A stretch of DNA of 52,568 nt from a virus: IMG/VR virus record IMGVR_UViG_3300017782_000023, positions 1-52,568 of that record; one strand, written 5' to 3'. A model generated the notes under the pieces. It was given only the letters and a program-made list of their open reading frames with translations, did not search any database and was not told the DNA's origin. Made by a program: the position numbers and the translations under genes. Position 1 is the stretch's first letter; each line of letters opens with the position of its first letter. Shown here one piece after another: positions 1-52,568 of the stretch.

Positions 1-186
1 CACACGAAAGGCGCTGCGAAAGAAGATCCATTGGCAGACTTGGGTGACATCTCAGGTATGACAGTAGAGGCTATCGCAGAGGCCATTGGTAAGACTGCTC
101 GTGGTGTCAAAACTATGTTGACTCGACGTGGCTTGTCTGCCGCAGACTATGACGGTGCTGCTAAAGCTGCTAAAGCTGCGCAGTAA
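1..186 (+). CDS. C-terminal end of a small HTH-like protein (5' partial)
   Basis: The reading frame is open from the first base and stops with TAA at 184-186, giving the last 61 residues of a gene whose start lies outside the window. The visible part has a segment around ISGMTVEAIAEAIGKTARG followed by VKTMLTRRGL. This looks like two short helices with a tight turn, as in helix-turn-helix DNA-binding proteins. The tail is Ala/Lys-rich (AAKAAKAAQ). It lies 27 bases upstream of the helicase start and is probably in the same operon. The function is not established; a small regulatory or DNA-binding protein is a reasonable guess from the HTH-like pattern only. Confidence 0.6.
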   Translation, partial: HTKGAAKEDPLADLGDISGMTVEAIAEAIGKTARGVKTMLTRRGLSAADYDGAAKAAKAAQ

Positions 187-213
187 ACTAACAAAAGATT
201 GGAGTGAAGTCTT

Positions 214-1599
214 TTGCCAGAAGGCTTCTCTCCGTTGGGAGAAAGAGTGAATATTGCTAGTGCGCTCATAAAGCAGGTACTTGTGCTGCAGGATTTCGAT
301 ACCTGGAGTTCTGTACGCAAAGACTATTTGCCCGCTGAATATCATACGGTATTTAGCACAATTGATAAGCACTATGATAAATATCACTCTCTTCCAACAT
401 TTGAAGACTTAAAGTTTGAGGTAAGAGACACCGCAACCCTAGAAAAGCTGTATGCTATTCAGAGTGTGGATGTAGATGTAGACGCATTTATGCTTCTGCA
501 GTACCTAAAAAATGAGTACACCCAAAAGGAAATCTTAGATTCCTTAGAGGATTATATTGATAACTCTGTTGCCTTTGAGGATGCAGAAGAGTCAGTATCG
601 CACCTACATCAGATTGTATTAGACGTCGAAAAGAAAGTAGACCTCGAAATGCCACAAGAGAGTATGCAACGTATTCCCTTGTTTGAAAATGATGAAGAGA
701 TCGGCAAATATCTGCCCCTTGGTCTAAACACCGAGTACGACCACGAGATCCAGTTCTCTCCCAGAGATTTGGTTCTTCTCGGGGGTCGTCGCGGGGCAGG
801 TAAATCTCTAACGTGTGCAAACATTGCTCACAATGTCTTTGAGAGTGGTCGTTCGGCTATGTATTTCACTATCGAGATGGATAGCCGTTCGATTCTTCAA
901 AGAGTATGTTCTATTGCTACGGGAATACCTTTTTCTCGTTTGCGAACAAAAAATCTTAGTGTGCTTGAATGGGAAGCAGTAGCCGGATGGTGGGCCAACC
1001 GCTATAAGGCTGGACAAGAAAGGTTTGTAGAATACAAAGAACATCGTGACTTCGAGAAATTTCATCATAGCTTATCAACAACTACCGAACTTCTCCCAGA
1101 TCGGCAGCTTGATGTTATCTATGATCCAGGTCTTACTCTGGCAAAAATTAAGGCCGAATTGGACAAGAAAGTGAAAGCTCTCAACGTTGGGGTAATTCTA
1201 GTAGACTATATTAACCAAGTAAAACGCTCGGCTATTCCTTCTCGCTCAGGACAGTATGATTGGACAGAACAGATAGAGGTGAGCAAAGCCCTCAAGTCTA
1301 TGGCACAGGAGTACGAATGTACTGTTGTATCGCCATATCAGACGGACGCGAGCGGCGAAGCACGCTTTGCCAAAGGTATACTTGATGCTGCCGACGCAGC
1401 TTATGCTCTTGAGACTTATGACCAAGAGGATGCTTGTATGACTTTTAATTGTGTAAAGATGCGATCCGCCGCTATGCGCTCCTTCACATCTCAAATGAAT
1501 TGGGAGACTATGAAAATAGGCCCAGAAAGTGCAATGACGCCACAAGAGAAGGAAGGGTCTACACATAAGACGGGCGAAGAGATAGACGACGTTATATAA
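214..1599 (+). CDS. DnaB-like replicative DNA helicase
   Basis: This 461-residue protein is a RecA-fold hexameric helicase of the DnaB/T7 gp4 superfamily, expected to unwind the phage replication fork 5' to 3'. Visible motifs are Walker A GGRRGAGKS at residues 190-198 (Lys197) and Walker B VGVILVDY with Asp331. The helicase motif region FTIEMDSRSILQRV follows Walker A. The N-terminal 180 residues are poorly conserved, acidic and probably form the hexamerisation or primase-contact domain. No primase is fused, because primase is the separate gene at 2225. The start is uncertain. TTG at 214 has GGAG at 201-204, and an in-frame GTG at 247 (peptide beginning NIASALIKQ) has a purine-rich site very close to it. 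The gene is followed by a promoter, so it may end its own transcription unit. Confidence 0.9.
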   Translation: MPEGFSPLGERVNIASALIKQVLVLQDFDTWSSVRKDYLPAEYHTVFSTIDKHYDKYHSLPTFEDLKFEVRDTATLEKLYAIQSVDVDVDAFMLLQYLKNEYTQKEILDSLEDYIDNSVAFEDAEESVSHLHQIVLDVEKKVDLEMPQESMQRIPLFENDEEIGKYLPLGLNTEYDHEIQFSPRDLVLLGGRRGAGKSLTCANIAHNVFESGRSAMYFTIEMDSRSILQRVCSIATGIPFSRLRTKNLSVLEWEAVAGWWANRYKAGQERFVEYKEHRDFEKFHHSLSTTTELLPDRQLDVIYDPGLTLAKIKAELDKKVKALNVGVILVDYINQVKRSAIPSRSGQYDWTEQIEVSKALKSMAQEYECTVVSPYQTDASGEARFAKGILDAADAAYALETYDQEDACMTFNCVKMRSAAMRSFTSQMNWETMKIGPESAMTPQEKEGSTHKTGEEIDDVI

Positions 1600-1607
1600 A
1601 ATAGTTC

Positions 1608-1636
1608 TTGACTTTTTCAGCTGAATCTAGTATAAT
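1608..1636 (+). promoter_or_regulatory. Consensus sigma-70 promoter P1
   Basis: The -35 TTGACT at 1608-1613 and -10 TATAAT at 1631-1636 are separated by exactly 17 bases. The box is preceded by ATAGTTC and followed by ATGTGTTC. The same extended pattern recurs at 8900 and, on the other strand, at 42818. It should drive the operon starting with the small gene at 1664. Transcription would begin near 1643. Confidence 0.85.
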
Positions 1637-1654
1637 ATGTGTTCACTTGAAATA

Positions 1655-1658
1655 GGAG
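1655..1658 (+). promoter_or_regulatory. Ribosome-binding site that fixes the start at 1664
   Basis: GGAG lies five bases before the ATG at 1664. The alternative in-frame ATG at 1637 directly abuts the -10 box, so it would not be on a transcript started from promoter P1. Confidence 0.7.
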
Positions 1659-1663
1659 AAGCT

Positions 1664-1978
1664 ATGATTATTGTAGGCAGTATGAACCATACCCCTTCAG
1701 GCCGTCGTAAGAAAAGAATTGTGACCAAGAAAAAGAAAGCAGAGTTTGTTCCCCTCCGTGCTAAACCTCATCAGCTACCTGAGTTTAAACAGGCACAGTG
1801 GCAAAAAGACTATCAAGCAAGACCTTATGTACCGGGGCAAATTAACAGCCTGGGTATCGACCTCGAGTGGGAAGCCGAAAAGAAAAAAATCAGCAATAAG
1901 TATACTGTAGCACCCGCTTATAACAAAGGTGCTTATCAGGTTATACCCTCGGACTCTATAGACCAAATTGGCAAGTAG
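1664..1978 (+). CDS. Small basic protein of unknown function
   Basis: This gene encodes 104 residues from the ATG at 1664, which has a good GGAG site. The nominally longer form from 1637 is unlikely because its ATG touches the -10 box of the promoter. The N-terminal third is strongly basic (GRRKKRIVTKKKKAEF) and the middle is rich in Pro, Gln and aromatic residues. There is no signal peptide, membrane segment or catalytic motif that I recognise. The basic stretch could bind nucleic acid. It is the first gene behind promoter P1 and ends one base before the MazG-like gene, so it is probably expressed early with the replication genes. Confidence 0.7.
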   Translation: MIIVGSMNHTPSGRRKKRIVTKKKKAEFVPLRAKPHQLPEFKQAQWQKDYQARPYVPGQINSLGIDLEWEAEKKKISNKYTVAPAYNKGAYQVIPSDSIDQIGK

Positions 1979-1979
1979 T

Positions 1980-2228
1980 ATGAACTTCAAAGAAAAAATG
2001 CTCGTAATCACTATGGAAGAGTGCGGCGAGCTTACTCGTGCTTGTTCTAAGATATTAAGACATGGAGTCTTAAAAGATGAAAAGTATATCAAGAATCTAA
2101 AAGAAGAACTAGCTGATGTACAAACAATGCTGCGAGTCATAGCTTATGAATATGCTATAGATGAGAAAGAAATAGAAGACCTAGTAATTAAACGAACACT
2201 TAAGATGGCGCAGAAAGACTACAGATGA
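1980..2228 (+). CDS. MazG-like nucleotide pyrophosphohydrolase
   Basis: From the ATG at 1980 this is 82 residues, a single all-alpha MazG-type domain. The metal-binding pattern EExxE...ExxD is present: Glu13, Glu14 and Glu17 in MEECGE, then Glu43 and Asp46 in KEELAD. Such enzymes hydrolyse (d)NTPs to monophosphates and pyrophosphate. In phages they have been proposed to clean nucleotide pools or recycle host nucleotides. A TTG at 1968 would add four residues and overlap the previous gene; the ATG is preferred. Its end overlaps the primase start by four bases (ATGA), so translation is likely coupled. The protein is short for the family, and the substrate cannot be told from sequence. Confidence 0.75.
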   Translation: MNFKEKMLVITMEECGELTRACSKILRHGVLKDEKYIKNLKEELADVQTMLRVIAYEYAIDEKEIEDLVIKRTLKMAQKDYR

Positions 2229-3055
2229 ATGTAGAAGAATTATTAACTCAGAAGCAGATTCCTTTTATTCCGAAAGGAAAGGATTATGTAGTGCGTTGTC
2301 TAAATCCTGAGCATGATGATTCCAACCCAAGCATGAGAATCGACCAGATAGATGGTCGGTTCAATTGTTTTGCGTGCGAGTTCAAAGGTAATATCTTTAC
2401 TTACTTTGGAGAAGCCGCAACGGGGTTACAGTTACGCAAAGAGTTGCTTAAGAAAAAGATTCAGGAGAAGCGAGCTGAGAATGTTGGCCTTGCTTTTCCA
2501 AAAGACTATATGCCCTATGTCGGTAACTGGAGAGGCATCTCTCCCAAGACTTACAGAAAGTTTGAAGCATTTGAACACAGTGGCTCAGACTATATTAGTA
2601 GAATTAACTTTCCGATACGAGATATATCTGGAAAGATTGTAGCATTTCAGGGCAGACATACTTCGGGCGGAGTTCCTAAGTATAAGTTCAGTCCCCCAGG
2701 TGCTAAACTTCCTTTATTTCCTGCAAGTATAGAACCAAAGCTAGGAGAAGTACTTCTAGTAGAAGGTATATACGATGTAATTAACTTGCATGATAAAGGA
2801 TTGACCAATGCAGTATGTTGTTTCGGTACAAACAATATCAATGAAGATAAGCTCGCTATGTTGCAGATGCAAGGAGTATCTAAACTAGCAATCTTTTTTG
2901 ATGGTGACGAAGCCGGACAGAAAGCTGCAAACAATGTTAAAGTAATGTGCGAGAAAGTTGGTCTCGTAACTAGGAACATCAATCTCGCAGAGACTGATCC
3001 TGGTGCACTTACTGAATCTCAAGTAAATAAATTAGAGAGAAAATTATATGCCTAA
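2225..3055 (+). CDS. DnaG-type primase (CHC2 zinc finger plus Toprim)
   Basis: This 276-residue protein should synthesise RNA primers for the polymerase encoded next. The N-terminus has the CHC2 zinc ligands Cys25, His30, Cys48 and Cys51 (CFAC). The C-terminal half has a Toprim fold, with the catalytic Glu180 in VEGIYD and the metal-binding Asp226/Asp228 in FFDGDEAG. It is shorter than bacterial DnaG (about 580 residues) and lacks the C-terminal helicase-interaction domain, a compact architecture found in phage primases and in the primase part of T7 gp4. The start overlaps the MazG-like stop by four bases and the stop overlaps the polymerase start by eight. The helicase is a separate gene upstream. 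Confidence 0.92.
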   Translation: MNVEELLTQKQIPFIPKGKDYVVRCLNPEHDDSNPSMRIDQIDGRFNCFACEFKGNIFTYFGEAATGLQLRKELLKKKIQEKRAENVGLAFPKDYMPYVGNWRGISPKTYRKFEAFEHSGSDYISRINFPIRDISGKIVAFQGRHTSGGVPKYKFSPPGAKLPLFPASIEPKLGEVLLVEGIYDVINLHDKGLTNAVCCFGTNNINEDKLAMLQMQGVSKLAIFFDGDEAGQKAANNVKVMCEKVGLVTRNINLAETDPGALTESQVNKLERKLYA

Positions 3056-5333
3056 AGTTGCATTAGTAGAAACTAAGCCTAGTCGTACAAATTTTGCAAG
3101 AGAGTTTGATGGCGCATTTGAATTTGACCAGTATCAGCTATGCTCTGATGCGAGTATTAAAAAAGTATTGAAGAAAGATTGTGATATCGACATCAATACA
3201 GACGCCTACGAGTGGATTGTTCTAGTCGGTAGTGATGCTTTGAAGTACTTTACTAAGATTAATTCAGTTACCGAATATTCTGGAAAGAAAGTAGAGGGTA
3301 AGTTCTTGCCTGTAATCAATCCTGCTATGCTTGCCTTTAAGCCAGAGGCTCGTAAGACGTGGGAATCCTCCAAAGAAAGTATTGTAGCTCATATCAATGG
3401 CGAGATTGAAGATGTAATTATTGATGAAAGTATTGCTATGGGCACCCAGGATACTGCCGTAGCAAAGGCTTGGATTCAAGCAGCCCTTGATGCAAACCCA
3501 GAATATATTGCCCTTGACTCAGAAACAAATGGCTTATACCCTAGAAACGGTCACATGATTGGTATTTCTATGTCTTACACAGGCAAGGACGGTATCTATA
3601 TTGATACTGACTGCTTTGATGAAGAGATAGAGGCAATGCTGCATGAGCTTTTCAAGACTCGCAAAGTAATCTTTCATAATGCTAAGTTTGACGTAGCTTT
3701 CTTCCAATATCACTTTGGCTTTGAGTTTCCAGACTTCGAAGACACAATGTTGCTCCATTACCTCATAGACGAGAATCCCGGAGGTCATGGGCTAAAGCAG
3801 CTATCTATTAAGTTCACCCCCTATGGTGATTATGAAAAGCCAATGTATGATTGGATTGACCAATACAAGCGTGCGAATGGGTATAATCAGGAAAGTTTTT
3901 CTTGGGATATGATTCCCTTTGATGTAATGAAAACATATGCAGCTATGGATGCTGTATGTACTTTCCTTCTTTACGAAAAGTTTGTGAAGATTAAGCAAAA
4001 CCCAAAACTCAAGTGGGTATACGATAATATTTTGATACCTGGAGTGCGCTTCCTTCTCAGCACACAAGATAATGGTGTGCCGTTTGACCGTGAGCGTCTT
4101 TTGGTAGCCCAAGAGCTAATGTTGAATGATATTGATGAAGCTATACAAGAACTCTATAAGGTGGATGCCATTCGTGAGTTTGAGAAAGCTCAGGGTAAGG
4201 ATTTTAACCCAAACAGTACAGTACAACTGCGATCCTTGTTGTTCGATTATATAGGCCTACAGCCCACGGGCAAAAAGACGGGCACAGGAGCACACAGTAC
4301 AGATGCAGAAGTGCTACAAGAGTTAAGTGAAACCCATGAAGTACCTAAACACATTCTTAATATACGCCAGAAATCTAAGATCAAAAACACATACCTCGAC
4401 AAGATTATCCCACAACTCGACAGGGACTCTCGACTTCGTACTAATTTTAATCTACATGGTACTACTTCTGGACGTCTTTCTTCATCAGGTAAGCTAAATA
4501 TGCAGCAGCTTCCTCGTGACAATCCTATTGTCAAAGGATGTATTAAAGCTGCACCAGGCAACAAAATTGTTGCAATGGACTTAACTACAGCAGAAGTATA
4601 TGTTGCTGCTAAGTTGGCAGATGATAAAGCACTGATGGATGTATTCCGTAGTGGCGGAAACTTTCATAGTAGTATTGCTCATAAAGTATTCAGACTACCT
4701 TGCGAAGTAGAGCAAGTGGCAGAACTATATTCAACTCAAAGACAGGCGGCAAAAGCAGTTACTTTTGGTATTATGTATGGTGCTGGCCCTAAGAAAATTA
4801 GTGAACAAGTCACTAAGGACTCAGGAACATATTTCAGTGTATCAGAAGCTAAAGAAGTTATTGACGACTATTTCAAAGAATTCCACAAACTTAAAAAGTG
4901 GATTGAAGATAATCAAAAGTTTATTGAACAAAATGGGTTCGTATACTCGTATTTTGGACGAAAGCGACGACTACCAAATGTCGCATCTGAAGATGCGGGT
5001 ATTCGCAGCCATAGTGTTCGTTCTGGTCTTAATTTCTTGGTACAGTCAACTGCTTCGGACATTAATCTACTAGGTGCGATAGATATGCATGAGCATATAC
5101 GAGCTAACAAAATGGAAGCGCGTATTTTTGCTCTTGTGCATGACTCAATCCTTGCAGAAGTGCCAGAAGACGAAGTAGATGCGTACTCAGATGCATTAAG
5201 ACATTACATTCAGCTAGATCGTGGAGTTTCTATTCCAGGCGCTCCCGTTGGCTGTGATTTCGATGTACATGAGGATTATTCTCTAGGTAAGTTCGAGAAA
5301 CAATATGGTAATTACGTACAGTCGCTTGGCTAA
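3048..5333 (+). CDS. DNA polymerase I family A (3'-5' exonuclease and polymerase domains)
   Basis: This 761-residue replicative polymerase has three parts. Residues 1-140 are variable. The DEDDy proofreading exonuclease follows, with Asp157/Glu159 in DSETN, Asn211 and Asp215 in HNAKFD, and Tyr297/Asp301 in YAAMD. The family A polymerase domain comes last. Motif A is MDLTTAEVY (Asp511, Glu516). The motif B O-helix is RQAAKAVTFGIMYG, with Arg565, Lys569, Phe573 and Tyr577. Motif C is LVHDS (His698, Asp699). Phe573 aligns with E. coli Phe762, the residue used to classify viral PolA types. There is no N-terminal 5' nuclease domain; that activity is encoded at 13136. Motif C has Ser after the Asp where bacterial Pol I usually has Glu, and motif A departs from the usual DYSQIELR while keeping its Asp and Glu. 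Confidence 0.95.
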   Translation: MPKVALVETKPSRTNFAREFDGAFEFDQYQLCSDASIKKVLKKDCDIDINTDAYEWIVLVGSDALKYFTKINSVTEYSGKKVEGKFLPVINPAMLAFKPEARKTWESSKESIVAHINGEIEDVIIDESIAMGTQDTAVAKAWIQAALDANPEYIALDSETNGLYPRNGHMIGISMSYTGKDGIYIDTDCFDEEIEAMLHELFKTRKVIFHNAKFDVAFFQYHFGFEFPDFEDTMLLHYLIDENPGGHGLKQLSIKFTPYGDYEKPMYDWIDQYKRANGYNQESFSWDMIPFDVMKTYAAMDAVCTFLLYEKFVKIKQNPKLKWVYDNILIPGVRFLLSTQDNGVPFDRERLLVAQELMLNDIDEAIQELYKVDAIREFEKAQGKDFNPNSTVQLRSLLFDYIGLQPTGKKTGTGAHSTDAEVLQELSETHEVPKHILNIRQKSKIKNTYLDKIIPQLDRDSRLRTNFNLHGTTSGRLSSSGKLNMQQLPRDNPIVKGCIKAAPGNKIVAMDLTTAEVYVAAKLADDKALMDVFRSGGNFHSSIAHKVFRLPCEVEQVAELYSTQRQAAKAVTFGIMYGAGPKKISEQVTKDSGTYFSVSEAKEVIDDYFKEFHKLKKWIEDNQKFIEQNGFVYSYFGRKRRLPNVASEDAGIRSHSVRSGLNFLVQSTASDINLLGAIDMHEHIRANKMEARIFALVHDSILAEVPEDEVDAYSDALRHYIQLDRGVSIPGAPVGCDFDVHEDYSLGKFEKQYGNYVQSLG

Positions 5334-5799
5334 AGTGACTTTTCCTGTCTTTAGACTGGGATCTTCTAACTGGCATGTTCAGGATGGGTTGCTTTATCTA
5401 GATGGACTACTGTTGGATGATAAGAATATGAAAGGAAATACGCTGGGTCTAAGAAGGCTACAGACCCCTTTCAATAATTTGTATAGACTGAACAAATCTT
5501 TGGATAGTTTAGTGGGAATACTGAAACAATCTAATAATACATTTATAGATAATGCAGGCAACCCTTTTCTTTATGAAAAGACTAGAAACTGCAAACTTAT
5601 TTATAGAAAGATTAGAAAGATTGAAAGAAAAGATACTGCTGCCGTGCTTTGGCTAGAAGAGATAGGGCATCCCATGAGAGCTCCTAGGCCTCCAGCCCCC
5701 GAAATGGTATGGGCAGCAGTTCTCTACTTAAATGATGCACCTTGGATGATATATGAGTTTTCGGAAACTAAAAAACCTGACACTCGAAGAAAAGTATAA
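5305..5799 (+). CDS. Conserved-looking phage protein of unknown function
   Basis: This 164-residue protein starts inside the last 29 bases of the polymerase gene and ends three bases before the PhoH-like gene, so it is embedded in the replication operon. It has a hydrophobic N-terminal part containing DGLLYLDGLLLDD, a Lys/Arg-rich middle (RKIRKIERKD), and a Pro-rich turn followed by MVWAAVLYLNDAPW. There is no membrane helix long enough to span and no known active-site motif. The size, the coupling to polA and the lack of frameshifts support a real gene. A polymerase accessory or DNA-metabolism role would be inference from position only. Confidence 0.65.
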   Translation: MVITYSRLAKVTFPVFRLGSSNWHVQDGLLYLDGLLLDDKNMKGNTLGLRRLQTPFNNLYRLNKSLDSLVGILKQSNNTFIDNAGNPFLYEKTRNCKLIYRKIRKIERKDTAAVLWLEEIGHPMRAPRPPAPEMVWAAVLYLNDAPWMIYEFSETKKPDTRRKV

Positions 5800-5802
5800 A
5801 TT

Positions 5803-6462
5803 ATGGCAAAACGAAACAGAACTCTTGCTGGTGCAAGTCTTGTATTACAAGAAATTGAGCCACTAACTCAGAATCAGTTAATAGCATTTGACAGTGAGAA
5901 GCATATGCTGCTCCACGGGGTCGCAGGAACTGGAAAAACTTTCATTTCCTGCTATCTAGCTTTTGACGATATGGTAAAAGGTCAGTATGAAAAATTAATC
6001 TTAATTAGAAGTGCTGTCCCTACCAGAGATATTGGCTTTTTGCCCGGCAATGAAAAAGAAAAGAGCGCTATCTATGAAGCCCCCTATAAAGATATAGCTG
6101 TAGAGCTATTTCAAAGAGGAGACGCTTATGAAATCCTAAAGACAAAAGGAATAGTTCATTTTATGACAACTTCTTTTATTAGAGGAGTTACTCTTAGAGA
6201 TGCAGTAATCATCGTAGATGAGTGTCAGAACATGACATTTCATGAGCTTGACTCTATAATTACTCGAGTAGGACAAAACTGTAGGGTTATCTTTTGTGGT
6301 GACTTTAGGCAGTCTGATCTAAATAAGAATGGTTTGAAAGATTTTGTAAGAATTTTGAAAGCTATGGAATCTTTTGACTTGATTGATTTCGAGATAAAAG
6401 ATATTGTAAGAAGTGACTTTGTTAAGAGTTATATAACCGCAAAAACAGATTTAGGACTATAG
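5803..6462 (+). CDS. phoH: PhoH-like P-loop ATPase
   Basis: This 219-residue protein is a PhoH-family ATPase. Walker A is GVAGTGKT (residues 39-46, Lys45) and Walker B is VIIVDECQNM (Asp139, Glu140). The family signature around SAVPTRDIGFLPG and the downstream CGDFRQSD (a sensor-like motif) are present. PhoH-like genes are common in marine phages. The family is predicted to act on RNA or nucleic acid, and despite the name a phosphate-starvation role is unproven in phages. It lacks the PIN or KH domains of longer bacterial relatives. The stop is directly followed by the ATG of the next gene (glyA), so the two are probably co-translated. Confidence 0.88.
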   Translation: MAKRNRTLAGASLVLQEIEPLTQNQLIAFDSEKHMLLHGVAGTGKTFISCYLAFDDMVKGQYEKLILIRSAVPTRDIGFLPGNEKEKSAIYEAPYKDIAVELFQRGDAYEILKTKGIVHFMTTSFIRGVTLRDAVIIVDECQNMTFHELDSIITRVGQNCRVIFCGDFRQSDLNKNGLKDFVRILKAMESFDLIDFEIKDIVRSDFVKSYITAKTDLGL

Positions 6463-7608
6463 ATGGATAGAACAATATTATCAATTCTTGAAAAAGAGAA
6501 AGAGAGACAAGAGCACGCTCTTGAATTAATTGCTAGCGAGAATTTTGCTAGTGAAGCTGTTCGTGCCCTTTGTGGTAGTGTTTTTACAAATAAATATGCG
6601 GAAGGTTATCCAGGCAAACGTTACTACAATGGCTGCGAGCATATGGACGAAATAGAGCAATTAGCAATTGATTCTGTTTGTATGTTATATGATTGTAGCT
6701 ATGCAAATGTACAGCCTCATAGCGGGGTTAATGCAAATACTGCGGTATTCCAAGCTTTTCTGAAACCAGGGGATAGAATTCTTGGTATGGATTTGGCTAG
6801 TGGCGGACATCTTAGCCATGGCGCCCCTCCAACTCTAAGTGGTAAAGTGTATGAAGCACACACATATGGAGTAAACAACGAGGGCTGGCTAGACTATGAC
6901 GCTATTCTTGAGCAAGCAAAAGTAGTGAAGCCAAAACTAATTATTGCAGGGGCTAGTGCATACTCCCGCCAGATAGATTGGGCAAAGTTTAGGGAAATAG
7001 CAGATGCAGTAGACGCTTTTCTTATGTGTGATATGGCTCATTACAGTGGGTTAGTTGCTGGAAATGGATATGATAGTCCTCTTCCTTTTGCTGACGTAGT
7101 AACAAGTACAACACATAAAACCCTTAGAGGCCCAAGAGGTGGTATGATTTTGTGGAATAACTCTGATTTTACAAAGAAAATTAATAGTGCAATATTTCCT
7201 GGTACTCAAGGAGGCCCACTAATGAATATTATAGCTGCAAAAGCACAATGTTACAGCGAGGCTCTTGATCCTTGTTTTGATGTTTATATCCAAGATGTAT
7301 TAGATAATGCTAAATCTATGGCGAGTGTTTTTACAGAAAAAGGTTATAATATTATCAGCGGAGGCACAGATAGTCACATACTACTGCTAGACCTTAGTAA
7401 TAAGTCTTTGAGCGGCAGACGGGCTGCTGATATGCTTGAAGAGAATGGTATTACTGTTAATAAAAATGGAGTACCTAATGATCCTCGTAGCTTTGTAGAG
7501 ACAAGCGGTATTCGTATAGGTACAGCGGCAGAAACAACTCGAGGCCGCACTGCAGAGGATTTTGCAGCTATAGCTGAGCATATGGTAAATATCATGGAAG
7601 GCGAATGA
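6463..7608 (+). CDS. glyA: Serine hydroxymethyltransferase
   Basis: This 381-residue PLP enzyme interconverts serine plus tetrahydrofolate and glycine plus 5,10-methylene-tetrahydrofolate. Family hallmarks are ELIASENF near residue 25, the block from KYAEGYPGKRYYNG, LASGGHLSHG, MAHYSGLVA and the PLP-binding STTHKTLRGPRGG with Lys219 as the Schiff-base lysine. Length is close to the roughly 417 residues of bacterial GlyA, and no active-site residue is obviously lost, so the enzyme is probably functional. The stop overlaps the ATG of the helicase gene by four bases. As an auxiliary metabolic gene beside polymerase and reductase genes, it may supply one-carbon units for thymidylate or for a modified pyrimidine; no thymidylate synthase is visible in this window. 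Confidence 0.93.
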   Translation: MDRTILSILEKEKERQEHALELIASENFASEAVRALCGSVFTNKYAEGYPGKRYYNGCEHMDEIEQLAIDSVCMLYDCSYANVQPHSGVNANTAVFQAFLKPGDRILGMDLASGGHLSHGAPPTLSGKVYEAHTYGVNNEGWLDYDAILEQAKVVKPKLIIAGASAYSRQIDWAKFREIADAVDAFLMCDMAHYSGLVAGNGYDSPLPFADVVTSTTHKTLRGPRGGMILWNNSDFTKKINSAIFPGTQGGPLMNIIAAKAQCYSEALDPCFDVYIQDVLDNAKSMASVFTEKGYNIISGGTDSHILLLDLSNKSLSGRRAADMLEENGITVNKNGVPNDPRSFVETSGIRIGTAAETTRGRTAEDFAAIAEHMVNIMEGE

Positions 7609-8888
7609 AAGCAGTAATCAGCAATAGAATTTACTTGGAAGTTACGAATGAGTATAAAGATTTTTTAAACAAAGAGTTAACTTATACAATTCCTAGCTAT
7701 AATCCGAAGGATCCTCCTTTAGTAATTAAAAATATGGCTCGTGTAAAGACTAACTTAGTTACTATTCCTGTGGGTCGTACGGATTTAATACCCGAGGACT
7801 ATGAAATTGTTGATAAACGAGTAGAGGTCCGCGAAGACTTCCCAGAATTCAAGTTTCCTTTACGAGAGAGCCAACAAGCAGTATTTGATGAGATTGAAGA
7901 CAACGCTATAATTAACGCATGGGTAAGCTGGGGTAAAACATTTACAGGGCTAGCTATAGCTGGAAAGCTGGGACAGAAAACCCTAGTTGTGACTCACACT
8001 GTTCCTCTGAGAAATCAGTGGGCAAAGGAAGTAGAGAAAGTATATGGAATCACCCCCAGTATTATCGGAAGCGGTAGCTTTGATCTTTCTGGTCCTGTGG
8101 TTATTGGGAACACTCAAACTCTTTACCGTAATCTTCCCGCTATACGTAAAGTATTTGGCACAATTATCTTGGACGAAATGCATCATGTCTCGTCTCCGAC
8201 GTTTTCGAAGATAATAGACACTAACTATGCTAGATACAAGATAGGCTTGTCGGGTACGATTGAGCGAAAAGATGGTAAACATGTAGTTTTTAGAGATTAC
8301 TTTGGTAATACGCTATTTAAGCCACCCAAAGAAAACTTTATGCCACCCACTATTCACATTCTAAGATCCGAGGTAAGATTCATGGATGGTAATAGAACTC
8401 CTTGGGCAAACCGAGTGACACAATTAGCAAACAATGATGAATATCGACATACTATTGCCATGACTGCTGCGGCCTACGCCGCAAAAGGGCACAAAGTATT
8501 GGTCGTAAGCGATCGAGTTCACTTCTTAAAAGCATGCGCCGAACTGGCAGGTGAACGCGCTATTTGTGTTACGGGTGAGGTTTCGCATGAGGACAGAGAA
8601 ACGTACTTGTCTGAAATTAGAAGCGGTAATAAAGATATTCTTTTTGGTACTCAAGCAATATTTTCGGAAGGTATTTCAGTAAACAATCTGAGCTGTCTAA
8701 TACTAGGCACTCCGATTAACAATGAACCTCTTCTTACTCAGCTTATTGGCAGAGTAATAAGAAAAGAAGAGGGCAAGAGAGATCCTGTAGTAATAGACAT
8801 ACATTTAAAGGGGAATACTGCCAAAAAGCAGGCTTCTAATAGGATGGGTCATTATATGAAACAGGGTTATTCAATAAAGCAACTATAA
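7605..8888 (+). CDS. Superfamily 2 DNA helicase (DExH, UvsW/SSL2-like)
   Basis: This 427-residue protein has two RecA-like domains. Motif I is VSWGKT (Lys111), motif II is DEMHH (Asp190-His194) and motif III is LSGTIERKD. In domain 2, VLVVSDRVHF is followed by motif V FGTQAIFSEGIS and motif VI QLIGRVIRKEEG. The order and spacing match SF2 helicases such as T4 UvsW, which remodel replication forks and recombination intermediates. A 90-residue N-terminal extension precedes motif I and may bind DNA. Motif I is unusual in having Trp where the P-loop normally has Gly (SWGKT instead of SGKT or GxGKT). The start overlaps the glyA stop by four bases. The gene ends just before promoter P2. Confidence 0.9.
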   Translation: MKAVISNRIYLEVTNEYKDFLNKELTYTIPSYNPKDPPLVIKNMARVKTNLVTIPVGRTDLIPEDYEIVDKRVEVREDFPEFKFPLRESQQAVFDEIEDNAIINAWVSWGKTFTGLAIAGKLGQKTLVVTHTVPLRNQWAKEVEKVYGITPSIIGSGSFDLSGPVVIGNTQTLYRNLPAIRKVFGTIILDEMHHVSSPTFSKIIDTNYARYKIGLSGTIERKDGKHVVFRDYFGNTLFKPPKENFMPPTIHILRSEVRFMDGNRTPWANRVTQLANNDEYRHTIAMTAAAYAAKGHKVLVVSDRVHFLKACAELAGERAICVTGEVSHEDRETYLSEIRSGNKDILFGTQAIFSEGISVNNLSCLILGTPINNEPLLTQLIGRVIRKEEGKRDPVVIDIHLKGNTAKKQASNRMGHYMKQGYSIKQL

Positions 8889-8899
8889 AAAAATAGTTC

Positions 8900-8928
8900 T
8901 TGACTTCAACCTCACATTTTAGTATAAT
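8900..8928 (+). promoter_or_regulatory. Consensus sigma-70 promoter P2
   Basis: TTGACT at 8900-8905 and TATAAT at 8923-8928 are separated by 17 bases. The flanks match promoter P1: ATAGTTC before the -35 box and TAG immediately before the -10 box, with ATRTGTTC after it. It lies in the only noncoding gap between the SF2 helicase gene and the next block, and should drive the ssDNA-binding, recombination and reductase genes. Confidence 0.85.
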
Positions 8929-8930
8929 AT

Positions 8931-9338
8931 ATGTTCTTATTTGACTGGACGAAAATCTACATAGAGAGCGATGGCAACGTCGTGGAAACTGTGCGCATTT
9001 TGCGTATGCTTGTCGAAAGACAAATACCTAGAAATCGCAAAGACCCTATCTATGGATATTCGCAGAAAAACTTTTCTGGGCGCAGCTTCCTGCTGCATCC
9101 TGACGTCCTTCTATACCATTCTTATAAGTACACGTATCGTGAAGTAGCCCAATACATTGCGTTGGCTGCCTTGCGTTCGTACGCTGATTATATTAGCAAC
9201 CAAAAAATAACCCTTGACCTCGTGTTTATGCCCGGGGATCAAGGACTATCAATTATAGAAAATAATAGGCTACTTTATTTAGAGGATGACCAAGTTCATT
9301 TTCTTTACGAAGAAGTCAACAATATGGAGATACATTAA
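8931..9338 (+). CDS. Small protein of unknown function, start uncertain
   Basis: The frame gives 135 residues from the ATG at 8931. That ATG is only two bases after the -10 box, so a transcript from P2 (starting near 8935) would not contain it. The protein could be made from read-through transcripts, or translation may begin at an in-frame GTG near 8982 or the ATG near 9009. The N-terminal sequence FDWTKIYIESDG nevertheless looks like real protein. Later parts contain NRKDPIYGYSQKNF, FLLHPDVLLYHSYKY and an acidic C-terminus (YLEDDQVHFLYEEV). No known domain is recognised. It ends immediately before the putative ssDNA-binding protein gene. Confidence 0.65.
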   Translation: MFLFDWTKIYIESDGNVVETVRILRMLVERQIPRNRKDPIYGYSQKNFSGRSFLLHPDVLLYHSYKYTYREVAQYIALAALRSYADYISNQKITLDLVFMPGDQGLSIIENNRLLYLEDDQVHFLYEEVNNMEIH

Positions 9339-9971
9339 ATGGCTATTTCATTTAACCAACAGAAGGGTTCTGCCCAAAAAAGTTCTATCAGTAGCTTTCA
9401 GTATACTGATGGAGATAATAAATTTCGCCTGGTAGGGGATATCCTTGCACGGTATGTGTACTGGGTAAAAGGTGAGAATGATAAGAATATTCCTCTCGAA
9501 TGTCTGTCTTTCGACCGAAACAAAGAAACCTTCAATAACATGGAGAAAGATTGGGTTCGGGAGTATTACCCTGACCTCAAGTGTGGCTGGAGCTATGCTA
9601 CTCAGTGCATCGACAACGGTCAGGTCAAAGTTGTAAATCTAAAGAAGAAACTGTGGGAGCAAATTATTACTGCCGCAGAAGATTTAGGAGATCCTACTGA
9701 TCCTGATACTGGCTGGGATGTTTGCTTTAAGCGAGTAAAGACTGGACCTCTGCCTTACAATGTAGAGTACCAGCTACAAGCATTGAAGTGCAAGCCCCGT
9801 GCGTTGGAAGATGATGAGCTTTCTTTAATTGCTGAACTTAAGTCTATGGATGAAGTTATGCCTCGTCCTACTCCAGATGCTCAAAAAGAGTTGCTGGATC
9901 GCGTCCGTGATAATGCTGGCGCAGCTAATGAGATTGATGAAAGCATTGAAGAAGAGTTCAAAATCGGATGA
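9339..9971 (+). CDS. Putative single-stranded DNA-binding protein
   Basis: This 210-residue protein has features of phage ssDNA-binding proteins of the T4 gp32 type. The aromatic- and basic-rich core includes FRLVGDILARYVYWVKG, EYYPDLKCGWSYATQ and VVNLKKKLWEQI. The acidic C-terminal tail (IDESIEEEFKIG) would serve for protein-protein contacts. It lies directly between a short unknown gene and the gp47-like nuclease gene, overlapping the latter by four bases. That fits a role coating ssDNA during replication and recombination. I do not see a gp32-type zinc-binding Cys/His cluster, so the family assignment rests on composition, layout and context rather than a diagnostic motif. Confidence 0.6.
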   Translation: MAISFNQQKGSAQKSSISSFQYTDGDNKFRLVGDILARYVYWVKGENDKNIPLECLSFDRNKETFNNMEKDWVREYYPDLKCGWSYATQCIDNGQVKVVNLKKKLWEQIITAAEDLGDPTDPDTGWDVCFKRVKTGPLPYNVEYQLQALKCKPRALEDDELSLIAELKSMDEVMPRPTPDAQKELLDRVRDNAGAANEIDESIEEEFKIG

Positions 9972-10927
9972 TTTTATTTACGGCAGACTGGCATATTAAG
10001 CTAGGGCAAAAGAATGTGCCACGAGAGTGGGCATTAAATCGCTATAATATGTTCTTTGATCAAGTGCATAGCTATTGCAAACAGTGTGACTCCCATATTA
10101 TTGGGGGAGACTTGTTTGATCGTCTGCCTAGTATGGAAGAGCTGGAACTTTACTTTTCGTTTATTCGGAATGTTAAAGTTCCCACCATAATCTACGACGG
10201 AAATCATGAAGCAACAAAGAAGAATAAAACATTCTTCAGTCAGCTAAAGCAAGTCAGCAGGGATATTAACCCTCTGATTCATATAGTTGATGTTTCTTAC
10301 ATTGATGAAGATGTAGGTTTTGGTGTACTTCCTTATGCAGATTTGCACAGAAAAGAGAGTATTGAGCGTTTCAACACTTCTCAGCCTTTGTTCACTCATG
10401 TTAGAGGAGAGATTCCTCCGCATGTAAAGCCAGAGGTAGATTTAGACAGGTTTTCAGAATTTCCCGTAGTGTTTGCAGGTGATCTTCATGCTCACAGCAA
10501 TACTCAAAGAAACATAGTGTACCCTGGAAGCCCGATGACTACTTCCTTTCACAGAAAAGAGGTCTCAACGGGGTGTCTGTTTATTAATGAAAAAGATTGG
10601 AGCTGGATATGGGAGCCTTTTGATCTTCCTCAGCTTATTCGTAAAACAGTCACAAACCCAGAAGATATGATACCTACTGACTATCATCATACTATTTATG
10701 AAATAGAGGGTGATATACAAGAATTGGCCTCTGTAGAAAACTCAGAATTACTGGATAAAAAGGTAATAAAGCGTAACTCGGAGGCATCTTTGGTTATTGA
10801 TAAAGATATGACCATAGAAGAAGAACTAGTAGAGTATCTAACTTATATTCTAGAAATACCAGATAACAAAGTAGCTGACATAGTAGGAACTTATAATGAT
10901 TACGCTCAAAAAACTGAAATGGAGTAA
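9968..10927 (+). CDS. SbcD/Mre11-type nuclease, T4 gp47-like
   Basis: This 319-residue calcineurin-like metallophosphoesterase is the nuclease subunit of an Mre11/Rad50-type complex (SbcCD; T4 gp46/47), which processes double-strand ends for recombination. Metal-binding residues are visible in the expected order: Asp7/His9 in ADWH, Asp48 in GGDLFDR, Asn79/His80 in DGNHE, His144 in THVRG, and His174/His176 in GDLHAH. The last 120 residues form the variable capping and Rad50-contact region. It overlaps the ssDNA-binding protein gene by four bases and the gp46-like gene by 32 bases, so the subunits are probably made together. It is shorter than E. coli SbcD (400 residues), as is usual in phages. 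Confidence 0.92.
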   Translation: MILFTADWHIKLGQKNVPREWALNRYNMFFDQVHSYCKQCDSHIIGGDLFDRLPSMEELELYFSFIRNVKVPTIIYDGNHEATKKNKTFFSQLKQVSRDINPLIHIVDVSYIDEDVGFGVLPYADLHRKESIERFNTSQPLFTHVRGEIPPHVKPEVDLDRFSEFPVVFAGDLHAHSNTQRNIVYPGSPMTTSFHRKEVSTGCLFINEKDWSWIWEPFDLPQLIRKTVTNPEDMIPTDYHHTIYEIEGDIQELASVENSELLDKKVIKRNSEASLVIDKDMTIEEELVEYLTYILEIPDNKVADIVGTYNDYAQKTEME

Positions 10928-12698
10928 CTGCTTCAGCTATGGACCAGATAATGAACTAGATCTGGAAGATAATACAGTAACGCAAATCATTGGTACAAAC
11001 GGTATGGGGAAGTCCTCCATACCGTTAATCATTGAGGAAGTTTTGTATAATAAGAACTCTAAAGGAATCAAGAAAGCAGATATCCCAAATCGCTATATCA
11101 ATAACGGATATAGTATAGAACTTAGCTTTGAGAAAGACGGTAATGAGTATCGTATTGGCGTAGACAGAAAAAGCAATATCAAAGTAAAGCTGGAAAAGGA
11201 CGGAGAAGATATTTCTAGTCATACAGCTACAAATACGTATAAGAGTATTCAAGAAGTTATTGGTATTGACTTTAAAACATTCTCGCAGCTTGTGTACCAA
11301 AATACAAATGCGAGCTTGCAGTTTCTTACAGCCACTGATACTAACAGGAAAAAGTTTTTAATTGATTTACTACACCTTGATAACTATGTCAATTTATTTG
11401 AGGTATTTAAAGAGGCAGCAAAGGAGTCTAACTCTAGGATTGTCGAGGTAAACTCAGAAATTGCAACAATTGAAAAATGGTTACAAAATAATAAATTAGA
11501 TAGTACGATAGTACTGCCCTTGTTAGATTTTGAAATTGATACGGAAGAAGATGAGAAAACTTTCCGTTCTCTATCAGTAGAACTTGAAAATATCTCTGAA
11601 AAAAATAAAAAAATCTTACAAAACAATCAATATAAAAATATGCTGTCCAGCATAGATATTAACCAGGTGCAGACTGCTTTACATCAGTTGCCCCCTGCTG
11701 AGTCATATGATAAGTATCAGAGCGACTTAGGGCAGCTAAATGCAGGAATAAAGTCCGCTAACAGCATGTTAGACAAGCTGTTAAGGCTAGAGGATAAGTG
11801 TCCTACCTGTGAGCAGGATATTGATGCAGAGTTTAAGAATGAGTTAGTGCAGTCCGAAAAGACTAAGCTAGCTAAATTAGATAGCGATAAAGACTTTAAC
11901 GAAGACATGATACGGCAGATAAAAAGAAACAATAATTCTAGGCTTAATTTATCTAAAGCACAAAAGGAGTGGGAAGACCTTTATAGAGGTATAGACAACT
12001 CTTTGCCAAATCAAATATTAGACAAAAAAGAATTGTCGGATAACTTGGCAGAGCTTAAAACTAAGCTAGTAGCAGCAAAAGCAGAGCTAGCTAAGATTGC
12101 AAAAGAAAATGAAGCTAGAACTAGATCTAATACTCGTATCGAAATAATTCAAGCCCAAACAGATGGCTTTTTAGATAACTTAAAAAAATCTCAGCAAATA
12201 CTAGAAGAACAACGGCAGTTGGATTCTAATTTGGATGTACTTAAAAAAGCATTCAGTACGAATGGATTACTAGCGTATAAAATAGAAAATCTTGTAAAGG
12301 AATTAGAAGAGCTAGCTAACACGTACCTTGCAGAGCTATCCGATGGGCGTTTTACACTACAATTTATTGTTTCAAACGATAAGCTAAATGTACAGATAAC
12401 CGATAATGAAAATGTAGTAGATATTCTAGCACTTTCCTCAGGTGAGCTAGCTAGAGTAAATACTGCCACTCTCATAGCGATTAGAAAGCTGATGAGCAGC
12501 ATCTCTAAATCTAGAATTAATATCCTATTTTTAGATGAAGTTATTAATGTACTGGATGACACAGGTCGGGAGAAGCTAGTAGAGGTTTTGCTCACGGAAG
12601 AGCTGAATACTTATGTAGTTTCTCACGGCTGGACTCATCCCTTGCTCGAAAAAATTGAAGTAGTAAAACAAGGCAACGTAAGTGCATTAGACAAGTAG
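10896..12698 (+). CDS. SbcC/Rad50-type ATPase, T4 gp46-like
   Basis: This 600-residue SMC-like ATPase is the partner of the gp47-like nuclease. The N-terminal ATPase lobe has Walker A GTNGMGKSS (Lys39). It is followed by a long coiled coil (about residues 170-470) interrupted by the zinc-hook CPTC at Cys302/Cys305, by which two coils dimerise through zinc. The C-terminal lobe has the ABC signature LSSGELARVN and Walker B INILFLDEV with Asp and Glu, then the H-loop region VVSHGW. E. coli SbcC is about 1050 residues; the shorter coils here match phage gp46. The start overlaps gp47 by 32 bases and has AGGA upstream. The complex should resect DNA ends for recombination-dependent replication. Confidence 0.94.
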   Translation: MITLKKLKWSNCFSYGPDNELDLEDNTVTQIIGTNGMGKSSIPLIIEEVLYNKNSKGIKKADIPNRYINNGYSIELSFEKDGNEYRIGVDRKSNIKVKLEKDGEDISSHTATNTYKSIQEVIGIDFKTFSQLVYQNTNASLQFLTATDTNRKKFLIDLLHLDNYVNLFEVFKEAAKESNSRIVEVNSEIATIEKWLQNNKLDSTIVLPLLDFEIDTEEDEKTFRSLSVELENISEKNKKILQNNQYKNMLSSIDINQVQTALHQLPPAESYDKYQSDLGQLNAGIKSANSMLDKLLRLEDKCPTCEQDIDAEFKNELVQSEKTKLAKLDSDKDFNEDMIRQIKRNNNSRLNLSKAQKEWEDLYRGIDNSLPNQILDKKELSDNLAELKTKLVAAKAELAKIAKENEARTRSNTRIEIIQAQTDGFLDNLKKSQQILEEQRQLDSNLDVLKKAFSTNGLLAYKIENLVKELEELANTYLAELSDGRFTLQFIVSNDKLNVQITDNENVVDILALSSGELARVNTATLIAIRKLMSSISKSRINILFLDEVINVLDDTGREKLVEVLLTEELNTYVVSHGWTHPLLEKIEVVKQGNVSALDK

Positions 12699-12699
12699 T

Positions 12700-13146
12700 A
12701 TGGTTGATTCAAGAGCAAAAGGTGCTAGAGGTGAGTATATTGTAAGAGATATGCTTAGAGAATACACTGATCTTCAGTTCGAGAGAGTGCCTAATTCAGG
12801 CGCTCTTGAGTACTTAAAAGGTGATCTTTATGTACCCCACGAGAAAAACAGATTCTGCATAGAAGTAAAAAACTATGCAGAGTCTCCCTTAACAGATAGA
12901 ATATTTACAGCACCTAAAACTAACAACCTAATTAAGTGGTGGAAAAAACTAAAAGAGCAAGCAACGGGAGGTAATCAAGAGCCCCTGCTATTTTTTAAGT
13001 ATAATAGATCCCCTGTATTTGTAGTTACCGAAGAAAAACCAGTGACTACCCTACAATACATGCAGATTAAGTTTTTGGATTGTTATGTTCTACTAGCCGA
13101 AGACTGGCTAAAAACAGAAGAAATGGATTTTTTATATGGCGTTTAA
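12700..13146 (+). CDS. PD-(D/E)XK nuclease, Holliday-junction resolvase-like
   Basis: This 148-residue protein has the pattern of archaeal Hjc-like and related phage nucleases: an N-terminal helix with Glu12 (GARGEYIV), Asp42 in KGDLYV, and the E-x-K pair Glu55/Lys57 in CIEVKNY. The segment ERVPNSGALE between them matches the usual loop after the first helix. The core suggests a metal-dependent endonuclease acting on branched DNA or on DNA ends. It begins one base after the gp46-like stop and overlaps the FEN gene by 11 bases, placing it in a recombination and repair cluster. The alternative is a restriction-type nuclease. The catalytic pattern is complete, but substrate specificity cannot be read from the sequence. 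Confidence 0.75.
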   Translation: MVDSRAKGARGEYIVRDMLREYTDLQFERVPNSGALEYLKGDLYVPHEKNRFCIEVKNYAESPLTDRIFTAPKTNNLIKWWKKLKEQATGGNQEPLLFFKYNRSPVFVVTEEKPVTTLQYMQIKFLDCYVLLAEDWLKTEEMDFLYGV

Positions 13147-13975
13147 TTTTTCAGAGAAAGTAAATAATAAAAATCCAAATTGTGCATTAATAGTAGACGC
13201 ACTTAATTTAGCTTTTAGATGGAAGCACCAAGGTCGAACAGACTTCCGGTATGAATACCAGCGAACTGTAGAGTCCTTAGCTCGCTCTTATGATTGTGAA
13301 AAAATTATAATGACGGCAGACTGGGGCTCTTCTAGCTACAGAAAACAAATTAGTCCTGACTATAAACAGAATAGAAAGGATAAGTTCGCAGATCAATCCG
13401 AGGAGGAAAAGATAGCGTTTGAAGAGTTTTTTGAAGAATATGAAGAGTCTTTAGCTTTATTAAAAGAAGAATACCCCCTACTACGATTTAGGGGGGTGGA
13501 GGCTGATGATATAGCGGCCCATCTGGTTAAAGAAAGGGAGCGATACGGTTTGGAGTATATTTGGTTAATTTCCAGTGACCGAGACTGGGATTTACTAATA
13601 CAAGAGAATGTAGGAAGATTTTCCTATGTAACTCGAAAAGAAGTGACGTTAGAAAACTGGAGTACACACTATGATGTAACCCCAGAAGAGTATATTTCAC
13701 TGAAGTGCCTTACTGGAGATAAAGGGGATAATGTTCCTGGTATTCCAGGTATTGGACCAAAAAGAGCGTTGGGGTTAATTAAGGAGTATGGAGATGCCTT
13801 AAATATTTATGATGCTTGCCCTATCCCAGGGAGGTATAAATATATTGAGTCATTGAATGAAAATTATGAGCAAATAGCCCAAAATTACGAATTGATGGAT
13901 TTAATTACATATTGCGATGATGCAATTGGGGCTGATAATATATCAGAAATAAGGAGTTTGCTCGATGCAGCTTAG
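13136..13975 (+). CDS. 5'-3' exonuclease, FEN/T4 RNase H family
   Basis: This 279-residue flap endonuclease or 5' nuclease is expected to remove RNA primers and 5' flaps. Conserved acidic residues are Asp21 (IVDALN), Asp62 (TADW), Glu122/Asp124/Asp125 (EADD), Asp148/Asp150 (SSDRDW) and Asp195/Asp198 (GDKGDN). The helix-hairpin-helix segment PGIPGIGPKRA follows. The basic arch motif YKQNRK is present at residues 76-81. In bacteria this activity is the N-terminal domain of DNA polymerase I; here the polymerase gene at 3048 lacks it, so this gene probably supplies it in trans. It overlaps both neighbours by 11 bases. Confidence 0.93.
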   Translation: MAFNFSEKVNNKNPNCALIVDALNLAFRWKHQGRTDFRYEYQRTVESLARSYDCEKIIMTADWGSSSYRKQISPDYKQNRKDKFADQSEEEKIAFEEFFEEYEESLALLKEEYPLLRFRGVEADDIAAHLVKERERYGLEYIWLISSDRDWDLLIQENVGRFSYVTRKEVTLENWSTHYDVTPEEYISLKCLTGDKGDNVPGIPGIGPKRALGLIKEYGDALNIYDACPIPGRYKYIESLNENYEQIAQNYELMDLITYCDDAIGADNISEIRSLLDAA

Positions 13976-15734
13976 TTATAATAGAGATAAGTATCTTTCT
14001 GAATTTAGTATAAAAACTTTGGAAGATAGATATTTAGTAGATGGAGAGTCTTCTCCTCAAGATGCATTTGCTCGCGCTGCCAAAGCATTCGCAGATAATG
14101 ATGCACACGCGCAGAGATTATATGACTACGCTAGTAAGCTGTGGTTTATGTTTTCTACGCCTATTCTATCGAATGGGGGTACAAAAAGAGGTATGCCTAT
14201 CAGTTGCTTTCTGAACTATGTTGATGATAGTAGAGAGGGTATTACCGATCATTATACCGAGAACGCATATCTATCTTCAGTAGGTGGCGGAGTCGGCGGA
14301 TGTTGGAACGGGGTCCGGAGTGTAGGCTCGAAAACGAGCAACGGCTCCGAAAGCACGGGAGTAATTCCGTTTCTAAAAGTAGTGGATGCTGAAATGCTAG
14401 CATTCTCACAGGGTGTAACACGAAGAGGCAGCTATGCAGCATATCTTGACATCTCTCACCCAGAAATTGAAGAGTTTCTGGATATTCGTAAACCTACAGG
14501 TGGTGATATTAACAGAAAGTCTGTTAATCTTCATCATGGCGTCCTTATATCTGACAAATTTATGGAATTGATTGAGAATGCTACGCGCTATGAAGGTTTT
14601 GATGATTCTTGGGATCTAGTAGACCCACATTCTGGTAAAGTTACGAAAACTGTATCTGCAAAGACACTTTGGGTAAAACTTATTCAAAATCGAGTGGAAA
14701 CAGGAGAACCTTACATAATGTTCAGTGATACTGTAGAAGAGGGTTTACCAGAGTTTCAACAGAATTTAGGACTAAGTGTTCATCACTCAAATCTATGTTC
14801 AGAGATTACACTTGCTACAGATAAGGACCGCACAGCGGTATGCTGTCTGTCTAGTGTAAATCTGGAAGAGTACGATGAGTGGAAAAATGAGCCTAATTTT
14901 ATTCCTGATCTAATTCGTATGCTAGACAACGTTATTGAATACTTTGTGCACCATGCTCCAGACCAGCTATCTCGTGCTAAATTTAGTGCGATGAGAGAGC
15001 GAAGCCTGGGATTAGGTGCAATGGGGTTTCATGCTCACCTTCAACGTCATAGTATTCCATTTGAGAGTGCCATGGCAAAAGGTAGAAACTTACAGATGTT
15101 TCAGCATATTAAATCGGAGGCAGTACGTGCAACAAGACAGCTTGCTGAAGAGCGAGGCGAGTGCCCTGACGGAGAAGGCTATGGTGTGCGTAACGCTCAT
15201 CTTTTGGCTATCGCTCCTAATGCCAGTAGTAGTATTATCTGTGGTAATACTTCTCCTTCAATTGAGCCTTATAGGGCTAACGCTTTTACTCAGAAAACTA
15301 AAAGTGGCTCTAGTCTACTTAAAAACGAGTATCTTGAAAATGTTTTACAAGACTTAGACCAAGATACGGAAGAAGTATGGAAGAGTATTGTAACCAATGG
15401 TGGTTCAGTACAACATCTAGACTTTTTAGATGATTGGAATAAAGATGTATTTAAAACGGCTGTTGAGCTAGACCAACGATGGGTAATCGAAATGGCAGCA
15501 GACAGACAAGAGTATATTTGCCAGAGTCAATCGCTAAATGTATTCTTTCCTGCAAATGTATCTAAACAGGAACTTCACGCCACTCATATGATGGCTTGGA
15601 AAAGAGGAGTGAAAACTCTTTACTATCTACGCAGCGAGGCGTATAAGAGAGCGGAAAACGTTTCAGACGAAGCTCTGCGAAGACAAATCTTTGAAAGTAT
15701 TGACGACGATGGTTGTCTGGCGTGTGAGGGATAA
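13965..15734 (+). CDS. nrdA: Ribonucleotide reductase class I large (alpha) subunit
   Basis: This 589-residue catalytic subunit reduces ribonucleotides to deoxyribonucleotides. The active-site redox pair is Cys81 (PISCF) and Cys293 (TAVCCLSS). The thiyl-radical centre is N-x-C-x-E at Asn276, Cys278 and Glu280 (NLCSE). The radical-transfer tyrosines are Tyr553/Tyr554 (TLYYLR). A C-terminal CxxC at Cys584/Cys587 (GCLACEG) accepts electrons from a redoxin. It is much shorter than E. coli NrdA (761 residues): the protein begins near the catalytic barrel, so the N-terminal ATP-cone that gives dATP feedback inhibition is absent. It overlaps the FEN stop by 11 bases, and nrdB follows one base after its stop. 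Confidence 0.95.
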   Translation: MQLSYNRDKYLSEFSIKTLEDRYLVDGESSPQDAFARAAKAFADNDAHAQRLYDYASKLWFMFSTPILSNGGTKRGMPISCFLNYVDDSREGITDHYTENAYLSSVGGGVGGCWNGVRSVGSKTSNGSESTGVIPFLKVVDAEMLAFSQGVTRRGSYAAYLDISHPEIEEFLDIRKPTGGDINRKSVNLHHGVLISDKFMELIENATRYEGFDDSWDLVDPHSGKVTKTVSAKTLWVKLIQNRVETGEPYIMFSDTVEEGLPEFQQNLGLSVHHSNLCSEITLATDKDRTAVCCLSSVNLEEYDEWKNEPNFIPDLIRMLDNVIEYFVHHAPDQLSRAKFSAMRERSLGLGAMGFHAHLQRHSIPFESAMAKGRNLQMFQHIKSEAVRATRQLAEERGECPDGEGYGVRNAHLLAIAPNASSSIICGNTSPSIEPYRANAFTQKTKSGSSLLKNEYLENVLQDLDQDTEEVWKSIVTNGGSVQHLDFLDDWNKDVFKTAVELDQRWVIEMAADRQEYICQSQSLNVFFPANVSKQELHATHMMAWKRGVKTLYYLRSEAYKRAENVSDEALRRQIFESIDDDGCLACEG

Positions 15735-15735
15735 A

Positions 15736-16695
15736 ATGGACTTATTGACAGAAAGAGAATACTACAAACCTTTTAACTATCCGTGGGCTTTTGAGCACTA
15801 TAAAACTCAACAGCACATGCATTGGCTTCCTGATGAGGTCAATCTAGCGGATGATCTAAAGGACTATAGGGAGAAAATGAGTGATGGAAACCGAAGACTG
15901 CTTTCGAGCATCTTTCGTTTCTTTACTCAAGCTGATGTAGATGTATGTTGTGGATATGCAAAGCACTATCTACCTACGTTTAAGCAGCCAGAGGTGCGAA
16001 TGATGCTATCTGCGTTTGCTGCTATGGAGGCAGTACACCAGGAAGCATATTCGTTGCTTTTGGAAACACTTGGGTTCGGAGATGATGAATATCAGAAATT
16101 CTTTGAGCACAAAGCTATGCTTGATAAGCATGAGCATTTAAGTAACTTTGGAATGGATACACCTATGGATATTGCAAAAACCATGGCTATCTATTCTGGA
16201 TTTACTGAGGGAGTACAGTTATTTAGTAGCTTTGCTATTCTACTGAACTTTCCTCGCCATAACTTGATGAAAGGTATGGGACAAATTGTTACATGGTCAA
16301 TTCGCGACGAGACCCTTCATGTTGAAGGAATGTCACAATTGTTTAGAACTTTTATACAAGAGAATCCTGAGTTATGGAATGACGATCTAAAATATGAGAT
16401 TTACTGTGCCGCAGAGCGAACAGTAGAACTAGAAGATGCATTTATTGATTTATGCTTTGAAGGTGCTGATGTACCTGAGCTTACAGCAGATGAAGTAAAG
16501 GCATACATTCGTTATATTGCAGATCGAAGACTCCTAGGACTGGGAATGAAAAAGATCTTTTCAAGCGAAGAAAATCCTCTTCCTTGGCTAGATTATATGT
16601 TGAATGGCGTAGAACACGCTAATTTTTTCGAGAACCGTGCCACTGAGTACTCGCGCGCTAGTACTACAGGTAATTGGCAAGATATTTTTAAATAA
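15736..16695 (+). CDS. nrdB: Ribonucleotide reductase class I small (beta) subunit
   Basis: From the ATG at 15736 (GAGGG at 15726-15730) this is a 319-residue ferritin-like radical-generating subunit. A longer frame from 15691 would overlap nrdA and has no good ribosome site. All metal ligands are present: Asp67, Glu98 and His101 (MEAVHQEAY), Glu158 (FTEGVQ), and Glu192 and His195 (RDETLH). The radical tyrosine position is Tyr105, four residues after His101 as in E. coli Tyr122, so a tyrosyl radical is expected. The C-terminus NWQDIFK is typical of the tail that docks into NrdA. The pair supplies dNTPs for the polymerase encoded upstream. Confidence 0.95.
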   Translation: MDLLTEREYYKPFNYPWAFEHYKTQQHMHWLPDEVNLADDLKDYREKMSDGNRRLLSSIFRFFTQADVDVCCGYAKHYLPTFKQPEVRMMLSAFAAMEAVHQEAYSLLLETLGFGDDEYQKFFEHKAMLDKHEHLSNFGMDTPMDIAKTMAIYSGFTEGVQLFSSFAILLNFPRHNLMKGMGQIVTWSIRDETLHVEGMSQLFRTFIQENPELWNDDLKYEIYCAAERTVELEDAFIDLCFEGADVPELTADEVKAYIRYIADRRLLGLGMKKIFSSEENPLPWLDYMLNGVEHANFFENRATEYSRASTTGNWQDIFK

Positions 16696-16706
16696 GGAAC
16701 CTTATT

Positions 16707-16928
16707 ATGGCTGAAGTTGATCAAACTGAAGAAAATCCTGTATTAACCTTCAATGGGACAGAGTATCCTATTGCAGATCTTACAGACGAGCAAAAATACC
16801 TTGTAAATCAAATTCAAGATATTGAATCTCAGTTATCTCCTCTAAGAGCAAAAACCCATCAGCTCACTAGAGCAAAAGATGGATTTGTAACAGATCTAGA
16901 TGTTTCATTAACACCTGGAGAGGAGTAA
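16707..16928 (+). CDS. Small acidic protein of unknown function after nrdB
   Basis: This protein has 73 residues with AAGGA before its ATG. It starts with an acidic stretch (EVDQTEENP) and a short beta segment (LTFNGTEYPI). A predicted amphipathic helix with heptad-like spacing follows (DEQKYLVNQIQDIESQLSPLRAKTH), written here as two parts: DEQKYLVNQIQDI and ESQLSPLRAKTH. It is the last gene of the plus-strand arm and lies directly before the bidirectional terminator. No catalytic motif is present. Small coiled-coil proteins of this kind are common in phages; a role as a regulator or adaptor is a guess. Confidence 0.7.
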   Translation: MAEVDQTEENPVLTFNGTEYPIADLTDEQKYLVNQIQDIESQLSPLRAKTHQLTRAKDGFVTDLDVSLTPGEE

Positions 16929-16932
16929 AAAG

Positions 16933-16955
16933 AAAGGGGCTTAGGCCCCTTTTTT
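16933..16955. terminator. Bidirectional rho-independent terminator
   Basis: The stem AAAGGGGC pairs with GCCCCTTT around the loop TTAG. The plus-strand RNA continues into a run of U, and the minus-strand RNA reads into UUUCUUUUU after the stem. It sits in the 44-base gap between the last plus-strand gene (16928) and the last gene of the minus-strand fibre operon (16973). It can therefore stop transcription from both convergent arms. Confidence 0.9.
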
Positions 16956-16972
16956 ATTACCATTTTACTTCC

Positions 16973-19789
16973 TTATGATGACCAGGCTGGCATATTTGCG
17001 GAGCCTAAAATTCCTCTATAATAGTCATGTATTTTCTGCATATTAGCTGTAGATAAAACATTATCATACACAATAAGTGCTCTAACATGGTGAGGTTTTC
17101 TAAACGTTGCAGAAACATACCCATTAAAGTCTATCCCGCTAGGGAATACAGCCCCTGATATTATAGCAGTATTATACTTAGATTGCTCATGAGCATCAAA
17201 TGATGTATTTCTATCATTCAGGACGGTATTACCGTTAACTCTATGTTCCCGAGTTTCTCCACTATGAGTATTAATTGCTGAAGTTTGACCGGTAGTTGAC
17301 CCGTCTTGGAGTACATAAGCGTAAGTACTCGAATTACTACCATAGCTCCACAAAAGAGTATTTTCTAGTGTAGTTGGTGTGTGATAAATTAAAATAACAG
17401 TCTTAGCTTTTCCACTCCCTGTACCCGAAAGTGCAGTAGGAAATTCAAAGTTTCCTACGCTCTCCCCGCCCGCCGCAAATTGCATTGCAGCTACACTATG
17501 AGCGGTTGTGCTAGAAGAGTATGTTCCACCAGAAAAAGTTATATTGTTACTATTAGAAGAAATATCAGTCCACGTTGTACCTGAGCCCCCATAACTACTG
17601 GAGTCTCCAAAGTCCCAAAATCCTATTAAACCTGATATACTAGTAGGTCCAAAAGATAATGTAAACGTTGAAGAAGCACTGTTAGTTCTTACACCATCAA
17701 AAGCCTTAAATCTAGCAGTAAATGTTCCGCCATTAGACTCATTAGTACTAGGAGTTACTGTGAATGTGCCCCCACTTTGGGTAATTGTAGCTTGAGCTTG
17801 ATTAGAAGGGCTGGTATCATGACTATAAGTCACATCGAACCCTTCTGGATCTGTAGCTGCTACAGTAACAGTAGTTGCTGTGCCGTCCGCTTCTAGTGCG
17901 TAGGAAGCTGCGGGACTAGTAGTGAATTCAGGCAGTGTGTTTACTCCGCTAAAAATTCTATCCCACTCCGTACCGTCCCAGCCATAAAAAGCTTTCACAT
18001 CCGTTACAAATGCTAGGTCTCCACCAGTATTTCCAGAAGAAGGTAGAGCTGCTATGTTTGCATATGTAGTTACACCACCTCCTGGGAGGAGCAGCCCGGC
18101 TGCCGCTGCTGCTGCAATTTCGCTTTTTACAATTAACTTAGTCGCTGAAACAGCGGTTCCTGCTAATACTGAAGGAGATCCCGCTGTTGTTGACAGTGTA
18201 CCGTCGTTTTGTATGTAATAAGACTGCCCGGCAGTTAGCCCAGACTGAGCATCATCTACTGAACCTATAAGTTGAACTGTAGCAGTAGCAGAATTAGCAT
18301 AGGCCGCATCCGATACTCCTATGTAGTTACTTGCTGTAAGATTTGTTGAAGTTGAGGCTGCCCTAGCTGTTTGCTTTACACGAGCTGTTCCACGGTTAGA
18401 GTTTCCTCTGTCCCTATAAGCGAGTACTACTTTGTTTGAATTTGAGTCAAAAGTTGTACCATAATTATTATCTGATTCACCACTGTTGTATACCTCTGCT
18501 GAACCCAGAGTAAGACTTGTCCCGCTCACAGTACACTCACGAAGAGTACCGTACCAAGAGTTGGCTACATCTAAGTAGGTAATTACAATTTTATTAGTAT
18601 TTGAGTCAAAAACAACACTATTATCATACATGCCTCCCGTCGTAATCCCAGTAACTTCTGTTCCAAAACTAATACTGCTACCGCTCACTGTACCTACCCT
18701 GATTGCTCCTGCAGCAGAATTAGCATAATACATTGCTACGACTTTATTTGAGTTTGAGTCAAAACCGAGAGCAATGTCATTAGCTCCATTAGAACTGACA
18801 CTCACGGCAGTACCAAAACTAATACTTGTTCCAGATACTGTACCTACAATTGCTTTAGTAGAACGAGAACTATCTGAGTTGTTTCCGTCCACGTAGACTA
18901 ATACGCATTTATTTGAGTTTGAATCAAATACAACATCTCCCGCCTTGCTCGCTCCTGTTGTACCGTTATAAAGTACACGACTACCAAAACTAATACTTGT
19001 TCCAGATACTGTACCTACTCTTACCGCTGCATGGAACCCAGTATTTGTAGAGCTAACGTAAGCAGCTCCTTTATATACATAACAGACTACAACTTTATTT
19101 GCATATGAGTCAAAAGTGATACCCCCTCTATTGGCAAAGGAGGACGAACCTATGTCACTGGTCATATCAGAAATAGGCTCCATAATGGTTGGCGAGCCAA
19201 AACTAATACTTGTTCCAGATACTGTACCTACAATTGCGGTAGCTCGGTCCCTCGAATACGTTGTACCACTGATAGTCTCGGCATGCTTATCCTGATATAC
19301 AATTACAATTTTATTTGAATTTGAGTCAAAAGTGATCATAGGCCAGCTAGTTTCTCTTGTATTAAATACCACTTCACTTCCAAAACTAATACTGTTACCG
19401 GACACTGTACCTACGATTGCCGTTCCGTAGTTACTGTTACCTGCATCCCTATAAGCGAGTACTACTTTGTTTGAATTTGAGTCAAAAGTTGCACTGGCGC
19501 CTTGCTGTCCTGTATTAGCTGTGCTGTCATTAAATACAGTCTCACTACCTAAAGCAGCAGCAATCGCACTAACCTCTGAGCCTGCCACAGCACTTACAGT
19601 ACCATCAGAGTTTACTATAACCATATCTCCATTTGCAAGAGCCCCACTCGCAGTAGCTGTGAGAGTAGGATTCGCTGCTGAACTAGAAGTAATTTTCCAT
19701 TTTTCGGTAGAACTATTATAAGTGTAATTCCTACCATCCGCTGTTATTGTGTCTCCATTACTGGGACTATCTGTAAAGTTAATTGCCAT
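16973..19789 (-). CDS. Tail fibre / adhesin with propeller-like repeats and a LamG-like C-terminus
   Basis: This 938-residue virion protein is the last gene of the minus-strand operon. Domains in order: an N-terminal SPSNGDTIT module (residues 1-35) shared with three other fibre proteins here; seven repeats built around FDSNSNKVV and GTVSGTSISFG (about residues 90-470), probably a beta-propeller; a module around GLTAGQSYYIQNDGTLS that also occurs in the 23927 gene; a short WDGTEWDRI segment; an Ig/cadherin-like domain (about 610-710, ATDPEGFDV); and a C-terminal concanavalin/LamG-like domain beginning LIGFWDFGDSS. This layout is what one expects of a receptor-binding appendage. No peptidase, lyase or hydrolase motif is seen. 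The start has AGAGG upstream. Confidence 0.8.
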   Translation of the reverse strand: MAINFTDSPSNGDTITADGRNYTYNSSTEKWKITSSSAANPTLTATASGALANGDMVIVNSDGTVSAVAGSEVSAIAAALGSETVFNDSTANTGQQGASATFDSNSNKVVLAYRDAGNSNYGTAIVGTVSGNSISFGSEVVFNTRETSWPMITFDSNSNKIVIVYQDKHAETISGTTYSRDRATAIVGTVSGTSISFGSPTIMEPISDMTSDIGSSSFANRGGITFDSYANKVVVCYVYKGAAYVSSTNTGFHAAVRVGTVSGTSISFGSRVLYNGTTGASKAGDVVFDSNSNKCVLVYVDGNNSDSSRSTKAIVGTVSGTSISFGTAVSVSSNGANDIALGFDSNSNKVVAMYYANSAAGAIRVGTVSGSSISFGTEVTGITTGGMYDNSVVFDSNTNKIVITYLDVANSWYGTLRECTVSGTSLTLGSAEVYNSGESDNNYGTTFDSNSNKVVLAYRDRGNSNRGTARVKQTARAASTSTNLTASNYIGVSDAAYANSATATVQLIGSVDDAQSGLTAGQSYYIQNDGTLSTTAGSPSVLAGTAVSATKLIVKSEIAAAAAAGLLLPGGGVTTYANIAALPSSGNTGGDLAFVTDVKAFYGWDGTEWDRIFSGVNTLPEFTTSPAASYALEADGTATTVTVAATDPEGFDVTYSHDTSPSNQAQATITQSGGTFTVTPSTNESNGGTFTARFKAFDGVRTNSASSTFTLSFGPTSISGLIGFWDFGDSSSYGGSGTTWTDISSNSNNITFSGGTYSSSTTAHSVAAMQFAAGGESVGNFEFPTALSGTGSGKAKTVILIYHTPTTLENTLLWSYGSNSSTYAYVLQDGSTTGQTSAINTHSGETREHRVNGNTVLNDRNTSFDAHEQSKYNTAIISGAVFPSGIDFNGYVSATFRKPHHVRALIVYDNVLSTANMQKIHDYYRGILGSANMPAWSS
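18365..19515 (-). repeat. Seven coding repeats of a putative beta-propeller
   Basis: Seven degenerate units, each about 45-75 codons, encode FDSNSNK...VGTVSGxSISFG. The first and last units are nearly identical at the DNA level over about 45 bases (18412-18456 and 19447-19491). Confidence 0.8.
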
Positions 19790-19791
19790 TT

Positions 19792-20109
19792 TTATACCTC
19801 TATAATGTTAACGCTTAGAGCAGAATTCCACAATATATCAAGCTGTTTAGCCCACATATTGTAATGCGACTTTATATCTTGTTTATTTTCAGGAAGTTTA
19901 GATAAACTCCTTACATATTCTACTGTAAAAGTGTCTAATAATTCTTGCTCAGTATTAAACTTCATTTTTTTAGGCTCAAAAATCCAAAAAACATCTTTAG
20001 TTAAACTCTCATCCGTTTCACTTACTAAGGTTATATTCGCTTGTATATACTTAATAGTATTGTCTACATGATATACCTTAACAGAGTTCCATTGTTCTAT
20101 AAAATTCAT
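19792..20109 (-). CDS. Small protein of unknown function in the fibre operon
   Basis: This gene encodes 105 residues from the ATG at 20109, which follows GGGAG by five bases. A GTG four codons upstream would overlap the preceding gene. The protein is mixed alpha/beta in appearance, with FIEQWNSVKVYHV, KYIQANITLV, VFWIFEPKKMKF and a helical C-terminal part containing NKQDIKSHYNMWAKQL. It resembles neither the Gly/Ser/Thr-rich fibre proteins around it nor any enzyme I know. Because it sits between fibre genes, a fibre-assembly chaperone or small virion protein is possible. It could also be a cytoplasmic passenger gene. Confidence 0.65.
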   Translation of the reverse strand: MNFIEQWNSVKVYHVDNTIKYIQANITLVSETDESLTKDVFWIFEPKKMKFNTEQELLDTFTVEYVRSLSKLPENKQDIKSHYNMWAKQLDILWNSALSVNIIEV

Positions 20110-20111
20110 AC

Positions 20112-20327
20112 TTACTCCCACGATTCCGGATCTGCTGCTGCAGCTCCGCTGCTATCTGTTGTTCTTGCAGGAAATGGAAGCAAAGTACTCCCAAGAGGTA
20201 CATCTGCAACGATAAGATCTCTTGCTGCGGGAAATAGGCTTCCCGCTAAAAGTAAAGGTGATGGAGGAACCGTTGCAAAAACTATTTCTGTTACTGTAGT
20301 AACGCCCCCTTCTATTGTTAATGCCAT
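20112..20327 (-). CDS. Very small protein of unknown function in the fibre operon
   Basis: This gene encodes 71 residues with a good GGAG site before the ATG. The sequence has a hydrophobic first half (VFATVPPSPLLLAGSLFPAA) and an acidic, Ala-rich end (AAAADPESWE). There is no clear signal peptide. The rich hydrophobic segment and Pro content might reflect a membrane or structural role, but I cannot assign a family. It is separated by ten bases from the upstream gene at 20338 and by two bases from the downstream one. Confidence 0.55.
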   Translation of the reverse strand: MALTIEGGVTTVTEIVFATVPPSPLLLAGSLFPAARDLIVADVPLGSTLLPFPARTTDSSGAAAADPESWE

Positions 20328-20337
20328 GTTTTTTCTC

Positions 20338-21498
20338 CTATGTTTTTTTAATTAAATAATGTCCTAGATCCGGCCGAAGATCTACAACAGGGGCATATAC
20401 ATAATCATTTCCTGAGATTGTAACTTCCTCAAATGCAGTTCCAATCCCAGAGGGGGCAAACCAAACATTATTTAAAGTAGAAAAGTCCTTTACATCTGGA
20501 AAAAAGCCAGGACCTTTTATATATAAGGGGAAAACTACTAGTGCTTTTGTGCCGTTCGCGGTATAGGATAATTGGTTGCTATTTTTAAATGAAGCGGTGC
20601 CGGACGAGGTGGAGGCAGCATAAGACATATTCCATTGCATGTCAGTATTGATCTCACCTACGTCAGAGCCAGTAATTGTGCTATTCTCTAGTTTTGCTAT
20701 ACTATAATAGTATCCCTCGGGGTCGTACGCATTGCCGTTAGTAGAAGCTGTCCATAGTCGTATAGTGCCTCCTTCATTTCCCGCAAGGTGTGTACCAAAG
20801 TTACAGAGTTGTGCAAAATCTCCTGGGCTAGTGTTTCCAAACCAACCTGAATTAGAACTTGATCTATACATTGGCGAAGCCTCACCCGCGTTGTGTTTAC
20901 TCGCGTCGGATGCAAAAACAAAAGCATTAGGACACACAGACTGTTTTTGATCTAAAGGACCTTGGGGGCCTTCTAAAATCATAAAAGCTCCCTCTCCGCT
21001 ATCTATGTAACCCAATATTATAATTCTTTTTGGATCCGCAAAAACTCGTATAGTACGACCACTTGTATACATAGCATGAGAGCTAGCATAAGTACTGTTC
21101 GTACCAGAGTACCCCCAGCTTAAGTTTTCTGTGCTCGTATTTGGATCAAAAATAACCCCCAAACAAAACCCAAAGCTAGTACTATTATAGTATGAAGTAC
21201 TAGTGTGGGCCCCAGAGGTATATAAGGCACAATACTTTGGGATGTTGTTTGTAGCAGAAGTACCTTGAAGAATATACTGTGCGTCTGCCGCTGCTATACT
21301 ACCACTTTGCAAAGAGTTAGAGCTATGTAAGGCCCAACCACTGTTTGCTCCCGCTGTTAATTCAGAGTCAGCTGTCGTAATAAACTCTAGATTACTTAAA
21401 GACGCGCTACCCGAACTAGACTCATGAATAATTCTAGTTATATCCCTTACTACTTCTCCATTTGTTGTATTTGAGGGAAATTTTAATTTTGCATACAT
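20338..21498 (-). CDS. Virion-associated protein, family not recognised
   Basis: This 386-residue protein begins MYAKLKFPSNTTNGEVVRDI and is preceded by GGAG. It is rich in Ser, Thr, Gly, Asn and Tyr, like extracellular virion proteins, with several aromatic turn motifs (SGWFGNTSPGDF, GYYYSIAKLENS) and no transmembrane helix. Its C-terminal half contains FPLYIKGPGFFPDVKDFS and ends YLIKKT. It does not carry the SPSNGDT N-terminal module of the other fibre proteins. It sits in the middle of the fibre operon, so a baseplate or fibre structural role is likely but inferred from context. Confidence 0.7.
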   Translation of the reverse strand: MYAKLKFPSNTTNGEVVRDITRIIHESSSGSASLSNLEFITTADSELTAGANSGWALHSSNSLQSGSIAAADAQYILQGTSATNNIPKYCALYTSGAHTSTSYYNSTSFGFCLGVIFDPNTSTENLSWGYSGTNSTYASSHAMYTSGRTIRVFADPKRIIILGYIDSGEGAFMILEGPQGPLDQKQSVCPNAFVFASDASKHNAGEASPMYRSSSNSGWFGNTSPGDFAQLCNFGTHLAGNEGGTIRLWTASTNGNAYDPEGYYYSIAKLENSTITGSDVGEINTDMQWNMSYAASTSSGTASFKNSNQLSYTANGTKALVVFPLYIKGPGFFPDVKDFSTLNNVWFAPSGIGTAFEEVTISGNDYVYAPVVDLRPDLGHYLIKKT

Positions 21499-21521
21499 TG
21501 TATTTTCTCCTGATATGCTAG

Positions 21522-22802
21522 TTATGAAAAACTAAATACTAAATATAGGTTGGCACCCGCTGTGCTAGAACCTACCTGTGTTATATTTACGGTTATATAG
21601 TCACCTTCCGAAAAAGTTGTAGTATCACTATTATTAACACTAGAACTAGCTCCGTTAGCAATTGTTATTGTTTTAAACGCGCTTCCTGCGCCATTTTTAA
21701 TTAAGGCTATAGTAGCCGCTGATCCAGCGGGTGCAGTATCTACAAAAGCATCTATAAAATCAAGCGTAAAAGAGTCATGCAGATATAGTCGTTTTGATCC
21801 TGTATTTACAGCAAGAGTATCATCATACCTATATGCCTTTACAAAGCCTCCTCCCGCTGATTGGCTTGCCCAACTCAATACTCCACTGCCATTTGTAGTT
21901 AGTACTTGATTTGCACTTCCGTCAGCATTTGGCCAAGTATGATTGTCTAATACAATGTTTCCTGACCCATCGGGTTTTATATCTATATTACCATTGCCAA
22001 TAGAAACAATATCTTGTCCGTTGACATCTAGATTTCCCCCAAGCTGAGGTGTTGTGTCAGCTACTACTGACGCAATACCCCCTGATCCTGTTGAATCTGC
22101 TGCGGGCGCCCATTCACTTCCGCTCCACTTTAATACTTGACCAGAACTGGGACTTGTAGAGCTTACATTTGTTAAATCTGATAAAACAGCAACGCCTCCT
22201 CCACCATCAGGATTAGCAAATTCAATCCATTGATTACTGCTGCCGTCAGCATAGTAAATATAGGGGGTCAGCTCAGTTGTATCAAACCATAAATCTCCCG
22301 AGGAAGGACTGCTGGGAGCAGTATCAGAAGTAGATACTGAAGCACCTCCTCCTCCTCCACTGCTTTGCGCAGTCCAACTTAGATTTCCAGATCCGTCTGT
22401 TTTTAGAACGTAATTTGCAGTGCCATCTGCAGTAGGCCAGCTCAACCCATCAAGTATAATTTTTCCTGAGCCATTTGGAGTTATAGAAATATTTCCATTG
22501 CTAACTGAAACTAGGCTTTGCCCATTAACGTCTAGATCACCTCCCAGCTGCGGAGTTGTATCTTCAACTAGGGAGGATAAGCCTCCAGAACTTACGGTAG
22601 TGAATGTAAAAGAACCACTGCCGTTTGTAGTTAATACTTGACCATTTGTGCCATCAGACCCGACATCTGTTAGTGATAGTAAAGTATCGCCGGGGCTTGA
22701 AGTAACGTCCCATTTACCTGTACTATTACTAAATGTATATGTACGTCCATCAGCTGTAATAGTAGCTCCGTCACTTGGACTGTTTGTAAAATTAACTGCC
22801 AT
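21522..22802 (-). CDS. Short tail fibre protein with the SPSNGDT N-terminal module
   Basis: This 426-residue protein starts with the shared N-terminal module (FTNSPSDGATIT...GKW). It then has two copies of a segment of about 70 residues containing DTTPQLGGDLDVNGQ, PNGSGKIILDG and VLTTNGSG. Between these lie DTAPSSPSSGDLWFD and YIYYADGSSNQWIEF. The last 100 residues (about 325-426) form a distinct C-terminal domain beginning FVKAYRYDDTLAVN, a likely receptor-binding head. GGAG precedes the ATG. Both internal modules recur in the neighbouring fibres, so the gene looks assembled from a common kit. Confidence 0.8.
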   Translation of the reverse strand: MAVNFTNSPSDGATITADGRTYTFSNSTGKWDVTSSPGDTLLSLTDVGSDGTNGQVLTTNGSGSFTFTTVSSGGLSSLVEDTTPQLGGDLDVNGQSLVSVSNGNISITPNGSGKIILDGLSWPTADGTANYVLKTDGSGNLSWTAQSSGGGGGASVSTSDTAPSSPSSGDLWFDTTELTPYIYYADGSSNQWIEFANPDGGGGVAVLSDLTNVSSTSPSSGQVLKWSGSEWAPAADSTGSGGIASVVADTTPQLGGNLDVNGQDIVSIGNGNIDIKPDGSGNIVLDNHTWPNADGSANQVLTTNGSGVLSWASQSAGGGFVKAYRYDDTLAVNTGSKRLYLHDSFTLDFIDAFVDTAPAGSAATIALIKNGAGSAFKTITIANGASSSVNNSDTTTFSEGDYITVNITQVGSSTAGANLYLVFSFS

Positions 22803-22804
22803 TT

Positions 22805-23323
22805 CTATTCTCCAAATGTCACTTTTCTGCTAACTACGTTATCAGATTTACTATTTTCTTCTGCAAGTGAAAACTTGTTTGCATTAATTAGACTCTGAAC
22901 ATTTCTCCACGCTGTAGTATCTCCTTTTACCATATTAAAAGAAGCTGTAGTTGTTCCCATGGTTTCTCTAATTTGTGCTCTTACTGTCTGAAACTCGTCC
23001 GTGTACATCCAGGCCTTGCTATTTTGTGCATCCGGACCTGCTAACCACATACCCCATTCAAAATTTGTTCCTTCAATAGTGCCTGCAATCAAAGCTAAAC
23101 ATCGGGCTCCGGCTCTTACTGCAACAACGGTTCTTTCAGAGTCTGAAGCGAAGGAGCGATAAAGAGCTAGTGCTGTTTCTCTTTTTTCTTCCTCGGTAGT
23201 TGCATTGAACTCGCTCCAAGAAAAAACACTTTCAGACATAGCATCTTCTTTACAGCCCTCCCATACAATATTAAAATCATCGTTACGAACTTTGTCTATA
23301 ATATCAATAGTATAATTACTCAT
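22805..23323 (-). CDS. Protein of unknown function, possibly with a GNAT-like fold
   Basis: This 172-residue protein is neither repetitive nor Ser/Gly-rich, unlike its neighbours. It has an acidic helical N-terminus (TTEEEKRETALALYRSF) followed by strands VVAVRAGARCLALIAGT and MWLAGPDAQNSKAWMY, then a helix and TASFNMVKGDTTAWRN. Strand order and the central glycine-containing loop are vaguely like GNAT acetyltransferases in phage fibre clusters, but I see no clear acetyl-CoA P-loop. Its first codons overlap the upstream gene's stop by eight bases. It could be a fibre-modifying enzyme, a chaperone or a structural protein. Confidence 0.6.
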   Translation of the reverse strand: MSNYTIDIIDKVRNDDFNIVWEGCKEDAMSESVFSWSEFNATTEEEKRETALALYRSFASDSERTVVAVRAGARCLALIAGTIEGTNFEWGMWLAGPDAQNSKAWMYTDEFQTVRAQIRETMGTTTASFNMVKGDTTAWRNVQSLINANKFSLAEENSKSDNVVSRKVTFGE

Positions 23324-23927
23324 TAAAATCCACGTCCTTATCGCTTGTGGAGGTTACCCAGTTTCCTAAAGTTGTAGTATAGGCAGAACTGTTGGCCCAG
23401 ACCCATTTAGTGTTTCCGTCGCTCTGGGTGTGAGTGGCACTAGAAGAAGTAAGGTTCTGACTTCCTACATCTATAGAAGTAAAAAATCCTTGGGCTCTAG
23501 TTCCTGAGAGCACTACTTCAAATCCTCTGCCTGATATAACATTTGTTTTTAGGTCTTGTGTTCTGCGTTCTCTCAATACTTTTATAGTTGCTCCATCATA
23601 TGTAGTCGCACTACCACTAGCAATGCTTCCAATAGTTGTTGAGGCAATTGAGTCGTAGCCATGAGTAAGATAGCCATTGCCTCCAGATATAGTAATAGTT
23701 ACATCAGCAGACGAAGAAGATGCAGTTCCTTTTGCCGCTCCATGAAAGTTAGACATTTTTATCCTACCCGTTAAGGGAACATTAGTAATAACTCTGCCAC
23801 TATTTCCTGCAGACAGACCAATAATAGTACCTCCTCCATAGTATTCCGAAAAGGATATAGGATTTTCTCCGCCAAATTCCGTCTGTAGTTCGCTAAATTT
23901 TAATTGACCTGAAGATGCTAAAGCCAT
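23316..23927 (-). CDS. Small tail/fibre structural protein
   Basis: This 203-residue protein begins ALASSGQLKFSELQTEFGG, a pattern frequent at the start of phage tail proteins. This is followed by ISFSEYYGGG and the short motif RIKMSNFHGA. The remaining 120 residues are Ser/Thr-rich beta-type sequence (DVTITISGGNGYL, TTYDGATIKVL). AAGGAG precedes its ATG. The upstream gene's stop overlaps its start codon. It is probably a small appendage attached to the tail or fibre. The family assignment is by N-terminal pattern and context. Confidence 0.75.
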   Translation of the reverse strand: MALASSGQLKFSELQTEFGGENPISFSEYYGGGTIIGLSAGNSGRVITNVPLTGRIKMSNFHGAAKGTASSSSADVTITISGGNGYLTHGYDSIASTTIGSIASGSATTYDGATIKVLRERRTQDLKTNVISGRGFEVVLSGTRAQGFFTSIDVGSQNLTSSSATHTQSDGNTKWVWANSSAYTTTLGNWVTSTSDKDVDFNE

Positions 23928-26900
23928 TATTTTTCTCCTTTTAGTTCTTCTATTTCTTGTTTTAGCTCTTTTACGGCTTCTATCAATACAGCAACTAATT
24001 TTTCATATCTTACTGCTTTTGTGCCATCTGGTCGCTCCGCGACTAACTCAGGCAGTACTTTCTCAACATCCTGTGCGATTACACCACTATCATGCTTTCT
24101 ATGAAAGTACCCATCTTCTCCTCCCTGCTTTTCTAAGTACTCGTCTGTCCAGTCAAACGTTACTCCACGAATTTGCTGAACTTTACTGAGAGCATTTGGA
24201 ATTATTTCAATATTTTCCTTAAGTCTCTCGTCAGAAGAATAATAAGCTACTACGTCTCCATCTGCTCTAATTTCCGCCCCATAGTGAAGAGCAGTTGTAT
24301 TCATGGTAAAGTCTACGCCCGGTATTCTTACATTGTTAATAAGTCCGTCACCAGAAGCAGTTCCTATTGTCATCTCATTATTTGTTGAAGTACTAGTTGC
24401 TTCAGCATTATAGCCTATAAGTATGTTATGGCTGCCGTTTGAACTGGTAGCATTGTATGCTTGACCTCCAATTACAATATTCTTAGAGCCTGTAGTTATT
24501 GCATTACCGGCATTGTAGCCTAACAATACGTTCATATTAGCAGAGGTAATACTATCTCCAGCATTTACACCCACCGCAACGTTTGCACTGGCACTGTTTG
24601 TAACGGCTGCGCCAGCATTTGCACCCAGAAAAAGACTAAGTGCAGTAGAGTTATAAACAGCATCTGATAAGTCATCAATAGATGTAGCCCCTGCAGAAGC
24701 GGGCGTAGTCCAACTTAATACACCAGACCCATCTGTTTTTAAAACTTGATTCGCACTACCATCATCATTTGGTAGTGTTAAAGTATAATCAGCAGACGCG
24801 CTGTGAGGAGGTCCTTTAATGGTCACTCCATGTGAGTTGACTTCGCAATTTAGTTTAAACTGCCCAGAACCTTTTGTACTGTTGCCTTTAAATACAACAA
24901 CACCGGATCCGTTTGGATCTAAATCTATATCGCCGTTGCTTGCTGTTACAATGTCTTGCCCATTTAGATCTAAATCTCCACCTAATTGAGGTGAAGTGTC
25001 CGCAGATACAGAAGCTATACCACCAGTGCCGGTTGAGTCGGCAGCAGGAGCCCACTCACTTCCGCTCCATTTAAGAACCTGACCGCTACTAGGACTTGAA
25101 CTACTTACATTTGTTAACTCTCCAAGAGCAAGCGCACCGCTTCCCGCTCCTCCTCCATTTGAGTTTGCAAATTCAATCCACTGGTTGCTATCGCCATCTG
25201 CATAGTAGATATATGGACGCAGATTACTAGAGTTAAACCACAAATCTCCTGAAGAAGGGCTACTAGGAGCAGTATCAGAAACATCTATACTGGAACCAGC
25301 AGTAATTGTAACATTTGAAGCAGAGGTAACTCTTCCTTGGCCGTCTACAACAATTTGGGGGATAGTTGTTGCACTTCCATAAGTTGCTGCAGTAACGCCA
25401 GTGTTTTCTAAGCTTAAAGTAACGGCTCCGGAGGTTCCTCCTCCTGTAAGCCCGTTTCCTGCACTTACAGCAGTTATATCAGCATCAGAGGTAGTATGTT
25501 CTAATAACAGCTCCGTTGCTGAGACAGCGACACCCATTTTAATATTATAGCTATCTGCAGTTGAGTTTAAAGTTCCGTTAGAAGTAAGATAGTAGGTGGC
25601 GCCAGTTGTTAAGCTAGATTGATTTCTATCAACTCCACCCATTAAATTTACAGTGCCCGAAGCGCCCGCAGAAATGTTCTCGTCGGCAATTCCTACTACT
25701 GTATTTTCAATATTAGTTGTCGTAACAGTATTTTGTATTCCGTAAAATTCTCCATCAAGCTGACTAATCATGCTCGCAGATGATCCATATCTAGTAAAGC
25801 CGTATACCAGACCTGCAGACTTATAAATTAATGCACCCGCATTAATTGTATTACTGTGCGACATCACAGTACTGTTGCTTGCGTGAGTTATAGTACCATT
25901 CGAGCTCATCGTGAGACGCCCTAGGAGCAGCCTACGGGCAGAATTGTAAGAACCGTTGGATAAATAAACTAAAGTATTTGTACCTGTATCTACCGCTCCT
26001 GCTACTATGCTTGCACTAAGAAATGATCCACTTCCTCCTGGATCAGTGTCTTTATGCGCAACTGTAAGAGTGCCGTTTTCTTCTATTGTTACACTATTAT
26101 ACCCGACTGGCCATGTTTTATTGCCGAAATATTCATAAGTTATTTGATAAATCATCAAAAACTTTTGACGATTCGGAATGTAAAAAATATGTGGATTGCC
26201 AGCTGCACTAGGAGTGTATACATTTCCTGTTATATCAGAAGATTGTAATGTAGTATTCGTAACTGTAACAGCAGAGCCCAGTGTAATAGATCCACTGGAG
26301 CAAGTCCACTTTTTACAATAATTTGAGCCTCCTGACGTATAAACAACTACACCGGCATTTCTTACGGGATCGTAAGCCACAGAAGTGTGCGAGCCCCCAA
26401 CAGTTACAGCTGTTCCTACAGTAAAGGTATCATTCGAGCTATTATAGGTTAGAGCTCTAATATTGTCTCCACCCACTAAAATCCATTTTCCGTCATTATC
26501 ATCATAGGTAATGCTACCAGCAGAGTCCCACGAAGTGCTTGCAGAGTATAGAGTAGCATTAGTACCCCAAGTTATCGCTCCTGTAGACGTATTAATTGTA
26601 CCTATATTGTAATAAGTAGCTGAACCAGTACTTCCAATTAAAGCTATTTTATTACTTGCTACCAGAAATGCGGGACCAGTAGTAATTTGATTAGAATTAC
26701 TCGGCATAGAGCCAGTGGAAGATACAGTTACGGAGCCGTCCGCTGCAAGAGTAGCCCACCTATAATAGTAGGTACTGGACTCGTAAGTCAATTGAAATAT
26801 CTTATTAGAATAATCGGGAACTAGAACTGCTTGCCCCACCCCCTCCGAAGAGGAAGTAGTACCTAGATACTCTATACTCGTTGATGTTTGAGTAACAGAA

Positions 26901-28561
26901 GCGCTAATTGTACTTTCCCCCGCAGTCGCATACTGAGAATTTGCACTTTCATATACAATTACATCTCCTGCGGATGCGGCGTCAGAGATAGTAAGTTCTG
27001 CTTGTACTGTTTTAATTTGATCTACAAAGGATAAATTACCGCTGCCATCGCTTTGTATAACTTGCTCTGCATTTCCATCATTATTAGGAAGTGTCAAAGT
27101 ATAAGAAGCAGCTGCGCTATGGGGAGGGCCCTGTAGCTTGACTCCATGAGAATTATTCTCACAGTTAAGAGTTATAGAGCCAGAGCCTGCGGTTGAGTTT
27201 CCTTTTATTTTGAATAAACCAGAACCATTTGGGTCAACTTCTATGTTTCCATTACTAACAGAAGTGAGCGTATTTCCATTAACATCTAGATTTCCTCCCA
27301 GCTGAGGAGTAGTGTCACTAACTATATTTGGAACAATATCTGCTGATCCATTGAAAGACACTCCCCCAATAGTTCTTGCAGTAGTTAGAGTAGCTGCAGA
27401 TCCAGTAGTATTTTGATTTCCTGTTGTATTAACTCCAGGCAAGTCTATATTTGCAGACCCGTCAAAGGACACACCACCAATAGTTCTTGCAGTAGTTAGA
27501 GTAGCTGCAGATCCAGTAGTATTTTGATTTCCTGTTGTATTAACTCCAGGTACGTCTATATTTGCAGACCCGTCAAAGGATACACCACCAATAGTTCTTG
27601 CAGTAGTTAGAGTAGCTGCAGATCCAGTAGTATTTTGGTTTCCTGTTGTATTAACCCCCGGTAGGTTTATGTTTGCAGACCCGTCAAAAGAAACCCCACC
27701 AATAGTTCTTGTAGTCTCAAGAGCTGTTGCGGTACCCGCATTACCAGAAGTGTCTTGAGTGCCCACAGTGTTAACCCCAGGCAGGTTTATGTTTGCAGAC
27801 CCGTCAAAGGATACACCACCAATAGTTCTTGCAGTAGTTAGAGTAGCTGCAGATCCAGTAGTATTTTGATTTCCTGTTGTATTAACTCCTGGGAGACTAA
27901 TACTACTAGTTCCATCAAAAGAAACTCCCCCAATAGTTCGTGCTGTCGCAAGCGCGGTAGCAGTAGCTGCGAGCCCCGAAGTGTTTTGGTTTCCTGTTGT
28001 ATTAACTCCGGGCAAGTCTATATTTGCAGACCCGTCAAAAGAAACTCCACCAATAGTTCTTGCAGTAGTTAGAGTAGCTGCAGATCCACTAGTGTTTTGG
28101 TTTCCTGCTGTATTAACTCCAGGCAAGTCTATATTTGCTGACCCGTCAAAGGATACACCACCAATAGTTCTTGCAGTCTCAAAAGCTGTCGCGGTACTCG
28201 CATTACCCGAAGTGTTTTGGTTTCCTGTTGTATTAACTCCGGGCAAGTCTATATTTGCTGACCCGTCAAAGGATACACCACCAATAGTTCTTGCAGTTGT
28301 TAAGGTGGGTGCAGAATTAATTGTAGAATCAATGGCACCGTCTCCGGTATCATCGTACAAAAAAGAAATACCGGAATGACTACCGTTGGTAGCAAATTGA
28401 GCTCCTACAATATCTTGAACTTCTTCAGATGTTACGGAAGAAGTAGAAGAAGAGGGCGTAAAATCCCACCTAGATTTAGTGGAATTAAAAGTATAAACTG
28501 CCCCATTAACTGTAACGGTATCTCCATTTGAAGGCGAGTTTGTAAAATCTGTAAATGCCAT
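23927..28561 (-). CDS. Large tail fibre with 37-residue repeats and C-terminal S74 chaperone
   Basis: This 1544-residue protein has the N-terminal SPSNGDT module (residues 1-35). Nine copies of a repeat TIGGVSFDGSANIDLPG (about residues 85-410) form a stalk. Next come a DTTPQLGGNLDVNG module, a propeller-like region (about 540-920, repeats such as GAITWGTNATLYSAS), a GLTxGxTYYL-type module, DTAPSSPSSGDLWF, and finally a peptidase S74 / intramolecular chaperone. The last begins near SSDERLKENIE and includes DSGVIAQDVEKVLPEL. In endosialidases and L-shaped fibres, S74 domains trimerise the fibre and usually cleave themselves off at the Ser before the Asp. The C-terminal coiled coil (LIEAVKELKQEIEELKGEK) is typical. 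GGAG precedes the ATG. Confidence 0.9.
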   Translation of the reverse strand: MAFTDFTNSPSNGDTVTVNGAVYTFNSTKSRWDFTPSSSTSSVTSEEVQDIVGAQFATNGSHSGISFLYDDTGDGAIDSTINSAPTLTTARTIGGVSFDGSANIDLPGVNTTGNQNTSGNASTATAFETARTIGGVSFDGSANIDLPGVNTAGNQNTSGSAATLTTARTIGGVSFDGSANIDLPGVNTTGNQNTSGLAATATALATARTIGGVSFDGTSSISLPGVNTTGNQNTTGSAATLTTARTIGGVSFDGSANINLPGVNTVGTQDTSGNAGTATALETTRTIGGVSFDGSANINLPGVNTTGNQNTTGSAATLTTARTIGGVSFDGSANIDVPGVNTTGNQNTTGSAATLTTARTIGGVSFDGSANIDLPGVNTTGNQNTTGSAATLTTARTIGGVSFNGSADIVPNIVSDTTPQLGGNLDVNGNTLTSVSNGNIEVDPNGSGLFKIKGNSTAGSGSITLNCENNSHGVKLQGPPHSAAASYTLTLPNNDGNAEQVIQSDGSGNLSFVDQIKTVQAELTISDAASAGDVIVYESANSQYATAGESTISASVTQTSTSIEYLGTTSSSEGVGQAVLVPDYSNKIFQLTYESSTYYYRWATLAADGSVTVSSTGSMPSNSNQITTGPAFLVASNKIALIGSTGSATYYNIGTINTSTGAITWGTNATLYSASTSWDSAGSITYDDNDGKWILVGGDNIRALTYNSSNDTFTVGTAVTVGGSHTSVAYDPVRNAGVVVYTSGGSNYCKKWTCSSGSITLGSAVTVTNTTLQSSDITGNVYTPSAAGNPHIFYIPNRQKFLMIYQITYEYFGNKTWPVGYNSVTIEENGTLTVAHKDTDPGGSGSFLSASIVAGAVDTGTNTLVYLSNGSYNSARRLLLGRLTMSSNGTITHASNSTVMSHSNTINAGALIYKSAGLVYGFTRYGSSASMISQLDGEFYGIQNTVTTTNIENTVVGIADENISAGASGTVNLMGGVDRNQSSLTTGATYYLTSNGTLNSTADSYNIKMGVAVSATELLLEHTTSDADITAVSAGNGLTGGGTSGAVTLSLENTGVTAATYGSATTIPQIVVDGQGRVTSASNVTITAGSSIDVSDTAPSSPSSGDLWFNSSNLRPYIYYADGDSNQWIEFANSNGGGAGSGALALGELTNVSSSSPSSGQVLKWSGSEWAPAADSTGTGGIASVSADTSPQLGGDLDLNGQDIVTASNGDIDLDPNGSGVVVFKGNSTKGSGQFKLNCEVNSHGVTIKGPPHSASADYTLTLPNDDGSANQVLKTDGSGVLSWTTPASAGATSIDDLSDAVYNSTALSLFLGANAGAAVTNSASANVAVGVNAGDSITSANMNVLLGYNAGNAITTGSKNIVIGGQAYNATSSNGSHNILIGYNAEATSTSTNNEMTIGTASGDGLINNVRIPGVDFTMNTTALHYGAEIRADGDVVAYYSSDERLKENIEIIPNALSKVQQIRGVTFDWTDEYLEKQGGEDGYFHRKHDSGVIAQDVEKVLPELVAERPDGTKAVRYEKLVAVLIEAVKELKQEIEELKGEK
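27330..28310 (-). repeat. Nine tandem coding repeats, mostly of 111 bases
   Basis: Units encode ARTIGGVSFDGSANIDLPG plus a short linker. Spacing of the motif is 111 bases between 27370, 27481 and 27592, with other units of 37 or 40 codons. Long stretches are identical between adjacent copies, and a tenth copy lies in the giant fibre gene at about 33530-33640. Confidence 0.85.
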
Positions 28562-28570
28562 TTATTTCTC

Positions 28571-30265
28571 CTACGAGGCTCCGTATATAAGTACACGTCT
28601 CGTACCTGCTCCAGTACATGTAATAATTAATTCGTTGTTTGCTGATATTCTAACGCCGTTTCCTAGTTCCTGAAAACTGTCTACAGAGCCAGAGTCCAAT
28701 GAAGTCGGTTTATCGATAGTGGCTGTTAAAGAGCTATCAGATAGATCATACTCATACACTCTCCCAAGAAAACGATTACTTGAATCTCCGTAGCGACGAT
28801 CTCCTATAAATATTTGAGAATTATTAAAGTCGAGATCAAACCCAAACATAGTTTCGTTGGTAACGTTATTATATACCTCCCCACCAGTATTTGGATTTGT
28901 AAAAGTATTCTCAAGACTGCCAGTAGATGTATTAAATACGTAAACACGTCCTAAGCCTTTCTGCGTGGTTGCATCCGAAGAAGCACGAGGAAGATTCCTA
29001 AGTGCAGTTACGGCATACTTGCTGCCATCTGAATTAAACTTAACAAGATGTCCAAAATTAGGAGGAGAATCTGAATAGTAAGTAAAGTCAGAGGGCCAAG
29101 AAGTTTTTCTTAGTAAACTACCATCAGATAAATCGTAAATATAAACTGCTCCTACATAGTCATTACTTGAAACACTTTCTTTTTGGTGACTTACAATAAG
29201 ATACTCGCCGCTCATATCCATACATGCCCCAAAGTGGTAATTGGCGTACCCCGAAACAACAGTAGTAGGATTTTCAATAGTTCTCTCTAGAGACCCATCT
29301 GATAAGTTGTAAATATAAATTATACCTTTTCTAGACGCGGAAGTAGCGTTATTCGATGCAATCGCAACATATGTATTATTGCAGGCAACTCCATTACCAA
29401 AGTAGCCATTAGAGACATTTGTAATAGGGTTACTATGTGTTCTTATTAAACTTCCCGTTGCCGCATTGTATATATCAACCACACCTGTTCTAGTATATGT
29501 ACCGGTCGCTGGCTCGTAATAGGAGCCAGCGGCTAATCTGGTGCCATTGGGAGACAGCTGTAATGAATATCCCAGCCAAGCAACTGCATCTCTACCGGAC
29601 TCGGCGGATATACTTCTCTCGTAACTTCCATCATCTATAGAATATAAATGTATTTCTTGGTCTGCTGCTGTTGTCGAACGCCTAGGAACGGCTAAACGAT
29701 TGCCCCCTACGCTAATCTCTGAGTCTTGTCTGTCGAAGAAGAAGGCGTTATTATCGGGGTCTGTTACAGCTCTTTGATAGGTTACGTCTATACCAAAAGA
29801 TAAGCTAAATGCTGCTGCGGCACTAACTGCTCCGTTAGTACCATCAGTAGCACTAAAAGTAAGAGTAAAGGTTCCCCCAGTCGAAGTAGAAGGAGTTATA
29901 GTGAACACATTATCTGCTTGTGATACAGTAGCCGTAGACCCCAAAGCCCCTGTTGTAACAGCATAGGACCATGTAAGAGGAAATCCTTCGGGATCCGTTG
30001 ATACAGCCGTAATAGTAGTTGCTGTGCCGTCCCCTGAAAGATCATAGCTGGAATTAACTCCTGTTATACTACTTGGAGCATTATCTTGTACTGTCGCAAT
30101 TAAGTACCAACCGGATCCATTGTACAAAAACAACTTATTATTAGCACTGACATAAGCTTGATCTCCTGCTGCCATTCCTGTTAAAGCTGTTAAAGCCGCC
30201 ATATTAGCCACAGTTGTAGTAGTTACACCTGCCGATATTGTTTTAATGTCTATATAATTTGCCAT
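28571..30265 (-). CDS. Tail adhesin with Ig-like domain and propeller-like repeats
   Basis: This 564-residue protein has four parts: an N-terminal module of about 60 residues ending KLFLYNGSGWYLIA, where a short linker begins; an Ig/cadherin-like domain (about 70-160, TDPEGFPLTWSY to FTLTFSATDG) closely related to that of the 16973 gene; and about 390 residues of WD/FG-GAP-like repeats with YIYNLSDGSLER, YIYDLSDGSLLR, YEYDLSDSSL and VYVFNTSTGSL. These repeats suggest a beta-propeller head of about seven blades. AGGT precedes the ATG, and the gene lies directly upstream of the large fibre at 28561. It is probably a receptor-binding component. Confidence 0.75.
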   Translation of the reverse strand: MANYIDIKTISAGVTTTTVANMAALTALTGMAAGDQAYVSANNKLFLYNGSGWYLIATVQDNAPSSITGVNSSYDLSGDGTATTITAVSTDPEGFPLTWSYAVTTGALGSTATVSQADNVFTITPSTSTGGTFTLTFSATDGTNGAVSAAAAFSLSFGIDVTYQRAVTDPDNNAFFFDRQDSEISVGGNRLAVPRRSTTAADQEIHLYSIDDGSYERSISAESGRDAVAWLGYSLQLSPNGTRLAAGSYYEPATGTYTRTGVVDIYNAATGSLIRTHSNPITNVSNGYFGNGVACNNTYVAIASNNATSASRKGIIYIYNLSDGSLERTIENPTTVVSGYANYHFGACMDMSGEYLIVSHQKESVSSNDYVGAVYIYDLSDGSLLRKTSWPSDFTYYSDSPPNFGHLVKFNSDGSKYAVTALRNLPRASSDATTQKGLGRVYVFNTSTGSLENTFTNPNTGGEVYNNVTNETMFGFDLDFNNSQIFIGDRRYGDSSNRFLGRVYEYDLSDSSLTATIDKPTSLDSGSVDSFQELGNGVRISANNELIITCTGAGTRRVLIYGAS

Positions 30266-30269
30266 TTTA

Positions 30270-33200
30270 TTACCTATTTATGAGAACCCAGCCGTTATTA
30301 GCATTATAATATACTAATTGAAAGGCTGCTCTATCAGTGGAGACTATTAAATCTTCTGCAGCGCCTTGGATCTTATGGCCATTTCTGGCTATAGTTATAT
30401 TGTTAGTAGAAGCATCCCCTGTCCCGTCAATTATATGCACTTCATCTCCAATAGACGCTGTGCCCGGAAGAGTCAATGTAATAGCTGACGAAGAGGTATC
30501 TACAATTTTCTTAGTTCCAGCTACTAATGTTGTAGAAGAAGTTTGCTCTGCGAATTTAACAACCCCACCGCCGCCTGAAGTAGGTGTTGAAAGCTCAACC
30601 CATTGAGCACTGTTACCATCATTATAATATATATAGGTAGTTAGATTGCTGGGGTCAAACCATAAAGATCCTGTAGAGGGGCTACTGGGAGCACTCTCAC
30701 TAATAGTAACAATAGGGTCTCCCGCGCTGGCGGAGCCTCCAGTTACTATAAGATCAATGGTGCCATCACTATCATCATATGTAACAGTAATACCCGTTTC
30801 AGTATTACTTGTAAACATAGCTCCGACAGTATCCTGTATCGCTTCGGTTAGGTCTACATTTGCTGATCCATCAAAGGGATGGTTAACACTGTTTACAGTT
30901 ATATTTCGTGCTGTTGTAAGAGTATCGGCCGAGCCAGTTACCGTACCAGTAACATCGCCCGTAATATTACTAGCAGTAAAGTTACCAGATACAGAAATAG
31001 TGTCACTCGATGCTGTGATTTCCTGCGTGCCCAAGAAAATTGTTCCCGCATCAAAGTAGCCTTTTCTGAATCGCGCGGTAGGGGATCCTAAGTCATAAGT
31101 TTCAGTCGCATCTGGTAGAATATGACCATAAACAGTTATAGCTGTAGATGTAGTATCTGCAAGTTTAGTCGTACCATTATATAGAGCATTTGTAGTAACA
31201 TCTAAAGTACCATCAACATCATCATATGTAACCGAGGTTCCTAGCTCAGTATTCCCAGTAAACATAGCTCCGACAGCATCTTGTAATGCCTCGCTTAAAT
31301 CTACATCTGCGGATCCATCAAAGGGGTGATTGGTTGCACCTATAGTAAAGTTTCTAGAAATCTGCAAAGAGGTGGCCGTTCCTGCGTTTCCAGAAACATC
31401 GCCTGTTAATCCTCCAGTAATATTGCCCGTAATATTGCCTGTTACATTACCAGTAACATTACCAATAAAAGTACCTTGAACATTACCTGCAAAAATTCTA
31501 TTAGCGGAAGGATTGTAATAGAAAGTATTATCCGTTTTTAAACTTAAGTTGCCGGACTGAGAATCTACAAAGGGTATATAATAAAGAGCATTATCTGATT
31601 GTTCGGTACCAACAGTTACTGTTGTAGCTACTGTTGCTGTAGAAGCAGTACCCGTAAAAGTTGCATCCGTTCCATCGGTGCCCGCTTCCAATATCTTGCT
31701 AGTGCCGTTGCTTGCATATACATCACCCGTAACATTACCGGTAACGTCGCCTTCAACATTTGCAACTAAAGTACCTACGGTATAGCCTGTACCGCTAGCA
31801 TTAACTACCGTAGTGGGTGCTGCCTGTAAGTCTTTAAATAACTTCCACTTACCAGAGTCATTAGCATCTCTAAAAAGTCCGGCGTATAGATCCTGACTTC
31901 CAGAAGTATCATAAATTCCATAAAATCCAATATCAAGACTATCTGAAGTAGTATTTCCTCTTGCTAGCTCTATAAGTGGATCCTCTACAGACAAATTTGT
32001 TGTTTCTACTATAGTGTTGTTGCCATTTACAGCTAAATCACCTGTTATAGTAAGATTACCCGCAACAGTCACATTATCGGGTAGCCCTATAGTAAGTGCT
32101 GCTCCTTCTGTACCAGACCCGCTTACTTCTACCTCGTTAGCAGTCCCCGCTATAGTTGCAACATAGTTACCTGTTGTTTGCGTACTTAAAGCTACAGCAT
32201 TATCAGCAATTTTATCCCCAGTTACGGCGTCTGTTTTTATGTGGTCCGTGCCTATAGCTCTGGCAGAATCAGTTGTAGCAGAAGAGGATATTTTTGTACC
32301 GGTAACTCCATTGGTAGCAAGAGTAAATGCTAGATCAAATTCATCTCCATCTGCTCCGCTATCAGTATCGTTAAAGTTAATATTAATTTCATTATTATCT
32401 ACAAACTTTAGTTGTTTGTTTTCAGTAATTGTAACTTCGGTTCCATCACCGTCCTCTACTACAAATCCTGCTCCCATGGTATCAGAGGTTGATACCGTGC
32501 CCCCAAGTTCTATTGCGGATCCGTTAATTGTAATAGAAGAGTTTGCTAGCTTATCATTAGCAATACTACCTGCAAGCATAGCATTAGTAACCCCAGTAGC
32601 TTTAATATTAAGCGAGTTACTCGTAAATTCTATAGAGCTATCATCAACTTCAGAAGCTTTGATATAATCTTCTACCAAATCGCCGTCAGCAACAGACGAA
32701 GCTTTTAAAGTAACAACCCCACTACTAACAGTAAAGTCCGAGGCATCAAATCTAGCAACACCTTTGTTACTTGATGTCGCTTCTTCTGCAGCAATAGTGA
32801 TTGTGCCAGATGCTTCTGTGACGTCTATACCTTCTCCTGCTGAGAACGTAATAGTGCCTCCCAACGCGGTTGATGTTGAGTTGCTGCCGTCCGTAACAGT
32901 GATAGAGGGGTTTTGTAACTTACCGTTTGGAATACTACTATCTTCGATAGAAAAAGCAATTGTAGGGACTCCGCCGACATCAGCAGCAACAGAAGTTAAT
33001 ATCGTGCCATCACCCTTGATAGTAAGAGTTTCTGTTCCAGGAATTACACTAGGACTGCTCGTAGTAGTATTACCTGCAATCGAAGTTGGGGAACCGCCCG
33101 CTGGTGTTGCAGTACTTGTAGCAGTAATTCTACCTTTAGCATCTACTGTTATAATAGGAATTGCAGTAGCACTGCCTACTGTACCTGCCGTTGCACCACT

Positions 33201-36200
33201 GTTTGCTAGTGTTAAAGTACCAGTTACATCCTCTGTACCGTCAAAAGCACCTGATGTATAGGTTGCATCGCCAGTGATTGAAATAGTCCTACCTGCTGCT
33301 AATGCTGTCGCGGTCGGTGGCGTAGTACTTACTGATGTAATTCTACCTTTAGCATCAACTGTAAGTACTGGTACTGCTGTTGCGCCCCCATAACTTCCTG
33401 CTGTTGCACCGCTGTTTGCTAGTGTTAAAGCACCAGTTACATTGCCTGTACCGTCAAAACTACCTGAGGTATAAGTTGCATCACCAGTGATTGCAATAGT
33501 TCTGCCTGTTGCTAAAGCGGTTGCCGTACCCGCATTACCAGAAGTGTTTTGGTTTCCTGTTGTATTAACGCCAGGCAAGTCTATATTTGCAGATCCGTCA
33601 AAGGATACACCACCAATAGTTCTTGCAGTCTCAAGAACTGTCGCGGTGGCTGCAGTGCCTGAAGTATCCTGATTTAGCGTCGGGACTCTAGCTGCATTAA
33701 TGGTACCGGTTGAAATATTTGTTGCATTTAAGTTAGTTAAAGATGAACCATCACCGCTAAAATCGCCTGTAAAAGTTTTAGCACTTGAATCAACCATAAC
33801 AGAATTGTCACTTGCTTTAACATCCCCAGTTAAGTCTCCAGCTACGTTACCTGCAAAAGTTGTAGCTGTTACTTCATTTGTACTCGGGTTAAACCTTAAG
33901 CCGGTATCTGTATGTATAGATTGAGACCCAGTTGCCCCAGAGGACATGGTAATATACCAACTAGCATCAGTATCCTCAGAGCCTGTCAAGCTCAAATTAG
34001 TGGATGAAAGATTAGTAATTTCAAGCTCATTAGACGTTGTGTTAAACTCTACGCTAGCCCCTACATGATTAGAGTGCTCTAGTAAGCTTCGAGCCTGAGT
34101 AGTAACCCTTGCATCAGTGTAATATAAATTACTAGAGCCTTCACTTAAATCGTCTGTATCCTTGCTTGATAATACCAAGTTTGCGCCAGTTTGTAGCGCA
34201 ATTCTGGCATCTGCTCTTGCGTTTGTAAAGTATAAGTTTGAACCTTCACTTAAATCACCTGTGTCTTTAGTGCCAATCCTAGTGTCAAAGTCGGAGTTCG
34301 CTCTACTAGATGTATAGTATAAATTACTTGAACCTTCCGCTACTGTATCAGTATTGCCCTGTGTAAATGTTAATACACCAGTGCCACTATTATAGCTTAG
34401 TTGTGTCGAGCCTTCGCTGATAGCCCCTCTGGCTCTTGCATTTGTAAAGTATAAGTTTGAACCTTCACTTAAATCACCTGTGTCATGGTTAGCAATACTA
34501 GTTACGGTACCAGTTACAGCACCTGTAAATGTAGCATCAGTACCGTCTGTACCTGCCTCAAGTATTTTACTAGTACCGTTACTGGCATACACATCCCCCG
34601 TTAAATCACCTGTTAAATCACCTGCAAAACTAGTTGAGGAAAGTACAGATGTAGATGGATTAAAAGAAAAAGTGTTTTTTGACTCAAGTTTAGAGTCTGT
34701 AATGTTTAGTTGATGGTACAGAGGTTGGGTGGTTGTACTAAGTACTTTTGAAACAATAAATATACTTTGTGAAGCGTCAAAGACTAAAGCATTTCTAGAT
34801 CCTGACCTTACATTAGTAGAGCTTATTTGAGTCTCAGAGGTAAATGATATATCCGAACCTGTAGCAACAGCTCTCTTAAATACGTACCCTCCACTGGACT
34901 TATCTGCTAAAAGTATTACTTCTTTTGTTGTAGGATCATTTGCTAAAACCATATCCTTATAAAACGAGGAATTAAGAATTACATCTGATCCATAAGTATG
35001 AGTACTACTAGAGCTAGATACAATAACTTTTCTATACTTATTGCCATGGACTATTATACCAAGCTTATCGTCATTACTTTCTGTATACTCTATATCTCCT
35101 AAAGTACGGATTACCCCTGAGTCTTGAAGAGTAGCAAAGGGCAGACCCTCTATGCCTGAACTAGATAGAGTTGTTCCACTACTTGTTAAAATTCTTGTAT
35201 TATTGTATCCATTACTTTGTGAAGGGTTACTAACGCTTGCCAGTCTTTCGCCAATAGCTACAATAAATTTATTTGCAATACCTGACCAAGATGCATCAAT
35301 ATTCATTGCATCATTCTCAGAGACGTCAGTAGTAGCAAAACCAGTGTTTGTTATAGGAAAACTTCCTCCTGACCCAGGAGCTCCTGCTAAGTCAGAAATG
35401 CTTGAGCCACCTGCAAAATTTGCTCCTGTGTAGGTTGGCCCTGTAGTATAACCCCTACCAGTATTTGTCATAGTTATACCGGTTAGATAATACTTACTAT
35501 CTCCGGATTCGAATGTCCAGTCAAAAGTACCTGTTGCTTGCGCACCCCCGGGTAAATCTGGAGCACTAAAAGTAGGAGTAATTTGTGTTCTAAGGCTGGA
35601 ATCGCTCTGAGCAAGACGCGGAGTTCTATTACCTGAGTAAGTTGCATCAGGGGCAGAAAAGTAATTCGTCATTTGATCCGTAGTACTTACTCGCCTATTA
35701 ACCATTGCAAGCTCAGAGCCTAAAGTAATTGAACCTTCGCTCGAAATATTTGCAATTAATGCTATCGGGTTTCCGTTTGTATCAATATGAGTAACAAGAG
35801 TTCTATTTGTAGAAGTATCGGTAGGATCTCTTGTAATACTAATAGCACCTAGTAAAGTATCAGAACTCGTACTTTCAACATTAGTGGAAGCACCGAATGT
35901 TACTGTAGAACCATTAAAGGTAAGCACTCGTAGTGTATTTACCTTATTTGAGCCACTAGCTTCTGTCAAACTTATTAGAATGTTTGAAGAAGGATTAAGA
36001 TCCGCTAAAGTTATTTGTCCGTATGAAGGTTGAGTATTGCTGTTTGCTCTTTGCGCACAGACAATATTTCCATTACTATCGGCTGCTGTAGTAACATTTC
36101 CCCATGTAATACTTCCCGAAGAATATGTACCAATGCTGTATTTTAATACACCTGAACTTGTCTGGGCCCAGAATGCAAGATACTTATTGTAAAGCTTAGA

Positions 36201-39200
36201 ATAGTATAAAGACGGAGCGTGAGTATGTATATTATCGGATGAATTAGATACAATTGTCGCACCTGTTGTTACACTATCTGCATTTGGCTTTAAAAACGGT
36301 ATTTCATGAGCAGCACTTACACCCTCCGAAGGAAAAATACTGGCGTTTCTTGCACGAGTAGCTGTACCTGAAAGAGTACCCGATATATTGAGTACCCCTG
36401 TCGCACTTTTTAAAGTATTAGTAGAAGGAATATAGTTTAGTAAAGAGCTTATCTCTATAGATTGAGGAGAAGCTGTCCCATCAACAAAAGCAAGATAGTG
36501 AGTATCTGCACTAGACTCTTGAGTAGTAATAGCCACTTGAGAGGCTACAGAAGAAGACCCGCTAACATTTCCTACAAATGAAGTGGCTCGGAGAACTCCG
36601 GTGCTCGGATTGTATGTAAGTGGATTGATATCTCCGGATACACTTAAATCTTTTCTTAAACCATGGTAATCTACAGAGCTAATTGTCTCCGCCGTAGCAT
36701 CTCCAAATATAATCGGAAAATCGGAGTTAGTTGTATCCGTTTCAGTTACAGCAACTTTTGTAGACTTTGTTGATATACCGGTAAATGTAGCATCAGTACC
36801 ATCTGTACCGGACTCAAGTATTTTATTAGTACCGTTACTAGCATATACATCTCCGGTTAGATTGCCAGTAATTGCACCAGTAGTTGTAAATGCGCCTGCT
36901 GTCATAGTACCTGATACTATAGGAGCATTTACTAAACCAAATGTAATTGTATTGTCACTTACCGTTGTTGTTACTTGGTTTGTTGTTCCTGAGAAAGCTA
37001 ATGTTTGCCCTGTTGTAAAAGTATCATTAGAACCAGAATCAGCACTTAACGTAAATGAAGAGTTGACGTTTGAAATCTCAGTATCAACGTATGCTTTAAT
37101 AGATTGTTGAGTAACACCAAATTGATCTGAGTCATCAGACATTGAATCATCGTCTAAGAACCCTGAAACTGCAATATTATTAGTACCTTTGAAGGAAGCG
37201 GCCGTAATAGCACCTGCTTTTAATGCACTTGCTGTGCCTGTAAAGGTATTTGAACTTTCTGTGGCATCTGCAATGAATACAAATTCACTTGCTGAATCAT
37301 CATAACCAAAGAAACCTTTCTTTGCGGACGAACCATCGTGCCAATTAAACTTTATGCCTCTGTCCAAGTTGTCATCAGATGAAATTGCTGGATCACCTAC
37401 TTCAAAAATAGGATCATCAACTTGAACTGTTGTACTGTTTACCGTGGTTGTTGTACCGTTTACTGTAAGTGTTCCGTCTACTACAATATCATTGCTAAAA
37501 GTCTTATTGCCTGAAATAGTGGCAGCTATAGAAACTCCATTACTATCTACTTCTAATCCGCCATTAGTTTTAGGCTGTACAGAAAGAGTTAGAGCTCCTT
37601 GCGTGTTGCTATTAGCTTCTAATATACCGTTCCCAGCAGTTATAGAGGTAACGCTAGCTCCGTCCAAGCCATTTACAGTTGCACCGTCAAAATCTACAGT
37701 CGCATTATCAAAGTCTATAGTTACGCCGCTATTGAAACCTAAGTTGCCCGTTAGAGTGCCACCACTTATAGGAAGAGCATTATCTGCTTTAGTACCCTGA
37801 GCATCCGTAGCATAATCTGAAGAATCAAATGCTTTTACTTGAGCAAGATTAGTTACTTCAGAATCCATCAAAGCGCCAGCGGCTGTTACATTCGTAGTAT
37901 CCGTAACATCTGCACTAGCCTCAACTCCTGATAGCTTAGTTTTTTCAGCGTCAGTAAACGCATTCGTATCTGAGTTGTTTTCATAAGCTGTTTTAATTTC
38001 AGCGTCAGTTTGATCAGCGGTTGCGCTGGCTTCAATGCCATCCAGCTTAGTTTTTTCCGAGTCAGTAAACGCATTAGTATTTGAGTTGTTCTCATACGCT
38101 GTTTTAATTTCAGAGTCAGTTTGGTCAGCGGTTGCACTAGCCTCAACTCCTGCTAGCTTAGTTTTCTCGGAGTCAGTGAACGCATTAGTATTTGAGTTGT
38201 TCTCATACGCTGTTTTAATTTCAGAGTCAGTTTGATCAGCGGTTGCATTGGCCTCAATTCCTGATAGTTTAGTTTTTTCAGAGTCAGTAAACGCATTAGT
38301 ATCTGAGTTGTTCTCATACGCTGTTTTAATTTCAGAGTCAGTTTGGTCGGCGGTTGCGTTGGCTTCAATACCGTCAAGCTTAGAGCCGTCTGTAGCAACA
38401 TCACGCCCATCAACAGTTCCACCCACGGTAATATTTCCTGATGCGGCAATATTTACAGCGGAGGAAATAGATCCAGAAGATATACTTAAAGTACCGTCGC
38501 TAAGAGCAGGAGCAACTAAAGAATCTGTTGAGTTATCAAAGTAAATACGAGAGTCACCCTGTAGAGTTCTAATACCTGAGCGACCGTCTGTTAGGACAAT
38601 ATTTCTATGGCTGGCCGGAACTGTTGGGTTCGTAGTATCGTCAGTATTTTTCTGAACTACAACAGTTGTAGCTACACTAGCAGTCGGAGCAACTGCGTTA
38701 CTATCAAAAGTTCCTGCAAAAGTTCCTGCAAAAGCTCCCTCAAAGTTACCTGCAAAATTACCATTTAAGTTACCTGCGGTAATAGTGTCCTTTCCTGGAT
38801 TATAAGTAAATGCTGAACTTGCAAAAATATCAGACGTTCCAGTTCTTGAATCTACAAAAGCCATGAAATGGGCAGCATCCAGCATTACGGTGCCTGTTCC
38901 CGACCCATTAGCTGATGCAACAAAGTCTGTTTGTATAACTGTCCCTGTGCCCTGACTAGCCGCAGGAGTTTCTACTACGGTTCCGGTTCCAGTACCCGCT
39001 CCCGTTGCTGTAAAAACTGCTCCAATATCGTTAGAGGTTGCCCCTATTGCTAGAAAGTTAGAGGTGCCGGGAGATACAATTCTATATTCTTCTCCGGCAG
39101 ATATTGCATCAGCCGAAATTGCAGTGCCTGCACTTCTTGCTTTAAATATCTCCCCTACGGAAGGGGTAGGGGAGCTTCCATAAGCAATCCAATTAGACAA

Positions 39201-39893
39201 AAGTAACACAGTACCAGTGCCTTCGCCTGTAGAACCAGATTTTGTGAAAACTGTTCCTACATTATTATCTGCGGCACCTATTTGAGTAAAGTCAGTAGTC
39301 CCCTGCGATACTATCTGGTATACAAAACTATTTTCAGCAGTATCAACGTCCTGAGCGGTACCCAAGTTAGTAATTAGATACTCATCGAAGGAAACCAAAC
39401 CATCATCTATGCCAAACTGAGAGGCGCCGATACTAGTCCAATTCGTATTTCCTGCGCTTTTAATAACATAAGCCGTTGCATTTACAATATCCGCCGCAGG
39501 AATAGTTGCGTCCTGTACGCCGATTTCAGCAACAGGAGTATTTTCAACAGTAGTAATAGAAGTTATTCGACCCTGTTGGTCTACAGTTATTCTAGGTATA
39601 GTACTAGACGTACCATATGTGCCCGTAGATACAGAAGTATTATCTAAGTCTATAGTAACTTCATCAGGAGTTACAGTTGTAGTTATACCTACACCACCTG
39701 ATATACTTAGGGTATCTGCACCTATTTCTACTGTATTTGTGCTACCAACATCTGCTGTAATAGCAAAGGAAGCTCCGGACAGTCCTATTACGTTATTCTG
39801 CCATACACCTTTGCTTGCATTGTAAGTCCAGGTTATGTCCCCCGACGTGATAGTATCGCCGTTACTAGGGCTTGAAGGAAAAGTTAAAGCCAT
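30270..39893 (-). CDS. Giant modular tail fibre (3207 residues)
   Basis: This is the longest gene of the window. It begins with the SPSNGDTIT module. Next are degenerate repeats of GTSNFLAIGATSNDIGAVFT type, then four and a half 37-residue repeats (KLSGIEANATADQTDSE...). A stretch of about 100 residues around VDGTLTVNGTTTTVN comes before a large region with propeller-like repeats (about nt 34700-36300). Later there are DLSEGSNLYFTNARA repeats, one TIGGVSFDG repeat, three copies of DVYASNGTSKILEAGTDG, paired NHPFDGSANVDLTEA modules, DTAPSSPSTGSLW-like and a final beta domain ending NGWVLINR. No S74 domain is present. At about 3200 residues it is far larger than typical phage fibres (500-1300). 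GGAG precedes the ATG. Confidence 0.9.
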   Translation of the reverse strand: MALTFPSSPSNGDTITSGDITWTYNASKGVWQNNVIGLSGASFAITADVGSTNTVEIGADTLSISGGVGITTTVTPDEVTIDLDNTSVSTGTYGTSSTIPRITVDQQGRITSITTVENTPVAEIGVQDATIPAADIVNATAYVIKSAGNTNWTSIGASQFGIDDGLVSFDEYLITNLGTAQDVDTAENSFVYQIVSQGTTDFTQIGAADNNVGTVFTKSGSTGEGTGTVLLLSNWIAYGSSPTPSVGEIFKARSAGTAISADAISAGEEYRIVSPGTSNFLAIGATSNDIGAVFTATGAGTGTGTVVETPAASQGTGTVIQTDFVASANGSGTGTVMLDAAHFMAFVDSRTGTSDIFASSAFTYNPGKDTITAGNLNGNFAGNFEGAFAGTFAGTFDSNAVAPTASVATTVVVQKNTDDTTNPTVPASHRNIVLTDGRSGIRTLQGDSRIYFDNSTDSLVAPALSDGTLSISSGSISSAVNIAASGNITVGGTVDGRDVATDGSKLDGIEANATADQTDSEIKTAYENNSDTNAFTDSEKTKLSGIEANATADQTDSEIKTAYENNSNTNAFTDSEKTKLAGVEASATADQTDSEIKTAYENNSNTNAFTDSEKTKLDGIEASATADQTDAEIKTAYENNSDTNAFTDAEKTKLSGVEASADVTDTTNVTAAGALMDSEVTNLAQVKAFDSSDYATDAQGTKADNALPISGGTLTGNLGFNSGVTIDFDNATVDFDGATVNGLDGASVTSITAGNGILEANSNTQGALTLSVQPKTNGGLEVDSNGVSIAATISGNKTFSNDIVVDGTLTVNGTTTTVNSTTVQVDDPIFEVGDPAISSDDNLDRGIKFNWHDGSSAKKGFFGYDDSASEFVFIADATESSNTFTGTASALKAGAITAASFKGTNNIAVSGFLDDDSMSDDSDQFGVTQQSIKAYVDTEISNVNSSFTLSADSGSNDTFTTGQTLAFSGTTNQVTTTVSDNTITFGLVNAPIVSGTMTAGAFTTTGAITGNLTGDVYASNGTNKILESGTDGTDATFTGISTKSTKVAVTETDTTNSDFPIIFGDATAETISSVDYHGLRKDLSVSGDINPLTYNPSTGVLRATSFVGNVSGSSSVASQVAITTQESSADTHYLAFVDGTASPQSIEISSLLNYIPSTNTLKSATGVLNISGTLSGTATRARNASIFPSEGVSAAHEIPFLKPNADSVTTGATIVSNSSDNIHTHAPSLYYSKLYNKYLAFWAQTSSGVLKYSIGTYSSGSITWGNVTTAADSNGNIVCAQRANSNTQPSYGQITLADLNPSSNILISLTEASGSNKVNTLRVLTFNGSTVTFGASTNVESTSSDTLLGAISITRDPTDTSTNRTLVTHIDTNGNPIALIANISSEGSITLGSELAMVNRRVSTTDQMTNYFSAPDATYSGNRTPRLAQSDSSLRTQITPTFSAPDLPGGAQATGTFDWTFESGDSKYYLTGITMTNTGRGYTTGPTYTGANFAGGSSISDLAGAPGSGGSFPITNTGFATTDVSENDAMNIDASWSGIANKFIVAIGERLASVSNPSQSNGYNNTRILTSSGTTLSSSGIEGLPFATLQDSGVIRTLGDIEYTESNDDKLGIIVHGNKYRKVIVSSSSSTHTYGSDVILNSSFYKDMVLANDPTTKEVILLADKSSGGYVFKRAVATGSDISFTSETQISSTNVRSGSRNALVFDASQSIFIVSKVLSTTTQPLYHQLNITDSKLESKNTFSFNPSTSVLSSTSFAGDLTGDLTGDVYASNGTSKILEAGTDGTDATFTGAVTGTVTSIANHDTGDLSEGSNLYFTNARARGAISEGSTQLSYNSGTGVLTFTQGNTDTVAEGSSNLYYTSSRANSDFDTRIGTKDTGDLSEGSNLYFTNARADARIALQTGANLVLSSKDTDDLSEGSSNLYYTDARVTTQARSLLEHSNHVGASVEFNTTSNELEITNLSSTNLSLTGSEDTDASWYITMSSGATGSQSIHTDTGLRFNPSTNEVTATTFAGNVAGDLTGDVKASDNSVMVDSSAKTFTGDFSGDGSSLTNLNATNISTGTINAARVPTLNQDTSGTAATATVLETARTIGGVSFDGSANIDLPGVNTTGNQNTSGNAGTATALATGRTIAITGDATYTSGSFDGTGNVTGALTLANSGATAGSYGGATAVPVLTVDAKGRITSVSTTPPTATALAAGRTISITGDATYTSGAFDGTEDVTGTLTLANSGATAGTVGSATAIPIITVDAKGRITATSTATPAGGSPTSIAGNTTTSSPSVIPGTETLTIKGDGTILTSVAADVGGVPTIAFSIEDSSIPNGKLQNPSITVTDGSNSTSTALGGTITFSAGEGIDVTEASGTITIAAEEATSSNKGVARFDASDFTVSSGVVTLKASSVADGDLVEDYIKASEVDDSSIEFTSNSLNIKATGVTNAMLAGSIANDKLANSSITINGSAIELGGTVSTSDTMGAGFVVEDGDGTEVTITENKQLKFVDNNEININFNDTDSGADGDEFDLAFTLATNGVTGTKISSSATTDSARAIGTDHIKTDAVTGDKIADNAVALSTQTTGNYVATIAGTANEVEVSGSGTEGAALTIGLPDNVTVAGNLTITGDLAVNGNNTIVETTNLSVEDPLIELARGNTTSDSLDIGFYGIYDTSGSQDLYAGLFRDANDSGKWKLFKDLQAAPTTVVNASGTGYTVGTLVANVEGDVTGNVTGDVYASNGTSKILEAGTDGTDATFTGTASTATVATTVTVGTEQSDNALYYIPFVDSQSGNLSLKTDNTFYYNPSANRIFAGNVQGTFIGNVTGNVTGNITGNITGGLTGDVSGNAGTATSLQISRNFTIGATNHPFDGSADVDLSEALQDAVGAMFTGNTELGTSVTYDDVDGTLDVTTNALYNGTTKLADTTSTAITVYGHILPDATETYDLGSPTARFRKGYFDAGTIFLGTQEITASSDTISVSGNFTASNITGDVTGTVTGSADTLTTARNITVNSVNHPFDGSANVDLTEAIQDTVGAMFTSNTETGITVTYDDSDGTIDLIVTGGSASAGDPIVTISESAPSSPSTGSLWFDPSNLTTYIYYNDGNSAQWVELSTPTSGGGGVVKFAEQTSSTTLVAGTKKIVDTSSSAITLTLPGTASIGDEVHIIDGTGDASTNNITIARNGHKIQGAAEDLIVSTDRAAFQLVYYNANNGWVLINR
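37905..38381 (-). repeat. Tandem 111-base coding repeats in the giant fibre
   Basis: Four full copies and a partial fifth encode KLSGIEANATADQTDSE plus IKTAYENNSNTNAFTD. The repeat boundary recurs at 38381, 38270 and 38159, exactly 111 bases (37 codons) apart. This kind of repeat is seen in phage fibre stalks. Confidence 0.9.
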
Positions 39894-39902
39894 AGTAATC
39901 TC

Positions 39903-40196
39903 CTAGATTTCTACCCATTGGAAAGAGCTGCCATCATAATAATAGATGTATGTTTTTAAATCAGCAGTATCTCTCCACATATCTCCTTCTTGGGCGGGAC
40001 TGGGTGCAGTAGCAGATTGAACTAAAAATACTGAGCCACGATTAATATGTACAATACTTTCAGTGCCGCCAACACTCTTCTTAATGTACATATCTCCATC
40101 ATAGGTATTAATTGCAACTTCTCCAAGTTCAAGTTGCGAAGTGGTAGGAGCGGTATTGGCAGAGCCAGACCGCTTTAATTTGATAGTTTGTGCCAT
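39903..40196 (-). CDS. Small tail protein, N-terminal fibre-module type
   Basis: This 97-residue protein starts AQTIKLKRSGSANTAP, a pattern common at the N-terminus of phage fibre and tropism proteins. LELGEVAINTYDGDMY follows, a typical virion-attachment fold. The last third is a DTAPSSP-related module (SATAPSPAQEGDMWRDT, then YIYYYDGSSFQWVEI), so the whole protein is just an attachment domain plus one kit module. GGAG precedes the ATG. It may cap or connect the large fibre proteins. Its homologue at 41982 carries the same start followed by a long fibre body. Confidence 0.8.
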   Translation of the reverse strand: MAQTIKLKRSGSANTAPTTSQLELGEVAINTYDGDMYIKKSVGGTESIVHINRGSVFLVQSATAPSPAQEGDMWRDTADLKTYIYYYDGSSFQWVEI

Positions 40197-40239
40197 TTGG
40201 CTCTCCTAAATGCTGCGTATATACGCGGGAGAAAAGATA

Positions 40240-41982
40240 TTAGTAGGTGCCGCCGTCTAGAGTATTAGACCATTGAGCAGCTCCACTTCCGTTCATAGCT
40301 AAAATATAATCGTGATTTGTTGTGCTTGCATTTCCTGAAGGTTTTACGAGTCGGGTATACCCTCCGTCAGAGGCTGCTCCAATAAGTAAATCACCAACTG
40401 CTGTTGTTGAAATTCCCTTAATTCGTAAAGCATCTGCCGATACCTCTAATGTAATATCATCGTCGTTTACATTTAACGTGTTACCGCTTTTTGAAAGCGC
40501 GTCACCAGCAACAATTTGACCGGCACCTGAGAACTGAGTAAATACTAAATTACTTGTGCCAAGAGTAGCTTCTCCTGTTACATTAGTAAGAACGAAACCA
40601 TTGTCCCCATCGGAACCTTCCTCAACAAATACAAATAATCCACCGGTTACTTCAGCATTAACATTGGCATCCGAAGATCTGGTGAGTACTGCGCTTGCAG
40701 CGGGATCCGCCGCACCAACAGTTGTAACTTCATATATGCCGTTTTCAACTTGACTTGTTTGATTCTGCACAAGTACTCTATCACCCTGTGATAAAGCAAC
40801 GCTATCAATAGTAAGTGCGCCCGTGGCTGTTGCAGTAAGAGTTCCTGCAGAATTATCATAGGAAGCGGTAAAGTTAGCTTGAGTCGCAACGCGAACGGAG
40901 TCTTTTATATCTAATGCTTGCTTTACAGCATCTACATATGCTTTAGTGGCGGCATCTTGTGCCTGAGTAGGATCCACAACATTAGTAATTCGGCTAGAGT
41001 TTACATCTACAACACCGGTACCGTTGGGATTTAAGGAAATATCACCATTAGTATCAGTAGAGGATATTTCATTTGCTGTTACATTAATATTTCCTGCAGT
41101 AAGATCTGTAATAGAGGTTGCTAAGCTTACAAAGCCTCCTGAAACATTAAAATCACTGCTATTAAAAGACGCAGTACCTAAAGAAGCTGCTCCAGCATTT
41201 GCTCCATCGGTAGCTGCAGTAGCGCTAACAGTAAGAACTACGTCATTACCACTTGTAGTAACTGCTGTATTGATTGGGTTTGTACCCAAAATTTTCAGCT
41301 CACCATTAAGCTGCGCTAAATCTTGCTCTCCCCCTACATCATCAGAAACCTTTAAAACAGTAGATACTGCTTGAAAAGTAAGCTCTCCAGCTGCATCAGA
41401 AACCAGAGCATGTCCGCTAGTGCTAGCATCAGCAGTAGGGAAAGTATACCCAGCGGCTCCATCGGCTCCAAGGTGTAGCTGTTTATTTAATTTAATCTCT
41501 TCGGCAGAATTAGTAGTAATAAGTGTAATATAATTATTAGTGCCTTCACTAATTGTTAGCCCTGTTGCAGAATTATCTACAATTTTAAGCTCTGTAGCTT
41601 GGCTAGATACATCTACAGTTCCTGCATCAATATCAAGATTTCCTGTTCCTGTGTCAATTTTTACATTGCCGGATACTGCAGTAATCGCATTTGCATCAAT
41701 AACAAGATTGGCAGTTTTAAGCTTATTTACTTTTCCGGAAGAGTCTACAAGAATTGCACTTTCTGCACTTTCGTTTAGAGTGCCTGCAGTGTGGGCCATT
41801 AAGTCTGTAAAATATTTGCCCCCAATTACATCAATGCTAGCCGCGTTGCTTCCAGCACCAGGTCGTCCAATATAAAGTTTGTTTTCGGTTGAGTGAGCAT
41901 TATAGGCTAACTCACCTACCGCCATAGTGCTAGGAGTTCCTGCACTTGCGTGACGTCTTTTAATTTGAATTGTCTGAGCCAT
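40240..41982 (-). CDS. Tail fibre protein
   Basis: This 580-residue fibre shares its N-terminus with the 97-residue protein next door (AQTIQIKRRHASAGTPST, then GELAYNAHSTENKLYIG). The body holds beta-rich repetitive sequence, an internal KAYVD motif (DAATKAYVDAVKQALD) of the sort that starts a short fibre repeat, and a domain with GIYEVTTVG, TRSSDANVNAEVTGG and DGDNGFVLTN that recurs in many fibres. It ends in QWSNTLDGGTY. GGAG precedes the ATG. It lacks the SPSNGDT module but is part of the same operon and probably the same appendage. Confidence 0.85.
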   Translation of the reverse strand: MAQTIQIKRRHASAGTPSTMAVGELAYNAHSTENKLYIGRPGAGSNAASIDVIGGKYFTDLMAHTAGTLNESAESAILVDSSGKVNKLKTANLVIDANAITAVSGNVKIDTGTGNLDIDAGTVDVSSQATELKIVDNSATGLTISEGTNNYITLITTNSAEEIKLNKQLHLGADGAAGYTFPTADASTSGHALVSDAAGELTFQAVSTVLKVSDDVGGEQDLAQLNGELKILGTNPINTAVTTSGNDVVLTVSATAATDGANAGAASLGTASFNSSDFNVSGGFVSLATSITDLTAGNINVTANEISSTDTNGDISLNPNGTGVVDVNSSRITNVVDPTQAQDAATKAYVDAVKQALDIKDSVRVATQANFTASYDNSAGTLTATATGALTIDSVALSQGDRVLVQNQTSQVENGIYEVTTVGAADPAASAVLTRSSDANVNAEVTGGLFVFVEEGSDGDNGFVLTNVTGEATLGTSNLVFTQFSGAGQIVAGDALSKSGNTLNVNDDDITLEVSADALRIKGISTTAVGDLLIGAASDGGYTRLVKPSGNASTTNHDYILAMNGSGAAQWSNTLDGGTY

Positions 41983-42001
41983 TTATGAACTCCGGGGTAG
42001 C

Positions 42002-42424
42002 CTAAAAGGCTCCTGCATCTAGTGTGTCTGAATCTCCTTCAGCTGCACCTACAATTATAGGTACCCACTCAAAAGTGCCAGTACTAGTTTCGCGATATAT
42101 TTTTACTTGGTCATCGTCCGTATCATACCAAATATTTCCCTCACTTACAGAAGAGCCCCCTGTTGGGGCCGGTGTATTATCCTGTGAATAAGAAGCCAGA
42201 TCGGCTAGCTGCTTTACAGCGCCATCTATAGTTGTGGCCGTAATTTGGCCATAAGGAGTGAAGTATACGTTAGACGCAGATGCAGAAATAGGAAGAGCAA
42301 AGTTATTGACTACTAAATCGGTCTGATCTCCCACAACATTTACAGAGATCGCACCTTCTTCACTTACTGTTATCTCTTTTACTTCTTCAGTGATACTAAC
42401 CTGAGTAATGTCTTGATCAGCCAC
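42002..42424 (-). CDS. Short tail fibre-associated protein
   Basis: This 140-residue protein starts with GTG at 42424, preceded by GGGAG. After an acidic beta-rich N-terminus (ITQVSITEEVKEITV) it has a module typical of fibre tips and adaptors (NNFALPISASASNVYFTPYG), then a DTAPSSP-like module (GNIWYDTDDDQVKIY, FEWVPIIVG). It ends DTLDAGAF, much like the neighbouring fibre ends in LDGGTY. It overlaps the upstream gene by eight bases. It is probably an adaptor or a small fibre tip. Confidence 0.75.
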   Translation of the reverse strand: MADQDITQVSITEEVKEITVSEEGAISVNVVGDQTDLVVNNFALPISASASNVYFTPYGQITATTIDGAVKQLADLASYSQDNTPAPTGGSSVSEGNIWYDTDDDQVKIYRETSTGTFEWVPIIVGAAEGDSDTLDAGAF

Positions 42425-42770
42425 TTGCTCCCACCGTAATTCCAGCAGTAAGATTTACTGTGCCTTCGATAAGTCTCTTAACTGTGACATTATCCGCAGT
42501 ATGTATTTCTAAATCGTAAACATACAGACCCGGCGATAGCGCCGCAGTAATATTTGGAAGTAGTTGCATTTTTATCTTACCATCCGTTACTGGGTCAGGA
42601 ATAGTGCAAGTAAATGTAGCGGCTACATCAGTAGCACTCTTGCTAGTTTTCATCTTTGCACGAGCCGCGTAGCCGTCAAGGTTTTTAACTACCCCGGCTT
42701 CCTTAATAATCAAGTCGATCGCAAAAGTCGATCCCTGGTCAATCACTAGGTCATAGTTAGCTGCGCTCAT
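42417..42770 (-). CDS. Small virion protein, first gene of the fibre operon
   Basis: This 117-residue protein begins SAANYDLVIDQGSTFAIDL, followed by DGYAARAKMKTSKSATDV, ATFTCTIPDP and YVYDLEIHTADN. This pattern (a beta-sandwich with DQG-type start and conserved YDLEI) is seen in small phage baseplate or tail proteins. GGAG precedes the ATG at 42770. It is the first gene after promoter P3 and probably a tail-tip or adaptor component rather than an enzyme. Confidence 0.75.
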   Translation of the reverse strand: MSAANYDLVIDQGSTFAIDLIIKEAGVVKNLDGYAARAKMKTSKSATDVAATFTCTIPDPVTDGKIKMQLLPNITAALSPGLYVYDLEIHTADNVTVKRLIEGTVNLTAGITVGASG

Positions 42771-42789
42771 TGAAATTCTCCATGATTAA

Positions 42790-42818
42790 ATTATAACAAA
42801 GGGGACATGCGTAGTCAA
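42790..42818 (-). promoter_or_regulatory. Consensus sigma-70 promoter P3 on the minus strand
   Basis: On the minus strand TTGACT (42818-42813) and TATAAT (42795-42790) are separated by 17 bases, with AATTC before the -35 box. It matches promoters P1 and P2 on the opposite strand. It lies in the gap between the end of the J-like gene (42837) and the first gene of the fibre operon (42770), with transcription starting near 42783. Confidence 0.85.
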
Positions 42819-42836
42819 GAATTATTTTTTAAGTGG

Positions 42837-45800
42837 TTAAGTTAATTTTCCGAGACGCACTCTTAACACATTATTCGAGTCTTTAATGTCTATTCTGGTA
42901 TTGCTACCGTCAAAAAACATAGTAGAGGCACTCGATGCTGTGGATGAAATAGTTAGCTGCTCTGCATCAATACTTCCTGTTTTTATATTTGCTCCATCAA
43001 TAGAAGTAGCGGCAGTAGCTCCATTAATAGCAGTGGGCCCGCTAGAGAATGTACCATTACTAAATGTTACTACCCCTGTAAAGTTAGTATACGCAACAAT
43101 AGAAGAATAAGTAACATTAAAACTAGAACTTCCTGCGGTAGTTTCTGTGCCAAAATACCTAATTGTATGATGCGTATTGGAGCTAGTAGGAACTTGAGGC
43201 CTGGGCGAGTTCCTCCAGCAATTCGTAGTTCCATTGTCATTTATATTACCCCCTGAAACTACACCCGTTGAAAAAGTATACAAATTGCCGGTAGGAGTAG
43301 GAACTGAACCACTCGATTTTTCATAGTATAAATAGCCTTGTACGGTACGTAGTCCCGCAGCGCCATCAGTCCCGTCCTGTGCAAGCAAAGAAGAAGGAGC
43401 CCATTCACTGCTTGCTATAGTATCTGATGATAGTCTGCTAATTGCTGCTGCCTGAGAGGTCCACAGATAAGCCCCACCAGTGGAAGGAATATTCGAGCTC
43501 CATCCATTTGCAGTTGTAAAAGAAATATTTCCACTAGAAAAGGTATAAGTGGTATTACCTGAGGGTAAACTGCCAGAACTACTGCTACTATTGTTTTTCT
43601 TATAAATTCGCACTGTGGCACTATTAAAACCATCTATACCGTCTTCTCCATTTTGAGAAAGAATTACGGGGGAAGACCACTCCCCAGATCCTACGGTATC
43701 TGATGTTCCGGTGCCAGAAGCGACAGCAGCCACTATATATAAAGCGGAATTACCGCTAGGGATATCTTTTTGCCAGCCATTAGACAAGCTGGTTGTTGTA
43801 ATTTTACCTGTTTGAAGACTAACTTCTACGGATCCGGGATTAGAAGTTATCGCGCTTGAAGACCTTTGATATGCATATACTAATGCGGTTTTTGTTCCTG
43901 CAGGTCCATCACTTCCGTCTTGCGCGATTAAAGAGCTCGCAGCCCATTCACTACTTGCTATAGTATCTGATGAAGTAGTACTGGCGGCTGTAGCCTGTGA
44001 AGTCCATAAGTATCCGCCTCCGGTGGAAGGAACTGTAGAGGTCCAACCATTGGAAGTTGTAAAAGAAATATTTCCACTAGAAAATGTATAAGTAGTGTTA
44101 CCAGAAGGCAGGCTGCCGGAGCTAGTGCTACTATTATTTCTTTTATAGATTCGAACTGTGGCGCTATTAAGCCCTGGATCCCCTGCCTGCCCATTTTGGA
44201 CAAGAATTACTGGGGAAGACCATTCCGTAGCTCCTATAGTATCGGAAGTACCTGTTCCTGCAGCAGAAGCAGCTACAACATATAGAGGGGCAGTGCCGCT
44301 AGGTATAGTTTTAGACCAACTATTAGCCAAAGTACCTGTTGTAATTTGTCCAGTCTCTAAACTAACCGTTACTGCGCCCGGATTAGAAGTTATTGCACTT
44401 GAAGACCTTTGATATGCATATACTAATGCGGTTTTTGTACCATTACTACCAATAATACCTGCTCTAGCCTTAGAATAAGAAAAAGTCTTATTAAAAACAG
44501 GGCCTCCATGATTAATAGTTATAGGTATACTTAAAGTACCTGAGTCATTACTCGATAAAACTGCTGTAATATCAACTTCAAAATCTAATGCAGGACTCGA
44601 GCCTACAGTTCCTGTAGAAAGTGTTAAACCATTGGAAGGGCTCTGAGTGACAGTTCCTACGGTATAGGTATTGTCTGCTGGATCTGAAGAATTATCATAA
44701 TAGTATCTGATATCCCCATTAAATACGTTTACCGTAAAGTCAGCTCCTGCTACGGAAGAGACATTACCTGCAGGATCTGCTTGAAATACATGAGACTCGT
44801 GACCTAATAATGCCGAATAACCGCCCTTAGGCTGAGCACTGGAAAGATACGGATCAAAAGAATATTCTCCCGATGAAAAAGTAACTTCCCCTAATATAGC
44901 GTCTGCTCCTTTATCAGGGTTAAATGCAGGGGTGTAAATATTTACGCCAGACACAGTACGAGTAAAAGGAGACCCAGCTTGAAGTTCAGTATCGCTTATA
45001 ACTCGTCGCACAAGCTTATATTCTGCAGCAGCAGTTTCAGTGCCGGGAGCTCCCGCAGAAGTAACTTTTATTAACTGACCTTCACTAATATCAGTAAAAG
45101 TAGTAGAAGAGCCTATCAATCTATCCGAACCTGAGACCGTACTAACAGTGCCCGATACATTTAATAAACCATTATTAGAAGCAGCTCTTTCTTTAAAGTA
45201 AGATGCCTCCGTCTCATTTCCGTCTATATCTTCTACAGTTTCATCAGTATGTACAACAAAACTACGCAGAGGATTAGTAGAGCTGCTAGAATCAAAATAA
45301 AGATACATAGTATCAGAAGATGACATGCCAGAAAAACTTTCTGTTCTCTGCGCAGAAGTAGCATTGCTGAAAACTATAGGCGCGGCAGCAGGGGGAGTAA
45401 ATCTAAAATTACGAGAGTTTATAGTAAATACTCCCGTTGTAGAATTAAAATTAAAGGGGGCACTAAGATCCCCGCCCTGAGCCACAGATTGTATATTTCC
45501 GGTAGAAATAAGAGGACTGCTAATTGCAACATTAGCTATTTCCCAGGCAGATTTTGCTCCTAAAGTATTTACGGTTCTAACTTTTACAGTGTAAGAGCCA
45601 GCCGCTACATTAGATATAGCAAAAGAGGTCGAGCCTTTAGGAGCCTCTACTGTTGTCATATTTGCAGGGCCTGAGCCGTTCGGCAAAAGGTCATGCGAAA
45701 TTTCAAAACGCTCTATAAATCTATAATTTCTTGTGCGAAGAGATCCTGAAGAATCAGTATATGTTTCTGTAGGAGGAGTCCACCCTATAATACCTTGATA

Positions 45801-48797
45801 GGCGGAGGTTTGACCCGAGGCAGAGGGATCACCTATAGGCGACATTTCTAAGGAAACCCCGCTTGGAGGAGGAACAGGCCCGCTCGCCTCTGTAGCAGGT
45901 ATGTAATCAGTAGTGTATGTTGGAATAGATACATCTATTTCATCAAACTTTAGCTCATCATATTGAGTAGCAGATATAGAGTATTTACCTGCTCCATCCT
46001 CTGCTAACCCGGCTACCCTGAAAGTTTTCAAGTTGCTGCTATCAGAGGTGTCTCTAGTTATAGCCCATATATAGTCTTGCAGTGGGGCTTGCGAAAAAGC
46101 ACCACTTACAGTAATACTACTAGCTGTTGTGCCTGTATTAGTAATATCTTTAACCTCTACACGACTATTCTTACTAAACTGCACATCTATATGATTACCA
46201 GCATTATCAAAGTAGTTTACTGCACTTTCTGCAGTAGGGGGGTTATTTACTAAATCTATGAGATTGTCGTCCTCATCCCTGACCTCGGGAAGAAAAGCTC
46301 CTCTAGTGTAAGTGGGAGGCGTGCCTCCCGTTCCTATAGTGGCGGAATCTTGCGCTAAGTATACTGAGGCACCTGGAAAAATAATATGCAGCTTACAGTC
46401 AGTTCCTGCTGTATTTCCTGGACCAAAGTCTACTTCTCTATCCAAAGCTATAGTGGAGGTCGTACTGCCGGAGGACACTCTTCCAGATGCTTCAATATTT
46501 TGATCGTCTTTATCCTGAATATTGATTATATCACCGGGTCTTAAGAAAGAAGCATTTATACCTGTAGTAAATGAAACAATTTCGGTTTCTTTAGTGTCGG
46601 TGTAAAGGTGCCACTCAGCTAGTCTAGAGGCTTGGGACTCGGACGTGCAGCCAAAGGCTACAATATCCTGGGAAACTACTTTACCTTGCAACACTATGTT
46701 TGCCGTGTCTTCTACAGTAAGAATTGTTTTCTTGTAAAACTCATCAGGATTATTCCATGTAACATTAATTTGGTTAACTCTCGCTCGCTGCCCCGTATAA
46801 GTATACTCAAAAACACCCTGCTCTACATTAGCCTTAGTAAAGGTATAAACTGCCTCTTTTGGAGAATCCTGTACTCCTACAATCTTACCATCAATCCAAG
46901 CTAACATGCCTCGAAAAGAGCTGGCGAGATCTTTCAGTACTTTGTAACTCTCTTCGATAGTAGATAAGTACACATTGCAGGAGAATCTTGGTTCTTGACC
47001 TCCCTTACCGTCAGAAACTAGTTCATCACAATATCTTGCAATTTGATAAAGAGAAAACTTATCTATGTCATCTTCACTGATAAACTGTCCTAACCCATAA
47101 TCCTTGTCAGTAAGTATATCATAAAAAACCCATGCAGGATTATTGCAATATACTTTGCGAAAATTAACATGTGTAGGAGAAAGGCTTTCATCCCCCCTAA
47201 AAGATCCTGTCCATGGAACATAGCTATTAGAATCTGCTCCCGCGCTGGTTCTAGTATATTTTGCCGAAGCTGTGCCTGTCTCTTCGCGAGTTATATAGTT
47301 ACTAGGGACTTTAATTTTTTTGCCATAAATATGGTAAGATCTGCTGGGAGGGGTTGTAAAATCTTCTGCGGAGTAGCCTACAACTGCATAAGCTGAAGTT
47401 GCATAATTAAATTTATTTTCTATAATTGCTTCGTAGGAGTCTATAGTTGCATTTAGTACAGCATCATTATCATCACAGTAGTCTTTAACGCCTTCAGGGC
47501 TCAGGCGCCTAACTTCTAGGCTCCACGAACTAAAAGGTTGGTATTTCTTAACGTCGACATCATATGTTGCTATAAACGCAGGGTTATTTCCTTTTTTCTG
47601 AATTAATCCAGTATTTCCGCCATTTGCTACACGCCCTCCTCCCGGATACTTATATAGAGATAGGCCTACACCTCTAGTACTGCTGTTAGCTACAGTAGAA
47701 GACCAATTAGGCACACTTTGCAAAAAATCACTTCCCCCATAGTCTCTCCCGTGAACTAATACAGAGGTGGCTGAAGAAGCGCCTTCTGTGGTATACTTAA
47801 ATACTACTTGGAACTCTGCATAGGCAGTTACATCTTTTCCCTTTGAATCTATATGTCGTAGTCCGCCAGGAAATTTAATATTTACTTTTAGTCTATCTAT
47901 TTCGCTTGCAGTGTATTGCCCTAAGGAGACATTTGAGGATACTAATGCTCCCGCAGAGGGGCTTTGCGTACCCTGTCCAGATGGAGCATTTACTGCATTA
48001 ACAAGTTTTAGGGGCTGGTTAACTTGATATACAAAACCCGCACTTTGAGAACTGCCTACTGAACTCTCATACTCCTCACCAAATCGAGTACCTCGAAAAA
48101 ACGAAGTTTTAACATTATCATAAGCTAAATTTTTGCCGGAGTTTTGTATATTGTATATATTGTCGACAGAAGCAGAAGATACTCGTACTATTCCGCCACT
48201 AATGCTCGTGGGAACACTAGATACAAGGGTTGCGGCTCCATTGTTAGTAATAGAGGATATTTTTATAACTTCATCAACAGTTATGACAGTACCGTTTGCA
48301 ACACTAGTCTGAGGAAGGGGCCATATTAGAGCATTAGTAGATGAGTTTATAGTTCTTACAATACCTCGATATTCAGTTCCATCAGGGCCTGCTCCAGGAA
48401 TACGAACAAAGTATCCTGCGGACGATAAAACACTAGCACTTCCCCCTCTAGGATCCGAAGTGTGTTTTGATTGAAATAATGCGGAGTTTACATTAACTCT
48501 TGCAAGACCTCTAGGGAGCGCTCCTGCAAGGGTGGAACTTCCGCCACCCCCTTTTATTTCTAAATACCTATCTCCGTCATTTAAATCTATGTCTGCAAAT
48601 AAGCTTCCCGCACCCGTAACGGAAGTACCAGAAATATTTGCAGTAGAAGACCTACCTGTAATATTGCCGTTTGCATCATCAAGAAGAGCAGTGCCATTTA
48701 GATACACACTAGCTTGCCCATTAACTAGGCCCCCTATTTCACCACATGCAATTAAATCTACAATACTAGCGTGTTGATTTTCATATATTGCTGGCAT
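42837..48797 (-). CDS. Lambda J-like tail-tip / host-specificity protein
   Basis: This very large tail-tip protein (1986 residues from the ATG at 48797; a longer form from 48827 overlaps the upstream gene) follows the I-like gene, as J does in lambda. The N-terminus (ENQHASIVDLIACGEIGGLVNG) and the region around the Asp-rich turn LRPGDIINIQDKD match the central part of J-type proteins. A fibronectin type III-like domain follows (about residues 970-1085, GWTPPTETYTDSSG). The C-terminal third contains a 181-residue tandem duplication and a final section ending RVRLGKLT. J forms the tail tip and recognises the receptor. It is longer than lambda J (1132 residues). Confidence 0.88.
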   Translation of the reverse strand: MPAIYENQHASIVDLIACGEIGGLVNGQASVYLNGTALLDDANGNITGRSSTANISGTSVTGAGSLFADIDLNDGDRYLEIKGGGGSSTLAGALPRGLARVNVNSALFQSKHTSDPRGGSASVLSSAGYFVRIPGAGPDGTEYRGIVRTINSSTNALIWPLPQTSVANGTVITVDEVIKISSITNNGAATLVSSVPTSISGGIVRVSSASVDNIYNIQNSGKNLAYDNVKTSFFRGTRFGEEYESSVGSSQSAGFVYQVNQPLKLVNAVNAPSGQGTQSPSAGALVSSNVSLGQYTASEIDRLKVNIKFPGGLRHIDSKGKDVTAYAEFQVVFKYTTEGASSATSVLVHGRDYGGSDFLQSVPNWSSTVANSSTRGVGLSLYKYPGGGRVANGGNTGLIQKKGNNPAFIATYDVDVKKYQPFSSWSLEVRRLSPEGVKDYCDDNDAVLNATIDSYEAIIENKFNYATSAYAVVGYSAEDFTTPPSRSYHIYGKKIKVPSNYITREETGTASAKYTRTSAGADSNSYVPWTGSFRGDESLSPTHVNFRKVYCNNPAWVFYDILTDKDYGLGQFISEDDIDKFSLYQIARYCDELVSDGKGGQEPRFSCNVYLSTIEESYKVLKDLASSFRGMLAWIDGKIVGVQDSPKEAVYTFTKANVEQGVFEYTYTGQRARVNQINVTWNNPDEFYKKTILTVEDTANIVLQGKVVSQDIVAFGCTSESQASRLAEWHLYTDTKETEIVSFTTGINASFLRPGDIINIQDKDDQNIEASGRVSSGSTTSTIALDREVDFGPGNTAGTDCKLHIIFPGASVYLAQDSATIGTGGTPPTYTRGAFLPEVRDEDDNLIDLVNNPPTAESAVNYFDNAGNHIDVQFSKNSRVEVKDITNTGTTASSITVSGAFSQAPLQDYIWAITRDTSDSSNLKTFRVAGLAEDGAGKYSISATQYDELKFDEIDVSIPTYTTDYIPATEASGPVPPPSGVSLEMSPIGDPSASGQTSAYQGIIGWTPPTETYTDSSGSLRTRNYRFIERFEISHDLLPNGSGPANMTTVEAPKGSTSFAISNVAAGSYTVKVRTVNTLGAKSAWEIANVAISSPLISTGNIQSVAQGGDLSAPFNFNSTTGVFTINSRNFRFTPPAAAPIVFSNATSAQRTESFSGMSSSDTMYLYFDSSSSTNPLRSFVVHTDETVEDIDGNETEASYFKERAASNNGLLNVSGTVSTVSGSDRLIGSSTTFTDISEGQLIKVTSAGAPGTETAAAEYKLVRRVISDTELQAGSPFTRTVSGVNIYTPAFNPDKGADAILGEVTFSSGEYSFDPYLSSAQPKGGYSALLGHESHVFQADPAGNVSSVAGADFTVNVFNGDIRYYYDNSSDPADNTYTVGTVTQSPSNGLTLSTGTVGSSPALDFEVDITAVLSSNDSGTLSIPITINHGGPVFNKTFSYSKARAGIIGSNGTKTALVYAYQRSSSAITSNPGAVTVSLETGQITTGTLANSWSKTIPSGTAPLYVVAASAAGTGTSDTIGATEWSSPVILVQNGQAGDPGLNSATVRIYKRNNSSTSSGSLPSGNTTYTFSSGNISFTTSNGWTSTVPSTGGGYLWTSQATAASTTSSDTIASSEWAASSLIAQDGSDGPAGTKTALVYAYQRSSSAITSNPGSVEVSLQTGKITTTSLSNGWQKDIPSGNSALYIVAAVASGTGTSDTVGSGEWSSPVILSQNGEDGIDGFNSATVRIYKKNNSSSSSGSLPSGNTTYTFSSGNISFTTANGWSSNIPSTGGAYLWTSQAAAISRLSSDTIASSEWAPSSLLAQDGTDGAAGLRTVQGYLYYEKSSGSVPTPTGNLYTFSTGVVSGGNINDNGTTNCWRNSPRPQVPTSSNTHHTIRYFGTETTAGSSSFNVTYSSIVAYTNFTGVVTFSNGTFSSGPTAINGATAATSIDGANIKTGSIDAEQLTISSTASSASTMFFDGSNTRIDIKDSNNVLRVRLGKLT
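43356..44441 (-). repeat. Tandem duplication of 543 bases inside the J-like gene
   Basis: Two units of 181 codons, 44441-43899 and 43898-43356, carry GTKTALVYAYQRSSSAIT and later GSLPSGNTTYTFSSGNISF. Each unit itself holds two related sub-units. Stretches such as GATATGCATATACTAATGCG are identical in both copies exactly 543 bases apart. Confidence 0.85.
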
Positions 48798-48799
48798 AA

Positions 48800-49450
48800 T
48801 TAAAGACCCCCCTCTATAAAGGTCCATCGAGACCCTGTGTCAATATTTTTCGCATACTCTGCACCCCCTGTGTAGGATACACTTATAGGCATGCCTCCTA
48901 CTATAAGTTCTCCATACGCTACCGGAACAGGGAGCCCTTGCGATATCGTATTTTGTGGACCATTAAATAAATAAGAAGGATCTGTGCCTTCGTCTGTCTG
49001 AGGACCAGGTGCTAATAGTTGTGTTATTCCAGCAATTGCTAGATTGACAGCGACCATGGTCAGCCCTACAGTCGCTGACGCAACGAGAGCACCTTGTGTA
49101 CTTGTGCCAGTTAATGCAGCAGTAAACGAGCCTGGTAGCAGAATAGCAACAGTTATAATTGCAATTGCTGCTAAAATCTTAGATCCGGCACTCTTTGAAC
49201 CTGCAGGAACTTCAGTAATAATTATATCTTCATTATTTAAGGATAAAAGCATCTCTTCAGGCTCTTCTAAAAACTCCTCACCTCTTTGTATCTCAAATCC
49301 TACCCCGGCTTCCGCGGCATCTACTAGGTATTTTCTAAACCCAGGAGTCTGACAATCTATTAGTCTAAAAATATCTCTAATATTAGAGCACTCGGCCTCC
49401 CAATGTGGACCAAATTTTTCTATTCCTCCAACTAAATAAACTGATTGCAT
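48800..49450 (-). CDS. Lambda I-like tail assembly protein
   Basis: This 216-residue protein corresponds to lambda gpI. The N-terminal half is soluble and acidic (SNIRDIFRLIDCQTPGF, RGEEFLEEPEEM). Two hydrophobic helices follow (AIAIITVAILLPG and VASATVGLTMVAVNLAIAG), and then a C-terminal part with PVAYGELIVGG. AGGA precedes the ATG. It overlaps the K-like gene by 19 bases and ends just before the J-like start, the lambda order K-I-J. gpI is needed for tail-tip assembly and is thought not to remain in mature virions. Confidence 0.85.
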   Translation of the reverse strand: MQSVYLVGGIEKFGPHWEAECSNIRDIFRLIDCQTPGFRKYLVDAAEAGVGFEIQRGEEFLEEPEEMLLSLNNEDIIITEVPAGSKSAGSKILAAIAIITVAILLPGSFTAALTGTSTQGALVASATVGLTMVAVNLAIAGITQLLAPGPQTDEGTDPSYLFNGPQNTISQGLPVPVAYGELIVGGMPISVSYTGGAEYAKNIDTGSRWTFIEGGL

Positions 49451-50136
49451 CTTACTATCCTATGTAAATGTATACCCCATCCTGAGTGTAAAGACTCTCT
49501 GCAAGAAAGCCTATTAACAGCATGGTGTAAAAACATATCTTCTCCTATATATACTCCACAATGGTTGGGTACATTTGAAAATACTTTAAAAATTAGCGCG
49601 TCTCCTATCTTAGGAGAATCCACTTCTGTAAATCCGTATGACTCAAATAAGTCATCAAAATAATTAAACCCTTTTTCCCACCAGTCGTCTTCAAATACAG
49701 TTTTTGGCAACTCAATATTATACGTTTCGCTATAATAGTCCCTAAGTAGAGAGTAGCAGTCATACTTTCCAAATAAATAGTCTCTTCCTAATAAGGGCTG
49801 TCTTATCTTGGGTGGTGTGTATACAAATTTATCTACATCAGGTAAAGAATATATAATATAGGGTATTTCCAAGAAGTCACTGGCTTTTATATCAGATTCG
49901 CTAGGCTCACAAGAAGCATCAGGATGACTATGTACTATAGCTTGGACATCCCCTAGTAGAGCTGCTTTTGCATAATCCTTTGGAGAAATTACAAAATCTT
50001 CTTTAGGGTTTTCCGCAACATTCTCACAATGCCTCCAGACTAGCTTACCTCTTTTATTCAGTAATAATCCACAGCCCTCATTTGGGTAGTCATTAAATAA
50101 ATCTTGTACTATTTCTTTATCTACGCTGTCTAGCAC
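49432..50136 (-). CDS. Lambda K-like tail tip protein (JAMM and NlpC/P60 domains)
   Basis: From the GTG at 50136 (good GGAGG site) this is 234 residues. The N-terminal half is a JAMM/Mov34-type metallopeptidase (Glu20, H-x-H-P with His69/His71, and S-x-x-D with Ser79/Asp82). The C-terminal half is an NlpC/P60-type cysteine peptidase with Cys127 (KYDCYSL), His192 (NHCGVYIG) and a His at 204-205. Lambda gpK has this fused two-domain plan and is thought to act at the tail tip, perhaps digesting peptidoglycan during DNA entry. Both active sites look intact. The TTG at 50151 is a weaker alternative start. Confidence 0.9.
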   Translation of the reverse strand: MLDSVDKEIVQDLFNDYPNEGCGLLLNKRGKLVWRHCENVAENPKEDFVISPKDYAKAALLGDVQAIVHSHPDASCEPSESDIKASDFLEIPYIIYSLPDVDKFVYTPPKIRQPLLGRDYLFGKYDCYSLLRDYYSETYNIELPKTVFEDDWWEKGFNYFDDLFESYGFTEVDSPKIGDALIFKVFSNVPNHCGVYIGEDMFLHHAVNRLSCRESLHSGWGIHLHRIVRCNQFI

Positions 50137-51271
50137 CTGGAAATCCTCCAAAAGGTAATGCTATGTTTGCTTCAGTAATCGCTATTCCCCCAGTTACACT
50201 ACTATGCTCTCGTGCGTTGAATCTAAGAGAGCAGGACTTTATTTTCTTTCCACAGATATCACCTTCCGTCCAATATATACCTTCTTTAATAGTATCATGG
50301 CTGCCCCCAGTTTGGGTGAATTTATTGACTTGCCAAAGTTTTCCTGAGGATAAAATATAGTTACTATATCTACTGTCCCTATACGAATAATAAGTAGTTG
50401 AGGATGAATAGTTAGAGTATACTCGTACTCGTCTCCAACTAGCACTTGCATCATTAGGAGAAGTAGAAGTGGCTGAAAGTGCTTGCCAATAAGCTGTAAC
50501 AGTTTGATTACTAGAAGATGTTTTTGTTACTTGTACTTGAGTTTCATTAGTAATGTAGTAAGCTCCCTCAGTTGAGGTACCAGAGAATACAGACATACCG
50601 CTAAATATAGAGGCAGGTACAATATACTCATCAAATTTATTCATAAAAATTTTGTCTACATCTGTAGCAATTAATTTTTGATCCCAAGTACAGCCTCCTA
50701 TCTTGTCTTGCCTTTGAACATTGGAAGAAGCACCTCTATATTTAAAGGGGCAGGCGCCTCCAATAATTACCCTTCTAGGAAGCGTAATGCCGGCTAGATC
50801 AAAGGGGGCTGCTAGTTCAAAAGTGACAACAATAGCCGTTTTCGACTTTATCCTATCTATTACATAAGTCGCTTTCGGAAATTCTACTGGGGCGTTCCCT
50901 GACCCAGAGTCCCCAGTACCTCCAACTAAATATTTCTCTAAAGTTGTTCTTCTAGTAAGTCTCTTTCCTATTAACTCTTCAAAACCCAATCCCCCTATCT
51001 CGTTAGAGAATATCGAGCCTAAATTTGCTACAGATATCTCAGGTCTAGCATATGACCCGTCTGAAGACACCTCAATACCCTCCATCTCTATAGGAATGGC
51101 TACGTATGTGAGTATATTTCCTTCCGAATTTCTAAACTCTATATCATCACTATTTTCATCCACTCCCGCATGGAAGTGTGCAAAAGACCCCGGAGCATAC
51201 TCTAGGTCATATAAATGTATATATCCGGAGTTTATCTCTTGTTTCTGAACATCTTTAATTAGGTCACTCAT
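50117..51271 (-). CDS. Lambda L-like tail tip protein with iron-sulfur-type cysteines
   Basis: This 384-residue protein matches lambda gpL by order and motif. Lambda gpL holds a 4Fe-4S cluster with four cysteines in its C-terminal domain. Here the four cysteines are Cys174 (GGACPFKYRG), Cys194 (GGCTWDQ), Cys340 and Cys347 (GDICGKKIKSCS), in the same order. Between the second and third lies an insertion of about 145 residues rich in Ser, Thr and Tyr, much longer than in lambda. The M-like gene stop overlaps its start by four bases, and it overlaps the K-like gene by 20 bases. Confidence 0.88.
   Translation of the reverse strand: MSDLIKDVQKQEINSGYIHLYDLEYAPGSFAHFHAGVDENSDDIEFRNSEGNILTYVAIPIEMEGIEVSSDGSYARPEISVANLGSIFSNEIGGLGFEELIGKRLTRRTTLEKYLVGGTGDSGSGNAPVEFPKATYVIDRIKSKTAIVVTFELAAPFDLAGITLPRRVIIGGACPFKYRGASSNVQRQDKIGGCTWDQKLIATDVDKIFMNKFDEYIVPASIFSGMSVFSGTSTEGAYYITNETQVQVTKTSSSNQTVTAYWQALSATSTSPNDASASWRRVRVYSNYSSSTTYYSYRDSRYSNYILSSGKLWQVNKFTQTGGSHDTIKEGIYWTEGDICGKKIKSCSLRFNAREHSSVTGGIAITEANIALPFGGFPGARQRR
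50145..50149 (-). promoter_or_regulatory. Ribosome-binding site that supports the K-like GTG start
   Basis: On the minus strand GGAGG lies eight bases before the GTG at 50136, inside the coding sequence of the L-like gene. The upstream TTG at 50151 has no comparable site. Confidence 0.7.
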
Positions 51272-51642
51272 GCTTCGTAAACCCTTCTAATCGTAGCTGT
51301 GCAGGAATAAAAATCATTATTATTGTAAGAGACACTAAATGTATCAACTACAGCCTTAATCGTAGTCTCTGATCCTAATGAATTAGTGTCAGGAACTGTA
51401 AAGCTAAAAGCGGTGACTCCCTCTTTTGCACTAAAAAAGGATGCTATATCGTCTATCTCTGCTTTTGGTCTATTATTGAAGGAAACAGAGTATTCCTCTC
51501 TTAAATTATTTATACCAGCAACCGCCCTCTGCTCATATCCGTCTCCAAAAGAAATTCTATTCACATGAGGAGTAACAGTCCTAGCCATTGTTCTATCAGG
51601 AATTCTTCGTGCATTACCTAAATCTAAAAATCCTAGTGCCAT
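51268..51642 (-). CDS. Lambda M-like minor tail protein
   Basis: This 124-residue protein belongs to the lambda gpM family of tail-tip proteins, a small beta-rich protein thought to bind the end of the tape measure. The conserved parts are RISFGDGYEQRAVAGIN, SFNNRPKAEIDDIASFF and AFSFTVPDT. Length is about that of lambda gpM (109). GGAG precedes its ATG, which overlaps the tape-measure stop. Its stop overlaps the start of the L-like gene by four bases (ATGA), indicating translational coupling. Confidence 0.9.
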   Translation of the reverse strand: MALGFLDLGNARRIPDRTMARTVTPHVNRISFGDGYEQRAVAGINNLREEYSVSFNNRPKAEIDDIASFFSAKEGVTAFSFTVPDTNSLGSETTIKAVVDTFSVSYNNNDFYSCTATIRRVYEA

Positions 51643-52568
51643 TACGCTGCTCCATATCTACTAAGTATACCGCCCGGACGTTTTTGCTTATGCAGCTCTT
51701 CTTGAACCACACTAGCAACAACTTTTCCTAAAGCGGCTGCTTGATTCTGTTGGGATGCTTCATTTTGCGTGCTACTTGCATTCCCCTGATTATCAATATT
51801 AATATTAATTCCAATAGTATTATTAGAGGTACCCCCTCCTGTCATTTCTACGGGAATGGCATTACCATTAGGCAAAGGAACAACTGCTTCAGTTCCATGT
51901 AAAATTGCTGGGTACCCTGCGTTTCTTCCTCTTGCTATGCCGCCCTCTGAGTAGCCTTTTGCAATACCACCATATCGACGACTTGCGAATCCTATGCTCT
52001 TGGTAGCGTTAGCAAATTGTGCGCTTGCACCAGCACTTGCCTGATTAGCTAAATTTTGAGTGGGGGCTACTGTAGTACCCACTCCTCCAAAAGCAGCAAG
52101 TAGTAATCTTGCAACAAGCATTTCAGACACAATTCTTGAGATAATTCTTAATACGCTAAGTCCCATATTTGCAAATGCTTGCTTAACAGTCATAGTTCCT
52201 TGAACCAATCCATCTAAGCCGTTAGTAAGTCCTTGGGTTAAGCCGTCTCTTAATCTTTCTTGCATGTTTATTAAAACATTCAAAGATTCTTGCTGTTTAA
52301 TCTGCTCCTCAATAAGAGCTATTTGAGTAGAATCCATAACTACTCCAGCATTCTTTTGTCTCAGTATTTCATCATTTATTTTTTGTTGAATTCCGCTCAT
52401 AGAAAACATTTGAGACTGTACCCTCAAATTTTCTGTTGTTCCCAGCAGTTTATTACGTTCTACTTCTTCTAGACGCTGTGATATATCTAACTGCTGGCGA
52501 GTATTAAGTAAAGTCTTTTGAATTGAAGCTTCCTGAGCTAGTAGATTGGTTAATTTTACTTGATCCGC
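51642..52568 (-). CDS. Tail tape measure protein, C-terminal part (5' partial)
   Basis: The frame is open to the window edge, giving the last 308 residues. No internal start is needed: codons read continuously upstream of the first TTG-like start (52427) through LLNTRQQLDISQRLEEVER, and no stop occurs before 52568. The sequence has helical segments (IEEQIKQQESLNVLI), a hydrophobic stretch (IVSEMLVARLLLAAFGGVG) and a C-terminal part with GGIARGRNAGYPAILHG then TEAVVPLPNGNAIPVEM, a pattern frequently found at the end of tape-measure proteins. It precedes the M-like gene as in lambda (H-M-L). Confidence 0.85.
   Translation of the reverse strand, partial: ADQVKLTNLLAQEASIQKTLLNTRQQLDISQRLEEVERNKLLGTTENLRVQSQMFSMSGIQQKINDEILRQKNAGVVMDSTQIALIEEQIKQQESLNVLINMQERLRDGLTQGLTNGLDGLVQGTMTVKQAFANMGLSVLRIISRIVSEMLVARLLLAAFGGVGTTVAPTQNLANQASAGASAQFANATKSIGFASRRYGGIAKGYSEGGIARGRNAGYPAILHGTEAVVPLPNGNAIPVEMTGGGTSNNTIGININIDNQGNASSTQNEASQQNQAAALGKVVASVVQEELHKQKRPGGILSRYGAA

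Follow-up and report, generated by a model that had tools for sequence, protein, structure and literature searches.

Our analysis showed that the open reading frame at positions 50117–51271 of the window (the whole stretch of viral DNA analysed here, 52,568 nt) is a homologue of the lambda hub protein gpL, as judged by Pfam, synteny and the predicted fold of its N-terminal domain. We read this protein, taken as a whole, as a gpL-type Fe-S hub with an outward-facing accessory domain, and place the probability of this reading at about 0.8. The gene, its parts and its tail-tip neighbours are arranged as follows.

51642–52568, minus strand: C-terminal part of the tape measure protein, which runs past the window edge (phrog_1292, phrog_339 and others)
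51268–51642, minus strand: gpM-type distal tail protein gene, upstream neighbour of gpL (PF05939, E=2.7e-21; phrog_14)
50117–51271, minus strand: gpL-type hub (tail tip) protein gene, 384 aa (PF05100, phrog_18)
50777–51271, minus strand: N-terminal tube-like domain (HDI), residues 1–165, aligned to lambda gpL by VIA-align
50690–50776, minus strand: first segment of the predicted Fe-S domain, residues 166–194, with Cys174 and Cys194 (invariant in 68/68; low model confidence)
50255–50689, minus strand: inserted domain, residues 195–339, predicted to be beta-rich (pLDDT ~90 for residues 220–330; in 82 distinct relatives; no Pfam or PHROG family)
50204–50254, minus strand: second segment of the predicted Fe-S domain, residues 340–356, with the invariant Cys340 and Cys347 (motif DxCGKxxxSCxLRF)
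49432–50151, minus strand: gpK-type protein (JAB plus NlpC/P60), downstream neighbour of gpL (PF14464, PF00877; phrog_30, E=1.3e-81)
48800–49450, minus strand: gpI-type tail assembly/insertion protein (phrog_32, E=3.6e-37)
42837–48827, minus strand: gpJ-type central fibre/host specificity protein, 1996 aa (PF13550, PF24801; phrog_31, central tail fiber J, E=3.6e-130)

The Pfam family Phage_tail_L (PF05100) matched residues 32–184 of the gpL-type protein with E=8e-25 and 87.8 bits (cut-off 25), spanning only profile positions 9–156 of 206, that is, the part N-terminal of the insertion. The match to phrog_18 (minor tail protein) had E=5.1e-35, and the solved chains matched by the protein sequence were lambda gpL (8iyk_L), a T1 tail-tip chain (9l9p_J), F2-pyocin-BHP and 'hub protein gp21'. 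Comparison of the N-terminal domain of our 68-sequence model (residues 1–165) with 8iyk_L in VIA-align gave a Z of 14.7 and an rmsd of 2.8 over 148 residues, and matches of the whole model to PDB and viral structures fell mainly on the same domain (residues 2–163). Moreover, the tail genes, as assigned by Pfam and PHROG, run from the tape measure end through gpM, gpL, gpK and gpI to gpJ, which is the lambda order H-M-L-K-I-J. The likeness to lambda gpL thus comprises the N-terminal fold, the four cysteines, a last pair seven positions apart and the gene order M-L-K-I-J. An earlier note on this DNA had proposed a gpL-type Fe-S protein, and Pfam, synteny, the predicted N-domain fold and the invariance of the cysteines all back that proposal.

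The cysteines themselves are at positions 174, 194, 340 and 347, exactly where the earlier note had put them, and there are no others in the 384 residues. The last pair is indeed seven apart as in lambda, where the corresponding residues are Cys205 and Cys212 (PMC10721106). At the same time, the first pair is spaced differently, with a spacing of 9 in lambda (8 residues between) and 20 here (19 between), and the cysteine numbers given in PMC10721106 leave 22 residues between Cys2 and Cys3 of lambda gpL compared with 145 in the window protein. All four cysteines were invariant in the 68 aligned proteins (37 with the insertion and 31 short gpLs), where they make up four of 19 invariant columns. 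Of the 82 distinct proteins with the insertion, 81 contain the full set, with 13–30 residues in the first gap and 143–168 in the second; the exception (L258) is truncated at its 5' side by a contig end, starts inside the region and retains the last three. Together, the invariant cysteines and the recurrence of the insertion go beyond chance. The conservation of the cysteines is not due to close copies, since clustering the 82 proteins gave 30 groups at 70% identity and 10 at 50%, the most distant protein being 34% identical to the window protein. Model confidence was low around the cysteines, with pLDDT below 50 for residues 157–185 and 188–206 in the 38-sequence model and for 157–201 in the 68-sequence model (34–46 for 161–200), and about 54–56 for 341–370 in the latter. 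At this confidence the models do not show the four cysteines coming together, nor do they speak against it. From their conservation, we infer that residues 174, 194, 340 and 347 hold a predicted [4Fe-4S] cluster.

The stretch between the pairs had been described as about 145 Ser/Tyr-rich residues. The count from Cys194 to Cys340 is 145, and residues 195–339 are enriched not only in Ser (15.9%) and Tyr (8.3%) but likewise in Thr (12.4%) and Trp (3.4%), as compared with 8.4%, 3.3%, 4.6% and 0%, respectively, in the rest of the protein. Both of our AlphaFold models of the whole protein, made from 38 and 68 sequences, show the insertion as a single compact beta-rich unit (approximately 216–336) with pLDDT around 90. 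The idea of an extra domain exposed at the tip therefore stands as far as a compact domain is confidently predicted, whereas its exposure is suggested by lambda and RcGTA/R4C. Invariant residues in the region are W196, DEY214–216, Y239, W262, W313, W334, G337 and D338, mostly aromatic or acidic. Mean pairwise identity is 0.41 in the insertion and 0.55 in the N-terminal domain (687 pairs, each less than 95% identical), so the insertion changes faster, as would be expected for an outer decoration. It nevertheless appears to be under purifying selection, with an estimated dN/dS of 0.12–0.49 over seven pairs, estimates made with synonymous sites near saturation. We considered whether the insertion is a CBM5/12-like module duplicated in tandem and dropped the idea, as the halves do not align: their comparison gave only an overlap of six residues shared by both, and one of five column shuffles scored equally well.

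Relatives of the insertion were encoded in 233 IMG/VR stretches, of which 80 were kept; the family set consists of the 38 rows of our alignment A2 plus further distinct reading frames from 61 more distant loci among these 80. In 177 of 179 reading frames from the fetched loci the insertion adjoins the C3–C4 motif directly (the other two are cut by contig ends), a restriction to gpL that is partly built in because every locus came from a gpL or insertion query. Searched alone by tblastn, the insertion gave no match at E up to 1 in 50,697 cultured phage records or in 72,556 plasmid records, and of the 202 pattern matches in a scan of bacterial genomes, none was confirmed with our full-length alignment A1. 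Pfam has no family for it; DUF5122 appeared below threshold in four of seven more distant members, and no hit was common to the whole insertion family. PHROGs gave no consistent family (best E 0.00059; phrog_511 in 3 of 26 members), PDB sequences gave the insertion profile two chance-level matches only (E 0.14 and 0.32), CBM5/12 (PF02839) had no match at the gpL gene in 11 records, and our literature search found no paper on the insertion. By sequence, then, the inserted domain is a new family with respect to Pfam, PHROG and PDB sequences, and we do not claim a new fold. This unnamed domain is common to many uncultured viruses and a candidate for host contact.

A long insertion at this site, to which the earlier note had drawn attention, is unusual only in part: it has known counterparts of 81–91 and 247–275 residues in cultured phages, GTAs and their relatives. 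What is new by sequence is the domain itself. In the RcGTA hub (gp13), as described in PMC7296036, the ion-binding domain is split into residues 143–167 and 250–263 around an oligosaccharide-binding domain at 168–249. The R4C hub (gp14) is described likewise, as an Fe-S hub whose cysteine pairs have a domain between them (PMC10276861), and its sequence has cysteines at 147, 157, 244 and 251, leaving 86 residues between the pairs. The authors of both studies assigned sugar binding to these domains, for RcGTA from fold similarity (PMC7296036, PMC10276861). Among 160 GTA-type hubs, 155 fit our search pattern with a gap of 84–91, and the other five lie outside it with listed cysteines compatible with it. 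Thus the RcGTA and R4C hubs resemble the window protein in carrying a domain between the two cysteine pairs, but theirs is shorter and without detectable sequence similarity to ours; hhalign of the GTA-hub insertion profile against the window-family profile gave a probability of 0.3%.

Two phage hubs extend this comparison. The upper baseplate protein gp50 of JBD30 has Cys147, Cys156, Cys238 and Cys245 around a 'putative metal ion' (PMC11445458), and so shares the four metal-binding cysteines and a stretch between the pairs, though that stretch is shorter (81 residues by sequence, against 145); JBD30 attaches through type IV pili and has a different baseplate (PMC11445458). In the solved structures of all three hubs, RcGTA, R4C and JBD30, a metal cluster is present. 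On the other hand, gp036 of Synechococcus phage S-CBS4 and its relatives are gpLs with a longer insertion at exactly the same site (247–275 residues; about 260 in S-CBS4), which was not recognised as the window protein's domain and has at least two extra cysteines between Cys2 and Cys3 in all eight proteins examined, from 8 of 27 loci (for example L105, 2348–3742, and relatives among L189–L209). Short gpLs have 21–22 residues between Cys2 and Cys3 (31 examined of the 80 kept loci). The site therefore takes at least four length classes (21–22, 81–91, 143–168 and 247–275 residues) and is a hot spot of decoration. This agrees with the LSH1 paper, which describes the gpL C-terminal region as hypervariable and presumably near the cell wall (PMC13243795). 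The window gpL is a known kind of protein in a varied form, not a new machine.

With the four cysteines unchanged across at least four length classes at one site, the cluster looks like a staple that permits decoration of the hub. By analogy with lambda, three copies of the protein would form, together with gpJ, the final ring beneath that of gpM, with the N-terminal tube-like domain, predicted in fold, docking upwards. Below it, a small domain built from two chain segments would be stapled by one [4Fe-4S] cluster at Cys174, Cys194, Cys340 and Cys347. The chain would leave this small domain past Cys194, form a beta-rich domain of its own, about 145 residues long, and re-enter at Cys340; the cluster would then serve mainly to fasten the two segments to each other, allowing the loop to carry a domain with the hub undisturbed. 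We expect the inserted domain to point outwards from the tip, because the lambda Fe-S domain lies at the outer surface (PMC10721106) and the RcGTA and R4C domains occupy the same place in the chain. There its most likely partners, weakly bound, would be glycans of the cell envelope or neighbouring parts of the tip. Contact with the envelope is the least certain step, which we propose tentatively and at somewhat less than even odds. The comparisons with Pfam, PHROGs, CBM5/12 and the GTA inserted domain gave nothing that speaks directly for glycan binding.

Alternatively, the insertion could be a structural clamp inside the tip, bound to gpJ, gpI or side-fibre proteins, with no host contact. We consider this a serious possibility, although on the unlikely side. 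The lambda hub is packed against gpJ (PMC10721106), the invariant aromatics of the insertion could be core residues, and the low dN/dS estimates (0.12–0.49 over the seven pairs) would suit such a part. At the same time, the insertion is less conserved than the N-terminal domain, and the RcGTA and R4C authors gave sugar binding as the role of the domains at this site, both of which argue against a clamp and in favour of an outward-facing accessory domain.

As for the cluster, the four cysteines might instead be ligands of zinc or another metal, or be joined in disulfides, which we consider unlikely. Metal identity cannot be told from sequence, the wording 'putative metal ion' was chosen by the JBD30 authors for the same four positions (PMC11445458), and the C1–C2 spacing is unlike that of lambda (19 residues between, against 8). 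However, lambda gpL, according to PMC10721106, was reported to carry a [4Fe-4S] cluster sensitive to oxygen, the hubs of RcGTA and R4C were modelled with Fe-S clusters (PMC7296036, PMC10276861), as was that of T1, and the cysteines of the window protein align with those of short lambda-type gpLs. We therefore retain a [4Fe-4S] staple as the preferred reading. The role of the cluster in siphophage tips is stated to be unresolved in PMC10721106. A more elaborate version, in which the insertion is a receptor-contact family mounted on the Fe-S staple and the cluster is a mechanical or redox-sensitive hinge, destabilised by contact so as to help the tip open, seems to us distinctly improbable.

Iron carriage, to which the earlier note had attached ecological interest, gains nothing here beyond what any gpL homologue would offer. 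Three hubs per tip, each with one cluster, would give the virion about 12 Fe, as in any gpL phage (arithmetic from the lambda model), and nothing in the insertion suggests more, as it has no cysteine. That the insertion carries iron or an iron mimic and so aids docking on iron-uptake receptors we regard as highly improbable: a likely Fe-S cluster at the tip is all that speaks for it here, although such ideas are in print for phage tails, and the insertion is without cysteine and without a known metal-binding family, with the same four cysteines present in short gpL homologues that lack it. The DNA polymerase of the window shares no more than about 45% identity with its best matches among phage records, led by Vibrio phages, and does not identify the host.

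Elsewhere in the window, two further features were mapped.

214–15734, plus strand: replication block with a DnaB-type helicase, primase, DNA polymerase, PhoH-like protein, SbcCD-type nuclease and ribonucleotide reductase
30270–39893, minus strand: 3207-residue reading frame flanked by tail-fibre genes, without a Pfam match of meaningful E-value

The 3207-residue product is probably a giant virion or tail-associated protein. Three other minus-strand reading frames, of 938 (16973–19789), 386 (20338–21498) and 564 residues (28571–30265), had no PHROG match. A sub-threshold CBM5/12 match (E 0.003, 14.1 bits) was seen at 28451–28528 (minus strand), at the start of a 1544-residue tail-fibre reading frame, and the same match occurs in an IMG/VR record with an identical gpL; of the 11 records, 2 gave sub-threshold matches of this kind, in a tail-fibre reading frame.

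Among the relatives, five gpLs (L264, L270, L277, L279 and L281) have a fifth cysteine eight residues past Cys1, near the lambda Cys2 spacing, beside the family's own Cys2. A 98%-identical gpL copy (IMGVR_UViG_3300021335_000256; L017, 701–1850) breaks frame near the start of the Fe-S region with the insertion open in another frame, which points to either an assembly error or a broken gene. Finally, the C-terminal part of the gpJ-type protein (window 43327–44400, minus strand) contains a tandem duplication with a period of 543 nt (181 residues), in which three repeat families lie in register at 72–80% DNA identity.
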